Shown piece by piece: positions 1 through 64,000 of a DNA stretch of 64,000 nt (its first letter is position 1; the number at the start of each line of letters is the position of its first letter). This stretch comes from Leptodontidium sp. MPI-SDFR-AT-0119 (lineage: Eukaryota > Ascomycota > Leotiomycetes > Helotiales > Leptodontidiaceae): NCBI GenBank assembly GCA_020726505.1, contig JAHLEZ010000039.1:372001-436000 (forward strand). The letters are read 5' to 3'. Both the position numbers and the translations under genes were made by a program. The notes below the pieces were generated by a model, which saw only the letters and a program-made list of their open reading frames with translations, was not told where the DNA came from and did no database searches.

Positions 1-3000
1 GTCACTGCAGTTGGGTTTGCAGCCGCCATCGTGAACTTCATCGATTTCTCGTGGAGTCTAGTGCAAGGTACTCATGAGGTCTACAAGTCAGGCTCGGGCG
101 CGACGGCCGAGAACGCCCAAGTCAGTACGATCCTCGAGGACCTTCAGGAAGTCACAGAGGGTTTGCATTCCGACCTCAAGGTCGGCGGCAAGCACGCGAA
201 GCAGCTGTCCAAGCTGGCGAAGAACTGCCTTGACCTGTCCCGGGACCTCGCCAAGATACTCGAGAAGCTTCGCGTAAAGGAGAGAAAGTCGACATGGCAG
301 GCTGTGAAGGTAACCTGGGCGAGCATGAGGAAGGAGAAAGAGGTAGCTTCAATAGAGAAGAGGTTGGGGGACTATCGATCCGAAATCATACTTCGCTTGA
401 ACATGATGCTGTTGTAGGTGCCTTTCTTCTGTACTCCCCGATCCCCGCTTAGGCCGGCCCAAACTCCTGCTAATTAACGCTTTCCTATAGCAGCCAACAA
501 TCCTCAGTCAAAGCGCAGCTCGACAAGATGCACGCAGAATGCATGCATTTAGCCAACGAAAGTGCAAAGCACATGACCGAAGTTCACAAAGACCTTTCGC
601 AGAATATCAAGCAACTACGAGATATGACAAGTCGCTCGGGGGAATCAGAACGGAGGGCTGGTATCGAAGACAAACAAATCTTGACCGAGGTTCGAGTCTC
701 TTTGTCTAAGTTGGTCCTCCTCACGAAAAATATAACTCGAGAGAATTCTGTCCTGAAAAGGTTATATTTCCAGTCTATGTATCAGCGTGAGGACTCAGTC
801 GAGGATCCAGACGGTGGATCTTTTGGATGGATTCTCGGAAGCCGGGCAGAACAGGATTGCAACGAAGAAGGCTCTCAAATCTTTGACTCAGCGAGCAGCT
901 TCCGATCTGTGTCTACTAGAAGCTCTAGCAACTTGATCGAGGCCGAGAATGAAGCTGTATCGACCGTTCAGGCTGCTGGTACCGCTGATGAGCCCCGAGG
1001 TGTTCACATCCAAAGTTCCGTAGTCGGGAGAAGTAATCCACTTCTTGGCAGCGAATCTGCTGAAGGCGGTGGACTTAGCAACGAATACGAGGCTTCAAAT
1101 AATAACGAGGACTTTGAAGCGGGTAGTGGAGAGCTTATCGAAGATGCCATAAGTGTAGTCACCGACGCCAGTGATGTGGAAGCCAGTGATTTGGGCGCCA
1201 GCATCGCTTCAGATGCCGACCACGCAGGTGTCTCTTATTATGATTCCGAGGAAGTTGAACGTCGCCGCGAAACATCAGAATTGTTTCTTTCGTTTCTCAG
1301 GAACGACCACGGCGTGTTTTTCATCACCGGTAAAGCAGGATCTGGGAAATCTACGCTACTGAAGTATCTCGCAAACCATCGGCGCGTTAAAACGGAGCTT
1401 GAGAGTTGGTCGGTCCCAAAAAAATTGGTCTTTATTTCGACTTTCTTCTGGAATTCGGGAGACAGTTTGCAGATGTCTCTCGAGGGGCTTTATCGAGCAA
1501 TTCTTTTCGAGACTGTCAAACAGTGCCCAGAGCTTCTCCAGATTCTATTTCCTGGCGTGGATGATTGTTTCCGTCATGGTAACTCCCCATTCAGTTCAAT
1601 AGATGAGAACGCCCCATTCCGTATCTCGGACCTCAAGACGGCATTTCGAAATCTGACAATGGCGGAATGTTTTCAAAACTACCGATTCTGCTTCTTCATC
1701 GACGGCCTCGATGAGTACAACGGTGACAGTGTCGACCGTTTGGCTCTTGCTAAAAGTCTCAAAGAGATGGCCGAGTGCAAAGACATCAAGATGGTATGTA
1801 CTGGTCGGCCATACACGGAGTTCTTAGATACCTTCAATAGGGGGGGAGGAACCATTTATCTCCATGAACTTACGCGAGATGATATTCGTCGATTTGCTCG
1901 GGCAAACCTCATGCCAGTGCTACAAGACCCAGAGTTGGATGAAAACAGAGATCAATACTGGTCTCTTTTGAGCAACATAGTAGATATGTCAGATGGCGTC
2001 TTCTTATGGGCGCGTCTAGTTGTGCGGTCACTCGTTAGTGGTATTGCACATTCAGACTCTCCGAGAGATTTACACGAGCGACTCAAAAATACACCTAAAG
2101 ATCTGAATGGCCTGTTTCGGAGAATGCTCGATGGGGTTGATCCTGCAGTTCGAAAGCGTTCCGATAAAATGCTTCTTATTGCTATTCACAGCCCTTTCGA
2201 ACGGCCGCTGAACGCACTCGCATACTCGTGGCTGGGCAATCTCGATGATCCCGATTTTCCTTTCAATCGACCATTTGAAGGATATTCTGATGACGAAATA
2301 GCCAAGCGCATCCAAATTGTGCGGCACCAAGTTGATGCCCTCACCAAAGGGTTGCTGGAGCTTAGAACTACCCCCCATCATCCAGGAATATTATATTTCA
2401 GACACCATGTGGAGTTCTTCCACAGAAGTGTCAGAGATTATCTTAAAGATGTTTGGGGTGGTGATGAATTCAAAGTACTACATACAGAATTTGACAAACT
2501 TGACACGTTCTGCCGTTTAAGACTTGCCGAAGCTAGATTTGCGAGGAACTGGACTTATTACGATCAGAAATTTGGGTTTTATTGGGTCCTAGGAGACATA
2601 TTCTTCGAAACCTTTCGATGGTTGCAAAATAGCAAATATCCTCTTCCTCCAAGGCATTTCAAAGAGTGGCACAACGTTATGCAAGGTTTTCAACAGCTTA
2701 TCAATTCTCATGTACCGTGCGATGAAATGGCTTCCTGCTTCAAACTTTGGGAAGGTACTGGGTTCGTTAAGAGCATTGGCACAACACACTCATTTCTACC
2801 AACTAAAAAAGCCACCGTATATTTCCATTCGGTTTTGAACTGGGACACTCCGAATCTGGATGGACTCCTCAAGCAACAGACTGATTTGCGGAGAAATGAT
2901 ACCGACGAACTCAAAGTTCTTCTTGCAGCTTCCGATAGCCCTCATCCCGAATTAGTTGAGTTTTTACTAAACACCGGTTCGTCACCACGCCAACGGGTCA

Positions 3001-3581
3001 GTATTCAATACGAATCGCAGTTGGATGGAAAATATGTCCCGGAATTCAGACAAGTGCCGATCTGGATGGTATTTCTCCGAAAAATGGCTACAGACTACCT
3101 AAATCAAGACAACGAGTTTTATTTTAAGGCCGAATTTCGCTCGAGGAGATTACATGCGTATTCTTTGACGCTTGAAGAGTACCTTAAGTTTGGAGCTGAC
3201 CGAAATATATATTTTTTGGGATATCTAGCAACTGCCAGGATGCTGGAGAGAAAAGGACCACTGTCTCCTAATTACAACGACTATCAGCCAACCGCCGAGG
3301 AGCTGTTCTATGTTGAACTCTGCCAGTTCGTACAGCTCTTTCAACTAAAAAACTTGGACTCGATTCAGAAACTACTCATTGGGAGTGTCGCCCATCAAGC
3401 GTGGAACCAAACTGCCAATCTACTAGGCCGGTTTACACCGTGGCTCTCGTCATCTAATCCAGTGAAGACCAAATATAGACCTGCGAATTTGAATGAGCTA
3501 CGCGAAAAGAGGTGGAGAGTATATGGTGTCGTCTCCGAAACTTGTGAACTACTTGGCCCATTCAGTTACAGGGTCTACTAG
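1..3581 (+). CDS. NACHT-domain STAND NTPase (fungal NLR-like), 5' end missing
   Basis: The gene enters from the left edge already in frame and is read as 1..413 joined to 491..3581, giving 1167 visible residues. The start codon lies outside the window; the GTG at 31 is internal. The N-terminal part is the helical region usual in fungal STAND proteins. An acidic Ser/Glu-rich linker follows. The NACHT core has Walker A GKAGSGKS near residue 418 and Walker B FFIDGLDEY near residue 539, with GRPY downstream and the conserved GVFLWARLVV helix near 640. The C-terminal 500 residues show no clear WD or TPR repeats, only one ankyrin-like stretch (HPELVEFLLN) near 954. Such proteins are cytosolic signalling ATPases, many linked to non-self recognition; that role is family knowledge. 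Base composition is normal and the frame is intact, so the gene may be functional. Confidence 0.9.
414..490 (+). other. Intron in the NACHT gene
   Basis: A 77-nt intron with donor GTAGGT, a branch-like GCTAATTAAC about 20 nt before the end, and acceptor CCTATAG. Splicing removes the in-frame TAG at 415 and joins phase 2 to the downstream frame, so the helical N-terminus and the NACHT region become one protein. A donor at 418 would retain that stop and is excluded. Confidence 0.85.
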
Positions 3582-3699
3582 AGGGGTTGAAAAGTGGTTT
3601 CTCTCTGCCAGCGTCTTGAACTACAATATTCATTATATTCATGTCATTAGAGAAGGCTTGCAACTCAAGCCCCTCCCAACTTTCCGTCGTAATGACGGG

Positions 3700-4000
3700 G
3701 ATCCAATCTTGCCGAGCGTACGGCCGAAGATTATAATTTCTACATGTCGGCCTTGTTTTTCTTATATAAATGCCAGGTTGTTCAGGCTAAATAGCGTGTC
3801 AGGATGGTCCGTTCCCAGTTTCTTCTTGCAAATCTCTATGACTTCCACATTGAGCTTCTCGGCCTCGGCCGCTCGACCTTGTTCTCTGTATGTCGGCGCC
3901 AGGCTATTCATGTTAGCCAGCGTGTTTAGATAGTCCGCCTCAAGCTTCTTCTTGCGAGTCTCTATCACTTGCTCTTTTAGCTTTATAACTTTATTTTCTC
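3700..4000 (-). pseudogene. TPR-repeat (kinesin light chain-like) protein fragment
   Basis: The minus strand reads through two tetratricopeptide units of the fungal TPR_10/TPR_12 type, including ETRKKKLEADYLNTLANM and KKKLGTDHPDTLFSLNNLA. A stop follows at about 3762, yet recognisable TPR sequence (EKQGRHVEI) continues beyond it in the same frame. The only nearby start is a GTG. Such repeats usually form the C-terminus of fungal NB-ARC/NACHT-TPR proteins, so this is probably a relic of one. It is convergent with the NACHT gene and runs into RIP-affected DNA on its 5' side. No function is likely. Confidence 0.75.
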
Positions 4001-5226
4001 GGCTTAAGGTTAAGAGTTTATATTGTACTAATTATACGCCGAGTACTAGTATATATATTAAAGGTAATTATAGTCGTTTATACCGCTAAGCTTGCTTTAC
4101 TAATTTAAGTTAATAAAACCGTAACAGTATTCTCCCTAACAGTATTCTCCCTCGACTTGTCAACTAGTCGAGCTTTTTTGGTGAGGCTCGCTTAAGGCGA
4201 GTGGTAGTAGCAGGCCCGTGTACCCCAGCTCGACTACTGGACATGTCTTATAATCGACTTGAAAGTATTACTACGTACTTCTACATTTCCAGTAATTTAA
4301 TTATATATTGTGGTGGGGAAGGCTCTCAGCAGCTTCTTTGTCACCTGACCGGATAGGTTCTTTTTATATAAAAGAGCTTAATACTTAAAAATAACTCAAT
4401 AACAAAGAATTTTTTATAAATATTATTTAATACACTTTTTTTTCTTTTCCTCCCTTGACTTTTTATGTTCTTTAGATATATATTATCTTTAGATTTAATC
4501 GATTTGTAATTTACTACACCTAGAATCTCTCTTGTACCTTATTATATATTACTTCTTTTATTATGTAGTTTATTAGGCTTTATCCCTCTTATATATTTTT
4601 AGTAACTTACATAAGGAGTGAGTTCAGTACGAGGAAAAAGAACTAAGTAAGTTACACGGAAAGGGCCTTTTATGTTAATTACAAGTGTTTAAGGAGAATC
4701 AAGAAACGATAATTACTTAAATTAAGGGACTTATTTAACTAATAACTCCTTAGCCTTTAAAAGTAAAAAGAGTAAATATAAAGGCACGAGTATTTAATAA
4801 AGAGAATAAAGATATACAAGGGAAGTAAGTGAGCCTTTATAATATATAAGGACACCTAGAGTATTAGAAAATCTCTTTTCTCTTAGCTTAAAGCTTTATA
4901 ATGCTATTTTAAAGACTTATACATTACTATCTTACGATACTTTTATAAGATTATAACTTGATTACCACGCTTAAACTCGCTTATATACTTGGTAAAGCTT
5001 ATTCTAGGCTTAAATCGGCCAAAACTAGCTCAAATAAGCCACATACGTCTGATATAAAGCTCTGACTTCCACAGGTTACAGCTATGGAATCCAAGGCTTC
5101 TGATACACAGCTTTCCTAGGCTAAAACAATGGTTGTACGAAGCTCTGGGCTTTACGTTTCAAACTATCGGAAGCAACTGTATTCGGTAAAGACTCGTTTG
5201 AGCTTGCATTTGCCTAATTAGGCTAT
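4001..5226. other. AT-rich, RIP-type tract without a recognisable gene
   Basis: No open frame of note and stops in all frames. At 4124-4150 the string cagtattctccct is repeated, followed by two small hairpins (CTCGACT with AGTCGAG at 4151-4172, and a palindrome around CTCGCTTAAGGCGAG). These could belong to a transposon end, but no partner copy was found in the window. Confidence 0.6.
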
Positions 5227-5615
5227 CTAAGCGAATACACACGTGATAAGCTAGAGTAGTTATATAGACCTAGAAATCCCCTCTACAATAGAATCATTAT
5301 TCACACCAATATCTCTTCTTTTCACTGTATAACTTTAAAGCCTAAGATGCCTTTAATTTCCCACTTATTTTACTTTAGTAATAACTAAATAATTACTAGC
5401 GTAGCTCTAGCTTATCTCGGCAAGGGGTTATTAATATACTTATAAAGTAAGTGCAAGTAAAAGACGGGATAAATTTACTAATCCTTTAGGAACTTGTGAA
5501 GTGGTGATACTAGTTATAAAGTAAAGTAATACTTAGTGTATATGATATTTTATTTAGGAGGGGATTTCTAGGTCTATATAACTACTTTCGAGCTCTCGTA
5601 TTCGCTCTCGTATTC
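5227..5615. repeat. Inverted repeat of about 55 bp arms
   Basis: The left arm (about 5227-5285) and right arm (about 5550-5615) are inverted copies sharing gcgaatac and tagttatatagacctagaaa followed by tcccctc. The enclosed 5330-5480 is similar, in the same orientation, to 7905-8055 inside the minus-strand LTR element. It may be a rearranged piece of that element or a short element with terminal inverted repeats. Confidence 0.65.
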
Positions 5616-5622
5616 GCTCTTT

Positions 5623-5685
5623 AGGAATATATTACTTCCGTTTGCGTAATATTCAAAGGAATATATTATTTCCGTTTGCGTATTA
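5623..5685 (+). repeat. Two direct copies of a 28-bp sequence
   Basis: Two copies, at 5623-5650 and 5658-5685, share aggaatatatta and tccgtttgcgta. They lie just left of the LTR that starts at 5702. Confidence 0.7.
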
Positions 5686-5701
5686 CCTTTATTTAAAGGA
5701 A

Positions 5702-6003
5702 TGTTACGACTTACGATGCGCTTCGTATTTTAACCAACACGGGCTCGTAACATCGCTGGCTATGCGACGGCGCTAAGCCCAATAGGGAAGACTAAGTGGC
5801 GAGCCTGCGACATATTAATGTGAATAATACTCAATTACGCTAGGCCTTATTAAGAAGGTCTTTTATATATATATACTCGAGCCCTCCCTTATAAAAAGCT
5901 CTCCTTTCCTCCTTGTCTTTTCTTCTCGATTTTGAGCGTAATTAAAGGCCTAAATATATAATTAAAGTTAACTCGCTATATTAACCTCTTATTAGTCGTA
6001 ATA
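5702..6003 (+). repeat. LTR of the partial element
   Basis: 302 bp, matching the LTRs at 7340-7641 and 21175-21476 in inverted orientation. A TATA-like run (tatatatatata) and a short pyrimidine-rich tract lie in the middle of all three copies. Confidence 0.88.
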
Positions 6004-7339
6004 TAAAAAAAGACTAACACCCTTTTATTATAAAGTGTTATATTTCACTTAGTCTTACGCCTTATTAACTTGCCTTTATAATAAGTTAATAATAAGCTCT
6101 AATACCTTAGCTTATTTAATAAATAAGTACCTCTTTGCCCTCGTAATAAATTGTCTTAAAGAAAATTAGATATTCTCTTATAATTAACTTACTTTACTAT
6201 AACTTAATACGCGCCCTTGTTTTAAATATATATTTAATTAATAAATCGATTAATAACCTTAAATACCCCTTAACCTTACCTTGCTACTATTATTAACTTC
6301 TTTTCCTCGTCAGCGAAGTTTTAAAGAAAGAAGTGCCCTTATATAATTAGGCTTTACTAATACTACTCTTATCCCGTTAGTCGAGACTCTATTAGAGGAA
6401 CTAGAGAGCTTTAATAGATTCGATTTAGAACTGGAGGACAAACCCCAGTGTTTCTTCGACGTATCGCTAAAGCCTACTAATATAAAAGGCCTTACTCCCG
6501 CTTAATAAGTTAAAGTGGATTAATTAATTAAGGACTCTATTAGTTTTACTGTCGCCGCTATTATTATATAAGCCCTTACTTAATATATTATTAATAACTC
6601 TTATTAAGAGACTTAGACTCTCTCCCCCTCTTTTAACTAGTTAACTTGTGCTTTTATAGTAGACCTCTAACTAACCGCCGATTATTACTTATTAAAGTTA
6701 AATATATTAATCTTAGTAATAAAGCCTTTTAAATTTAAGTATTCTTAACTCCCCTTTAGTGATTATAAGGGAAATATTAAATATAATACTTAAAAGATAA
6801 AGATAAAGTTATTCTTAAAAAAGTACTTTAGTAACTTTAAGAGTAAAATATCTTAAGTTAAAGCTTACTTCTAGTGTATTACTAGTAAAGTTAAGACTAT
6901 TATCTTTTAATATATAAATCTTGATTATACCGGAACTTTTAATATAGCGGCTGACGTATTAAAGGCGTTAGACTAGCGATTCTTCGACTATAACTGAGTT
7001 TAAGTTATTAAGAGACTTTATAATTAATTTATTATAAGAAGTATAACGTATAACGACTTCTAAGTTAAATTCACGTTATACGTTATTATAGGCAAGATTA
7101 CTTACACTCGCTAGTTCGAGAATATATATAAGAAAGTATCCTCGACTCTTAAACGTATAATTTATATTAAAAAGTATAAGATAAATAGTAATTATATTAC
7201 TCTTAATAAGTTCTTAATTATTATAGACTAAGAAAGCCGTAATATTACTTTAAAAAAGGCTGCCTTAACTTATAAAGCTTAGTTTAATATAGCCTTTAAT
7301 ATTAATAACTCACGCGACATCTTAAAGAAGGAGAACTAG
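5702..7339 (+). mobile_element. 5' part of an LTR retrotransposon (same family as 7340-21476)
   Basis: An LTR of 302 bp (5702-6003, starting TGTTAC and ending GTAATA, originally probably GTAACA) is followed by leader and gag-like sequence. That sequence is similar, in inverted orientation, to the leader and gag of the element ending at 21476. It stops at 7339 in the late gag region, where the opposite-orientation LTR begins. It has many TAA/TAG stops and no surviving frame. Only the 5' end of this copy is present. Confidence 0.85.
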
Positions 7340-7641
7340 TGTTACAGCTGGCAAGAGGTTAATACGGCGAGTTGACTTTAGCTTTATATTTAGGCCTAAA
7401 GCTACGCTCAAAATCGAAAAGAAAAGACAAGGAGGAAAGGAGAGCTCTCTATAAGGGAGGGCTCGAGTATATATATATAAAGAACCCTCCTAATAAGGCC
7501 TAACGTAGTCGAGTACTATTTACGTTAACGTGTCGCAGGCTCGCTATTAAGTCTTCCTTATTAGGCTTAGCGCCGTCGCATAGTTAACGATACTACGAGC
7601 CCGTGTCGGTTAGAATACAAGGCGCATTATAAGTCGTAATA
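7340..7641 (-). repeat. 3' LTR of the outer element
   Basis: 302 bp. On the plus strand it reads TGTTACAGCTGG at the left end and GTAATA at the right. It aligns along its whole length with 21175-21476, differing mostly by C/T and G/A changes as RIP would produce. Confidence 0.9.
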
Positions 7642-7645
7642 TTAA

Positions 7646-7658
7646 CCCCCCCCCTCTT
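7646..7658 (-). other. Polypurine tract
   Basis: Minus-strand AAGAGGGGGGGGG lies four bases from the 3' LTR, the expected position of the plus-strand DNA primer. It fixes the orientation of the element. Confidence 0.85.
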
Positions 7659-7662
7659 AAAA

Positions 7663-9867
7663 GACTACGTCCGCGTAGTTATAATTATAATTATATTATC
7701 TTTTAAGTTATTATAATCGTTAATATTAGCGTTATAAGCCTTTAGCTACTTTAAGAGAACTCTTAGCAGGCCTTTAGTATTAAAATACTCTAAGTAAAAC
7801 CTTTTAATTATATATAAAGCTATTATAGCGTCTAAGTATAAGTATTACTTTAAGTCTTCGTTAGCGCTTAGCCACTTAATATAATAAAATAACTTATTTT
7901 ATATGACCTTAAAGCTAAGGATGCCTTTAATTTCCTACTTATTTTACTTAGGTAATAGTTAAATAAGTACCGGTGTAGCTTTAACTTGTCCTAATAAGGG
8001 GTTATTAATATACTTATAAAGCAAGTGCAAGTAAAAGATAAGGTAAATTAATTAGGAGTTTAAGAGTTTAATTCTTTAACTCTCCCTTTCTTTAGCGATT
8101 ACCTTAATAAGGCCGTATTACTTATTAAATAACTTCCTTAAGGGTCAGTCGACGTTTTAGTTCTAAGTATTAACTAATACTAAGTCGTTAACGTCTTAGT
8201 TAACGGCGCGTCGCCCACGATTTATTAGTCGTTTTATTTTCTTTTATTAATCTTTTGATAATTATACGACTTCTATAACCTCTTTTATTCGTAATACTAC
8301 TTATAAAGCCTCCTCGTGATTAAGTTTTTCTATTACTATAACTAAAAGTTTTAAGTTAACTAAATCTTAAGAAGTCCTTAGTTTAATATTATTAAGTAAT
8401 TAAAAAGGAGACAAGCGGCCTAGAGACTTATATAATAACATTAGTTAAGTAATATCTATAATTAATAAGAGGTTACTTTAATTATCTTAGTAATAATAAT
8501 AAAAGGGGCGAAGCTACTACTTAATATATTAGTTTATTACTTTTATTTAATTATTAACGTTTAGGTTATACGCTGTCGTTAGCTTTACTTTAGTCCCGAG
8601 GATACGACAGTACTCCTTTTAAAAGGAGGAGACGAACTAAAGTCCTCGGTTTAAGATAATAAAATCCGGTATATTAAAGTGTTAAGTCTAATAAACAAAA
8701 AAGAGAATAATTATACTTTTCGTAATAATTATATTATTATAAGATATTAAGACTAACTTCTTAGATAAGTGGTCGATAATAATTGTAGCGAAGTTATAGC
8801 CGTGCTTATTTAATAGTAACTTTATAAAGTCTATTATAAAGTATTAATATAGTCGAATAGGGATTAGTAGAAGATATAAGAAACTAGGAGTCTTATTTCT
8901 TTTAGCCTTTTATTAGGAGTAACTATAGTTTATTATATATTAAGTTATATCTGTAGTAAGGCTATTTTAATAGTATTTACGACTTAGTAATGCCTTTATT
9001 TTTCCGATCCCCGTATGTGCTATTAAAGGTTAAGAATATATATAACAAATAAGTGTTATACGAAGCTCTAGCGGTTCTAAGGGCACTTCTAGGCGTCCTT
9101 AGAAAAGTAACTTATTATTTACTAACTCGTAATCTAATAACTATTCTTTAGCTTTTTGTTAAAGAGGCTCTAGCGAAGGCGAAGACTTATTAGTTAAGAG
9201 TATTTAATTAATAATATTATATTTCGTAATATCGTAAGTTACTATAAAGTTAAAGTCTAGCTCTTCCGGCGTAGGGATTTCTAGGTCGACTAGTACTCTT
9301 ATATTAAGCTCAAGTTCTGGCTCTGGCTCGTCACGTGGCTTAGCATTATAGTCTAGGATTATAGCCTTTATAAGTGCTAGGGGTATTATCTCTACGACTT
9401 TAATATAGGCGTTTATAAGATCAACGGCGAAGAATTAGAGGTCGCTAGTAACTCGCGAATCGATTTTATTAGTCGGAATTAACTATTAATTATAAATAGC
9501 CCGCTTACGTGCCTTTATAACTGTGAAGTCTTAATCCTGTCGAGATAAGGTATCGGCTAACGTATTAATTATCTTAATATAATATATAATCGTAAAATAA
9601 AAGTTTATAAAGAACTTAGCTTATTAAGCCTACTTAGCCGTGAAGTCTTTAGTAGTTATAAAGTACTTTAGGGCTTAGTAGTTTATATAAATAAGGATTT
9701 TCTTTTAGGCACTTAAGAGCTTTAGGTAATACTACTTAAATAACCAGAAAATCGCTAGTATCTTTTTATTATAAATTAAGTAATTAAGCTTAGGGTTTAT
9801 TATAATTTTAAAAAAGTATTTTACGAGGTAAAAAGTGTTATCCTCTTAAAGTTAAAATAAAACCTTA
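7663..9867 (-). pseudogene. 3' half of outer-element pol, degraded
   Basis: This stretch lies between the nested insertion and the 3' LTR, where RNase H, integrase and any C-terminal domain should be. I could not identify their catalytic residues. The sequence is AT-rich with stops throughout. A stretch at 7905-8055 is duplicated at 5330-5480. Confidence 0.5.
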
Positions 9868-9872
9868 GCGAC
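9868..9872 (+). repeat. Target site duplication GCGAC, left
   Basis: GCGAC immediately left of the LTR at 9873, matching 17426-17430. Confidence 0.92.
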
Positions 9873-10146
9873 TGTTGGTATTTAACTAAGGTTCGATACC
9901 TGATATTAAGGTGACAAAGAATACAATAAATGAAGTTTAATTAAGTATATTCTGTGTGTCCCTTTTGTATAAAAGGGAAAGTTACTTTAAATACATTAAG
10001 TACTAAACCTTGTAGCTCGTATAAGTATTACTTATACAAAACTAAGAGGCAAGGTATAAAACTAAGCTTTATTTGGCTAAGAGAGACGACTATCTTTAGA
10101 AGTTGTTAGAGTAAGAGAATGCCCCTTAGTTAAGGCTATCTTAATA
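9873..10146 (-). repeat. 3' LTR of the nested element
   Basis: 274 bp, direct copy of 17152-17425. It contains ggttcgatacc, which resembles a tRNA B box but is part of the LTR in both copies. Confidence 0.9.
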
Positions 10147-12500
10147 CTAGTAACTCTTCTTTTATTAAAAGAAAAACTCTCTTACCTTTCTTTTTTCTCC
10201 TCTATATAAAGTGCGCGTAACTTAGTATATTATCCCTAGCTCTTCTTCTTCCTTTATATAAAGCACGTGCCTTATGTGACTTCGGCTCGTTATATTAAAT
10301 AATAACCGCTTTAAGAAGGAACGACTTCGTTCCTTCCTTATACGTCTCTTACTAGTTAATTTTTAGCCTTTTTTATATATAAAAGAGATTTTCTAAATTC
10401 CCTCTTCTCTTTTTCTTCTCTTCTTTTTTAACTAATAGTAATAATAGTAGTAATAATAGTAAGTCCCCTTTTTCTTCTTTATATAACTCTCCTCCTCCTT
10501 AGATATTCTCTATATAACCTAAGATAGCCTCGTACAAATCGGCGCCTCTCTTTTCCGCTTTACTTATAAAGTAATTTAATTTGTTATTATTATATATTAA
10601 TAAAAGGTCTTCTGTAGGCTATAACACTATTATTACTACTATAATTAAGTGAGTACTCTCCCTTGTACGAAGTCTACCCCCTCGAGACTAGCTTCGCATA
10701 GCTGCTGTAATATTAGTGAGGTAGTACTAACGCCTATATAACTACACCACACTACCTAGCCCTTATCCCTAAGATATAGCTTCTTGTACGAACTTCTAGT
10801 CCTTTTGTCTAAGAACTAATATTATATAAGGCCCTTATTCTCTTTAACGCTGTTAATGCCGCGCTAGTTATTACTAACGCTAACGCCTAGCCTATACTTA
10901 TTATTAGCGGGCAGTAACTAGGCCTATTATATTATAATATGTTATAATAAATAGTCTTAACTATATTAAGACGTAATGTCGCCTTTATATAAGGGCGCAT
11001 TATACCCTAGTAGCTTATAACACATTAGCCTTTGTACGTTAATGCCCTCTTGATTTAATCGAGAGGTATTATCTGAGCTATTCCTTATATTAAATATTCC
11101 CGGCGTGGCTTAACGCCTTTCCTTAACTATACTTTAGTTTAAGGTTATTTCGGAGATAACTATAGTAATTATAAGTGACGAGATTATGCCGCTTATTATA
11201 ATCCCCTTCTTAAGGACTTATTGTCTAAAAATAAAAGTTTAAGAAATAAAAGTAACGAAGTTTAAGTAATTATTATATAAAAGGTACTATAAAGACTTAT
11301 TACTAAACTTATACGAAGGGGCTTAATAGAAAATAAATCTAGAAATACTTTAATTGTCTTATAACTTTGTATATATCTTTTTTATTCCCTTTTATTTATA
11401 AACACAATTCCTTTTTATAGCTAAACTTTTAGGCATTATATAAAGGCTCCCTTTAAGTAAATAGACTTAAGCTCATCTTTAACCTTTACATAGTACTTAG
11501 AATAAGTACTTTATATAAGAGCTTATACAAAGGAAACTAATAAAGATTTCTCTTAATTAATCTATTATTAAATTATTATTAAACAATTAGTCGTTAAATA
11601 GTCGATCGTCGTATTAAATATTATTTATTTAGTCGAAAAATATATAACTATCGTTTTATACAGTATTTATATAAGTAACTAAAGTAAAATAAAAAAACAC
11701 GTATTTAATAAATAAAAATTATTATATTATATAATACTATTCCTCTCTTAGCTCTACTTTCTTTTCCCTCTTAACTTATCCTTTTACTTATATAACAATC
11801 TAATTATTATTAATTAACTATTTTAGGCTTTTATTTAGGTTTAGCTTTGTCATTACATCCGCCGAGTTATCTTAACTATTAATTTATCAGATTTCTATAA
11901 GTTCTCGTCGTTCGTATAATTAATATAAAGTTATAATATTAATTATTAGTCACTTCTCTTTTGTAGTGCCGAGCTTCACGAGGCATTTATATAACGAGAA
12001 CGAGTCTATATAAATAATAATTAAGATCGCTAGTATCTTAAGCCGCGACGTGATAATATTAATTGTACTCTTTATTACGATTATTATATTTACCTTATTA
12101 ACTATATTATAAATCTCAGAAGTTAAGACACTTCGTATTACTTGTTTACTCTTTATATTACTTTAATAAAATAGATTTTCAGAAAGAAGAAACGAGTCTT
12201 AATTGTTCGAATTAAGGTCGTCGTCCTCTGTGCCGAGAATTATTACGTATTTAAGCTAAGAACTTAAGTCCTTGTTATTTACAAAAGATCTATCGATAAA
12301 AATAAATAACTTCGTATAATATAAGTCTAAAGAAATATAATTTAATCCTTGTTTAATGTTTTAAATCTACTACTAAATACGCTTATTTAAGTTCTTTACG
12401 TTAGTATCTTTTAGTTTTTAAAATTAAGCCGTAATTAATAAGTCGTATAAAGTTTTAAATTAGTATAAAGTTGTGATATATACCCCTTAAGCCTGTTATT
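10147..12500 (-). pseudogene. 3' part of nested element, degraded
   Basis: This is the expected place of late RT and RNase H in a right-to-left Copia element. Only AT-rich sequence with frequent stops is seen, and no motif was recognised. Confidence 0.4.
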
Positions 12501-12800
12501 CCTAATACTAGTTCATACAGTCTAATGCTCTTAAGTTAACTTTAGCTAACTTCTCGCCTTGCCTTTTTTAAAAGATTTAAACGAAGTCCTTTTAATTATA
12601 TATAATATATTTATTAAACGCGAGGGGTGATTTATATAATAAATAATCCTTTAGTTTTATAAAGAAACTAGTAATCCTAAGTTCTTTCTCCTCCTTCTCT
12701 TAGAACTCGTTAGTAACTAAGATTAGAGTATTATCTATTTATATTTTAATTACTTTAAACGGCATTCTTAGTTAAGTAATTAAAAGACATAAATCGTATA
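12500..12800 (-). pseudogene. Copia-like reverse transcriptase remnant
   Basis: The active-site relic at 12721-12744 (minus strand) is followed at lower coordinates by L-V-T-N-E-F and then a segment ending SPLAFN. In fungal Copia proteins a similar segment follows the YVDD box. The first Asp codon of the motif survives (GAT); the second reads AAT. A TAA occupies the Tyr position. The enzyme is dead. Confidence 0.55.
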
Positions 12801-15800
12801 AAGACGTTTCTATATATAACTTGACTTTATAATATATGTCGTACGTCCCCCACTAGTGTGTTCTTAATTCCGGGATACTATATAATAACTTTCGTATAAG
12901 TATAATTATATCCGGCGAGTAGTTACTAGTAATTTACTTTAGTAGTCTCGTATAAATTATACGATTTAAAAACGTTATTGACTAGATATACGCCTAAGTA
13001 ATATCCCGAATAAAAATTAATAACCCTTTTTGTATAAGTAATAAATAAAGTGCTAGAATTAGTCGCTAATTAATTTATTAAATCGTCAAAGACTAAGTAA
13101 AAATCTATTCCTTTCTCGCGTCGTTATTTACTTAAATCACAAGTCTAGATTTCTTGTATAAAGCTTTAGTTGTCTTCCCTTTAATTTTATTAATAAGCCG
13201 GGAATTAAAGATCTGTCCGCGATATTACCTTAAATTATATTATATAAACTCAAATACGCCTTAAGTAATCAAGTTATTAATCTCCTTTTATTAAGATTCT
13301 TTAAATAAAAGACTAAGGCTAGTAATCTTCCTTATTACTCGTATTATATAAAATAAGTTTAAGTCGTATTATTCTTTCTAAGTTAAGAAAACTTCTAGTA
13401 ATCATACGAGTCCCTTCTCGAGTTCTTACTTTGTCTTAAATAGAATTAAGACAATTAGCCGTACTAAAGGAGACACTTAATTTAATTATATATAGTCCTC
13501 TAGGGCCTTAACGATTTCTTTTATATAAAACGGCTTAATTACTGTCGTATGAAAAGAAGTCGGTCTTAAAGGTAATTAAATAATATACTCTTTCCTTGTG
13601 ACTAATAATAATAAAAACAGGCCTGTTTATCCCTTTTTCTCTTATTATACTTTTATTAAAGATTATAATAAAAGTCGTATAGTCTTAATAATATTAAGGC
13701 CGTTCTTTATACTTTAAGTATCTTTGATCTTTCGTATAACTTAAATCTTTTGTAATTCCGTTATTATTATCTAAACTGCCCTTACTCTAATAAATATATC
13801 TATAAATAGTAGGTCTTCGTATAAAAGTCTAAAATATATTCCGAAAACGAGAAGTATTAGAATTAGTTTATTTAAACTAACTATATTATTCACAGCTTTT
13901 ACGGCCATTTAAAGGACTACTTCTTTTACTAAGTTTTCGCTTCTTGTTTTGTCTTAGATGATCTCGTATAATCGGCGTAAAGGGGCGTAATATTACTTAA
14001 CTTTCTTAATACTTTAATGTGCCTCGACTAAGACTTTCTTTATATTAACGTTTATTATACGAGTATTTATTCTAAATTCTAATAATATAAAGTTCGTCTT
14101 AGTATTATATACGAAGTAATCTAGGGGTTTAAGGTAAGTATTAATCTAACACGTACGAAGTGTAATTTACGTTATCTTCATTGAATTATCCTTTAAGAAT
14201 CGAGCGGTATTAAAGCCGGTTACCTTATTAACTACTTAAAGGACTACTACTCCTAAAAAATATAAGATATTTATAATTACAAAGAAATTAAATTCGATAT
14301 TATTTTTTAAAAAGAATTTAAATCGACCTAAGTTTTTTATATAAAAGTTAATATTATTCGTAAAACTTTAAGATCTTCTCAATTATACGAAGGTTTATTT
14401 CCTTATGTCTTGCTTACTAAAGAACACAGTATAATTTCTTAACTAAAAGATGTCTAAAGCGTTAATAGAGTTATTTAAACTTTATTTCCGTGAAGTACTA
14501 GTATATAAACGTGTCTTTTATTATATAAATTATTATTTATAAATGTCCTTATTTTTATACAATCGGAATTCTCTTATCCCCTTAAATTATAATATTTTAA
14601 AGGTTATTTAATTATATACTAAGGGAGTCTATATCTTAAATATATAATAAGAATAGAGTATTTGTTAAAACAATCTAAAACTTCACTTGCCTAATAAGTA
14701 TTTATATAAGTATTAATCCCTCTAATTTTACTACTCTTTTACTAAATTAAATCGTATATATTTAGCTACTTATATAATTAACTTCTAGCGACAAGTTAAG
14801 CTTTAAAAGTACTTAGACTTATTACTTTCTTGCGGTAGAGATTCTAGTAGTACTACTGTTTAATATAATCCCTTAGAAGACTTCAGACGAATATCTGTCT
14901 TTAATAACAAATACCTCGCCTTTGTATAAATCCTTTATTAAGTCTCGTTATAAAAAAGCGTGTTTTGTTAATTCGTTGTTTAGAACTTAAATTATTTATC
15001 GTCTGTCGACTTCCTTATACTTTATAAAGAATCCTTTTAACTTATCTTTATCCTTTTATTCCTTTATATTCTCTAGTACTTCTTTTATTGTCATATAATT
15101 AAATTCCCCTAGGAAATCTTTATACGAGCTTAAGAAAGCCTAAGTTACTTCCTTAAATCTATTAAACTCAGTTATTAAGTGATTCTTGACCTTCGCCCAC
15201 GTGGCTTTTTACTTTACTTTTAGATAATTTATTAATTAGTAACCTTCCTTCTTATAAATAATACATTTCTTATTCGTATAATTATTAAAAGGGTTCTTTA
15301 AACGAAAAATCCTCTTCTAGAACTAGTTTAATATTATACGATCCGGAAATCGTCGTGCCTTCCCGTAGAATTATCTCTCTACTAAGTTGTGATTATAATT
15401 GTATAAACGATTCTATAAGTAAGTACTAACCTCTCTCGTTTATACGGCTGTAGTAATTACAGACTGTAAGTTTACGTATAGCCCTTTAAATGTCTATATA
15501 GGCTTATATAATATTAAACTATACTCTTTTACTCTACGACATACGTTTAACACTTAATTATAAAGATTATACTCTATTTAATATCCCCTTAATAAGCCGC
15601 GTTGTGTTATATAAAGAGAATTAAATATAATCTCTAAGTATTTCAATTAAGACTTCTTTAAGTTCTTTATAATTATAAAGATTAATATAGTCTCTTTTTA
15701 CTTAGACAAGTACTTTTACTAATTCTCCTTAGTCTCAAAGTAATTCTGAGTTATACGAATTATTATAAGGAAATCGTACAACTGTCCTGTAATCTTGTCG

Positions 15801-17151
15801 TAATAGAAATCCGCTACTCGTCCTTTTAGTATAATCGAGAATACTAAGTAATACTAATTACTTAAGATTTTAATCTTTATATAATAGTTAAAGAAGACTT
15901 AGAGACGAATATCTAAGATATTATATTACTTTCCGCCGTACTTCCGGCTCTCGTTATTATAAACCTTTATTAAGTCCGTTAATAACTATAAGTTCGAGAT
16001 AATTGTCTAAGACTTATATAATATAATTAATTTTAGTAGAGGAGCTCTTAGAGTCGGTGGATTATCTTTGTACGAATGTTGTCTTAGTAGTCGTTTGACG
16101 GTTTCGTAGGCTTAGTCCCGACTTAAAAGGTTGTTATTTAAGGCCAGATATAACGTAAGACTAAAACGTTTGTATATTAAGTAACGTTATTTAATTATTT
16201 AACTTTTATTTAGTGATAAAGACCTTACTAGATTTATATATAAAGTCTAGTTAAAACTAACTATATTCTCGTTTAAAACGATATAAGGCGGAAGACTTAA
16301 ATATTGTCTAGACGTTTAAGGCTATTATTAAGTTATTTAAATTAGTTTTAAGAGTAAGTCTTCTGCTTCTTAAGTTTATATAATTAAAGAATCTCTAGAA
16401 TTGTCCGAAATAACGTGTCTCGTTAATAGTTCGCTTTATATAATTAAAGTCAAAGTACCTTGCCAGTTTCTGTCTTGCCCTTAAGATTTCTATTAGGCAT
16501 AGGTCCTTTGATTTTAATCTGTTTACTTATATAGTTCCTCTTCTTTTAAAATATCTATTAACGTTTAAGCGTATAAGATAGACCCCCTTTACTCTCATAC
16601 TTATACTCTGTAATTAAGGAAGTATATATAAAGATCTTTAATAACTTCCCGGGATTTAATAACAAATGTATTTTCCGTTTATCCTTTAAAGCCTTCCTTA
16701 AATTCTTCTTAAAGTCTATAGTCCTAAAACTCTTTTTAGTAGTATTATATAAGGGCTAAGGTAATATAATTATTAACTCACTTAAGCGTTTAATACTCGT
16801 CGTTCGTAAGGTTAAAGGGTTCCCCTTATACTTCCGTATTTAATAAGTAAGTAACTTTTAGTAATAGAATTATCGTGTCCTATTTCGTATAAAGGTTAAT
16901 AAAAGTTATTAAGTTATATTTACGTTTTATAAATCCTTAGATTGTATAAATTGTCTTTTTCTATTAGTCGCCGACGCAAGGTCTAATTAGTTTGCCTTTT
17001 TAGTTTGTCTTTCTAATTATTATACGAATCGTCTTCTTCTATTAGTCGCCGACGTAAGGTCTAATTAATTTGCCTCTTTAGTCTGTCTTTTTAATTATCG
17101 TTATACAAAAGTATTACTTAACTATTCTGTAATTATTTAACCACTAATTAG
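12801..17151 (-). pseudogene. 5' part of nested element (gag/integrase expected), degraded
   Basis: About 4.3 kb of AT-rich DNA between the RT relic and the 5' LTR. Copia order predicts gag, protease and integrase here, but I could not locate the zinc knuckle or integrase residues. The strings tcgtataa and cgtataa recur often across the stretch. Confidence 0.4.
16951..17108 (-). repeat. Two tandem copies of a 78-bp unit
   Basis: Units share ctattagtcgccgacg and aaggtctaatta and lie 78 bp apart, just inside the 5' LTR of the nested element. 78 bp is 26 codons, so the repeat could have been in a 5' leader or in early gag. Confidence 0.75.
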
Positions 17152-17425
17152 TGTTAGTATTTAATTAAGGTTCGATACTTAATATTAAGGTAATAAAGAA
17201 TATAATAAGTGAAGTTTAATTAAGTATATTTTATGTGTTCCTTTTATATAAAAGGGAAAACTACCTTAAATACATTAAGTACTAAACCCCGTAGCTTATA
17301 TAAGTATTACTCGTACGAAACTAGGAGGCAAGATATAAAACTAAGCTTCATTTGGCCAGGAGAGACGACTATCTTTGGAAGCTGTTAAAGTAAAAGAATC
17401 CCCCTCAGCTAAGGCTATCCCAACA
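17152..17425 (-). repeat. 5' LTR of the nested element
   Basis: 274 bp, ending CCCAACA on the plus strand and followed directly by the GCGAC duplication at 17426-17430. It is less mutated than its partner at 9873-10146. Confidence 0.9.
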
Positions 17426-17430
17426 GCGAC
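17426..17430 (+). repeat. Target site duplication GCGAC, right
   Basis: Second copy of the five-base duplication made by insertion of the nested element. Confidence 0.92.
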
Positions 17431-18700
17431 GACTTTATTTAAGGAATTAGTCTCTAGCCGCGTTTACTTAGTAAGGTCGTAATAGTAAAGAACCGGCGCA
17501 GACTAAAGGGCTTTTTAGAAAGTCTCTTAGGCGTTCTTATAAGCGTTATTAAAAACGAAGGGAACGTTCTTTCTAATAAGTATTATAAGGGGTCGTGTAA
17601 TGCGGCTATAATCTTTAATAAACTAATAATAAAAGTTATAAAAGTTAAAATAACTTTATATATCCTATATATTATCGGCGTATTATTAGTCCTTTATTAT
17701 ATTAATCTTCTCTAAGTCTACTTTTACGCTATCGACTCTAATTATAAATCCTAAGAACCTTGTTTTTTATATATTAAATTCAGACTTCTTAATGTCGGCT
17801 TAAAGTTTATATACTTATAGTATTACTATTACCTTCTTAATATAAACTTTATACTCCTCGGGAGTCGACGAATATATAAGGATATTGTTTATATAAGTTG
17901 CGTAAAAGTCGTTAAAGTACTTTATAAGGATATTATTAATAAATCGCTAAAAAGTCGCTGGATTATTTATAAGCTTAAAAAGAAGGACCTTATACTTATA
18001 CGTATTATATTAAGTATAAAAAGTCGTATAATCTTTACTTTTAAGGGATATACGAATATAATAAAAAGCTTACTAAATATTAAGTTTTATAAAGACCTTT
18101 ACCTTATAAATACATACTATTATTTTATTAATTAAAGAGATTAAGTACAAGTTCTTCTTTAATAAGGCATTTAGTTTCTAGTAGTCGACGTATAACTAAA
18201 GACTATTATTAGCTTTTTTAGTAAAGAGAATAAGGGCTACATATAATACGCTAAAGGGCTTAATAAAACCTTTATATAAGTTATTAATAATATACTACTT
18301 AGTCTCTAATAACTGTTCTTTAATTATACGCTAGAGAGGTTTAAAGAATAAGTCGTTCTCCTTAGTAAGCTCGATTTAATAATTTACGCCTTAGTAATAC
18401 GCTAGTAGTTCGTTAGAGGCTCGCCGGGAAAAGAGAGGGGTATACTCTTAATACTTTATAAAAAGCTTCTTACTTACTAGTTCGTTATCTTACGCGTACT
18501 TAGCCTTTAGGGCCTCCTTTAAAATTAAGTCTTTATTTATTAATATTAACTCGACACTTAATTAGTCTAAGGCCTCTCGCTGACGTTAAGTTAGCTCTTA
18601 GTTAATCTTATATATTAATATTATAAAGGTTTTTACTTTATTTTTCTTAGTTTTCTTAAGCCAGAGATACGTTATAAATATTACTATTATTAATATAAGG
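17431..18700 (-). pseudogene. Reverse transcriptase remnant of the outer element
   Basis: Minus-strand codons at about 17866-17895 read Y-I-N-N-I-L-I-Y-S-S, the Ty3/Gypsy active-site box YVDDILIYS with both catalytic Asp codons changed to Asn by G-to-A. TPEE follows, as usual after the box. The frame is otherwise broken by stops, and the domain is cut at 17430 by the nested insertion. Confidence 0.8.
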
Positions 18701-19799
18701 AAAATCTTTATAATAAGTGACTTTAGCTAGTGATTCGCTAGGGAGGCTTTACGGGCTTTCTTGTCCTTAAGTAGTAATCTTAAATCACAGGATATTTAAG
18801 GGTTTAATTAGTCCTTTATAACACGTAAGTACTCTTTAACCTCTTTAATAAAGCTCGAGAGTCGAGTCGGCGAGACGTTAGCGGTAAGTCGTATAAAGAC
18901 CTTTGACTTAAAGTCATTAAGTGCCGTAATCTTGGCTTGCCTTTAACAATAGTCGTCCGCGTTTATAAAGGTATCTCTTCGTTTTATATTAAGCTAATAA
19001 GACTTAACGATTAACTTATTAAAACGGTTAGTATTAACAAAGACTCGCTAGTTAAAGTACGATTAAACTAATATATTTAATAGCCATTTTAGTTAATTGC
19101 GGTTTTTAATATATAACTACTTTAAGTCGTAATACTCTAAGAACTTCCGGTTAATTAAAACGTTAATATTTCTTATATTAATTACTAGGAAAGGGAAATT
19201 AATTCGCCGGCGGTTAATTATTAAGGTAAATAAGACGGCCGTATTAATTAGCTTACTTTTCTTACTATTATAACTAATTAAGACAATTAACTAAGGGAGG
19301 GATATAAAAGAAATATTAAATTACTTAACGAGTTAGTATATAAAAGAGGTTTTAATAGTATTAAAAATATTAGCTCCGCTATTAATATATATAAGGGTTT
19401 TAATAAAGAATTTATTTTTTCTTAGTTTAATATTAATTAAGAATTAACGTCCTTTAATAAGAGTACGAAAATTAAATACTAAGTCCTTTTATAAATTATA
19501 ACTTATATTAAGGTGTAAGTCTTTGCCACGGCCTAAGAGTTTTTTAATAACTCGTTAATCTTTAGATCCTCGCTAATAACTAGTTAAGAAATCGACTTAT
19601 TGAGAGTTTAATCTCTTTAGCGCTTAAGATAGTCGTTAGCCTAATAGCCGGTCTTATTATAATAAAAATAAGTGTTAAAAGAGACGTCCTTAAGTATAAG
19701 AGGAAGTACAAGGGACTTAAGTCGGCGTAAGATAGGTAAAGGAGAGGGCGTACGCTAGCGAATATTTAACGATTGTCTTAGAGTTAAGGTTAAGGGTCT
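18701..19799 (-). pseudogene. Outer-element pol, protease/early RT region, degraded
   Basis: Lies between the gag remnant and the RT core, where protease and the start of RT are expected. The stretch is AT-rich with stops in every frame. I saw no intact D-T/S-G protease triad. Confidence 0.4.
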
Positions 19800-20900
19800 C
19801 CTTATTATAATAATTAATATAAGGGAAGTAACACGTTAGTTTTCCTTTTTTAAAATACCGCGTAAGTCGTTAATATTAAAGGCTACGCTAGACTAAGCTT
19901 TATAAGTCGAAACGGCTTCCTTTAAAGTAATATTATAAGTCTCTTAGTTTATAATAACTAAGAACTTATTAAGAGTAATATAATTATTGTTTATCTTATA
20001 CTTCTTATTATAAATTATACGTTTAAGAGTCGGGATACCTTTTTATATATATTCTTAAACTAGTAAAAGCGAGCGATTTTACTTATAATAATATATAACG
20101 TAAATTTAATTCGAAAATTATTATATATTATATTACTTATAAGAAGTTAATTATATAATCTCTTAGTAGATTAGACTTAGTTATAATTAAAGAATCGCTA
20201 GTCTAACGCCTTTAATACGTCGGCTGCTATATTAAAGGTTCCGGCATAATTAGGATTTATATATTAAAAGATAATAGTCTTAGCTTTACTAGTAATATAC
20301 TAAAAGTAAGCCTTAACTTAAGATATCTTACTCTTAAAGTTACTAAAATACTCTTCTAAGAATAGCTTTATTTTTATCTTTTAGATATTATATTTAATAT
20401 TTCCCTTATAGTTATTAAAAGGGAATTAAAAGTACTTAACTTTAAAAGGCTTTATTACTAAGATCGATATATTTAGCTTTAATAAATAATAGTCGGCGGA
20501 TAGTTAAAAGTCGGCTATAAGAGTACGTATTAACTAATTAAAAGAAGAAGAAAAAGTACGAGTCTTTTAGTGAGGGTTATTAATAATATATTAAGTAAGG
20601 GCTTAAGTGACCACAGCGGCGATAATAAAGTTAATAAAGTCCTTAATTAATTAATTTACCTTAGCTTATTAAACGGGGGTAAGGCCCTCTATGTCAGTAG
20701 GCTCTAGCGATGTGTTAAAGAAGCTTTAGGGTTTGTCCTCTAAGTCTAAGTCGAATCCGTTAAAGTTATCTAGTTCCTTCGAAAGAGTCTCGACTAAAGG
20801 AATAAGGGTATTAGTAAAGCTTAGCCGTAAAGGGGCGCTCTTTTCTTTAGAGCTTCGTCGATAAGGGGGAGAAGTTAGTAGTAATAGTAATATAAAGTTA
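19800..20900 (-). pseudogene. gag remnant of the outer element
   Basis: The minus strand aligns with the plus-strand gag-like sequence at about 6370-7339 (for example cgagactct followed by gaggaactaga). The frame gives a helical gag-like stretch ending in a Lys/Glu-rich segment and a TGTTAC that may be the first Cys-Tyr of a CCHC knuckle. Internal stops are TAA/TAG. Confidence 0.65.
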
Positions 20901-21174
20901 AGGGGTATTTGTGTTTAAGATTATTAATCGATTTATTAATTAAACATTTATTCTAAAACCACAACGTGTGTTAAGTTATAATAAGGCAAGTTAATTATAA
21001 GAGAATATCTAGCTTTCTTTAAGATAGTTTATTACTAAGGCAGAGAGGTACTTATTTGTCGAATAAGCTAAGGTATTAAGGCTTATTATTAACTTACTAT
21101 AAGGGCAAGTTAATAAGGCGCAAGACTAAGTAAAATATAACGCTTTATAATAAAAGGGTATTAGTCTTTTCTTA
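20901..21174 (-). other. 5' leader of the outer element
   Basis: The sequence between the 5' LTR and gag matches 6004-6300 in inverted orientation. A primer-binding site must lie at its LTR edge, but mutation prevents assigning the primer tRNA. Confidence 0.6.
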
Positions 21175-21476
21175 TATTACGGCTAATAAGAAGTTAATAT
21201 AACGAGTTAACTTTAACTTTATATTTAGGCCTAAAGTTACGCTCAGAATCGAGAAGAAAAGACAAAAAGGAAAAGAAAGCTTTTTATAAGGGAGGGCTCG
21301 AGTATATATATATAAAGGACCCTCTTAATAGGGCTTAGCGTAGTCGAGTGCTATTTACGTCAACGTGTCGCAAGCTCGCCACTAAGTCTTCCCTATTAGG
21401 CTTAGCGCCGTCGCATAGCCAGCGATGCTACGAGCCTGTGTCGGTTAGAATACGAGGCGCATCGTAGGTCGTAACA
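21175..21476 (-). repeat. 5' LTR of the outer element
   Basis: 302 bp ending GTAACA at 21476 on the plus strand. It keeps more CpG and CpA than the other two copies. The CTACT microsatellite begins within a few bases of its edge. Confidence 0.9.
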
Positions 21477-21478
21477 TC

Positions 21479-21600
21479 TACTACTCTACTATTCTACTAC
21501 TCTAGTTCTACTCTAGAGTAGTCGAAAATGTGACTACTCTAATTCTACTCTACTCTACTCTACTCTACTACTCTAGAGTAGTACTCGAGTAGTAGAGTAG
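21479..21600. repeat. CTACT-type microsatellite with internal palindromes
   Basis: Repeats of CTACT/ACTCT are broken by self-complementary blocks such as tctagagtagt and tactcgagta. The stretch marks the switch from RIP-type DNA on the left to base-balanced DNA on the right. Confidence 0.85.
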
Positions 21601-23267
21601 AAATTTGTCACACTGGTTTCGATAAGATTCGAGAATCTATCGGGCAAGACTGCGGTTGCAGGAAGTGGTGATACTCCCTAGATCTACAGAATTAAGTGTG
21701 CTATGTGTTTGTTATGTCATACTATGTATGATGTTGCCGCATTTGAGATCTGGGTGGCCCGGCCAACATCCTGATAGAAGGAGTAGGCTGATGGATAGAA
21801 GGAGGAGGTAAAAGGGGGGTAGACATAAGTAGGACAATAGTCACAACAATACGTAAGATAAGAATATAGAATTACAGAATACTATGATCGAAATACTTAA
21901 AGGGATTTAGGCAGCAGAAGAATACCAACGGAGCGTTTCGACACCCCGAGACAATACACGGTCGAAGACGAAACTAATACAATGTCGAAACACCTCATGC
22001 AAAAAGAAATACTAATACGTATAGAGCATACAGATGAGGTCGGAACAGAGATACTGTTTTTGTTTTAAAAATGATGGCTAAGAGCCGGAAAATCGCAAGG
22101 CGCTAGAAAGAACGCGAAATTTTCAAGAAAGGGCCAAGGACGGATAAAAGAGTGTCCGGAACCCGCCCCCTCTCTTCTTGTCGAAGAACCTTCTCTCTAA
22201 GCTTTCAGCTTATTTCGAAGGCATTTCGAAGGCACATGAAGCCTTCGAAGTTAATTAGAGTAGCGAGATTTCAATTGAGAAACGTTAGAATGAGCAGTTG
22301 GCAAGTGTAAGGTGGATGAAATCGACAGTTTCAGGTGTGGCGCACGGACAACAGCAACCCACCCACGCGAGCACTAATAAGCAAAACACGTGAGGACAAT
22401 GCGTAACCAGATCTACCATTGAAACTCGACTTCAAGTACGGGACGGATCATATTTACAGCAAACTGGAAGAAACAATACGGATTATATTTCCACCGATTT
22501 GTAAGAGACTACGCGAACCATGTTCGGAAAAGCGCTAAGGGCGGATCGAAGAATCGTCGAAGGCCGCCCCCTCTCTTCTTGTCGAAGAACCTTCTCTCTA
22601 AGCCTTTCAGCTTATTTCGAAGGCACAATACCATGTGTGCAAGATCGATTCCAAGCCAGCACCAAACGTATCGTCTCGCATCGCATCTGCTAAACCATCA
22701 CATGCTAGATCCTAAGCACCTGCCCTCTGGCTAGATCACCGAGAACCCATCACATGCAAGGTGGCACTTTATAAAGACGAAAATATCATCAACCAAGCTG
22801 CATACACCTTTATAGAGCAGAAGATATTGCCACGACCCTCAGCTATAACAGCGGCTAAACATACACCGACGGTTCCAAAATGCCTACGGCGAGATTGTCG
22901 TGCCCCATTTATGGTCTGAGCACTTGTCGTTCGGTTCCGGGGGGGCCATCGTCCCCAGTGCGTTGTTTCTTGACATTAGGCAGATACACAGGCTGGGGTG
23001 GGACGTAGACTTTTTCCTAACACCTAATCTCATGCCTTGTACAGTGGAATGCGATTTCAGTGTCCCTTTTCGTATTGATTTTGAGTTTAAGTGAGCCACA
23101 CACGGGCAAGCCCGAAGCTTAATATGGTTAGTGTATATATGTATCATCTAATAAATTCCAGGCTACAAGCTACTGCTTTTAGCATACACTAAGATGTTAA
23201 GGGTGAGACTACGCGTATTAGAGCACTCAGCACTACCAGCGGCGCTATAACTCGTTTCGAAAGGTCA
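21601..23267. other. Base-balanced intergenic DNA with no supported gene
   Basis: Normal composition and few RIP marks. Overlapping short frames at 22884-23147 (minus, 87 codons) and 22900-23094 (plus, 64 codons) have no recognisable domain and are not called. The only structure seen is the direct repeat pair at 22135-22626. The right end would be the 3' untranslated region of the DUF6594 gene. Confidence 0.6.
22135..22626 (+). repeat. Direct repeat pair, about 90 bp each, 401 bp apart
   Basis: Copies at about 22135-22226 and 22536-22626 share cgccccctctcttcttgtcg, then aagaaccttctctctaag, then tttcagcttatttcgaaggc. The 310 bp between them has no coding sign. They could be ends of a very small element or a duplicated control region. 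Confidence 0.8.
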
Positions 23268-24242
23268 TTAATTGCTAACCGACACAAACACAACAAGAAC
23301 GGCAGAATACCTAGTACAGATCAGCATGTATCTCAAGATAACGAGAAAAACTCACGCAGCAGTCGAGCCAAAGATCTCCGCTTTCCGCGCATTCGTCAAC
23401 AACCCCACAGATGCCGCGAACATCACCGTAAATCCAGCTACAATCCCCAATCTGGCGCCCTTAGGCTTCACAAAATACAGCACCACAATCGCAACGATCA
23501 GCAGAATCGTCAATATGAGTACGCTCAATATCGCAACAATCCATGCGATCCTCTCAGCGGGGTAGTAGTAAAGATGTCCTTCACCCCAAGACTGTGGGAT
23601 AGGTTTGTGCTGCCGAATGTAGTAGCCCAAGTGTCGCTGAATGAGGCCAGTGAGACGATCAGGCGCTTCGCTCGCATTTGCACAGCAGAAGTCATCTTCG
23701 TCGTTGAGAAGGTGGCGATGGTGACCAGTATCTCGAAGGGGCTCACGTGTTCGGAGCCAGTTTTTGAACGCTAGAAAGCTGTTGCGGTCTGGCTTGCCGA
23801 GGGATGTAATCCTATTCCTACGGAGAAGTGCTTTCTCTACGCAAAGGTGTTTAGTGAATGTGCAAACATAGTTGAGTTCATTCTCACCGTACTCCTTCAT
23901 TGCGACTCGAAGTCTCGTGATTAAATCCATTCTCTTCATAGCCCTCGCGTCCTGCCAATCGACTTGCATCGTGAGAACTTTCCAACTTCGTGCCCTTGCA
24001 TCGATGTAATTCTTTTCCTTCTCGTTTCCTGTCCTGATAGTCTCCTTGTCCTTATCGTCAAGCTCTCGTAATTCAAATTCCAACTGTTGCACCTCAGCCT
24101 CGTAGTAGAGCATGTTTTGCGCTCCCAGCTGGTCGAATCGGCGCCATACAGAGAAATGCGCATCGCTTGACTTGAAAGCTGCGAGATCAGAGTAACCTTC
24201 GAGGTACTCTATAGGCACAGTGTTGGCCTCAAGATCGGACAT
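23268..24242 (-). CDS. DUF6594 family membrane protein
   Basis: Read as the complement of 23268..23310 joined to 23356..24242, 309 residues. The start is the ATG at 24242 (MSDLEANTVPIEYLEGY); the frame is open upstream with two further ATGs and a TTG, but the family's conserved N-terminus GYSDLAAF begins 16 residues after this Met. Conserved N-terminal residues (RRFDQLGAQNMLYYEAEVQQ) are followed by charged helices. Then come three hydrophobic segments near 232-258, 265-282 and 296-308, and the hallmark ARKAEIF. The function of the family is unknown. The gene is unmutated and divergent from the gene at 24674. A short frame-breaking TGA at the end of exon 1 is part of the intron donor. Confidence 0.88.
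23311..23355 (-). other. 45-nt intron near the 3' end of the DUF6594 gene
   Basis: Donor GTGAGT and acceptor CTGTACTAG on the minus strand. Splicing continues the frame as AAYSAVLVVFVSVSN then stop, which is the typical end of the family (AAYAAVLVVFV). Unspliced, the protein would stop at STAA and lose its last membrane segment. Confidence 0.8.
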
Positions 24243-24321
24243 TGTGGATGTGAAGAGTGTCGGAAAAAGCATGCGGTGATCGAGCATGAGGGGGTCAGAC
24301 TTAAAAGCATCACCCACAGTG

Positions 24322-24625
24322 CACAGCCTCAATTAGATGATGTAAGCAGATAGTTTCAGACCTGTTGAGACCACCAAACCCTGATGATCAAAATACATGG
24401 CGGAACTGGAGGAACCGAACCCATGTAAATGGTACTAGTGCCCTTTAGGCTTAGTCGGGCGGAATAGACCTTCATCATCATCATGATCAAAATACGCCCG
24501 AATTGCTTACACAGCCTCAAATACGCGACGTGAGCAGACTGTTTCAATGCTTTACACAGCCTCACTTACTTGGTATAAGGAGACCATTTCGGACCACCAG
24601 GACGTAATGATCACCATACGCCCCG
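24322..24625. repeat. Three diverged direct repeats between two divergent genes
   Basis: Units near 24322, 24510 and 24552 share acagcctca, then gagcaga and gtttcag/cgga. The string tgatcaaaatacg or a variant follows (24375, 24484, 24608). They occupy the shared 5' region of the DUF6594 gene and the gene at 24674, so they may be regulatory or a degraded insertion. Confidence 0.6.
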
Positions 24626-24673
24626 CAGCGCTTTTCAACCCGTACTAGATAGGATTGGTTAAGATTCGCATCA

Positions 24674-25446
24674 ATGTCAGTGGACGTCTTGCAGCGAAGC
24701 GAAGTGAAAGCACACGGAAGCATCTACGGCAACTCAGGGTTGGAAGAGGAAATTTCAGGTGCTGGCTCTGCGCAACGTGAACACCCGGGCGGTTGGCATG
24801 GACGTCGGACCTCTGGGAAAGACTCCTCTCCTGATGGATTCGGACGGGGCTACGGATACGGATTTGCCGAAAGATTTGGTGCAGAGAATCAAGGTGACAG
24901 AACTGGAGGTTCAGGAAGGAATGGGAGTTCCAGCGGAAGCGGTGGGAATGGTGGAAGTGGTGGGAATGATGGAAGCGGTGGGAATGATGGAAGCGGTGGG
25001 AATGGTGGAAGTGGTGGGAATGGTGGAAGTGGTGGGAATGGTGGAAGTGGTGGGGATGGAGGGGATAGAGGGGATGAACCAAGCACTCAGCCCGAGGACG
25101 CGGCCACCAGGGCAAGAATTTGTAGGTACTCCAAGAACTTTGAAAGAGTCTCTACTGACACCATTCAATAGTAGAACAACAGTTACGCGGCTACGAGGAA
25201 GAAGATCGTTATCGACGAGAAAGCTATCGCCGCAGAGAGGTTTTTGAAAGTCTTCGCCAAATGGGAGAGTTGGAGGAAGCGCGTCGTCGAGAGCTCTTCC
25301 CTACGAACCATCTCTTCCCTACGAACCATCCACCGCGTCGTCAAGAGCATTTCCCTACGAACAATCCAGAACAGGCGATATCGACAAAGCTCTTGATTCT
25401 CTTGGGCTTAATCGTAATAGTACTCCGATTGTTCCAGTCCAACTGA
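24674..25446 (+). CDS. Gly-rich, coiled-coil, tail-anchored protein (unrecognised)
   Basis: Read as 24674..25121 joined to 25172..25446, 240 residues. The frame is chosen because splicing links it to a coherent second exon. The order is a charged N-terminus, seven six-residue G-S-G-G-N-G/D units (about residues 88-129), and a strongly charged helix (EEEDRYRRESYRRREVFESL). Two FPTNH motifs, a variant FPTNN and a C-terminal hydrophobic segment (LLILLGLIVIVL) follow, ending five residues before the stop region. This suggests a protein anchored by its tail with the rest in the cytosol. I know no named family. The gene could have further upstream exons. A second plus frame at 24759-25247 is also open through the repeat but does not connect to the second exon. 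Confidence 0.62.
24935..25060 (+). repeat. 18-bp coding minisatellite, seven units
   Basis: Units of ggaagtggtgggaatggt with a/g and c/t variants encode GSGGNG or GSGGND. The period is a multiple of three, so all frames stay open, which explains the long reverse-strand frames here. Confidence 0.85.
25122..25171 (+). other. Intron in the Gly-rich gene
   Basis: 50 nt, donor GTAGGT, branch-like TACTGAC, acceptor CAATAG. Joining T at 25121 to TA at 25172 gives Leu and continues a helix (RARI-L-EQQLRGY). Using the next AG at 25174 would create TAA. Confidence 0.68.
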
Positions 25447-25740
25447 CGGAATGCAATCATCTCGGACGGATATGGCCTTGGCTTTTCAGCAAGTGCCCAC
25501 AAAGTGCGTGTAGCATGGAGGGGGGTAATATTTCGTTTTCGTCCCGGGCCGCTTCGCGAAGCTCTTAAGGGTGCCTCCAGAGAGAGTGTCATGAACTGTA
25601 CCGTGGAAAGTGTTTACCACGGACTACTCTCAGGCTCATGCCCTCGTGGTCAGATCACTCTCAACCCCGTGCGTCCCTGCCTCATTTACGTTATAATCGA
25701 GGGAACACTCTAATGCTAATAAGATCACTCTATACTCCGT
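25447..25740. other. Unmutated 3' flank
   Basis: Base-balanced, no gene recognised. Short self-complementary stretches (cttcgcgaag at about 25551, ccgtggaaagtgtttaccacgg at 25602) could be the end of the upstream transcript. RIP-type sequence starts at about 25740. Confidence 0.5.
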
Positions 25741-28700
25741 GCACCGTCTCGTTAATTTTAAAGGCGGAAACGCGGTATAAACGCGTTATATACGCGCGTT
25801 CTATAAGATACACGTTCCCTTTAACTTGATTTTAGCTCTACTCTGTCTTTCTAGAACATTATATAGTAACTAGACAATTTTAAACCTTATATTCACAATA
25901 TCTTCTTTGTCGTCGATACAACTTCCTCTACATTGCCTAGTTATAAAATGTATATATACTAGCTATCGTATATTATACTATAAACCCTACAGCTCGATCG
26001 TGTTTATAGTAACCCTACGGCGACATTTAAGGGATATACACTCTAGGCTCCTAGTTAAACTACGACAGTAGATTGCTAGTGTCTATAAGGCTGACATCGA
26101 CGATCTTGTTTCTAAAGATACCCATACGGCTTTACTACTCCCACAAGATAATTTATTTTCATTGCCTTTCCTCTTAACGTATAGCGGGTTCGCCTGTGAT
26201 TATATAAACAGCTGTCGCTTCTTAACTAAGAGCTACGGGACGATATAGAGCCACTTAAACTAAGAGCACGGAATATATCGAGCTAATTGTTAGTCTTATA
26301 TATATTATGTCTATCTCTAGAGCTAGTACTCGACCACACGTGCCTAGTACTAGACTATGTGAAGCCAAGAGGGAGAAGAGGAGGGAGTACATTAGCGATT
26401 ACTTGAGAAAGGGAGGTATAACAAGGGGGGGAGGCGTTTAAGAAACACTAATACAGACTAAGCTAGTCAACTCTCTATTCTATAGTCCCTTCACTAGTAA
26501 GAACAAATAAACCTTATTCAAATCGCACATAATCTTACAGTCGGTAAGGAGCCAGAAGGGAGTAACAACATAACTACCTAATTAGACTATACCGCATAAC
26601 TTACGTAATTTGCTAATCGACCTCTCCGAATCCTTATAACAACAGCCTGTTTACTTGCCCGAGACTATTTAAGCGACTATATCCTTAGAGCCTAAAAGAA
26701 CTTTAGTCTCACAAGTCTAAAGAGTAATAAGCTAAAGCTTTATTACTTACTAAGTGCGTTTGATCGAGTTATTTAGCGTTATTATAGTACGCTTTAGACG
26801 ACCCCCGAGCTCTTACGTTACTAGCTTAAGACATTTACTTTAACTAGGTTTTACCCTAAGCCTTTTAAGCCACTTACACGGCCTATAACATTTCGCTAAT
26901 ATTAGAAGTACTAGCGGCAGTTCTTGTACTTTATTTTTTGTACTTAGCGGATTAGGCTAACTATTCGGGACTAAGTCTATAGTATTTAGTTTTCTCCTGT
27001 TTAAGGAACCCTTATTAAACAAGTCTAAGAGCTTCTTATTAAATATAAAGAAGAGTATTAGAAGGGGGATAAGAAAGAGGAATAGGGGGAGAAATAAAAA
27101 GCCAATTTAAAAGACAAATAAGAAAATAAGTCAAACGACGGATAAGAAGACTGATTAAAGAGCGATATAAAATCTATAAAGGGTAATAGTAAAGAGTCGG
27201 ACTCGAGTTCAGCCGACTCAACTACTAGACCTACTAGGCAAGATATCGTAGTTAAGCGACTCTTTTAGTTAAGTTATACCTTCTAGACTAATATCTCAAT
27301 AACTAGGACTACTTCTCACCTATTACTTATTTACTTCACTAACATCCTCGGGATCCAGGCACAGGGTCTCGCCTTTCGCACACTGTACCTTTATACGACG
27401 ATTCTTATTAAGCTCGTTTATATTAGCCGTCTTCTTATACTTAAATATACGCTCCTTTAATATACTTATCGAACGCTTAGCTGGCCGAGTTACTCTATTT
27501 GCCCTAATCAGCTTAAGCGGCTCCAGCTCATCTAGAGAAAGTATCTCTGTCGAGGAAGTAGTCATCTAATATCACGGTTACTAGAGCTACTCTAGTAAGG
27601 TCGTAGTATTACTAAAAAGGAAAGTACTTAAGCGAACATTAGTTAGTCTACGGACAGTTAAGTCTTAACCCTACGCTTACGTAGTACTTACTATTAGATT
27701 AGCATCTCCTAACTCCGTATTATAGTCTAAGTCACGATTCAAGATTGTCAGGTTATACTCTAATAACTTATATTTAATTAAAAGCCGGTCGTCACTTTAA
27801 AGCTAGTTAAAGATAACCTAGTTAATAACTAGCCTAGTTAGTCCTTCCTAATAGAACTATTAAACTAACTTAGTAATAGCTATCTCCGGCTAAGTAAGCA
27901 GGCGTAGATATCAAAAGATGAACTCTAAGTTAAAGAGAAGTAATCTCAGTCACGCTTAAAGAATTACCTTTAACTAGCTACGAAATTTAGCCGCCTCTTA
28001 TAAATATATGTACATTTTATAAGAGGGATACTTAGACGAATAACTAAAATCGCATTTATTAAGTATCGAAACACACGTTAAGTAATACAGAATATCTTTA
28101 TATATAACAAAAGGCTCGCCATTATTATAGAGTATTACAAGGCTTAGAGTCGGACGAACTATGCCTTTTATATTATTCGTATCTTACCTCGGCTTATAAG
28201 CTATATACTATTTCAGTATCTAGTATACATTCGACCCTTTACAAGATCGCTGGCTTATTAGTCCTAAGCTAAGGTCTTTTTCTCTCTAACAAGTAATCCC
28301 AGATATATAAAGAGTTCGTTAGTCTTTTTTACGTCGCAAGGGAAACTATAAACATCTAACTAAATAAGCCCGATAATTAAACAATAAACTCAAAAGGTCT
28401 CGGGGGCTTCTCTTAGTGTAGCCGTATATAAGTAAGTTGTTATTATTATTACTAAGCGCTATCTTTCCGGCCTTGAAAAACTATTTAATATCTACTCCTT
28501 TACGACGTCCACAGCTTACTAGTTATAAGTTGGAATCGTAAGACAGAGTGGCTATACTCTATAAACGCTTATTACATTATATATTATTAATAAAGTATTT
28601 CCTGCACGCCTACAGCCCAAGCTTATCTAGTAGTATAAGATTATATCTGCGCTTTAGTATAAGTGGCTACAGATCGACTAGCTAAAGGCGAAGCTCTGGG

Positions 28701-29531
28701 CAAGCTAGGCTGAACTTAATTAACCCCGCCTAAGATCGGCTATAGTAGTAATTTAGTAACTAAAGTAGACTTATATATAACTCCTAGTATTAGTATAAGT
28801 ATTATTATATAATAATCGGCAACAATCTAGACAAATAAGAAAGCGACGACACGGCTCCTTTAATGCTAGCTCAAACAAGCGTCTAAGGGTTAATAGAGCG
28901 CTTATAACGGGACTAAGCCATAAACCCGCTTTACTAAAAGCTCAAAATCCACTAGATAGTAACTAATAAGAGATAAGGAAAGCCGACGAACTAAAGCACA
29001 GGAGTTTACTTAGAAATCATTAAAATTACTAACTAATATAAGAAAGGTCTCTAGAAACTATACTAGCTACCCCTCCACAAACATCCTCTCCAACATCCTC
29101 TCCTTTAGTATATATAACACCCTCGAGTGGGCGTACTTCTACACTAAATGTACAACTTATAATGGAGAAAGCTCCTATAAAACTTTTATAATCACTTACT
29201 TATAAGCGCGCCCTATTAGCTTTACTTAAGGAAAGTACATATATAAATTAGGGGCAAAGTGAGCTTAATCTCTTACTTAAAAACCCGTGGGTGTAACTAT
29301 ATTAAGAGAGAATTTTTATTATATGTAATATAGTCCAGTTCTACTAGTAATAGTTTTTGGAAAGTACGTGTAATAAGTAGTTTTTTGTATAGTGAAATTA
29401 AAGTGTAGTCTATATAAGAATACAGTGTAATCGAGTTAACCCTAAGCCCACAAATCCCACCTACACAAGTATCTAATTTATTAAAAAACTACAGAATACT
29501 AAGTACAACTATAGCATAACCTATCCCCTAA
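25741..29531. other. RIP-type tract, content unassigned
   Basis: AT-rich with stops in all frames on both strands. CpG is still common, and many stretches read as near-open frames on the minus strand between 26.4 and 29.1 kb, so it is probably a dead transposon. I could not identify a transposase, RT or helicase motif. Confidence 0.55.
27323..27565 (-). pseudogene. Short surviving frame of an unidentified element protein
   Basis: 80 codons starting ATG at 27565. The composition is charged (LDELEPLKLIRANRVTRP, then KERIFKYKKTANINELNKN), ending in LCLDPEDVSEVNK. It looks like the charged C-terminal part of a transposon protein and may be the best-preserved part of whatever fills 26.4-29.1 kb. 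No family is assigned. Confidence 0.35.
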
Positions 29532-32500
29532 GAATTAGCCTAATTAGTGGAGTTAAATGTTAAGCTCAATATGTTGATTTGCGTCGAGCGCAAATTCGCA
29601 GTTACCCCAAGCGCCATTATCCGACATTTACGAAACCAACACAAGACCGATAAAGCAGGTCGAAGAATACATTCGGGATCCCATTTATATACGACAAATC
29701 AGTCCCGTAACTTATTATTCCAGTTGTAAATGGGTTTCAATGCCAGGAGTATCTATTTAAGAGCTAGAGCAAAGCGCTACTAAAGAAGTATAGTAATAAT
29801 GCCCACAACAAACAGAGCATAACAAATAAGGATATATTTAAATTAGTTAAATTATAATGTTAGTTTGAGGCAAAGAGAGGGAGGTTTTAGATTATTAATA
29901 AAGCTAGAGGCCAGGAGCAGGAGCGCTAAGCCCGGCGAGCCAGGACACGTGACGTAAGAGAAGAAACCGACAATTTAAACAATAACAATAATAATAAGGA
30001 GAAGACTAAAAGCGATTAAGATAATATTAATAATTAAATTATTTAAGATATTAAAAAATAAAAGGGCGAGGCCTAAGAGTAACGATTGTGAACGTTAAAA
30101 GAGGTGCCCGTCGTTAAAATAGATTCGTGGTTACGGTATATTAAGTGAAATAAGGTATTAAGCTAATTTAAGTATAATTTAGTCGAAACATTCCGTTATA
30201 CCCGTATACCCGACCTAGAGGAGCCGCAATTAGAGCTATTATTGCGTGCGTGGAATCGAATTTTAAAGCGTTATTTAAATACGTTAAAAGCGACCGACTA
30301 TAAAGACATATTAAAGTAGTAGGCATCCCCTAAAAATAAAGCCGCGGACTAACGCCTATTTGAATTACTATAAAATACTAAAAGTGTCGATAAGTATAGT
30401 AGGATTTTTACATATTTTATTTATTATATAATACGTACGGCGCTATTAGAGAATTATATAAATAAAACAAGTATATTAAATTGTTTTTAAGGTTTTAAAT
30501 ATAATTTCTAAAATATTATATTAAATTTAACTATGACTATAAAAACCGGAGTGAAATACACTAAGGCACAATAGAAATGTATTTAAAGAATCCGGGGTAA
30601 ATTAAATAAGGGCAACCCCGCAGATAATGAGACCGAAAATCGACTATTAACTAATGTATTAATGTGTTTATATATATTAATAGTAATATAGGATACTAGC
30701 CGAATTAGATTGTACTATTCGCTTATAATATATTATTTAGCCCTCCGAGGAATCGATAAATAGAGCTAGTTATTACAATCGGCGATTTTTTACACGCTTA
30801 TTTTAATAAATATATTATAGATTAACCAGTTGATTATGTTAGAAGTGGCTATCTTATGCGAGCTATAGCCGGAATTACACTTAGACAATAAAGCCGACGT
30901 TAATTCTGTACTTAACTAGATCTATTAGTTACGAGAGTTATATTTATACAAGGGTTCATTTTCACTAACGTCTAGTATTTTGACGTAGTTAGCTATAAGA
31001 AAGAAGTTCAATAAGACGTATTAGTCGCCGTCTAATATTTATTAGTTAGATAACGAGTAGACGATTAATTATTTAAGCCAGCTAGTTATATTAGCCAAGA
31101 TCGAGAGCATATGTCACACGTTAATTAGAGAATTATAAGAATTAATAAATATATTAACATTTAGTTCCCCGGTGCCCCCCATCGATTTGAGTCGAATTGT
31201 TAATAGTATAGTATAGAGCTAGGCATTCCGGCGACAGAATTTCAGTTTTATCACTTATACCCAGAACTAGGACTAAGTAGCCGGGGATTATAAGTTTTTA
31301 TTAAAGCGAGCACGGAAAAGGGAGGGGCAATAAAGGTTATTACGGACTAACCGCACCACTAAGAAGGTTAAGTAGGTAGATTCCTAAGTCACATTATATT
31401 TGACTAAGGAACGTCAATTTTTACGGAAGTTAATAGTGTATATATATATTACCAGTATGTCGGCCCATTTCATTTATTATACAGTTATTTATTAGATTAG
31501 GGGGCTAGCCCGCACGTGGACCCGAATTAGGTTCTATTAAAGTAAGTAATAGTATATATTCGGCACGTAACATATATATTATTAACGGACGGGTATGTTT
31601 TTTGACTATATACGACAAGGCGCGGAAAAAAAGAGGGAATACTAAGTATATCATCTAGTGTTTATTAGACGAGGTTAGCCAAATCGTGACTTAGTATTTA
31701 GTGTAGGTTCAATTATTTGCCCGGGCATTAGATTATCGCGAATCAGAATATTTGTTTAGGGATTTGCGGGGACTATAGGCCGGTGAGGAGTTAAGCCAGG
31801 CGTTAGGGAGTGCTACTAAGAAGTATTTAGGAATATATTTACAGGCATCCAAATAGAAGTATACCGCCATTAGAATTACCACCTAATATTTAATAAGAAC
31901 TAGCAAGACGTAGGAGAAGGAACATGAGGATCCCGAGGATAGTGTTAACGAGTTTGCCGAGGGAGATAATAAGGAGGAATTAGAATTAAATACGTTTCGA
32001 TATATTATAGTCTAGTATATTTAATTTAGCCCGCCGGGCAAGGGAAATCGGAAATATCGAATGTTTAGTTGACATAAGTATAAGCAATCCGGGCATAGAC
32101 GTCGGGTTACACAAGCCTATTATACTATCGATAGGGCATTTTTACATCGATTAAGGCCCAAGTTAATCACGGCATATAAGCAAGCGTCGACGGCATAGTA
32201 TAAATTATAGAAGTTACGCAACAACGGCGCTGGCAGTAGTAAGAGTATAGGAGGGACCAGTCATCGCCGCGAAGCCAGCCAGCAGTTGACCAGCCGACCT
32301 ATTAAGAGAGAGCGGATAGAGACATTAAACCTAGCGTTAATTAGATTACAGCGAATATACTATGATCCCCAGGCTAAGCCACGAACTAAAGGACAGGCGT
32401 CCGCGTTGCAATTAGTCTATTGCCTGTCCTAAACACAGCCGTTGGTCATCGTATTACCTACTAGCAGTGGCAAGTTAATATTGTTTTTTTCGGTGGTAGT

Positions 32501-34150
32501 AATGACTTAGTAATAGACGGTCATTATCGTTGTGTTATTTACCGTGTTAGTTAATAATATTATTAAGCGTGGACAAGCGGCCGGGTTAAATTACGAAGAA
32601 TAGATTAGTGAGAAGTCCAGACATGAATTGCAGTAGTTAATCGTGGTTAACGTAGACCGGGCGGTCTAGGGCGAGTTTTTACATTATACTAAGGGTTTAG
32701 AGTTAGAAGGGCAATTGGCCTATATGTTTTTTGATAAGGTCTATGTTGTATTTACTAATACATTATACTATAAGCGGTTGCGAGAGTTATAGATATTACG
32801 ATATTTAGATTGCCTATTCATTGGATTGACGGCGACGTTAATAATAGATTTAGAGGATATATTACGGGAGCGGTTATATATTAATAATGCCCAAATATTC
32901 TGGCGAAGTATAGCACGAAAGACGATTCGATATTAAGTGAGGGATAGCAAGAATAAGGCCTTATTCGACGTAGCCATCAAATATATCCAACAGACATATT
33001 TGAGAGCAAGTACGAGAGGGGTTGTATACGTCCGGAGTTACAAGACCGGAGGGGTCGTCAGTAAAGTATTAAAATGTCCATTTTATCGAGCACGCGCGGA
33101 ATCGAAGGGGGAGGTATTACAGTAGTAGGTCCAGGGTACCGGCGGGTAGATCGTGGCCACGGGGGTATTAGGGACCGGCATTAACATCGAGGGGATCGTT
33201 TACGTAGTCTACGTTAGGCGACCATATAGATTGACTAGTTTCGTGCCGCAATCTAGACGCGGGGGGCGGAATAGCGAGGTCAACGAGTTAATTATTATCA
33301 CCCGAGTTAAGAATAGTCATAGGCGGAGACAGAGTGAGATCATAAGCGAGTATTCGGTTAAGCAGATTAATAAGGATGCCATGACAGAGTTTATTTAGGG
33401 CTAAGGGTGTCGACGTTAAGTATTAAGTCGGTATATAAACAGTGATTAAGATAAAAGCAGTTATAGCCAGACGGATAGTGTGTTTTGTAACTAGTGTAGG
33501 ATAGGTAGTAGGGCGAGGGGCTAGAGACACGAAGAGTCAAGGGAAGAGCCCGGGATCGACGTGATAAAAGAAAGCGAGGCGATTAAGGGAGCGGGTATTA
33601 TTTAGCGCAGGTTAAGGCGGGTATAAGTTTCCTAAGAGCAGATAATCGCGGTAATAAATGGATTACAAGGTAATTATATATATTGTGGATTAGTGCAGAA
33701 GGAGCATACAAGAGGGCGGGCACATGGATATAAGGATTATTAGCAGGCTGTGGAGTCCGGATATAAGATTACGGCATATGAGGCATAGTGAGAGAATGTT
33801 GATTTAAGGACATTTCAATATTATTAGAAGTGCGGGTTATTCTAAAGGATATACCGGCGTTTAAAACACGACAGATGGTGTAAGTACCCCGAGGTGATAT
33901 TACCCGGGATATTTATATTGTACTAAAAGTAGTATTTATAAGTGATTGTTAAGGCGGCGGGATTTCAGGGGGATTATATAGTTAACATTTAAGAGTAATT
34001 AAAGGAAGTAGGAGAGGGGTTTAGTTAGGATTGGGAGAGTAATTAGATGAAGACATAGCGAATGGCATATGAGATATATACCAGGATAATAAAGGAAGAC
34101 GGATCGCCAGCAGGAAGGGTATAGAGAGGATATGATGTATTCGGTGCCAG
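29532..34150 (+). pseudogene. Telomere-linked RecQ-type helicase gene (TLH), RIP-mutated
   Basis: A plus-strand frame can be followed for about 4.6 kb through scattered TAA/TAG stops. Near the start (29547-29650) is a zinc-finger-like segment (LICVERKFAVTPSAIIRHLR) like that of DUF3505 at the N-terminus of fungal TLH proteins; the second Cys is replaced by Arg. A long central region follows. Helicase motif I is at about 32457-32474 (PTSSGK), motif V at about 33153 (ATGVLGTGINIEG) and motif VI near 33250 (QSRRGGRN). Cys-containing C-terminal sequence continues to about 34.1 kb. Such genes normally lie beside telomeres. It is not functional here. Confidence 0.85.
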
Positions 34151-34344
34151 AGGGGTCCCAAGCCGAATTGTGGCCGCCGAGAGAGAGAAGTCGGTTTATT
34201 TTAGGTTAAGCGAGGCTCTCTAGATTAACCGAGACTCTTAGACTTTAACTGATTCTATTATTAGTATATACTAACCCTCTTTAAGCTTAGCTTATAATCT
34301 AACCCTAATTAGGATGCGGCTCTTATATTAATCAAATTAATCAA

Positions 34345-34530
34345 TTAATACTTGATTAATTTGATTTGATTTGATTTGATTTGATTTGATTTGATTTGAT
34401 TTGATTTGATTTGATTTGATTCGATTTGATTTGATTTGACTTGATTTGATTTGATTTGATTTGATTAATCAAGATTTTACTTGATTTGAATATGATTAAT
34501 AGCCATTAATCAGATCAAATCAAATCATTT
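34345..34530 (+). repeat. TTGAT microsatellite
   Basis: About 20 near-perfect TTGAT units (about 34362-34466) are flanked by self-complementary attaatcaag/cttgattaat blocks and end in inverted atcaaatcaaatc. The array separates the RIP-type helicase ghost from the unmutated hAT fragment. Confidence 0.9.
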
Positions 34531-35100
34531 TTTACGCTGTATATCATCTCAGTCCCATGCGATTCGCACGGTCTTCAGGTTGTGGTCAAAGATTTACTTG
34601 ATCCTGGGAAAGACGAGGATAAAACGACAATTCCTTCAGATCTTCGTGATTTCTGGACTTCGGCATCATCGATTCGTGCTCATTTTGCAAAGGCTTTAAA
34701 GCAACTGAGTCTTCTGCGTTCAAAGATGATATTGATTCATGGAAAGAAGAGATATTTACTTGCTGCAGGGCTAACTCGAGGGGGGACTCACGTAAGAATT
34801 CTATCCCTTGTTACATTATCTAGCTGAATTTAAGTGTCTAGGAAACTGCTATTAAGTCCCTTCTCAAGAACGAAGAACCTCTCAAAATGTATGCCCTCGA
34901 CCCTCGAGCCGACATTCCTTCTGCACTTAAGAACCTTATACTCGACGATAGCTTCTGGCAAAAGCTAAAAGCATTACACAAGCTCATTAGTCCTATGCGG
35001 AGTTCCAGAAGATGTCGGAATCAGATCACGCGACTCTTAATAAAGTGCTCCCTCGATGGATGAAACTGGTAGATCATATACTTGTAGTGGTACGTATGCG
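34531..35100 (+). pseudogene. hAT-family transposase fragment
   Basis: The frame begins within CDSHGLQVVVKDLL, the hAT/DUF659 signature usually read as CDSHGLQLLIKD. It continues with FAKALKQLSLLRSK, GKKRYLL and LTRGGTHVRIL, which are recognisable against the family's GKRYSLxLxVxTRWGTQ block. A second segment (AIKSLLKNEEPLKMYALDPR, then FWQKLKALHKLISP) follows, with a frameshift near 35000 after which the frame continues as EFQKMSESDHATLNK. Both the N-terminus and the C-terminal dimerisation domain are missing. Base composition is normal, without RIP signs, although both neighbours are RIP-mutated. Confidence 0.82.
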
Positions 35101-35139
35101 GTGTTGATATTCATGATGGTTGTCTAGTCTACATTCTAC

Positions 35140-35560
35140 AGAATTGGGGTTTGGGGTGTTGTTGTTCCGAATACGGTTTAGCGCGTGGCACGAGGTCAGG
35201 TGACTTGAGGTCACCCGATCCGAGAGCTATTCCAACAGATGCTCTCCTATACTTATCTCAGGGGGCTCAGACGCTTCTTTTGTGCGAACCAGCGCACGGG
35301 CTAATTCTATTAGCTCACTTACTATTTAGCGTGGAGCTACTACCTAATGCAGTAACGCGCCTTAGGGTGGTCCGTGCAGCTTCAGTTCTCACAGCAAAGC
35401 GTCTAAGGGAAAATAGTGCCAGTTTATATAGTAGCCGCCGCCAATTCAACTTCGAAATTTCAAACACTTCACGATATTTCAACGCGCAACGACTAGAATT
35501 AACTATAGTACACAGGTTCTCTTAGTATTATATTTATCTACCTTTACATAATTTTTTAAG
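35140..35560 (+). other. Unmutated segment, possibly a solo LTR
   Basis: A base-balanced block starting about 35147 with TGTTGTTGTTCC contains a 124-codon open frame at 35151-35525 that has no recognisable domain. It interrupts the hAT remnant. The block lacks a second copy in the window and a clear CA end, so the LTR reading is weak. Confidence 0.3.
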
Positions 35561-35689
35561 GTATTTGAAAGCCTCCTTTAATACGATGTATACCTGCCAA
35601 GGCCGACTACTTTTTCGAGTTTGGGCCGCCACGTTAAAATCTAATTTGAAAGTTTTTTACTATTTCACGAATACTCCTCCTAAGATTAT

Positions 35690-36150
35690 ATATTATAGCT
35701 TCTAAAGATTATATAGATTAAGAGAACCTCTAAGCGTGGTTTTTATATTAATCAGTAGTAGACTCGTTGAGTTCTAAGGGTAAAAGTAATCTTTGGGCCG
35801 AGTTTTAGTAGTTTTACCTCTAAAGTCTTCTGTTAATTAACCACTATATATCTTACTATTAAGTAATATAGTTTCTAAGGATAATATATATTAAGGGAAC
35901 TTCTAGGCGTAGTTTTTATATTAATCAGTGGTGGACTCGTTAAGTTTTAAAGGTAAAGGTAATCTTTGAGCTGAGGTTTAGTAGTTTTATATCTAAAGTA
36001 CTTTGTTAATTAACAACCATACGTTTAAGCGTTAATTAATATGACTTCCGAGGATAGTATATATTTAAAGAACCTTTATATATTTCTTTTATATTACTTA
36101 GTAATAGACTCGTTATATTATAAGTGTAAAGGTGTTTTTTGTTTAAGCAC
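35690..36150 (+). repeat. Three tandem copies of a unit of about 173 bp
   Basis: Units start near 35701, 35875 and 36048. They share agaacctctaagcgtgg-like text and ttttatattaatcagtagta, then gactcgtt. Copies are diverged by RIP-type changes. Confidence 0.8.
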
Positions 36151-36204
36151 GCCTTTATCGATTAATTACCTATAGAACACTTACTTACTATACACTTACT
36201 CACT

Positions 36205-36760
36205 AAAAGTAAGTGAGAGTAAGTGAACCAATTAAAGGCCGCATAGTTAACTCCCTTTAAAAGGGTAGTATACTTCGTTAGAGGCCGTATAGTTAGTTCC
36301 CTTCGAGCGGGTGATATACTTTAAGGGTATCTGTGATACTATAAGTATTTCAAGAAAAGTAAGTAGAAGTAAATAGGCCAATTAGAAGCCACACAGTTAG
36401 CTCCCTTCGAGGAGGTGGTATACTTCGAGGAGGGTGTTTATAGTACTATGAGCTCTCTAAGAAAAGTAAGTGGAAGTAAATGGGCCAATTAGAGGCCGCA
36501 TAGTTGGCTCCCTTTGAGGGAGTGGCATACTTCGAGGAGGGTGTTTATAGTGCTGTGAGCTCTTCAAAAGTAAGTAGAGGTAAATGGGCTAATCAGAGGC
36601 CGCACAGCTGGCTTGCTTTTATAGTATTTAAGACGATAATAGTATTATGAGTTGTCTAGAAAAAGTAAGTGGAAGTAAATGGGCTAATTAGAGGGCCGCA
36701 CAGTCGGCTCCCTTCGAGGGGTTAGCACACTTCGAGGGGTGTCTATGATACTGTGAGTAA
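36205..36760 (+). repeat. Five tandem copies of a unit of about 95-150 bp
   Basis: Units begin at 36205, 36356, 36472, 36567 and 36660. Each opens with a form of AAGTAAGTGGAAGTAAATGG followed by GCCAATTAGAGGCC. Each continues with gcacagttggctccctt and acttcgagg. Single copies of the opening motif recur near 36880, 37139 and 37240. Confidence 0.85.
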
Positions 36761-37279
36761 GGGGCAATAGCTAATAAAAGTTAGTGAGTTAATTAAGGGA
36801 CGATAATAATACAACTTCTTAAGTATTTAAAACAATAATAATTGGAGTTCTTTAGTAGAAGTAAATAAACTGAAGTACGTGAGAGTAAGTGAACTAATTA
36901 AATCGCCTGCTGTATTACATAATTAGTCCCGCCTCCTGCGATCCCCAGCCACCTGCCAGTCTTTATTTTAGTTATTCTTTTACTATAATGTCAAAAACCT
37001 AATACCAGGCTTCTGTTCTAGAGTCTGAGATTTTAAGGCGTTTGACTAGTCACCCTTTATTAGTTAATCCCTACTTAAGTATACGTTAATATCCTTCCTC
37101 CCCGCTAAGGCCGATCCGCTTTTTATTTATCTTATAAATAAGTGAAAGTAAATGAGCCAATTAAAGAGTAGAACTAACTTCACATAGCCACACTTTAATC
37201 TACTCTTTTACCTTCTGTAGCTTAATCTATTACCTAGAGAAGCAAGTAAGAGTAACTGAGCCAATCAAATACCTTGGCG

Positions 37280-39542
37280 GAAAGACAAGCGAGTGAAGAA
37301 GAGTCGCGGCAAACGTCAGAGTACTACCACACTTACGTTACAAGAGCGTATCGCGACAATACAATCCCTTAAACTCTCTCAACTTATGGAAATCGTCGAG
37401 GCTATTATAGTATATCTAGAGTATTATAAACAAGTCATTACTAAAGGCCTATAGCGGATTCTAAAGCAGTTGTGTAAAGACTAAGACAAAGTGTGCATTC
37501 CACGACCTCAGTAAGTGTCTACCCTCTAGCACTTAGTATTTAAGAAGGGGAATACGGTTTTAATTACTCGTACTAAGTTCGGTAAGAGTATAATTTTCTA
37601 GTCGTATTATATACTTACTGGTCGGAAATGCCTCTAAATTACGCCCCTCAACCGCCTTGGAGAAGAGTATCTAAGTGATATATAAGAGATAGTGAGAGTG
37701 TGTCTTGTAATAAGCGAGACTAAACACTAAGATCTGTTACTTTTAACTGACATTAAAAACTATTAATATAACTATATCTTACTCTCCCTAGAGTAAGTGT
37801 TATCTCCGGACTTTCTTAGTATCCTCAAGTCTCCTTTATTTAGCCGCCGCGTTAGGCTTGTAGCCATCGACGAACTTTATTTTATAAAGTAGTAGAAGGA
37901 TTTCCGATTATATTTCACTATACTTAATGTACTTCGGTCATCTTTACTAAAAGATATAGTTTAGTTTAGATATTTAGTAACGATTGAGGTTCACAATATG
38001 TCGCATATTCTTAAGGTAGCTGGTTTTCGGCCTATACGCGACGACGGCAATAGTATACTAAAGTATATTACGGTTATTATCTAAACCTCAATTGATCGGG
38101 ACGACTTATCCTTAGCTATTTGTCTTATCCCACGGAAAGAGGCTATATCGTTTAATCGATTATATTATTTACTTAACTAGTCTATTATAAATGTCCCCGG
38201 CACTTAAGATATTATTCCGTCTAATATACTAAAAACTATTATATTTATTAATAATATTAATTAGTGTGAGGAGTTCGCTAGATAGCTTTAACGGCATTTA
38301 GTGCTTAAGACTTCTAGCTGGCAGTAGGAGTATTATATTAACGATTCTTCCCTGACGAGTGTTACTCGCATTATTTGCACGTTTTATTCGCGCGTATCTT
38401 TATATAAGAAAATAATTAGGTACGAAGATTTCCGACAAGAAGGTTCACGGTGCCGGATTATAGTAGCGACTACGTTAATGGGTATAGGAATGAACATTGT
38501 AGATATTTAGTAGGTTGTTATATAGAAGTTTCCTATTAATAGTAGTCCGATTAAGTTATAGTAACGTACTAGACGCGGTAGTCGAGGCGAGGGCCAAATG
38601 AGTAAGGTACATATATTTGTACCTTACTAGATGCTGAATAAAAAAGGTTAATATAGAGCCGAGGGCAGCAAGATACTTACGAAGTAAAAGGACGTAACAC
38701 TAATATATTGCAATAACCTCTGCTATCTCTTACTTAGCCATCGACAAGCTATTTGAACGTAGTTGAGGCTTCGTGAAAGTATTATTATTTACGAAGTGCT
38801 TAATAATATATATGAAAGTAATATATTAGTTAGAACTGATACAAGTAGCGCAAGTGATACAAGCCAGGCTAGTGATTAGGACCGTCTTACTCGGCGTTTT
38901 AAAGACAACATTAGATTTTGGACCACTCGGGAGCTCGAAAAGAAAAACACGCTGGCGAAAATATGGTATAATATTTGTAATAGTTTATGTTACCGTAAAC
39001 CCGTACTCGACTACTTAAGGGAAAACCTACTACTATTGGCCGAACAGAATCGGTCTCTAACTGAATTATGTTGTAATTAATGTAATCTCGACTTAACTCC
39101 TCTACTTTTTAATCCTTTATAAGATCTATAGCTACTTACTTAGCTGTGTAAGGGAAGCCGTGTATATATTGTGTTAGAGATACTTACACAGTAGGCAATA
39201 GAGCACGCTGCTGTCCTGGACTTGTTACTTCTATTAAGTCGGTTTCATTTAGGACCAGATATGTTTATCCCGTCCTCATTACGGGTAGCACTCGTAAGTG
39301 TGTATAACGGTTAGAGGGGCGACTCGAGTCCTTTTAGTCAGACGGATTTTACGTGGGAGGGTCTATTAGTCCTAGTTCCGTAAATGATTAAATGGGAAGA
39401 AGCCGATACTTGTGGACTCGATTTATTAGGCGTCCTACGCTCTCTTGATAGCAATGTTGCTATCAAATATCATACACTACTAGCCGCGCGAAGAACAGGG
39501 AAAGCGCAAGTAACTAGTAATACGGAAGAGGCATCGTCTTAA
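37280..39542 (+). pseudogene. RecQ/DEAD-like superfamily 2 helicase, RIP-mutated
   Basis: One plus-strand frame, broken mainly by TAA/TAG, runs to TAA at 39540. Motif I is at about 37567-37590 (TRTKFGKS, canonical TGFGKS). Motif II is at about 37867 (AIDELY, canonical DELH). The motif V-like ATTLMGIGMNIVDI lies near 38470 and the motif VI relic QRTRRGSRGEG, after reading TAA as Gln, near 38560. The C-terminal 300 codons carry no named domain. It is distinct from the helicase at 29.5 kb in motif II and VI wording and in its C-terminus. It is dead by stops. Confidence 0.75.
39445..39466. other. Perfect 22-bp palindrome
   Basis: TTGATAGCAA, two bases, then TTGCTATCAA, near the 3' end of the helicase ghost. 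A strong stem in RNA. It could be a terminator-like hairpin, but it lies about 75 bases before the stop codon. Confidence 0.75.
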
Positions 39543-40060
39543 TTAAGACCCCAGCCTTAAAGCCCGCAAACTCCTTCGTAACCTCCTCAGTATTAATCTA
39601 CTATTTAGCACGCCCGACCGTAGACTCCGTCGCAATATCTTTAGCCTTAAACTCTATAGATCGGACCGCAGACTTCGTCGCAATATCTTTAGCCTTAAAC
39701 TCTACAGACCGGACCGCAGACTCCGTCGCAACATCTTCAGCCTTAAACTTTATAGACCGGACCGCAGACTCCGTCGCAATATCTTTAGCCTTAAACTCTA
39801 TAAACCAGACCGTAGACTCCTTCTCGGCCTCCTTAAGTTCTATAGACTAAGCCGTAGACTCCTTCGTATATCTAATATATGTAAACTCCCTAACCTGTCT
39901 ATATGCCAGTACGTCCGTCGCCCTAGCGCGTAAGGGCAGATTCCCCTGTTAGTAGAATCAATTAGGCCCCAAGTAGGTGGAGAAATCGCCCGTCTACACT
40001 ATTGCCAGACCGTCCTACGACCTTATTACTACTCGACAGCCTAATTATCCGTAATATTAT
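39511..40060 (-). pseudogene. Repeat-protein ghost convergent with the helicase
   Basis: A minus-strand frame is open over about 500 nt, with RIP-type stops at its upstream end. Sixteen-residue units of the pattern SAVRSIEFKAKDIATE are repeated five times, preceded by RARATDVLAYRQVREF and followed by a short tail that ends at TAG (about 39511), overlapping the helicase stop by some 30 nt. The units are charged and helical, suggesting a coiled coil. The 5' end is unclear. I recognise no family. Confidence 0.55.
39616..39863 (-). repeat. 48-bp coding tandem repeat, five units
   Basis: gactccgtcgcaatatcttt recurs at 39623, 39671, 39719, 39767 and, truncated, at 39815. The period of 48 bp equals 16 codons on the minus strand. 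Confidence 0.88.
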
Positions 40061-40420
40061 TTATTTTATGTAATTATTACCCGCTATTCCCTTAGTTAAT
40101 AATATAAACCAACCCGACATTATAACGAAGAGGTTAGGGGACTAGTTTAGTCTATCGCAGCGCTAGGCAAAGAGACGTGGTATTAATGATATTAATTCCG
40201 TATTATAAGGACGTTCGCTCGTGGTAGGGGTATTCTAATCGTAAGAGGCGTTAGTAGTAGGCATTTGTTATGGGTTTAGATGATCTGCTAGTCGACTTAG
40301 TAGTATATTCGTAGATGTTATGTTTATAATAGAAGAGGTTGTTGAAAATCGCTTTCCTTTTCTGAGTGCGTCTTGCGGCCTGTAGGTTCTGATCCATTAA
40401 CTAGGGAATCAGGTATCTAT

Positions 40421-40590
40421 GGCTCCTGATTGGCCCACTTACTTCCACGTACTTCGACCGAGGCTTCTGATTGGCTCACTTACTCTTAGCTACTTGTATT
40501 TACCTCGGCTTATTGTTCTTATTAACGTAACTACCTTTGCGGCTCTTAAGTAGCTTACTTACTCTCTATTGGTTTATGTCGTACTTACTT
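40421..40590 (-). repeat. Three inverted copies of the AGTAAGTG motif
   Basis: Copies at 40421-40455, 40462-40500 and about 40539-40570 read ggctcctgattggcccactt and acttccacg on the plus strand. They are the reverse complement of the 36-37 kb motif. Confidence 0.85.
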
Positions 40591-40878
40591 TAATACTCTA
40601 ATGTTTATATTATCTTGTTTATCTAGTAGTCTAGAGGTGCCTGTGTAAACTGACATTTACTTGACTACTTTAGCCCCCTTTTGAGGAGTGGCAGGCGTCG
40701 CGAAAAACAAGAGTATTAAGGCCAGTATCAGGAAGTAGTTACAGCCGCCTTCAAGGACTTATACTTTGGCCTGAACTTCTAAACTAATTAAATACCTTTC
40801 CAATTATTTTCCCCTAAAGTGCCTTGCGTTTAATTTATCGATTTTTCTGATAAGAACCCCGTCGGGTCATTTCATTAG

Positions 40879-41077
40879 AGCTCTTACTTCGTCTAGCCAC
40901 CGCAGTAGCTAGACTAAGCCACAACGTCGTTAGGAGAGTAAGCTTAATGGTTTAGAAGGTTAAGAGTTGACGAGGGGTTATAGAGCCCCTACTTAGTTTG
41001 GACGCACTATAGTGGCTAAACTAAGCCACATTATCGCCAGGAGAGTAAGCTTAACGGTCTAAAAGGTTAGGAGTTAT
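40879..41077 (+). repeat. Two direct copies of about 100 bp, each with a hairpin
   Basis: Copies start at 40879 and 40983 and share aggagagtaagcttaa and aaggtta. Each holds an imperfect hairpin (gtctagcc...gctagac; gtttggac...gctaaac) with different stem bases that stay complementary. Confidence 0.75.
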
Positions 41078-41351
41078 AAGTATTTAAAGTAAAAAGCACA
41101 ACGCGAGTATATATACCTCTAAATCTAATTATATTCCTATCTCCTTGTATAGTCGACAAGTAATAAGGAGGACTAGCCACTTAATATATTAGGTTAGTAA
41201 ACGACTAGTCCTAGATTAATGTCGCCGGAGGAGTGAGGGCCTACTCCTTTATTAAGTAACTAGGGCCCTTGGCTGCCCCCTATCTAGAAAGTTAGGAGGT
41301 TAAGTATCACGAAGGAGTATTAGAGTAATATGCAAAGAAGGATACAGTAAA

Positions 41352-41468
41352 GTGAGATGCGTCTTACGGTACAGTTAGCCTTACTAACCCCTTGCGTATA
41401 AAGATAAATAATAAATTAGAAAAGAAAAGATTGTGAGATGTGTCTTACAGTACCGTTAGTCTTATTAA
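41352..41468 (+). repeat. Two direct copies of a 37-bp sequence
   Basis: gtgagatgcgtcttacgg (41352) and gtgagatgtgtcttacag (41432), each continuing ta-c-gttag-cttactaac-like. Confidence 0.75.
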
Positions 41469-41489
41469 CACCTAACGCTATCTTAAAAT

Positions 41490-41690
41490 ATAATGTAGTT
41501 GTTAGCTATCCTTGGGAGGAGAAGATAAGGGAGATACTTAAGAGAGATACTCCACTAAGGCGAAGTTAATAATTAAAGAAGGTGATAAGCAATTATAATG
41601 TGGTTATTAGCTATCCTTAGAAAAAGAAGATAGGGGAGATACTTAACTTAAGTGAAGTCGATAATTAAAGAAGGAAGTAACTATAGTCTA
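41490..41690 (+). repeat. Two direct copies of about 100 bp
   Basis: Copies start near 41490 and 41595 with ataatgtagttgttagctat or variant. They share gggagatacttaa and gaagttaataattaaagaag. Confidence 0.75.
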
Positions 41691-41860
41691 TACACGTAAA
41701 CAGGGTTAGGCTTAGAAACAGTTAGGTGTTTAAAAAGTTAAATTTAAAATTAAAATTTAAAAAGCGTTTAAGATATAAATTATTTCTAAGTTATAAAAAA
41801 ATATTTCATAAATATTAATACTATTTAAGTATTTATTAATAAAATAATTTTATGAAAAAC

Positions 41861-42710
41861 GAATGACAAAATCCTTGTCATCAAAATTTCAGATCTTAAA
41901 GTTTTTTTTATAATAACAAATACTTTGTCACTCGAAAGCTTTCCCCCCCTTATTAACTAGAATGACATAAATATTGTCATTTTAACTTTTTTAATAATAT
42001 TTTATTAGAATGACAGATACTTTGTCACTCAAAAGCTTTTCCCTCCTTATTAACTAGAATAACATAAATATTGTCATTGTAACTTTTTTAATAATATTTT
42101 ATTAAAATGATAGATACTTTGTCACTCGAAAGCTTTCCCCCCCTTATTAACTAGAATGACATAAATATTATCATTTTAACTTTTTTAATAATATTTTATT
42201 GGAATGACAGATACTTTGTCACTCGAAAGCTTTCCCCCCCTTATTAACTAGAATAATATAAATATTATTATTTTAACTTTTTTAATAATATTTTATTAGA
42301 ATAACAGATATTTTGTCACTCGAAAGCTTTTCCCCCCTTATTAACTAAAATGACATAAATATTGTCATTTCGACTTTTTTAATAATATTTTATTAGAATG
42401 ACAGATACTTTGTCACTCGAAAGCTTTCCCCCCTTATTAACTAGAATGACATAAATATTGTCATTTCAACTTTTTTAATAATATTTTATTAAAATGACAG
42501 ATATTTTGTCACCAGAATGACATAAATATTGTCATTTTAACTTTTTTAATAATATTTTATTAGAATGACAGATACTTTGTCACTCGAAAGCTTTTCCCCC
42601 CTTATTAACTAGAATAACATAAATATTATTATTTTAACTTTTTTAATAATATTTTATTAGAATGACAGATATTTTATTACTCGAAAGCTTTCTTTTTTTT
42701 ATTACTTAAA
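41861..42710 (+). repeat. Satellite, about nine units of roughly 97 bp
   Basis: Units start near 41913, 42008, 42105, 42203, 42300, 42397, 42494, 42560 and 42658; the 42494 unit is shortened. Each carries two TGACA...TGTCA dyads (tgacagatactttgtca and tgacataaatattgtca), a ctcgaaagctttccccccct block and tttttaataatattttatta. There is no coding potential. Confidence 0.9.
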
Positions 42711-43970
42711 GTAATCTAAATATTATTTTTTTAAACTCTTATAATAGTAATTCCTAATATTTTACTAGAATAATATAAATATTATTATTTAAGTATTATT
42801 AATAATAACCTTAATATTAAGATAATAAATATTTTATTATTCGAACTATTATTATTTTCCTTTAATTAATAACCTTAATTACTTTATGATTTCTATTTAT
42901 CTTAAAATTAGACAAATTATTAACTTTTAATTAAGTTATTATTTTTATTATAAATTAATTTTTGTATTCTTAATATTCGTATTTATTATAGTTTCATATC
43001 TTATAGGAATTTTTTCTTAGTCTTAAGTTATATTAATTTATTATATATAGTTTAAATTATTTTATAATTAACTATATTTATCTTTTTAAAGATAACGTAA
43101 ATAACGTAAGTTATTTTAAGAGACTTATATTACTTAATTTGACGTTTACTTTTTAAAACTTTAATTAGAAATTTATTATATTAATATACGTATAAAATTA
43201 AGGTTATAAATAAGTCGAAAAATTAATAATTAATTATTATTAAAAAGATTAAAATTAAAGTAATGTCTCTTATATTTTTACACTTTATAATTAAGTAAAG
43301 AAAAAACCTCGAACTAAAGAGGTATAAATAATCGATTATTATTTTTTTATTCTTGTAAATTTATACACCTTAAATATATTCGTTTTTTATAATTACGTAA
43401 ATCGTCCTTATTATTATTATTTTCTTATACTTAATATTATAATAAAGTGAACCTGTTATTTCCTTTCTGTTAATTTAAATATTATATAAATTATTTTAAG
43501 TATTAATAATAGTAAGAAAGATATTTATAATATAAATAAGCTTGTTTAGTCTAATACGAGATAAATATAAATATTTCGCAGATTTAATTAATTTAATTTT
43601 CGAGGTATTTATATAATTAAGTAATAAGAGATAAAATTAAAGACTAACTAAGAAGTAGTCTTAAAGAACACTCTAAAAAGAATAATAATAAAAAAGGTAA
43701 GGAAGATATTATTATAAAGATTAAGGAAGGTAATATAACGCGAGCTTTAATAATTATAAATATATCTTTTCTCGTAAAGTAAGGCATTCTTTTAGATATA
43801 TTAATTATAAAAGAGAAAGAATAAAAGTACTTAAAGATAACATAAGGAGTTAGTAAATAAGATTGCGTTTACTAGTTAAATAAGTAGTAATATTTAGGCC
43901 TTACGTACGCTAGAGTTCTATTAATCTACAGTAGTTCCTTAGGCATTCCTTGTGTTTTCCCCGCGCCGCG
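42711..43970. other. Extremely AT-rich DNA, no gene
   Basis: Composition is the most AT-biased of the window, with no repeat structure beyond short A/T runs. CG content rises abruptly at about 43900, just before the first palindrome. Confidence 0.6.
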
Positions 43971-43999
43971 GTTATAAAAACAACGCGCCGGCCGTATTA

Positions 44000-44093
44000 T
44001 TTTAGTATAACAATATACTAAAACAATCGCGCACGGACCCCCGCGTCGCCCCCCTAGCGCCTACCTACCTTTCAGTATACTAGTATACTAAAA
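44000..44093. promoter_or_regulatory. Boundary palindromes P1 and P2 (pair, 70 bp apart)
   Basis: P1 (44000-44023) and P2 (44070-44093) are copies of the half-site TTTTAGTATAC plus its inverted complement. Between them is the GC-rich box GCGCACGGACCCCCGCG (44029-44045). They precede ghost gene A. A TATA-like ttataaaaacaacgcgcc lies left of P1 at 43972. Confidence 0.8.
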
Positions 44094-44109
44094 TAATTTC
44101 CCTTAAACT

Positions 44110-45330
44110 TACATTAACATCACTAAAATCCTCGACTCACATTCTGCTAACTAAAACTAAACCGCGTCAATACACTAATTCTACTCTTTACTAAGAATAA
44201 CAAAAACCTAAATATACCTGTAAGCCGAGCTTCGATCTAACTAGTAGTAAGAAAGACTAACTTATTAGCCTCAATCTAAACCCCGCTAATATACCTCGTC
44301 GTCGCAAAACAGCCAAGCAAGCGTCCAGCTAGCCCTTGTACGTTCCAGCCGCTGCCTTACTATAAACTATTTACTGATTCTTTTAGACTTTCTTCCCCCG
44401 TGTCTCGACTTATTTCTCCTCTCCTCCGCAAGGCCCTATCTCAAGGCGAGATCCTCGGCGACGAAACTATCCTCTACTATATTAATCTCATATACTCGAA
44501 CAATACATTAGATTAGACCTTTATATTCTTTCCGCTCTTCCCCGCTAAGCTTTAGATCTAAATATAAAAGGAGGCTAGCTAAGATGCCATCAACACTGTC
44601 TGAATTCGATGTGCCGACCCCTCCTCCGAAACTAACAAGGTCGTGTCCGAATATATTATACTCAAGAAGCCTATACTATTAACCCTCTGTGAGCGCAGCC
44701 GAGTCGTATACGTAGAGGTATATAAAAATACTAATTATATTTACTATAGTACTTATCTGCGGATAAATAAGGACACTTTAAGATTAATAGTAAGATCTTG
44801 TAGAGAATTCTTGTCCCTTATAAATAATATAAATACGAACTTAACGAAGGGACTAATTAAGTTAGAGTTACTATTCTGGGCATACTTCTCTTATAAAGTA
44901 AGTAAGATTAGGGCAAAGTAAAAGTTTAAGCGGAATCGTGATAGGTTCCTATAGAAGTTGTCACAGTTTGAGGGCCTAAAGTAATTATTGTTTATTATTA
45001 ATAAAGCGGAGCAGTCTATTTAAAGATAGAACAAGACCGAGGCAGTAGACCGATTGCAACTAATATAAAAGAAGGCCTTTAAGAAGTCTACGAGCCCTCT
45101 TAAGGTTAGAGGGATACTTGTGAAGTCGGAGGTAACTAAACAGTACTCGAGTATCTCGGGATTGCGGACATACTATAGTAGGCCATTCTAAGTAAAGAAG
45201 AAGGCAATTAAGAAAGTATATTAAATTTTTATTAAAAAGAAGTATATAATAGTATTACACAAGTTCCTAAGTTTTCTTAATAGTATAATTTTCCGTGATA
45301 ACTAATTATTAGTTATCGCCTTAATAACAA
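44110..45330 (+). pseudogene. Ghost gene A, weak Ulp1-like start
   Basis: A plus frame with former-Gln-type stops runs from about 44.4 kb; the 5' part is unclear. At about 44455-44560 it reads GEILGDETILYYINLIYSNN followed by FIFFPLFPAKL. This recalls the start of Ulp1/C48 peptidases (WLNDExxNFYxNL, then FFxxKL), but the later HW, Asp and Cys catalytic blocks were not found. The central part (44643-44921, 92 codons) is the longest stop-free run. Function is not assigned. Confidence 0.5.
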
Positions 45331-45421
45331 GATTCTAATCACTAATACAAAACCTTCCCCTATCCGTAGTCTTTATATATAATAAGTTTCTAGTTATATA
45401 CTATATAAACAGAGTCTATTA

Positions 45422-45504
45422 TTTTAATATACTAATATACTAAAATATTCCTCCCTTACCTCGATGTCAAGAGTTTATTATTTTAGCGTATTAGTATACT
45501 AAAA
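45422..45504. promoter_or_regulatory. Boundary palindromes P3 and P4 (pair)
   Basis: P3 (45422-45445) is near perfect. P4 (45481-45504) has GCG in one half-site. They lie between A and B, which have the same orientation. The spacer cattcctcccttacctcg-type text occurs after both copies, so the pair looks like a local duplication. Confidence 0.8.
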
Positions 45505-45563
45505 CATTCCTCCCCTTACCTCGTTATTATAAGAACGCCCGTGCCTAAGCTATTAAAATCCCG

Positions 45564-45582
45564 TTATATATAAACAACGCGC
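45564..45582 (+). promoter_or_regulatory. TATA-like element upstream of gene B
   Basis: ttatatataaacaacgcgc, nearly the same as ttataaaaacaacgcgc at 43972. The shared AACAACGCGC after a TATA run suggests a common core promoter. Confidence 0.4.
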
Positions 45583-45599
45583 TTCCTAATACATCGCCA

Positions 45600-47550
45600 T
45601 TTTGTCCACCCTCCATTAGCCAGTGTCTATACTCACCCACGATAGGATTCAAACTATTAGTCGAATCGCTCCGAGCAGCAGTAAAAGCCCCCTCCTCTCC
45701 CGACTTACGTTATTTATACTAATACTCTCTAGTTCGTGGATATAGCAGAGGACCTCTTTATAAGATAAAGCGCAGTCGATATATATAATATTACGTATCA
45801 AGGTCAATAATCTTCCTCGAGCTTCGACGTCGCCTAATAAGAACAGTATAACACCCCCCTATCTATTAGAATTCAGAGTCGACTTCTACTAGCTATACCT
45901 CTTCTTCCTCTCCCTCTTCGACATCGGTCTCCCTACCCTCGCTCCCTAAAGCCCCGGCTTCCTCAACCCCGGCGAACCTAAGTCCTCTTCTCACTAAGAC
46001 CCTAGCTGCAACCCCTACATCGAAACTAGCCCCTCACCTTTCAAAAACCCCTGCCTCTTTATTGACACTAAAATCTTCTCCTTCCCTCACTAAACCTCCG
46101 GCTTCCTTAACGACATTACAGTCTTCTCCTTCTCTTACTAAGCCTCCCGCGTCGAGTTCCTAGCAACTATCGATATAGACTCCGGCCAACCCCTTAACTA
46201 CTATATCTATAGTAAATACTATAGTAAAGAATATACTATTAGCGAAGATTACAAAGATTAGGCCACTCTTATACCTAAGCAATTTATAGTAAAGAACGTT
46301 AATACACTAGTTAAATAAGAAGGCAATTATATTCAAGGCAATTTCGGTGTATATATAAGTCCGTAATATTTATATTTGTGATCCTCGAACCAAACCCACG
46401 GACATAACTATTTATATACAAACTACTTACCTCCTACTTTCCCACAAGCCTCTCACCCTCTAAGAGTATACCCTATCACCGGTCTAATTCCTTATAATAT
46501 ATACATAAGCCGAGAAGCCATTTAAGCTAAGCTAACTAACCCCTTATTAAACCGAAGTAACTTATTAGTCGTCATCCGCCTTTTCCACTAGTATATCGTA
46601 CTTGAAAATAAGCTAGTAAGCATATAACTTAGCCCTAGTCGACTCGCTTAGTACTCTATTTATTTTACTTAGCGCTTCATTGACTACCTAGGAAAATTAA
46701 TAAGGAGTCGCGATATAATACACAGAGCCTACTTAAAGCTTTTCGTAGAACTCGTCGCAACACGTAGTACTAACCCTGACCTTAATCTCCCTACTCTTAT
46801 CCACGAGCTTGAGATTAAACACCTTCTAATCTATAGTCTCGAAATACCTAATCTTTGACTTATAAACCACGCGAGCTTTAATAATCCACTTAAGAATATA
46901 AGGCGACAACAGTTTAATAAGAGATATATTCGCGCGGAAGGGAGGGTTCGAAGAGGAGGATTCGCTTTAGAAAGGATTAAGATTAAGGCCCTTTAGCTTC
47001 GTAAGTCAGATCACAGTGAGTGTAACAGGTTGACTAATCTTCTCGACTTCGCCTAGGCCCTCGAGGACGTCGAAATCAAAAACTATTAAGATTTTACTAA
47101 AGTTAGCAAATAATCTCAAATCAAGTACGAGTGATTATAGACCTCAAGTTATTAATAAAGTCAGCTTAGTATCCCTTTAACTACACTATAGAACCTTCCT
47201 TTAACTTCCCGTCTTAAACAACTCTCTCGGATTGTACCCTTAACAACGGATTAGTATACACTCAACTTCTATATAAAGTAACTTACTAACTAATATTATA
47301 CACCTCACCGAGTTATCAATATCACTCAAGATAATAGTATATCTTGCTATTATAATAATTAATACGTCTAGAACCGGTTCGACCTTCAAGCACTAGCAAA
47401 TCAAGGACTAGCCTTTAGAGATCGCTGACGTGTTATATAAGGCATCGCTAAAGATATCACTAAGTTAAATTAATAGAAGCGCATTCCTTTTCTAAGCAAC
47501 TTACTTTAATACTCCCTAAGTAATCTAATCGCGCGCTACGTCTACTATTT
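45600..47550 (+). pseudogene. Ghost gene B, unrecognised
   Basis: The frame holds a Ser/Thr/Pro-rich region at about 45890-46180 with the repeated block SPSLTKPPAS. A more globular part follows at 46.4-47.1 kb, for example FIDYLGKLIRSRDIIHRAYL and FNKRYIRAEGRVRRGGFALE. Stops are mainly TAA/TAG. One frame change is needed between the two parts, either an intron or an indel. Lies between P4 and P5. Confidence 0.5.
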
Positions 47551-47691
47551 TATATGAGTACAGATAGTGTCTTTATTAATAAAAGAAGGACGACTTTACT
47601 TTATTTATTTTAGCTATTTAGTTAGTGGTACAAAGGTGGCGCATCTCGGGGTAAGTTAGCCCGTGCGCGCGCGTTAGCCGACAACTATTTG

Positions 47692-47715
47692 TTTTAGTAT
47701 ACTAATATACTAAAA
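47692..47715. promoter_or_regulatory. Boundary palindrome P5
   Basis: Perfect half-sites, one-base asymmetry at the centre. CCGTGCGCG (47661-47669), the reverse complement of the CGCGCACGG core of the GC box, lies 22 bp to the left. It separates B from C. Confidence 0.85.
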
Positions 47716-47814
47716 CATTTAACCTATAACACAACTAAACCCTATCGCCCACTTAACAAATACCACAACTATAATATCCTATAATCTTAAGACGTAAAGT
47801 AACAGCTCGAAACA

Positions 47815-49701
47815 GCCAATCTTACCCCGCAAGATCGCTACGAAACGTAAACGCGCGACTGAGACCGAAACCTCAAGCGATAAGAGCAAGAAAGCTCTGA
47901 AGAAGGGGCGGAAGAAGAGTAAAGCGAATATTATAATAAAAAATATAAAGTAAAGAAAAAGAAATAAGCTTTCTTAATAAAGAGTTTAGGCGGCGAAGGC
48001 CAAATAGTATACTTTTTTAACCCTCCTTCCTTATCCTATACTAACCGTCTTAAGGCATCATTGCCAACCGCGCTACAGAGCATCCTCGAAACTCACTCCG
48101 GCGCGTAGAGGGCGGTCTAGCGCGCGATATACGTTATTAATAGTAAAAAACTAAGCGACAAGGTATCCTTCAATTCCGGCACACTTAAAATAATCCCTAT
48201 AGAGGCTTACTATAAAGGCTAAGTTCCGACGTCCGACTAGTTATAAGATCTTGTATACAAGGACTTAGATCAAGAAACCCTTATTAATATGATCGTCAAT
48301 TATAGCGAAAATAATTAAACTAAAGACTAAGTCACTTAGAAGATCGTTACCAAAACATTATTTAGAGGGATCAGTCAACTGCCCAAGACCTTTAGTGACA
48401 TCTCGGGTGTCATCGATTTCCCTCTACCCCCGACAGACTTCGAACTAAAGCTCCCCTCTAAACTTAGCCGTACTATTATAAACGCTAAAGCCGCTTCCGA
48501 ATATATAGCCAACATTATCTTTACTAATTAATTAATTAAGTACCACATCGACACAAGTCACGCTAAGCTCACAGCTCTCACAAAATAATATAAAAAGATT
48601 TAGTTCGTCACACTATATACTGAAGCTAACGTCTCCCTCCTCCTCGAACCGGACTATAGCTTCTAATCCCTTACTACTAAGTTGTATAATCTTATAATAA
48701 TCCGCTAAACTTTAAGTCACGTCCTTTTCTTCCCTCTAAGGTTAATTCACGTAACCTTCACAATCACAGCCAGAATTTTATATAACAATTCTTTCCGCAT
48801 ACACTAGAATATTTAAGGGGCGATAATAAGAATAATTTACGCCTTAAATAAGAATAAAGAAAGAAATAACGAAAATGAACTAAACTATGTCGTTAAGTTA
48901 TAATTAGACACCTTAAAGGAAGACATAAAGTAGAAGCCTTTGCGTCGAGAGATTAGGGCGGCGATTAAATCGACTTGCCTTTAGAACCTTTGCAGAGACA
49001 AGAGGCTCTTGAAATATACTAACTAAGTAGAGGCTTTTATTACAAAGTATTTCCCAAAAGCCACACTTAAGGCTTTAAATATAGTAAAAGATAAAGCGAT
49101 AAACTGACCGTCGGTACCTAAGTTGCGGGACTAAGGCGCGGAGTAAGACGAGGATAAAAGTAATAAGTTAAAGGAAGAAGATAATATACTAGAACAATAA
49201 AATGCGGAGGACTAAATAGAAGGCGAGGGTAAAGAATTAGAGGATACGAGCGTGGATAATAAAGAGGAGTTAAAGGAAGATATTAATAAACAAGGAGATT
49301 ATATTCTAAAGTAAGAAGATAACAAGGGAAGTAAGTATACGACTAATAAGGCGAGTAAAGAAGAGAGTAACAAAGACGAGAATAACAAGGCAAGCAAGGA
49401 AGAGAGTAATAAGGAAGTACATAACTAAGCGAGTAAAGAAGAGGAAAGTGAGGAGGTACATAACTAAGCGAGTGAGGAAGAGGAAAGTAAGGAAGTACAT
49501 AGCTAGGCGAGCAAGGCAAAGGGAAGTAATAATAAAGAGGATAAAGAGAGCGAGGAGAGTAGAAGTGAAGATAAGGAGGATAAAGAGAGCAAGGAGAGTA
49601 GAAGTAAGAATAAAGACGATAAGATAAGCCAGGACTAAGATAATACCGTAATTCAAGACAACGACGAGTAGATAAAGGTTCAGGAGACCGAGTAGTGCTA
49701 A
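47815..49701 (+). pseudogene. Ghost gene C, basic N-terminus and acidic repeat tail
   Basis: It opens with a highly basic stretch (RKIATKRKRATETETSSDKS, then KKGRKKSKAN), shifts frame once near 47945, then continues uninterrupted by frame changes to about 49.7 kb. The middle is globular-looking (LQSILETHSGA, FSDISGVIDFPLPPTDFEL). The last 130 codons are acidic repeats of NKASKEESNKDE and ASKEEESEEVHN type. The charge split suggests a nucleic-acid or chromatin-associated protein; this is inference. Bracketed by P5 and P6. Confidence 0.6.
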
Positions 49702-50000
49702 ATGAGTAGTTAAGTAGTATAATATTATGTATAGAACTAATAATTAGATTGCCTCATGTCAAATTATCAGTCATTAACTAAGTCAGGAAGTGATGACAGA
49801 TTAGTAGTTATAACCTAAATTAGGAAGGCATAACAAATTATTAGTCATTAGCTAAGTCTAGGGGTAATAACACAAGAGTAGTCACTAACTAAGTCAAGAC
49901 GTGATAATAGATTAATAGTCACTAATTACTTTCGGGATAAATAGTTACAAGTAGTATTTCTATATAAATAAGATCCCTAATAAAAAATAATTACTAATTC

Positions 50001-50024
50001 TTTTAATATACTAATATACTAAAA
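50001..50024. promoter_or_regulatory. Boundary palindrome P6
   Basis: Half-site TTTTAATATAC with inverted CTAATATACTAAAA-type partner (one RIP-type change). It lies between the convergent 3' ends of C and D, so it cannot be only a promoter. Confidence 0.85.
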
Positions 50025-50089
50025 CCCCTCATATCTATACACTCCTAAACATTCGCTCTTTTAACATAAAGAGCTCGGCAGGGTACCGT

Positions 50090-53000
50090 GGGATACTCCC
50101 CGGCCTATATACACCCTTCCCCCACTAAAATAAGCCGTCCTATACCACCGACTACTAAATCCGCCTATTAGTGTCCTTTGCCGTCGAGATTAAGGTCCCA
50201 TTTCCATCCGGCAACGGAATTATCTAATAAAACAAGAAGAAGTCAACGAAGAAGTTATATTGCTATTCCTTCCGAATCTCCGAGTACGAGTTCAGAGTAG
50301 TATCTACCTTTTAATATATCACTCGGTACTACTTATTATTAAAATGTTTACGATTATAACCTAGACTAAATAACCATAAATAATCGAACATCATCCGCGG
50401 ATCCTTAATCTTTGTCTTATTAGAAATACATAGATATAAAGGAACCTAAAAGTATTATACTAGGTCGTTGTAACAGAAAGTGATATTGTCATCTTCGATC
50501 TTACTCCGTATCTCTAGTTATTCTAAATTCCCTTCCTTTATTAGTGCCTAGAAGACAACTTGTCGATACCTCCGGAAACACAAATAATTTAATAAATTCA
50601 AGACCTTCTTTAAATATAAGTGCCCCACGGCCTCTAAGAGTAACTTTAAGATATTATTAAGCTCTTAAGCAACTCGCCTTACTTCGCGTGTCTTTTAATC
50701 AAGCCCTAAGACATCTCTGGATACTATTAAAAAATTAGGCTAGATATCCTCCTGTATCTTAAGGCGCGCCTAATTAACGACCGGCAAGAACTAGGCGTAG
50801 CCCGTCTAAGTTAAGGTCGACTCGAATCCTAACCCACGGCGTAAAGTCCTATCTTACCCTTAGTATTAGTCATACTAAAGGGTTCTCACCCTATATAACG
50901 CCCCTTAGGTAAAGAAGTGTTACAGGCATTTTAAGAGGGCGTAAAGCAAGTAACTCCGACCTTTACTAATCCCGTCACTTAAGGCGATTATAGTAACTGC
51001 CTCAAACAACTTACAAAACTTCTTAATATTACCTATTACAAAGTCGTAATACCGCGGAGACACAATCGCCTATACGAAAGGCGGGGTTTGTGACTATTAA
51101 TAGAACGTAATATCTTCTTAGTCCTCGATCGCCTTCGTCTGAATCTTATTAAAACAGACCAAGAGAACGGTACTAAGTAGTCGAGCCTCTAGCCAGAGCG
51201 ACTTTGCCCGGCCACGAGCCGCCTTATAACCAGTTATAAATCGTGTCTTACTATTCGTGTAACTATTCTCGATCGTCGCTCGCTCCTTCTTTCCCGTAAG
51301 TTTCCCATCTAAGGCAATAGAGAGCCAAGTGACTTAATCAAGACAAAGCTCTAAAAGGCTAAGGTTACTAAAAGGATAAACTGTTCTTACGTCGTAGATT
51401 TCCTTCTTAATTATATAATACTATAAGTACCTTAATCTAACTTTATAAATCTAAGAACCTTTAGCTAGTTTGTGTGTTATATTACACGCCTCGGCCAAGA
51501 ACTTAACGTTATAATACTCCGTTACACTTAAGGGCCCTTCGGGGTATAAGTTCTTCAGAAGTTTCTCTAAGCAATATCGCTTCCATAAGTAGACCTAAGC
51601 TTCCCTATAATTGTTCCCACTTATAATAAAAGCGCTAAGGCAGATTTCGATTGCGACATCAATAAAGAGATCCTCGTGTAGTAAGAACTCCTAATTAAAT
51701 ATAGTATCTAGCTTATTATAATAGTTTATAATAACTGCTAAGAAAGATTCCTGACCTTAGAACTATAACTTGTGTCCTTTGCCCGTGATATATAAAAAAG
51801 GATTAATAAAGTCCTTAAAACCGTCCTTAGATATAATGTTTAAGATTATTGTCCAAATTATTTCAAGATATTTCGCTTAAATTAAGTAAGTTCGGTGCTA
51901 CTTCGTTTTCGAATCCTCTTTTCTAGACTGTGTCTCGCTTGCCTTTACTCCAGCGTTTAACTAAGTAATAAGCCAAGTAAGTAATATATACTGAGTGACT
52001 ACATCATAAGCCTAAGCGAAAATACTCTTTATTATAATATAATCAGAGAAGTAAGCCAATTATTTATTCGTTAACCCCTTAGTCTAAGTACTATCTAGAT
52101 TATAGAGGTTAAAGAAAAACACATAAACGGCAAAATTATAAATACCTATAATACCACTGATATATAAGTGTGGAATATGTCAAAGTTACACCGTTACCTC
52201 CCTTAATTCACAGGTGAATTTATCGTATAAATATATAAACGTTCACTTAATCTTGACATCACTTATAATCCCCCGCACGTACTAATATAATAGACAATAA
52301 AAGAACTCACATCGAATAACTACGAGAGATATTAATAAAGCCCCTATACTGTCGATATCGCTATTTATTAAAATAAATATTTACGCGACTTCTTCTAACT
52401 CAAGACAAATGTTCTTCGCTAGTAACGACGCGTCTGTCATTCCTGTTATAAGCTCTTCGACATACGAAGCCGGTGAGACAAAGAGCTTCTTACTTACCCC
52501 TTAATTACTACGAAAAAGCGTATTCTTAAGCCCAGTAGTTATTTTTAGAAACTAATAAACTGCCTTATACGTAGCGTCTAGAGTGTAGTAATTACTATTA
52601 GCTCTACGCTCATAACGTATAGTATTCAGCTTATGTTACCTTTTACTACACCTTAGAATCCCTCCCTGAATTATTCTTAAGAGGGTCAATACTAAATAAT
52701 AAACATTGTCAAGTTAGTCTAGTAACTCGTATTAATTAATGAGGTCCGGGAGTTCTAGGTCTTAATCTTCTCGTAGTAATAGGCCTCCTTGCTCGTCGAA
52801 GAGATCTATAGGCTCGCCTATAGAATCGAGGGCTTCGTCATCGTTAGGAATATCTAGAATATTATCGTCGGAATCCGCGGGCGGTACTATAGGCAATAAT
52901 ATCTTTATATCTTCATCTTAAGTAGTGCCTTAACTTGATCTTGCCTTAGTCTCTAGCAACTACGAGAGCTTTTTCCTAAACCCTCCCATCTTCTAGTCTA

Positions 53001-54340
53001 ACTCCTTACAATAGACTAATCGACCTTTTCTTTTTAAAGGGCTTACGGAACTGCCCTCTTTTATATTAAATAATTTCAACGACGAGGGTTTTATTCCTTA
53101 AGAAATAAAGTATTAAGTATTTAAGGATAAATCGACTAAGTCGCTAGAAGAGTAATGTCCTGACTCTAATAAAAGAGGTCGTATAATTACAAAGCGTGAA
53201 TTTAGGTTAGACAAGATTCCTAGACTACTCCTCTTGTCTAAGAAAAGGGTTTATATTAGAGTGGGGCTAAAGGTTGTCACCGGCGATACTCGAGGATTGT
53301 TATTTACGTTTAGAGGGGATAAAAATAAGTGAGGAGATTTAGAACGTATAATTAATGTAATTATAGGATTATTGTTTAAGTTTGGAAGTAATAGAGATAA
53401 GAAAGTAGGCTTAGATTATATAATTGACACTATTCTAAGACTACTTTTTATATCTAGTAAGAGAGAATAAATAGTTATAAAGCTAGAATCCCTATTAGAT
53501 AAGATCCCTATACTACGGCTTACATCTAGCAAGAGAGAATAAATAGAAGTAAAGCCAGAATCTAGATTAGATGAGATCCCTAGACTGTGGCTTATATTTA
53601 GTAAGAGAAAATAAATAATAATAAAGCCAGAATCCGCATTAGATAAGATCCCTAAACTGCGGCTTATATCTAATAGGAGAGAATAAATAGTAGCAAAACC
53701 AGAATCCGCATTAGATAAGATCCCTAGACTACGGCTTATATTTAGTAAGAGAGAATAAATAGTAACAAAACTAGAATCCGCATTAGATGAGATCTCTAGA
53801 TTATTTCCCGTAGTCGATAAAAGTGACTGTATTAAAGTAAACCCAAAGCTTGATAACTTCGAAGTATCTGAATCCTCTTTATACTTACGACTCTGCCTTG
53901 GCGTCGAGAAATTTGTAGTAAGGAGTCTAGGAGTCGGTCGAGGAGTACTAAATACATCGGGTTTTAATAAAAGAGAAGTAACGCAAGAAGCGGCTGATAG
54001 AGTTATAGAGGAGCTATATAGAGAGTTCTATTACGAATTAATAAAAGCGGCTTTAGTTTAAATAATTCATATAGTAATAAAACGATCTATTAGCCCTACG
54101 ATATTACTTCTCGATTGGCTCCTAGCTGTAGACTAGCCTAGTGAAGCACGCGGCCTTCCACGCCCTCTAGTTAATCGACTTCGAGAGGTAGTCAGCGATA
54201 CTCGTGGCCTTCCACGCACCCTCCCTAGTTTCGGCGAAGCTTTTGCCATCGAATAAGTAATTAGTACTATATAGTGAAGGTTCGGATAGGCAGAGTATAT
54301 ATTGAGGCATAAAGAAATAAAGAGCTAAGAGAGAAATAAC
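50090..54340 (-). pseudogene. Ghost gene D, large protein with 24-residue repeats
   Basis: One minus-strand frame can be followed for about 4 kb, roughly 1,330 codons, without frameshift until its last few hundred bases. Nearly all interruptions are TAA/TAG, as expected from CAA/CAG. The order is a Ser/Thr/Pro-rich N-terminus, five 24-residue repeats (SGFATIYSLLLDISRSLG), a second Ser/Pro-rich linker, an acidic block near 52.85 kb (PNDDEALDSIGEPIDLFDEQ) and a long globular part. Readable stretches include YPEGPLSVTEYYNVKFLAEA near 51.5 kb and RFITGYKAARGRAKSLWLEA near 51.2 kb. No family is recognised. It is the largest gene of the array, bracketed by P6 and P7. Confidence 0.7.
53449..53810 (-). 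repeat. 72-bp coding tandem repeat, five units
   Basis: gagagaataaata recurs at 53461, 53533, 53605, 53677 and 53749. The exact period of 72 bp equals 24 codons in the frame of gene D, supporting that frame. Confidence 0.9.
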
Positions 54341-54359
54341 AAAGGTAGTTTAATTAATA

Positions 54360-54383
54360 TTTAAGTATACTAGTATACTAAAA
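54360..54383. promoter_or_regulatory. Boundary palindrome P7
   Basis: GTATACTAGTATAC core with one mismatch in the outer arm. Lies between the 3' end of E and the 5' end of D. Confidence 0.85.
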
Positions 54384-54419
54384 CCCTAAGGATTAGTTTT
54401 ATTCACTAAGCGACCGCTG

Positions 54420-57400
54420 AAAACGGTCCTTACTATAAAAACCCCTATACTTATAAGAAATTAGTTTTATATATTTATAATTATAATATATAACTAAGCG
54501 TAATTCATTTATATACAGCCTTAGGCAATAATTATCTTCCCTCAAAGTAATAATTAATAACAAGTAATAGTAAACGATACAAGTCAAGTACGAATATCAT
54601 TAAGGAGAAGAGGCTTCGCTCGTAACTTTCTCTGTCTCTCGTAAGAGGTCGAGGGTTTAAAGTAAAGAGAGGTTTAGTTTATAAGCCCCTCGTGGTACTT
54701 AAAGAGAAGAGAGGGTAATACTTACGTCTCTTATAACGTAAGGAATTAAGTATTCTATGGCCAAGCAAACACTAACTATTTCAAGGAAGGCGTTAAAGAG
54801 TACCTTAGTGATTTTCTCTGTTTTCTAAGTCCTGAGCTTATGAATTCTAAAAGCCGTTAGAACTACAACTAGTAGGGGCCAAGGAAGCTACTTACTAGCT
54901 GGCAGCACCCTTTAGAAGAAGTACTACGATACCCTTCCTAAACTATTATACTAATATATAAATCCTATAGTGCATTTATAATTAACTACTTAGTTGTTCC
55001 TTCGTTAACTTTAATTAAGTGGCTAAGTATTCTAAGATATAACTACGAATATCGACTCTTTATTTAGTTTCGTAACCTACTGCCCAGAGGAAGTCTCGTA
55101 ACTTTACCTTATTTAGTCTTATTACTTTCGTCTATAAATGTATATAACTTTTGTATAACTCAAATCCACGTATTATATTAGTAATTTCAACTGTTATCTC
55201 CTCTTTTGTGACTTTAGTCTCGACCTTAGTATATAATAAGAAGAAGGTTTATATCTCAGGCATCGAGCTCTACTTAGACGCCTTTTTTATTACAAGAACT
55301 GCCACTGACGCCTTAGCCTTATTAAATTCGATGATCTCATCTAGAAGCTTAATAATTCGCGTTTAATAGGCTACTCTGAAAGTGTTTTCAAAAAAGAACT
55401 CTTTAAGGAACGTAATTTGTACTAAGGTGACGTTATATAATATAATAGAATTATTTCTTTTTCCTTTAATTATTAATTACTATAACTTATACTAAAAAAC
55501 GTTTACTACTTCTAAGTCCAAGCTTTAGCTTCGTTATTATATAATGGCCGGTTAAGGACTTGACGTCGATCTTACACTGGCTCCTAACTTATTAAATACC
55601 TTTCTCCGTTTCGAAGGGCGCTATTCCGCGGAGTCTAATATAAAAGGTAGTTCTAGAGAAGGACTTACTTGAGGTTCGTTTAAAGATAGTATATTCGAAG
55701 AAGTAAGGTTCGACAAGGGGGGATTCGAGGACAGCAGATTCGACGAGGAGGGATTCGACGACGGCAGATTCAAAGACGGCAGATTTAACGAAGGGGGATT
55801 CGACGACAGTAGATTCAAGGACAGCAAATTCGAGGAGGGGGGATTCGTAAAAGGGATGTCTAAGGAGGGGAGGTTTAAAGGGGCAAGCGTTAGAGAAAGG
55901 TAGTTCGAAGAGGTGAGGGGTGAGGTGGCGAGAGTCGTAGAGGACATATTAAGAGAAAGTACAGTCGCAGAAGGCAAGAGGATTCGGTCCTAGTAAGGTA
56001 AAGGGAATGTTATAAATGTACTAAGGAGAGCCTAGACTAGAGTTAGTTAGTAGTATATTAGCGGTTAAAGCGTGGGGAGAGGCTCTCGAGCGGACGGTTC
56101 TAATTGTGGAGGCAAGGACGGCGTCGAGGATGTCTGTAGGGTTTCTACGAGCGATCGAAAGGCATCTTAAATACGAGAGATCTTCTCTAGCTAAGTATTC
56201 GATAGTTCGAGGATCAAGTAGTATATAATTTACTAGAGGAGCTGCGTTTATTAGTACCGCGTCTAAGGAAAGGGGGGAGGGGCGTATAGATTAGTATTCC
56301 TCTATAAGGGCGCTACCTTACAAGATAATATCAGCGGGACACATTTTATAATAGGTTACTAAAAACATTCTTAGGAATAAGAGGGAGAGGGCAAGTAAGA
56401 TATATTTTATTATAGATATTACGGGGTATATTTTATTGTGAGTATTATAGGGCGCTAAAAATATACTGGCGTATTACAAGGAAGAGTGTATTATTACGCA
56501 AAAAGTGTATTATTAAGAAGGAGCTTATTATTAAACCGGCGTTATCTTACTTATACGACTAATTTCGGCAATATCATAGCAGACATAGATTTATTACTAC
56601 TCCTCCTTACGAGTCTTATAATCCGCATTAGATAAGTCGACATATAATACCGCCATAATAAGATTATTATTACCGCGAGTATTTTAAGAGAAGAGCTATT
56701 GTCGTGCTCGCAATAACATAATCACAGTTATATTTAATATATAATACACAATATATTACTACGAGCCTTACTTCAAAATCATATCATTACTTCATCGAAT
56801 TATAATGTTCTACTATATATACAGCCAGGCCCCTCTCTACGAGGTCTTCTTCTTTACTTACTTCGTATCTATCGTCTTCACTAAACCCATAAGAATCGGA
56901 GCTCCAAGCGCCTTACTATTTAACTTCTACTTCTACTTCTTAAATACTGACTCCTTCTTATCTCCCGACAAGGAGTACTTCTTAGAAGGAGAAGTATAAG
57001 TTTGTGGCTTAGTTAGAGTATATACACTAGAAGGCTTAAATAAACTAATGGGCATTAGTTAGTCTAGTAGGGATTCTACTGTCAGATTATTAGTATACGA
57101 GCCCTATTAATAGAAGTACGACTTATTATTAGAGGCCAAGGGAGGGCTCAAGTCTAAAGTGGCGCCCTTAAACGGAAAGTTTAGCTTTTAGGTAAGGGTC
57201 AATAAGTAAATAAAGACAACTGAGGTCCTCTTTAATATACTTTCTTTAGAGGCAGGGAAGGACTAAGACGAGGGTTAAGAGGAGGGTTAAGGGATCGGCT
57301 TAGGCTTAGTCTTAGGAGCTTATATTTCGGGCGTTAACAACTTAAGGCCTACCGACAGTATAATCTTAAGTTTAACTTTTAGACGAGCAGTTAGGGCCGT

Positions 57401-57790
57401 AATAAACAATGTACTAGGTTTCAGTTCCGCAGTGACGTTCACTAGGGCGACTGGCTTAGTTCTCGTGGATTTAGTCGAAGAAGGTTAAGGTCCTTCGGGA
57501 TAGACAACTACCCTTATTAGAGTATATCTAGTAAGCAGAGAAAGAAGCTTACCTTTATAGACGAGATAATAAAGCTTTACTCCGTCCTTAGTCGCAGCGA
57601 GCAACTCCCGACCTACGTTAAGAAGCTAGAATTATAAGTGTAAGCCTAATATAAAAGCTAGGAAGGGAGAATTACCTGTACTCACAGTTGATTTATAATT
57701 AAGATTCCGCTTAGTCCTAAGTCTATTGTAAATGCCGTTACTATTACTATTAATAAAGTTAGTAATATTTAGAGGAAAGGAGGGGGTACT
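54420..57790 (-). pseudogene. Ghost gene E, Ser/Leu/Asn/Pro-repeat protein
   Basis: A minus-strand frame starts left of P8 near 57.79 kb (TPSFPLNITNFINSNSNG, LAFILGLHL) and continues through KDGVKLYYLVYKGKLLSLLT and a Pro/Gln-rich linker near 57.27 kb. After a more damaged stretch it includes the stop-free 55621-55977, which is a string of five-residue units (SSNPPSLNLPS). The 3' end toward P7 is poorly defined. Divergent from F across P8/P9. Function not assigned. Confidence 0.5.
55700..55860 (-). repeat. 15-bp coding repeat
   Basis: About ten imperfect units of the form gattcgaggacagca / gattcgacgagggag. On the minus strand these give S-N-L/P-L/P-S pentapeptides; on the plus strand they give F-D-D-G-R units. 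The minus frame is preferred because it joins gene E. Confidence 0.7.
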
Positions 57791-57831
57791 TACAATTGTT
57801 TATATTTTAGTACGCGGTAAACCGTGCGCGA

Positions 57832-57944
57832 TTTAAGTATACTAATATACTAAAACCCAGCTGCCGGGCCACCCCGCGCGACGTCGCCACAAGCTCGGTG
57901 CTATAATAACCCCACTAATGTTTTAGTATACTAATATACTAAAA
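57832..57944. promoter_or_regulatory. Boundary palindromes P8 and P9 (pair at a divergent boundary)
   Basis: P8 (57832-57855) and P9 (57921-57944) flank a GC-rich 65-bp spacer. CCGTGCGCG (57822-57830) lies left of P8, and its inverse core CGCGCAC lies right of P9 at about 57950. E starts to the left and F to the right, so this is the best candidate for a bidirectional promoter. Confidence 0.85.
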
Positions 57945-58029
57945 CATTCGCGCACCTTTGATCCTAATCCTCGACCACACCCTTAACTTTCTCTAGTTTA
58001 TATTCCTATAACTATACTACTATAGAGGA

Positions 58030-60965
58030 ACTCGAAACCCTAACTTCGGAGATTCTTAGCGCAATCCGTTAGTTCAACTACTATTCCGACTAGTAAGCCG
58101 ACCCTTAATCTACTCTTATGACATCTCTTAATTATAAATAGCCTCCTTTAAGAATTCTTAGACAGAATCGTCTTAAGTAGTCTAAATATCGTCGTCTTTA
58201 TTTAGGCATCGAACGACGACATTATCTCCTCCGCCACTGACGTTATTATACGTAATACTAACCTCAGTCGCTTATTTATAACTCGTGTTCGTGTTAGATT
58301 AAAAAACGTCTCTGTCCTCGGCTTCCCTAATATCCCTCTTAAACGCTCTTACTATATTAATAGTACTTAGTAATAGACTTCCCATAACTAGGCCAATCGG
58401 TTTGTTCGAGGACCTATCTAAAAGAGCAACTCCTGTGCCTTAGACTCTGTTATCGTCCTACTACTATTTCTTGATACTAGTAAAACTCAAGTAAATTAAG
58501 TTGCCGCTCGCCTTGTACGCGATAATACTCCTCGTGGCAAGGTTTCCCACGTAGCTATAGTGATTATTAAGAAGCCTTAAGTATCCCTCACTTAAGATGA
58601 CATAATAAATCTTCGAGACGTATTAAAGACCGCGCTAGCCCTCAAGGATCTGAGCTACTATAAAATCGGCAAATTCTACAGTGCCACTACAGTATTCGAG
58701 GACCTTGCCCACTATATCCCCCAATATAATACAACCTAGCTTGTCGCAAACAGATACTATAGTAATAGGCAGTGGATATAGAGGCTTAAGGGGAACTAAC
58801 CTTTCAAGTTTATTTAGAACGGTCTCTTTCTCGTCGTCGACCTCGTCAACTAAGTTACTAATGCCCTTACATTCTAATAACAACTATAAATCTTCTTGGC
58901 TATACGTATAGAAACTAAGGTCTATACGAATCAGACCATCCCTCGCTACGAGCTTTATAGAGACAAGAGACCTAATACAGATCGACTGCCTATAGTACTA
59001 GACTGGCCTCCTATAACACTCGCTATTCAGAACTTCCAAGCCCCGGGCGCCTAGAAACCTAGCAGCTTCGAGCCGGTTATCTTGGACTTTCCCCAAGTAG
59101 GCCTAAATAGAAGTGTTATTTAAGTCTAGACCCGATACGTATACTTTACTACGATCTTTAATCTAAACAGTAACTATTTCGTTACGGTAGTTAATATTAC
59201 TATAAGAACTGGCGGTACTAACTTTGTCTTATATAATAATATCTCTAATCGCGGACTTATTTAATTAGTTCAGGAGAGTTTTCAGGATTATACTAAGAAG
59301 CTAAAGTATTCTATGGACTTAATATATATTAGGATCAAGTTGTGATTAGTTTTAGGGTTTATCTTTAGTAGGAAAATTAAGTAAGAAAGTGGAGCGTATT
59401 TAGGCTCACGGGGCGTTTAGTCTATTAAAATACTATATAAGATGTTATTATAATAGTACACAAGTTTGCGAAGACATGAATCGAATCTTCGGGCAGATAC
59501 GTGACTATTTATTATCATTAAGACCTAATTTTCTAACGTGAGCTACGATAACAATTTCTCTGTTATTGTAATTAACGAGGGATGTTACAAGATCAACCTT
59601 ACTAAGATTAATATTTTACTTAGTACTAATCCTCTTAGGAAGAGCTTTAAACGTCGTAATCTTCTTTAAGGAAGTGATTCGAGAACATTTAGTAAACTAG
59701 TACTTTAAACTTTAGCTTTCTTTACTCGAGGCTCTTCTTCTTTAATGTGTTTCTCGAGATGTGTGGTCTTAAGTTTAGCTTACTCTTACTTTGTTAATGT
59801 AGTACTAGCGCGATTCCGGGCATCTTAGAGCTGTCCTTAGTACTCACTTTCTTAATCTTCCTTAAAAACAACACTCGCCTATAAAGTTTAAAGAAGCTCT
59901 TCCTTAGTCTAGGCTTCCTAACTTTGCTTTTCTATCTCCTCTTTTGCTTTGTCGTACTAAGCCTACAGCTTCTCGTAGACTTTCGTCTACTATTTCAAGA
60001 GAGCCTCGAGTTCCTTTACGTTCTTTTGAATTATAGACTTTCGTTTCTTCTCCTTTACTAAACTAGATTTCTTAAGATCTTTAACGGTCGCTAATTATAC
60101 TATCTCGTTAGAATATTATATCACTTATACCTTAAGTGCTTAAGCTTTACTTTTCCTCTTAAGCTCCTTCTCGCACTTTCCAACTCCTATTAGTTTCTTA
60201 CTTGCGACCAAGTACTTCTATCTTATTACACACCCCTAAATCAAGGCAGACTATATTACAATAGGCAGTAAAGTAAAAGATTAAAGACTCGAAGTGTATT
60301 TTATGCCCTCGTCGCTACATTTGTCCTTGTACCTATCGACTAAAGTATAACCTTACCACGCCTCTCTAATTCTAAAACCCGGTATACTTACGCTAACCAA
60401 TTAATATCTAGTGCCGAGCTATAATCCGAACCGAATTCGACTTCACTCTCAGTAGATGGGCGTGGGGTACGTGGAGTTCTAAGTATACTTCTATTATAGT
60501 CCGCCGAGATTAGAAAGTTAACAGAGATCTAATATAACTAGGGCAATAATATATATAACACGCGATTTATACGAACCTCTAATAGTACTAGAATATAAGA
60601 GAAGTAGACTATACTCATATTAAGAAGTAAGAAGTCAGTTAGAACTAGTGAATATACCCTCAGCCAAGATTCGGAACAGTTCTAGTTTTGTACTCTTAAA
60701 GCCCCTAAAGACGATCTCATAGACGATAGTTTATAACTTAGTCTTATTAACTGTGACGTCTAGCATTATTAAAGAGGGACTCACATCTACAACGAGTACT
60801 AGAATAAACTTAAGTGCCTATTATTAAACAGGGCTTGCGGCTAAGCCGGGCGATGACTAGCCCCAATAAGGACCCTTCGAGTTGGACATTGTCAAGTTCG
60901 TGGCGGAATAGAATCTAAGTAGTGCAATAAATGCGAAAGTGGGAGTATTTACTTTACAGTAAGAA
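58030..60965 (+). pseudogene. Ghost gene F, unrecognised large protein
   Basis: A plus frame can be followed from about 58.15 kb to the edge of P10, roughly 900 codons, with stops mainly TAA/TAG. Readable stretches include SSATDVIIRNTNLSRLFITR near 58.24 kb, LKDLSYYKIGKFYSATTVFE near 58.65 kb, RLPIVLDWPPITLAIQNFQA near 59.0 kb and a hydrophobic Ser/Leu/Phe-rich part at 59.7-60.2 kb. No catalytic signature was recognised. Convergent with G across P10. Confidence 0.55.
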
Positions 60966-60968
60966 ATG

Positions 60969-60992
60969 TTTTAATATACTAGTATACTAAAA
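60969..60992. promoter_or_regulatory. Boundary palindrome P10 with GC box
   Basis: Half-sites TTTTAATATAC and its partner GTATACTAAAA. The 17-base box GCGCACGGACCCCCGCG at 60998-61014 is identical to that at 44029-44045 and at nearly the same distance. The site lies between convergent 3' ends of F and G. Confidence 0.88.
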
Positions 60993-61009
60993 CAATAGCG
61001 CACGGACCC

Positions 61010-62079
61010 CCGCGCCGCGTTGCCCCCCGGCTTGACTCGCCTAGTAACTAAGCCGTATCCGCGTGATAGTTTTCTCGTCATTAGCTATAATATAGTTTAA
61101 ATAACAGATCTCTTGTCATCAGACATTTTCTTAACCTAAGGACTAACTCTTGTCCTGCCTTACACCTATTAATATAGCCTTACACTTCCTCGTCCTCGAC
61201 CACCTCTCGATTAAGACGAGCTCTTCCTTATTATAGTTTCCCCCGCTATCTAGGAACATATAGTAACAATAGTTTCAACATTAATATAATATATTGTCTC
61301 AATAAAGTATATATTACAGTAGCTAATTAAAGAAGGTACTGTCACAAATCTAAATTTAATTTAATTATAACCGACTTCCTGTCATTATTTTATACTATAT
61401 AAACAAGGATTTATAACCCCTAATTCTATTATCTTTTATAAGACCTCTAATAAACGTAAACCTAGACCTCTCTAACCACCGTTTCCTCCTCAATATCGCT
61501 GATCTCACTAGTTATAGTAAAAAACGAGATTAATAGTGTAAGGGACTTAAGCGGGCTAGAATTCCGTAAGGGCGTGACTAAAAAGTAAGTATATCTCTTA
61601 GGGAGTTAGGGCGAGGGAATATATATAATAACTGCTAAACTCTTGTTCTTAATAGCAGACGGTTTTGGGTTCGGAGGAGCCCTACGGGGCGTATAAGGGT
61701 GATAGGTGTCTCATTAGCCGTTGGGCTTACGGTAACTAAGGCAGTCGGGGAGCTCAAAGTAGAAGTAACATTTTCTACTATATTAAAAACAACTGGGCTG
61801 TGGTTAGAAGCTATAGGGTAAGAGGCAGGGTATAGACTTACTCTCTGAGACGATCTAATACAAGTCTATAATATACAAGTTCCTGCCACGGCTAACCACC
61901 TCCTTTACGATTACATAGAACTTAGGCGTAGTTAGCGACGCGGGCTCACACGGCGTGGAAGGGAAACGAACCTAGGCGAGAAGCTATTTAATAGAACGAG
62001 GCTCTTCCTCGAAATCAATTGGAGATAATGGGCTAAGTGTAGGTGTGCCCTAGAAGGTCGGTTCTCGGTTTTCAGGCAT
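61010..62079 (-). pseudogene. Ghost gene G, unrecognised
   Basis: Starts at an intact ATG (62079) reading MPENREPTF, then a stop for a former Gln or Trp, then GTPTLSPLSPIDFEEEPRSI. A single minus frame continues to about 61.01 kb, about 355 codons, with stops nearly all TAA/TAG. A globular segment (KFYVIVKEVVSRGRNLYIID) precedes a Pro-rich linker, and the end is basic (GRARLNREVVEDEEV and CLMTRDLLFKLYY). The 5' end lies 43 bp from P11. Function not assigned. Confidence 0.6.
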
Positions 62080-62121
62080 AATTACTAAGGAACTAAGATT
62101 AAGTATAGTATTAATAAATTG

Positions 62122-62225
62122 TTTTAGTATACTAGTATACTAAAAGGTAAGTAGGCGCAGGGGCGGGCGCAGGTATAGGCGCGGAGGTCCGTGCGTAAAT
62201 ATTTTAGCGTGTCGTTACACTAAAA
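62122..62225. promoter_or_regulatory. Boundary palindromes P11 and P12 (pair at a divergent boundary)
   Basis: P11 (62122-62145) is perfect with a CTAG centre; P12 (62202-62225) is degenerate (tagcgtgtcgttacacta). The GC-rich spacer holds the box in inverted form (62180-62195, one difference). TATA-like actatatataaaaacaa follows at about 62269. G starts to the left and H to the right. Confidence 0.82.
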
Positions 62226-62389
62226 CATTTAGTATCACCTAATAACAAGCCGTGTCAATAATAGCAACTACTATATATAAAAACAAATAATATTCCTCCC
62301 CCCGCGACGCATCTTCTTATAACCACTTCGCTTACTACTTCGTCTTATATCCCTCCTTTTTATACCACATTTACTCTCAACAAAACTTC

Positions 62390-63680
62390 TTTATATACTA
62401 CTATCTCGCATAAAGAGATCCCAATTATAGATACGCCCACATAGCCCCCACGAACCCCAGTCACGCCGCGGACGTAATAAACTTTAACTCTAGTAAGTCG
62501 AGGCGCGTGCAGAGATTGATTACTTACTGACTCTTTTAGGTCTTTATAACGTTAAGGGATATAATCTTGAACTCTAATAATAACGACACCCTAGAAAACA
62601 AAATACGATATAGTATAAAAGTAATGACAGGGCTAGTTACAAGAATGGGAGTCACTAATGATCTAATCCCTTAACTTAACTTCAGCACAAACCTTTCTAG
62701 TACTAGTGTTCTAGGCCCTAAGACTCTACTCCTAACCGCAGAGACTAGTGTAGATCTATTAACGTCAGTCCCTCCTCTGTTCTCCCTCTAACTATCTTCT
62801 ATTTTCGACGGGATCTACAAGAAATTCAATCTACTAAATAAGGAGCCTAGCTTCAGTCTACTACCCCTAATTATACTTAAGCTAACAGGCGACGGAAAGA
62901 CTAGATCGACTCCTTTAAAGAAACTATTAACGGGCTCTATATCCTTAAGAACCTCTACTTCTACCTCTACTAAGCCGAAGACTACTAAACCCCCACTGAC
63001 ACCTAAGAAGCTTCCTTTACAGTTTCTACTCACTAAAGTCACACAGTCAAAGTAAATGTAGGCCTTAAGAGTCGACTTCGTTAACGCTTTATAAGAGGCT
63101 CGATTCCAATTTACCTCTAAAGATAGGCAGATTAATAAGGTTAGTTTCACGGCCGATGAGGTTACTAAAATCACCACCGTCTTTTTCACTACCGTATTTA
63201 ACCTCAACGGTCGAAATCGCGCACTTACTATCGTTACAGCTTACCGCACATCTAAAGAAGGCGAAATCCCCGAATCCACTTAGGCTAATGCTCGCCGATT
63301 AGCTTTAGACGATATACTCCCACGTTTACTTAAGTAGTTCTACTCGGTATATACTTCTTTATACGCTAGAGATAATATACCTACGGCTATTATATCTCTA
63401 GTGTCACTTGCTAACAAGTATCTCTTCTGACAGTATCTCAATAGACTACAACAGGAGACCCCGGAGATAGTAGTATTCCTAAAAAGCCGGGGATTTTCCA
63501 AGTCGATAAGCCGTGGCTAGGCGACTATTATTATATAGTTCATTACTAAACAGCTCGGCGGAGGCGCCCGCACTACGCTGCAGAATCAGACCCGTGAAGT
63601 ACAGCTCGTGTTCTTACTCTATTTAACCTTCAGTATTAGTGTTCTTATACTTGTCCCTAGCTCAATTCTATAAATGTAAG
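62390..63680 (+). pseudogene. Ghost gene H, unrecognised
   Basis: A plus frame runs about 430 codons to P13. Readable stretches are RDPNYRYAHIAPTNPSHAAD near 62.42 kb, IKVMTGLVTRMGVTNDLIP near 62.62 kb, a Ser/Thr/Lys/Pro linker near 62.95 kb, DEVTKITTVFFTTVFNLNGR near 63.16 kb, and ARRLALDDILPRLLKQFYSV near 63.3 kb (with one stop read as Gln). The reverse-strand open frame at 62815-63207 is a shadow of this gene. Function not assigned. Confidence 0.55.
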
Positions 63681-63682
63681 TG

Positions 63683-63706
63683 TTTCAGTATACTAATATA
63701 CTTAAA
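63683..63706. promoter_or_regulatory. Boundary palindrome P13
   Basis: Half-sites TTTCAGTATAC and GTATA/TTAAA variant around CTAATATAC, with two arm mismatches. Lies between the convergent 3' ends of H and I. Confidence 0.75.
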
Positions 63707-63744
63707 CTTAATAATATATACTAATATAATACAGTTTAAAAGTG

Positions 63745-64000
63745 CTTAATTCCTAGAAGTTAATCGAGGTCTTTGCTATTACTACTAGAGTAAGACTTAT
63801 AGCCGCCGTCACTCCTATCTATAAGTAGGCCTAAACCGTGATCGTCGACCCGATTCTATAAGGCGGCCTAGTCCCCTATTTAACGTTAAAGTGGCATATA
63901 TCGCCTACACCTTATAAGACGCTATTACTTTCTTTCCAGATCGAAGAAGTAGATACAGAGATAAAGGGTTCAGAGTTAAGTAGTAGTAACAATAAAGGCG
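63745..64000 (-). pseudogene. Ghost gene I, 3' end only
   Basis: A minus frame enters from the right edge and reads SEPFISVSTSSIWKESNSVL, then GVGDICHFNVK and PPYRIGSTITV, before ending near 63745. Too short to identify. It continues the pattern of one gene per palindrome interval. Confidence 0.45.

What the first reader, a model, noticed from the sequence alone, without database searches (positions are those of the whole stretch)
44000..63706. Thirteen copies of a 24-bp palindrome spread over 20 kb, only at gene boundaries
Copies at 44000, 44070, 45422, 45481, 47692, 50001, 54360, 57832, 57921, 60969, 62122, 62202 and 63683 share the half-site TTTTAGTATAC and its inverse around a CTAR centre. 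I did not see it in the other 44 kb. Differences are mostly C/T or G/A, so the ancestral copies were more alike. A dispersed, gene-boundary palindrome of this kind in a fungal RIP tract is not something I can match to a described element.
Basis: seen in the sequence. Interest (0 to 1): 0.88.

Follow-up and report, generated by a model that had tools for sequence, protein, structure and literature searches.

The report
Shared gene-border palindrome of fungal element
A 24-base mirror-symmetric DNA motif recurs at the same 13 places, probably mostly gene starts, in copies of a 24.5-kb repeated element of a fungus, and it likely serves as one shared control site for the element's genes.

Summary
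Twelve of the 13 sites match TTTTAGTATACTAGTATACTAAAA within 3 mismatches; shuffles gave none and the other 44 kb has none. The 13th (62202) is a looser relative. The sites lie in a RIP-mutated repeat of about 24.5 kb (left end 41687; right end past the window, beside a telomere) of what is most likely Leptodontidium. Four full copies carry them at the same positions. All 50 listed of 93 genome matches fall in copies.

Two corrections. RIP made the sites more alike and more palindromic, not less. "Only at gene boundaries" has moderate support.

Two new facts. Unrelated arrays at the two ends share TGACA-N7-TGTCA (34 hits at that spacing, 0-1 at others). Gene D belongs to an unnamed family of about 1400 residues in filamentous ascomycetes.

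I read the palindrome as a promoter-proximal site for a dimeric regulator of the element's genes (inferred, about 0.5). No recombinase, replication or virus domain was found by Pfam; RIP limits that test. None of eight paper-search listings shows a description.

The parts
41687..64000 (+). RIP-mutated repeat element of about 24.4 kb or more (left end here; the right end lies 2.1 kb past the window, at or near C33:438105)
   Evidence: five fetched copies 87-92% identical; 12 places with the 43990-44600 stretch at 84% or more
41687..41710 (+). left terminus TCTATACACGTAAACAGGGTTAGG, same start in five copies with unrelated flanks
41864..42582 (+). left terminal array, 97-bp units, with TGACA-N7-TGTCA sites
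44000..44023 (.). palindrome site 1 (centre ACAA)
44070..44093 (.). palindrome site 2, 46 bp after site 1
44290..45290 (+). gene A remnant (frame +1, 12 shared stops against 19-29 in the other frames); sub-threshold match to 2EXR
45422..45445 (.). palindrome site 3 (first of a 59-bp tandem duplication)
45481..45504 (.). palindrome site 4
45690..47300 (+). gene B remnant, several frames, orientation likely +
47692..47715 (.). palindrome site 5
47800..49753 (+). gene C remnant with an acidic repeat tail (49300-49750), orientation likely +, weak
50001..50024 (.). palindrome site 6, where the frame of gene D ends (does not fit a start-only rule)
50027..54249 (-). gene D remnant, about 1400 codons; member of a fungal family without a recognised domain
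54360..54383 (.). palindrome site 7, 110 bp before the first ATG of D in the C15a copy
55540..57799 (-). gene E remnant(s), orientation likely -
57832..57855 (.). palindrome site 8
57921..57944 (.). palindrome site 9
58152..59261 (+). gene F remnant (frame +1, 10 shared stops against 15-35); resembles a ubiquitin-specific protease Cys box by eye only
59300..60760 (-). gene F2 remnant, orientation likely -, weak
60969..60992 (.). palindrome site 10
61465..61904 (-). gene G remnant, weak
62122..62145 (.). palindrome site 11 (exact)
62202..62225 (.). palindrome site 12 (variant, centre TCGT)
62540..63640 (+). gene H remnant (frame +0, 9 shared stops against 19-50)
63683..63706 (.). palindrome site 13

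Best explanation
The palindrome is a repeated site of one 24.5-kb repeat element, at the same 13 positions in the four full copies compared, and it likely works as a shared promoter-proximal binding site for a dimeric regulator that would switch the element's genes together. Shown: the sites, their fixed positions, their restriction to element copies among the listed matches, and the dyad in less-mutated copies (TTTNRGCATAC-TA-GTATGCYNAAA, with variants). Inferred: that most sites sit at gene starts (two in each gap read as divergent, one in most tandem gaps), that a dimeric protein binds them, and that this protein is encoded by the element. A second dyad, TGACA-N7-TGTCA, fills both terminal arrays and is likely the site at which the mobility or replication protein would act; gene D is a candidate for that protein. 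RIP has since mutated all five copies that I compared and made the palindromes look more perfect.
For: 12 of 13 sites within 3 mismatches, none in 100 shuffles. 93 genome matches, 0 in the reversed control, all 50 listed ones in element copies (same). All 13 sites align in C33, C2, C15b and C18, and 10 of 13 in C15a, which its contig start cuts off. Gene D (minus strand) is fixed by homology (profile E 8e-62 in copy C15a, hits in all five copies): no site lies inside its 4.2 kb, one lies 110 bp before its first ATG (my count). The gap between E (-) and F (+) holds two sites. A diverged fragment, C30:156930-157737 (76-77% identical), keeps the 44000 site with 1 mismatch to a degenerate pattern. 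Position 4/21 varies without compensation, which fits a protein site better than a strict hairpin.
Against: Site 50001 lies between C (+) and D (-), not at a start. Orientations of B, C, E, F2 and G are weak because RIP left many stops. Open-run avoidance vanished once the motif's own stops were masked, and flank tests at 100 and 150 bp are not significant. Compensated variants at 44000 and 62202 also fit a hairpin. No DNA-binding domain was found by Pfam. The little-mutated D paralog has no palindrome in the 370 bp before it. No expression data.
Confidence: 0.5

Rival explanations
1. The palindrome acts as RNA: a hairpin in the transcripts of the element (5' leader or 3' end), as at the 3' ends of mimivirus messages.
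For: Arms stay complementary where sequence changes (44000 GG/CC, 62202 GTG/CAC) while the four central bases vary. Of seven least-mutated sites that I folded (of 13), two give a 14-bp stem with a 4-base loop (44000 -16.5, 57921 -12.3 kcal/mol). Site 50001 lies where the frame of D ends.
Against: The other five of the seven folded have short or interrupted stems (44070, 62202, 63683, 45481: -4.8 to -6.6) or none (54360). Position 4/21 changes without compensation. Gaps read as divergent (44000/44070, 57832/57921, 62122/62202) hold two sites each, where a 3'-end rule predicts none.
Confidence: 0.2
2. The palindromes are recombination sites (integron-like cassette borders or recombinase targets) between gene modules.
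For: Dyad sites of about 24 bp between genes; a 59-bp tandem duplication at 45422/45481; paired sites start 59-89 bp apart.
Against: The copies compared share the same order and spacing of sites. The one large internal deletion among five copies (216 bp in C18, near 53502) is not bounded by palindromes. No recombinase domain by Pfam.
Confidence: 0.12
3. The palindromes are sites for replication, chromatin or insulation of a mobile DNA (cruciform, origin or boundary), without a role in transcription.
For: A second dyad array at both ends shows that this element uses repeated dyads; this copy lies beside a telomere.
Against: Spread over the gene gaps, not clustered, which is unusual for an origin (recalled).
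Confidence: 0.13
4. The motif is an artefact: RIP-driven AT-rich words or a small independent insertion sequence.
For: RIP raised the symmetry: C/A at 7/18 in 8 of 13 sites; T/A there in most of these in this copy.
Against: Least-mutated states still show 10-12 of 12 pairs, wobble counted. No match in shuffles and 0 in the reversed genome control. Listed matches lie only in element copies.
Confidence: 0.03

Closest known systems
Starship giant transposons of Pezizomycotina
   Same: Large repeated DNA with several genes in the same fungal subphylum, precise left end (Starship traits from the start of abstracts PMC12134995 and PMC12289983 and from recall)
   Different: No tyrosine-recombinase (captain, DUF3435) domain found in the frames scanned; smaller than most Starships (recalled); terminal dyad arrays
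Mimivirus 'hairpin rule' palindromes (recalled)
   Same: A palindrome near most gene borders of one genome
   Different: Here two sites in gaps read as divergent; no viral gene found; no relative of family D among 44 pattern stretches in the viral contigs
Telomere-associated elements such as Magnaporthe MoTeRs (start of abstract PMC7367193)
   Same: Chromosome-end location; one copy abuts TTAGGG repeats
   Different: MoTeRs are retrotransposons; no reverse transcriptase domain here
Ac/Ds- or Spm-type subterminal transposase-binding repeats (recalled)
   Same: Repeated short dyads in both ends
   Different: No transposase domain by Pfam, and no inverted copy of the left 12 bp at the right end within 2 mismatches

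Membership tests
Starship | DUF3435 tyrosine-recombinase captain near the left end | tested here: not met
   six-frame Pfam scan with X at stops of 20 kb of copy C15a and 4.2 kb of C15b: 0 families at E 0.05. Limit: RIP and introns lower sensitivity, though family D was recovered from the same frames by its own profile at E 8e-62
Helitron | 5' TC end, insertion after A, no duplication | tested here: not met
   TC present, but the base before it in five copies is T, T, A, G, A; right end and duplication not settled
Helitron | Rep/helicase protein | tested here: not met
Maverick/Polinton | terminal inverted repeats, integrase, protein-primed polymerase, capsid | tested here: not met
   no inverted copy of the left 12 bp within 2 mismatches at the right end of C2, C15b or C18; no such Pfam family, same limit
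MoTeR or other telomeric retroelements | reverse transcriptase | tested here: not met
   same limit
Mimivirus-type 3'-end palindromes | palindrome at 3' ends, not at 5' ends | tested here: inconclusive
   D has one at each end; gaps read as divergent hold two; no transcript data
Integron-like cassette arrays | shuffled or excised modules bounded by the sites | tested here: not met
   same order in the five copies compared

The most novel reading that the evidence does not exclude
An undescribed superfamily of subtelomeric fungal multi-gene elements that carries its own two-tier dyad code: TGACA-N7-TGTCA arrays at both ends for movement or replication by an unknown ~1400-residue protein family, and one 24-bp palindrome per promoter through which an element-encoded dimer runs all genes as a regulon.
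Probability: 0.27. Interest if true: 0.8.

Novelty: new variant of a known kind. Interest (0 to 1): 0.55.

Why it matters
Eukaryotic mobile elements rarely show a common control site in front of all their genes; that is typical of viruses and of bacterial regulons (recalled). If it holds, the site gives a handle on how a large fungal element times its genes, and the two dyads plus family D define an element kind that genome annotation now misses: the family-D query has no Pfam match, yet its relatives turn up in Hyaloscypha, Botrytis, Pseudogymnoascus, Pyrenophora and Fusarium as hypothetical proteins. The outward orientation seen near contig ends also makes it a candidate player in chromosome-end evolution.
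Full report
What is there. The window is G000:C33:372001-436000 of a 77-Mb genome in 69 contigs. One contig (C15, 1,079,257 bases) has exactly the length of the contig given for a Leptodontidium sp. MPI-SDFR-AT-0119 protein, so the host is most likely that fungus. The 13 sites were checked one by one: 12 match the 24-mer with at most 3 mismatches, the exact one being 62122; 100 shuffles gave none. Site 62202 is a variant.

The element. BLAST of the window and contig end against four other regions of the genome shows one long repeat: C2, C15b and C33 share about 24.5 kb, C18 shares it with a 216-bp deletion, C15a is cut by the contig start. All five start at the same base, TCTATACACGTAAACAGGG, after unrelated flanks. 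The right end is less certain: C18 diverges about 24.4 kb from the left end, C2 and C15b go on together for 2 kb more, and C33 runs into (TTAGGG)n. The copies differ by 8-13%, 94.5-98.1% of it transitions; across 21.7 kb there are 29 transversion columns against 4732 transition columns. So the copies were nearly identical and were then mutated by RIP. The stretch 43990-44600 is found at 12 places at 84% or more and in one diverged fragment, C30, at 76-77%.

Genes. Stops are everywhere, so I counted codons that are stops in every copy held at that place, frame by frame. D on the minus strand stands out (24 against 64-94), then A (+, 12 against 19-29), H (+, 9 against 19-50) and F (+, 10 against 15-35). 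B, C, E, F2 and G are weak calls. D is confirmed by homology: a diverged, much less mutated paralog at C15:239871-244160 (four in-frame stops) finds 131 proteins at E 1 or below, of which 120 are listed. A profile of 84 of them recovers D in all five copies (best E 8e-62, worst 1.3e-17). Pfam finds nothing in the paralog; 119 of the 120 listed have no precomputed Pfam domain and one (P0054) has two. There is no credible PDB match and no significant fold match. F looks by eye like a ubiquitin-specific protease around its cysteine; neither Pfam nor a protein search confirms this. An own-genome match of 61 residues, 44% identical, without stops, exists at C68.

Where the sites are. No site lies within the 4.2 kb of D; one lies 110 bp before its first ATG in copy C15a and one where its frame ends. 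Taking orientations at face value, the gaps read as divergent (before A, E/F, G/H) hold two sites each (the gene left of A is not identified), the tandem gaps one (A/B two, as a 59-bp tandem duplication), the C/D convergent gap one and the F/F2 convergent gap none. This fits one site per gene start with one exception (50001). The statistical side is moderate: the naive test is inflated by the stops in the motif itself, the masked test is not significant, and flanks only are significant at half-widths of 200 and 300 bp (P 0.025 and 0.0015) but not at 100 and 150 (0.095 and 0.23).

What the sites looked like. In less-mutated copies the sites read TTTNRGCATACTAGTATGCYNAAA with variants. Position 7/18 is C/A in 8 sites, T/G in 3 and C/G in 2. 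RIP turns C/A and T/G into T/A, so this copy looks more perfect than its ancestor; mean pairwise difference between sites is 3.37 here against 4.32 in the least-mutated states. Those states rest on 3 to 9 copies per site and can still miss bases that RIP changed in every copy. Two variants keep complementarity by changes on both arms (44000, 62202), while position 4/21 does not. The C30 fragment keeps the 44000 site with 1 mismatch to a degenerate pattern. With 23% divergence this is suggestive only, about 7% by chance on the 17 fixed positions (my arithmetic).

A second dyad. Both terminal arrays, with unrelated 97-bp and about 35-bp units, are built round TGACA-N7-TGTCA: 34 matches at spacing 7 and 0-1 at spacings 2-6 and 8-13 in this copy. 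C2, C15b, C18 and C15a show 30, 41, 21 and 21 at spacing 7 and 0-2 at spacings 3-6 and 8-12; the share in the terminal parts is 28 of 30, 39 of 41, 18 of 21, 32 of 34 (C33) and, in C15a, whose right end is missing, 13 of 21. I infer a dimeric protein that acts on both ends.

Chromosome ends. The left terminus has 18 matches. For the 7 whose contig length or telomere position I know (C2, C18, C33, C5, two on C15, C68), the right end faces the nearer contig end in 7 of 7; the other 11 could not be judged, and at C5 and C68 only the left terminus is shown. Telomere repeats end C2 and C18 and lie at 2544770-2544886 of C5; C33 ends in them too.

Reading. I commit to the operator/promoter reading at 0.5, above an RNA hairpin (0.2), replication or chromatin sites (0.13), recombination sites (0.12) and artefact (0.03). 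Function is inferred throughout; no expression or binding data exist here. Papers: I saw search listings and the start of abstracts only; a search for the core words in full text listed two papers, on yeasts by their titles.

Noticed in passing
window 41864-42582 and C33:436979-437920 (just past the window): Two unrelated terminal tandem arrays share the dyad TGACA-N7-TGTCA (34 hits at spacing 7, 0-1 at other spacings).
   Followed up: yes
L034:371-4663 (C15:239871-244163): Diverged, little-mutated paralog of gene D; its family of about 1400 residues has 131 hits (120 listed) and no credible PDB relative. A good family to name and fold by domains.
   Followed up: partly
C33 end (L016) and 18 left-terminus places: Left termini sit with the right end outward in 7 of 7 judged cases (11 not judged); this copy abuts TTAGGG repeats.
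   Followed up: partly
C5:2186009, C8:7914, C8:1832108, C8:1843730, C29:511239, C34:3203532, C32:249819, C68:10051: Left terminus without a match to the 43990-44600 stretch: likely truncated or non-autonomous relatives.
   Followed up: no
window 44024-44069, 60993-61018, 62146-62201: GC-rich follow-on (CGCGCACGGACCCCCGCG) beside some palindromes, in either orientation; unexplained.
   Followed up: no
C30:156930-157737: Diverged fragment (76-77%) of the element's left gene region that keeps the first palindrome; it would show which bases are conserved.
   Followed up: partly
L036:3-899: Stretch that looks by eye like a retroelement RNase H fragment at C39, not related to the element.
   Followed up: no
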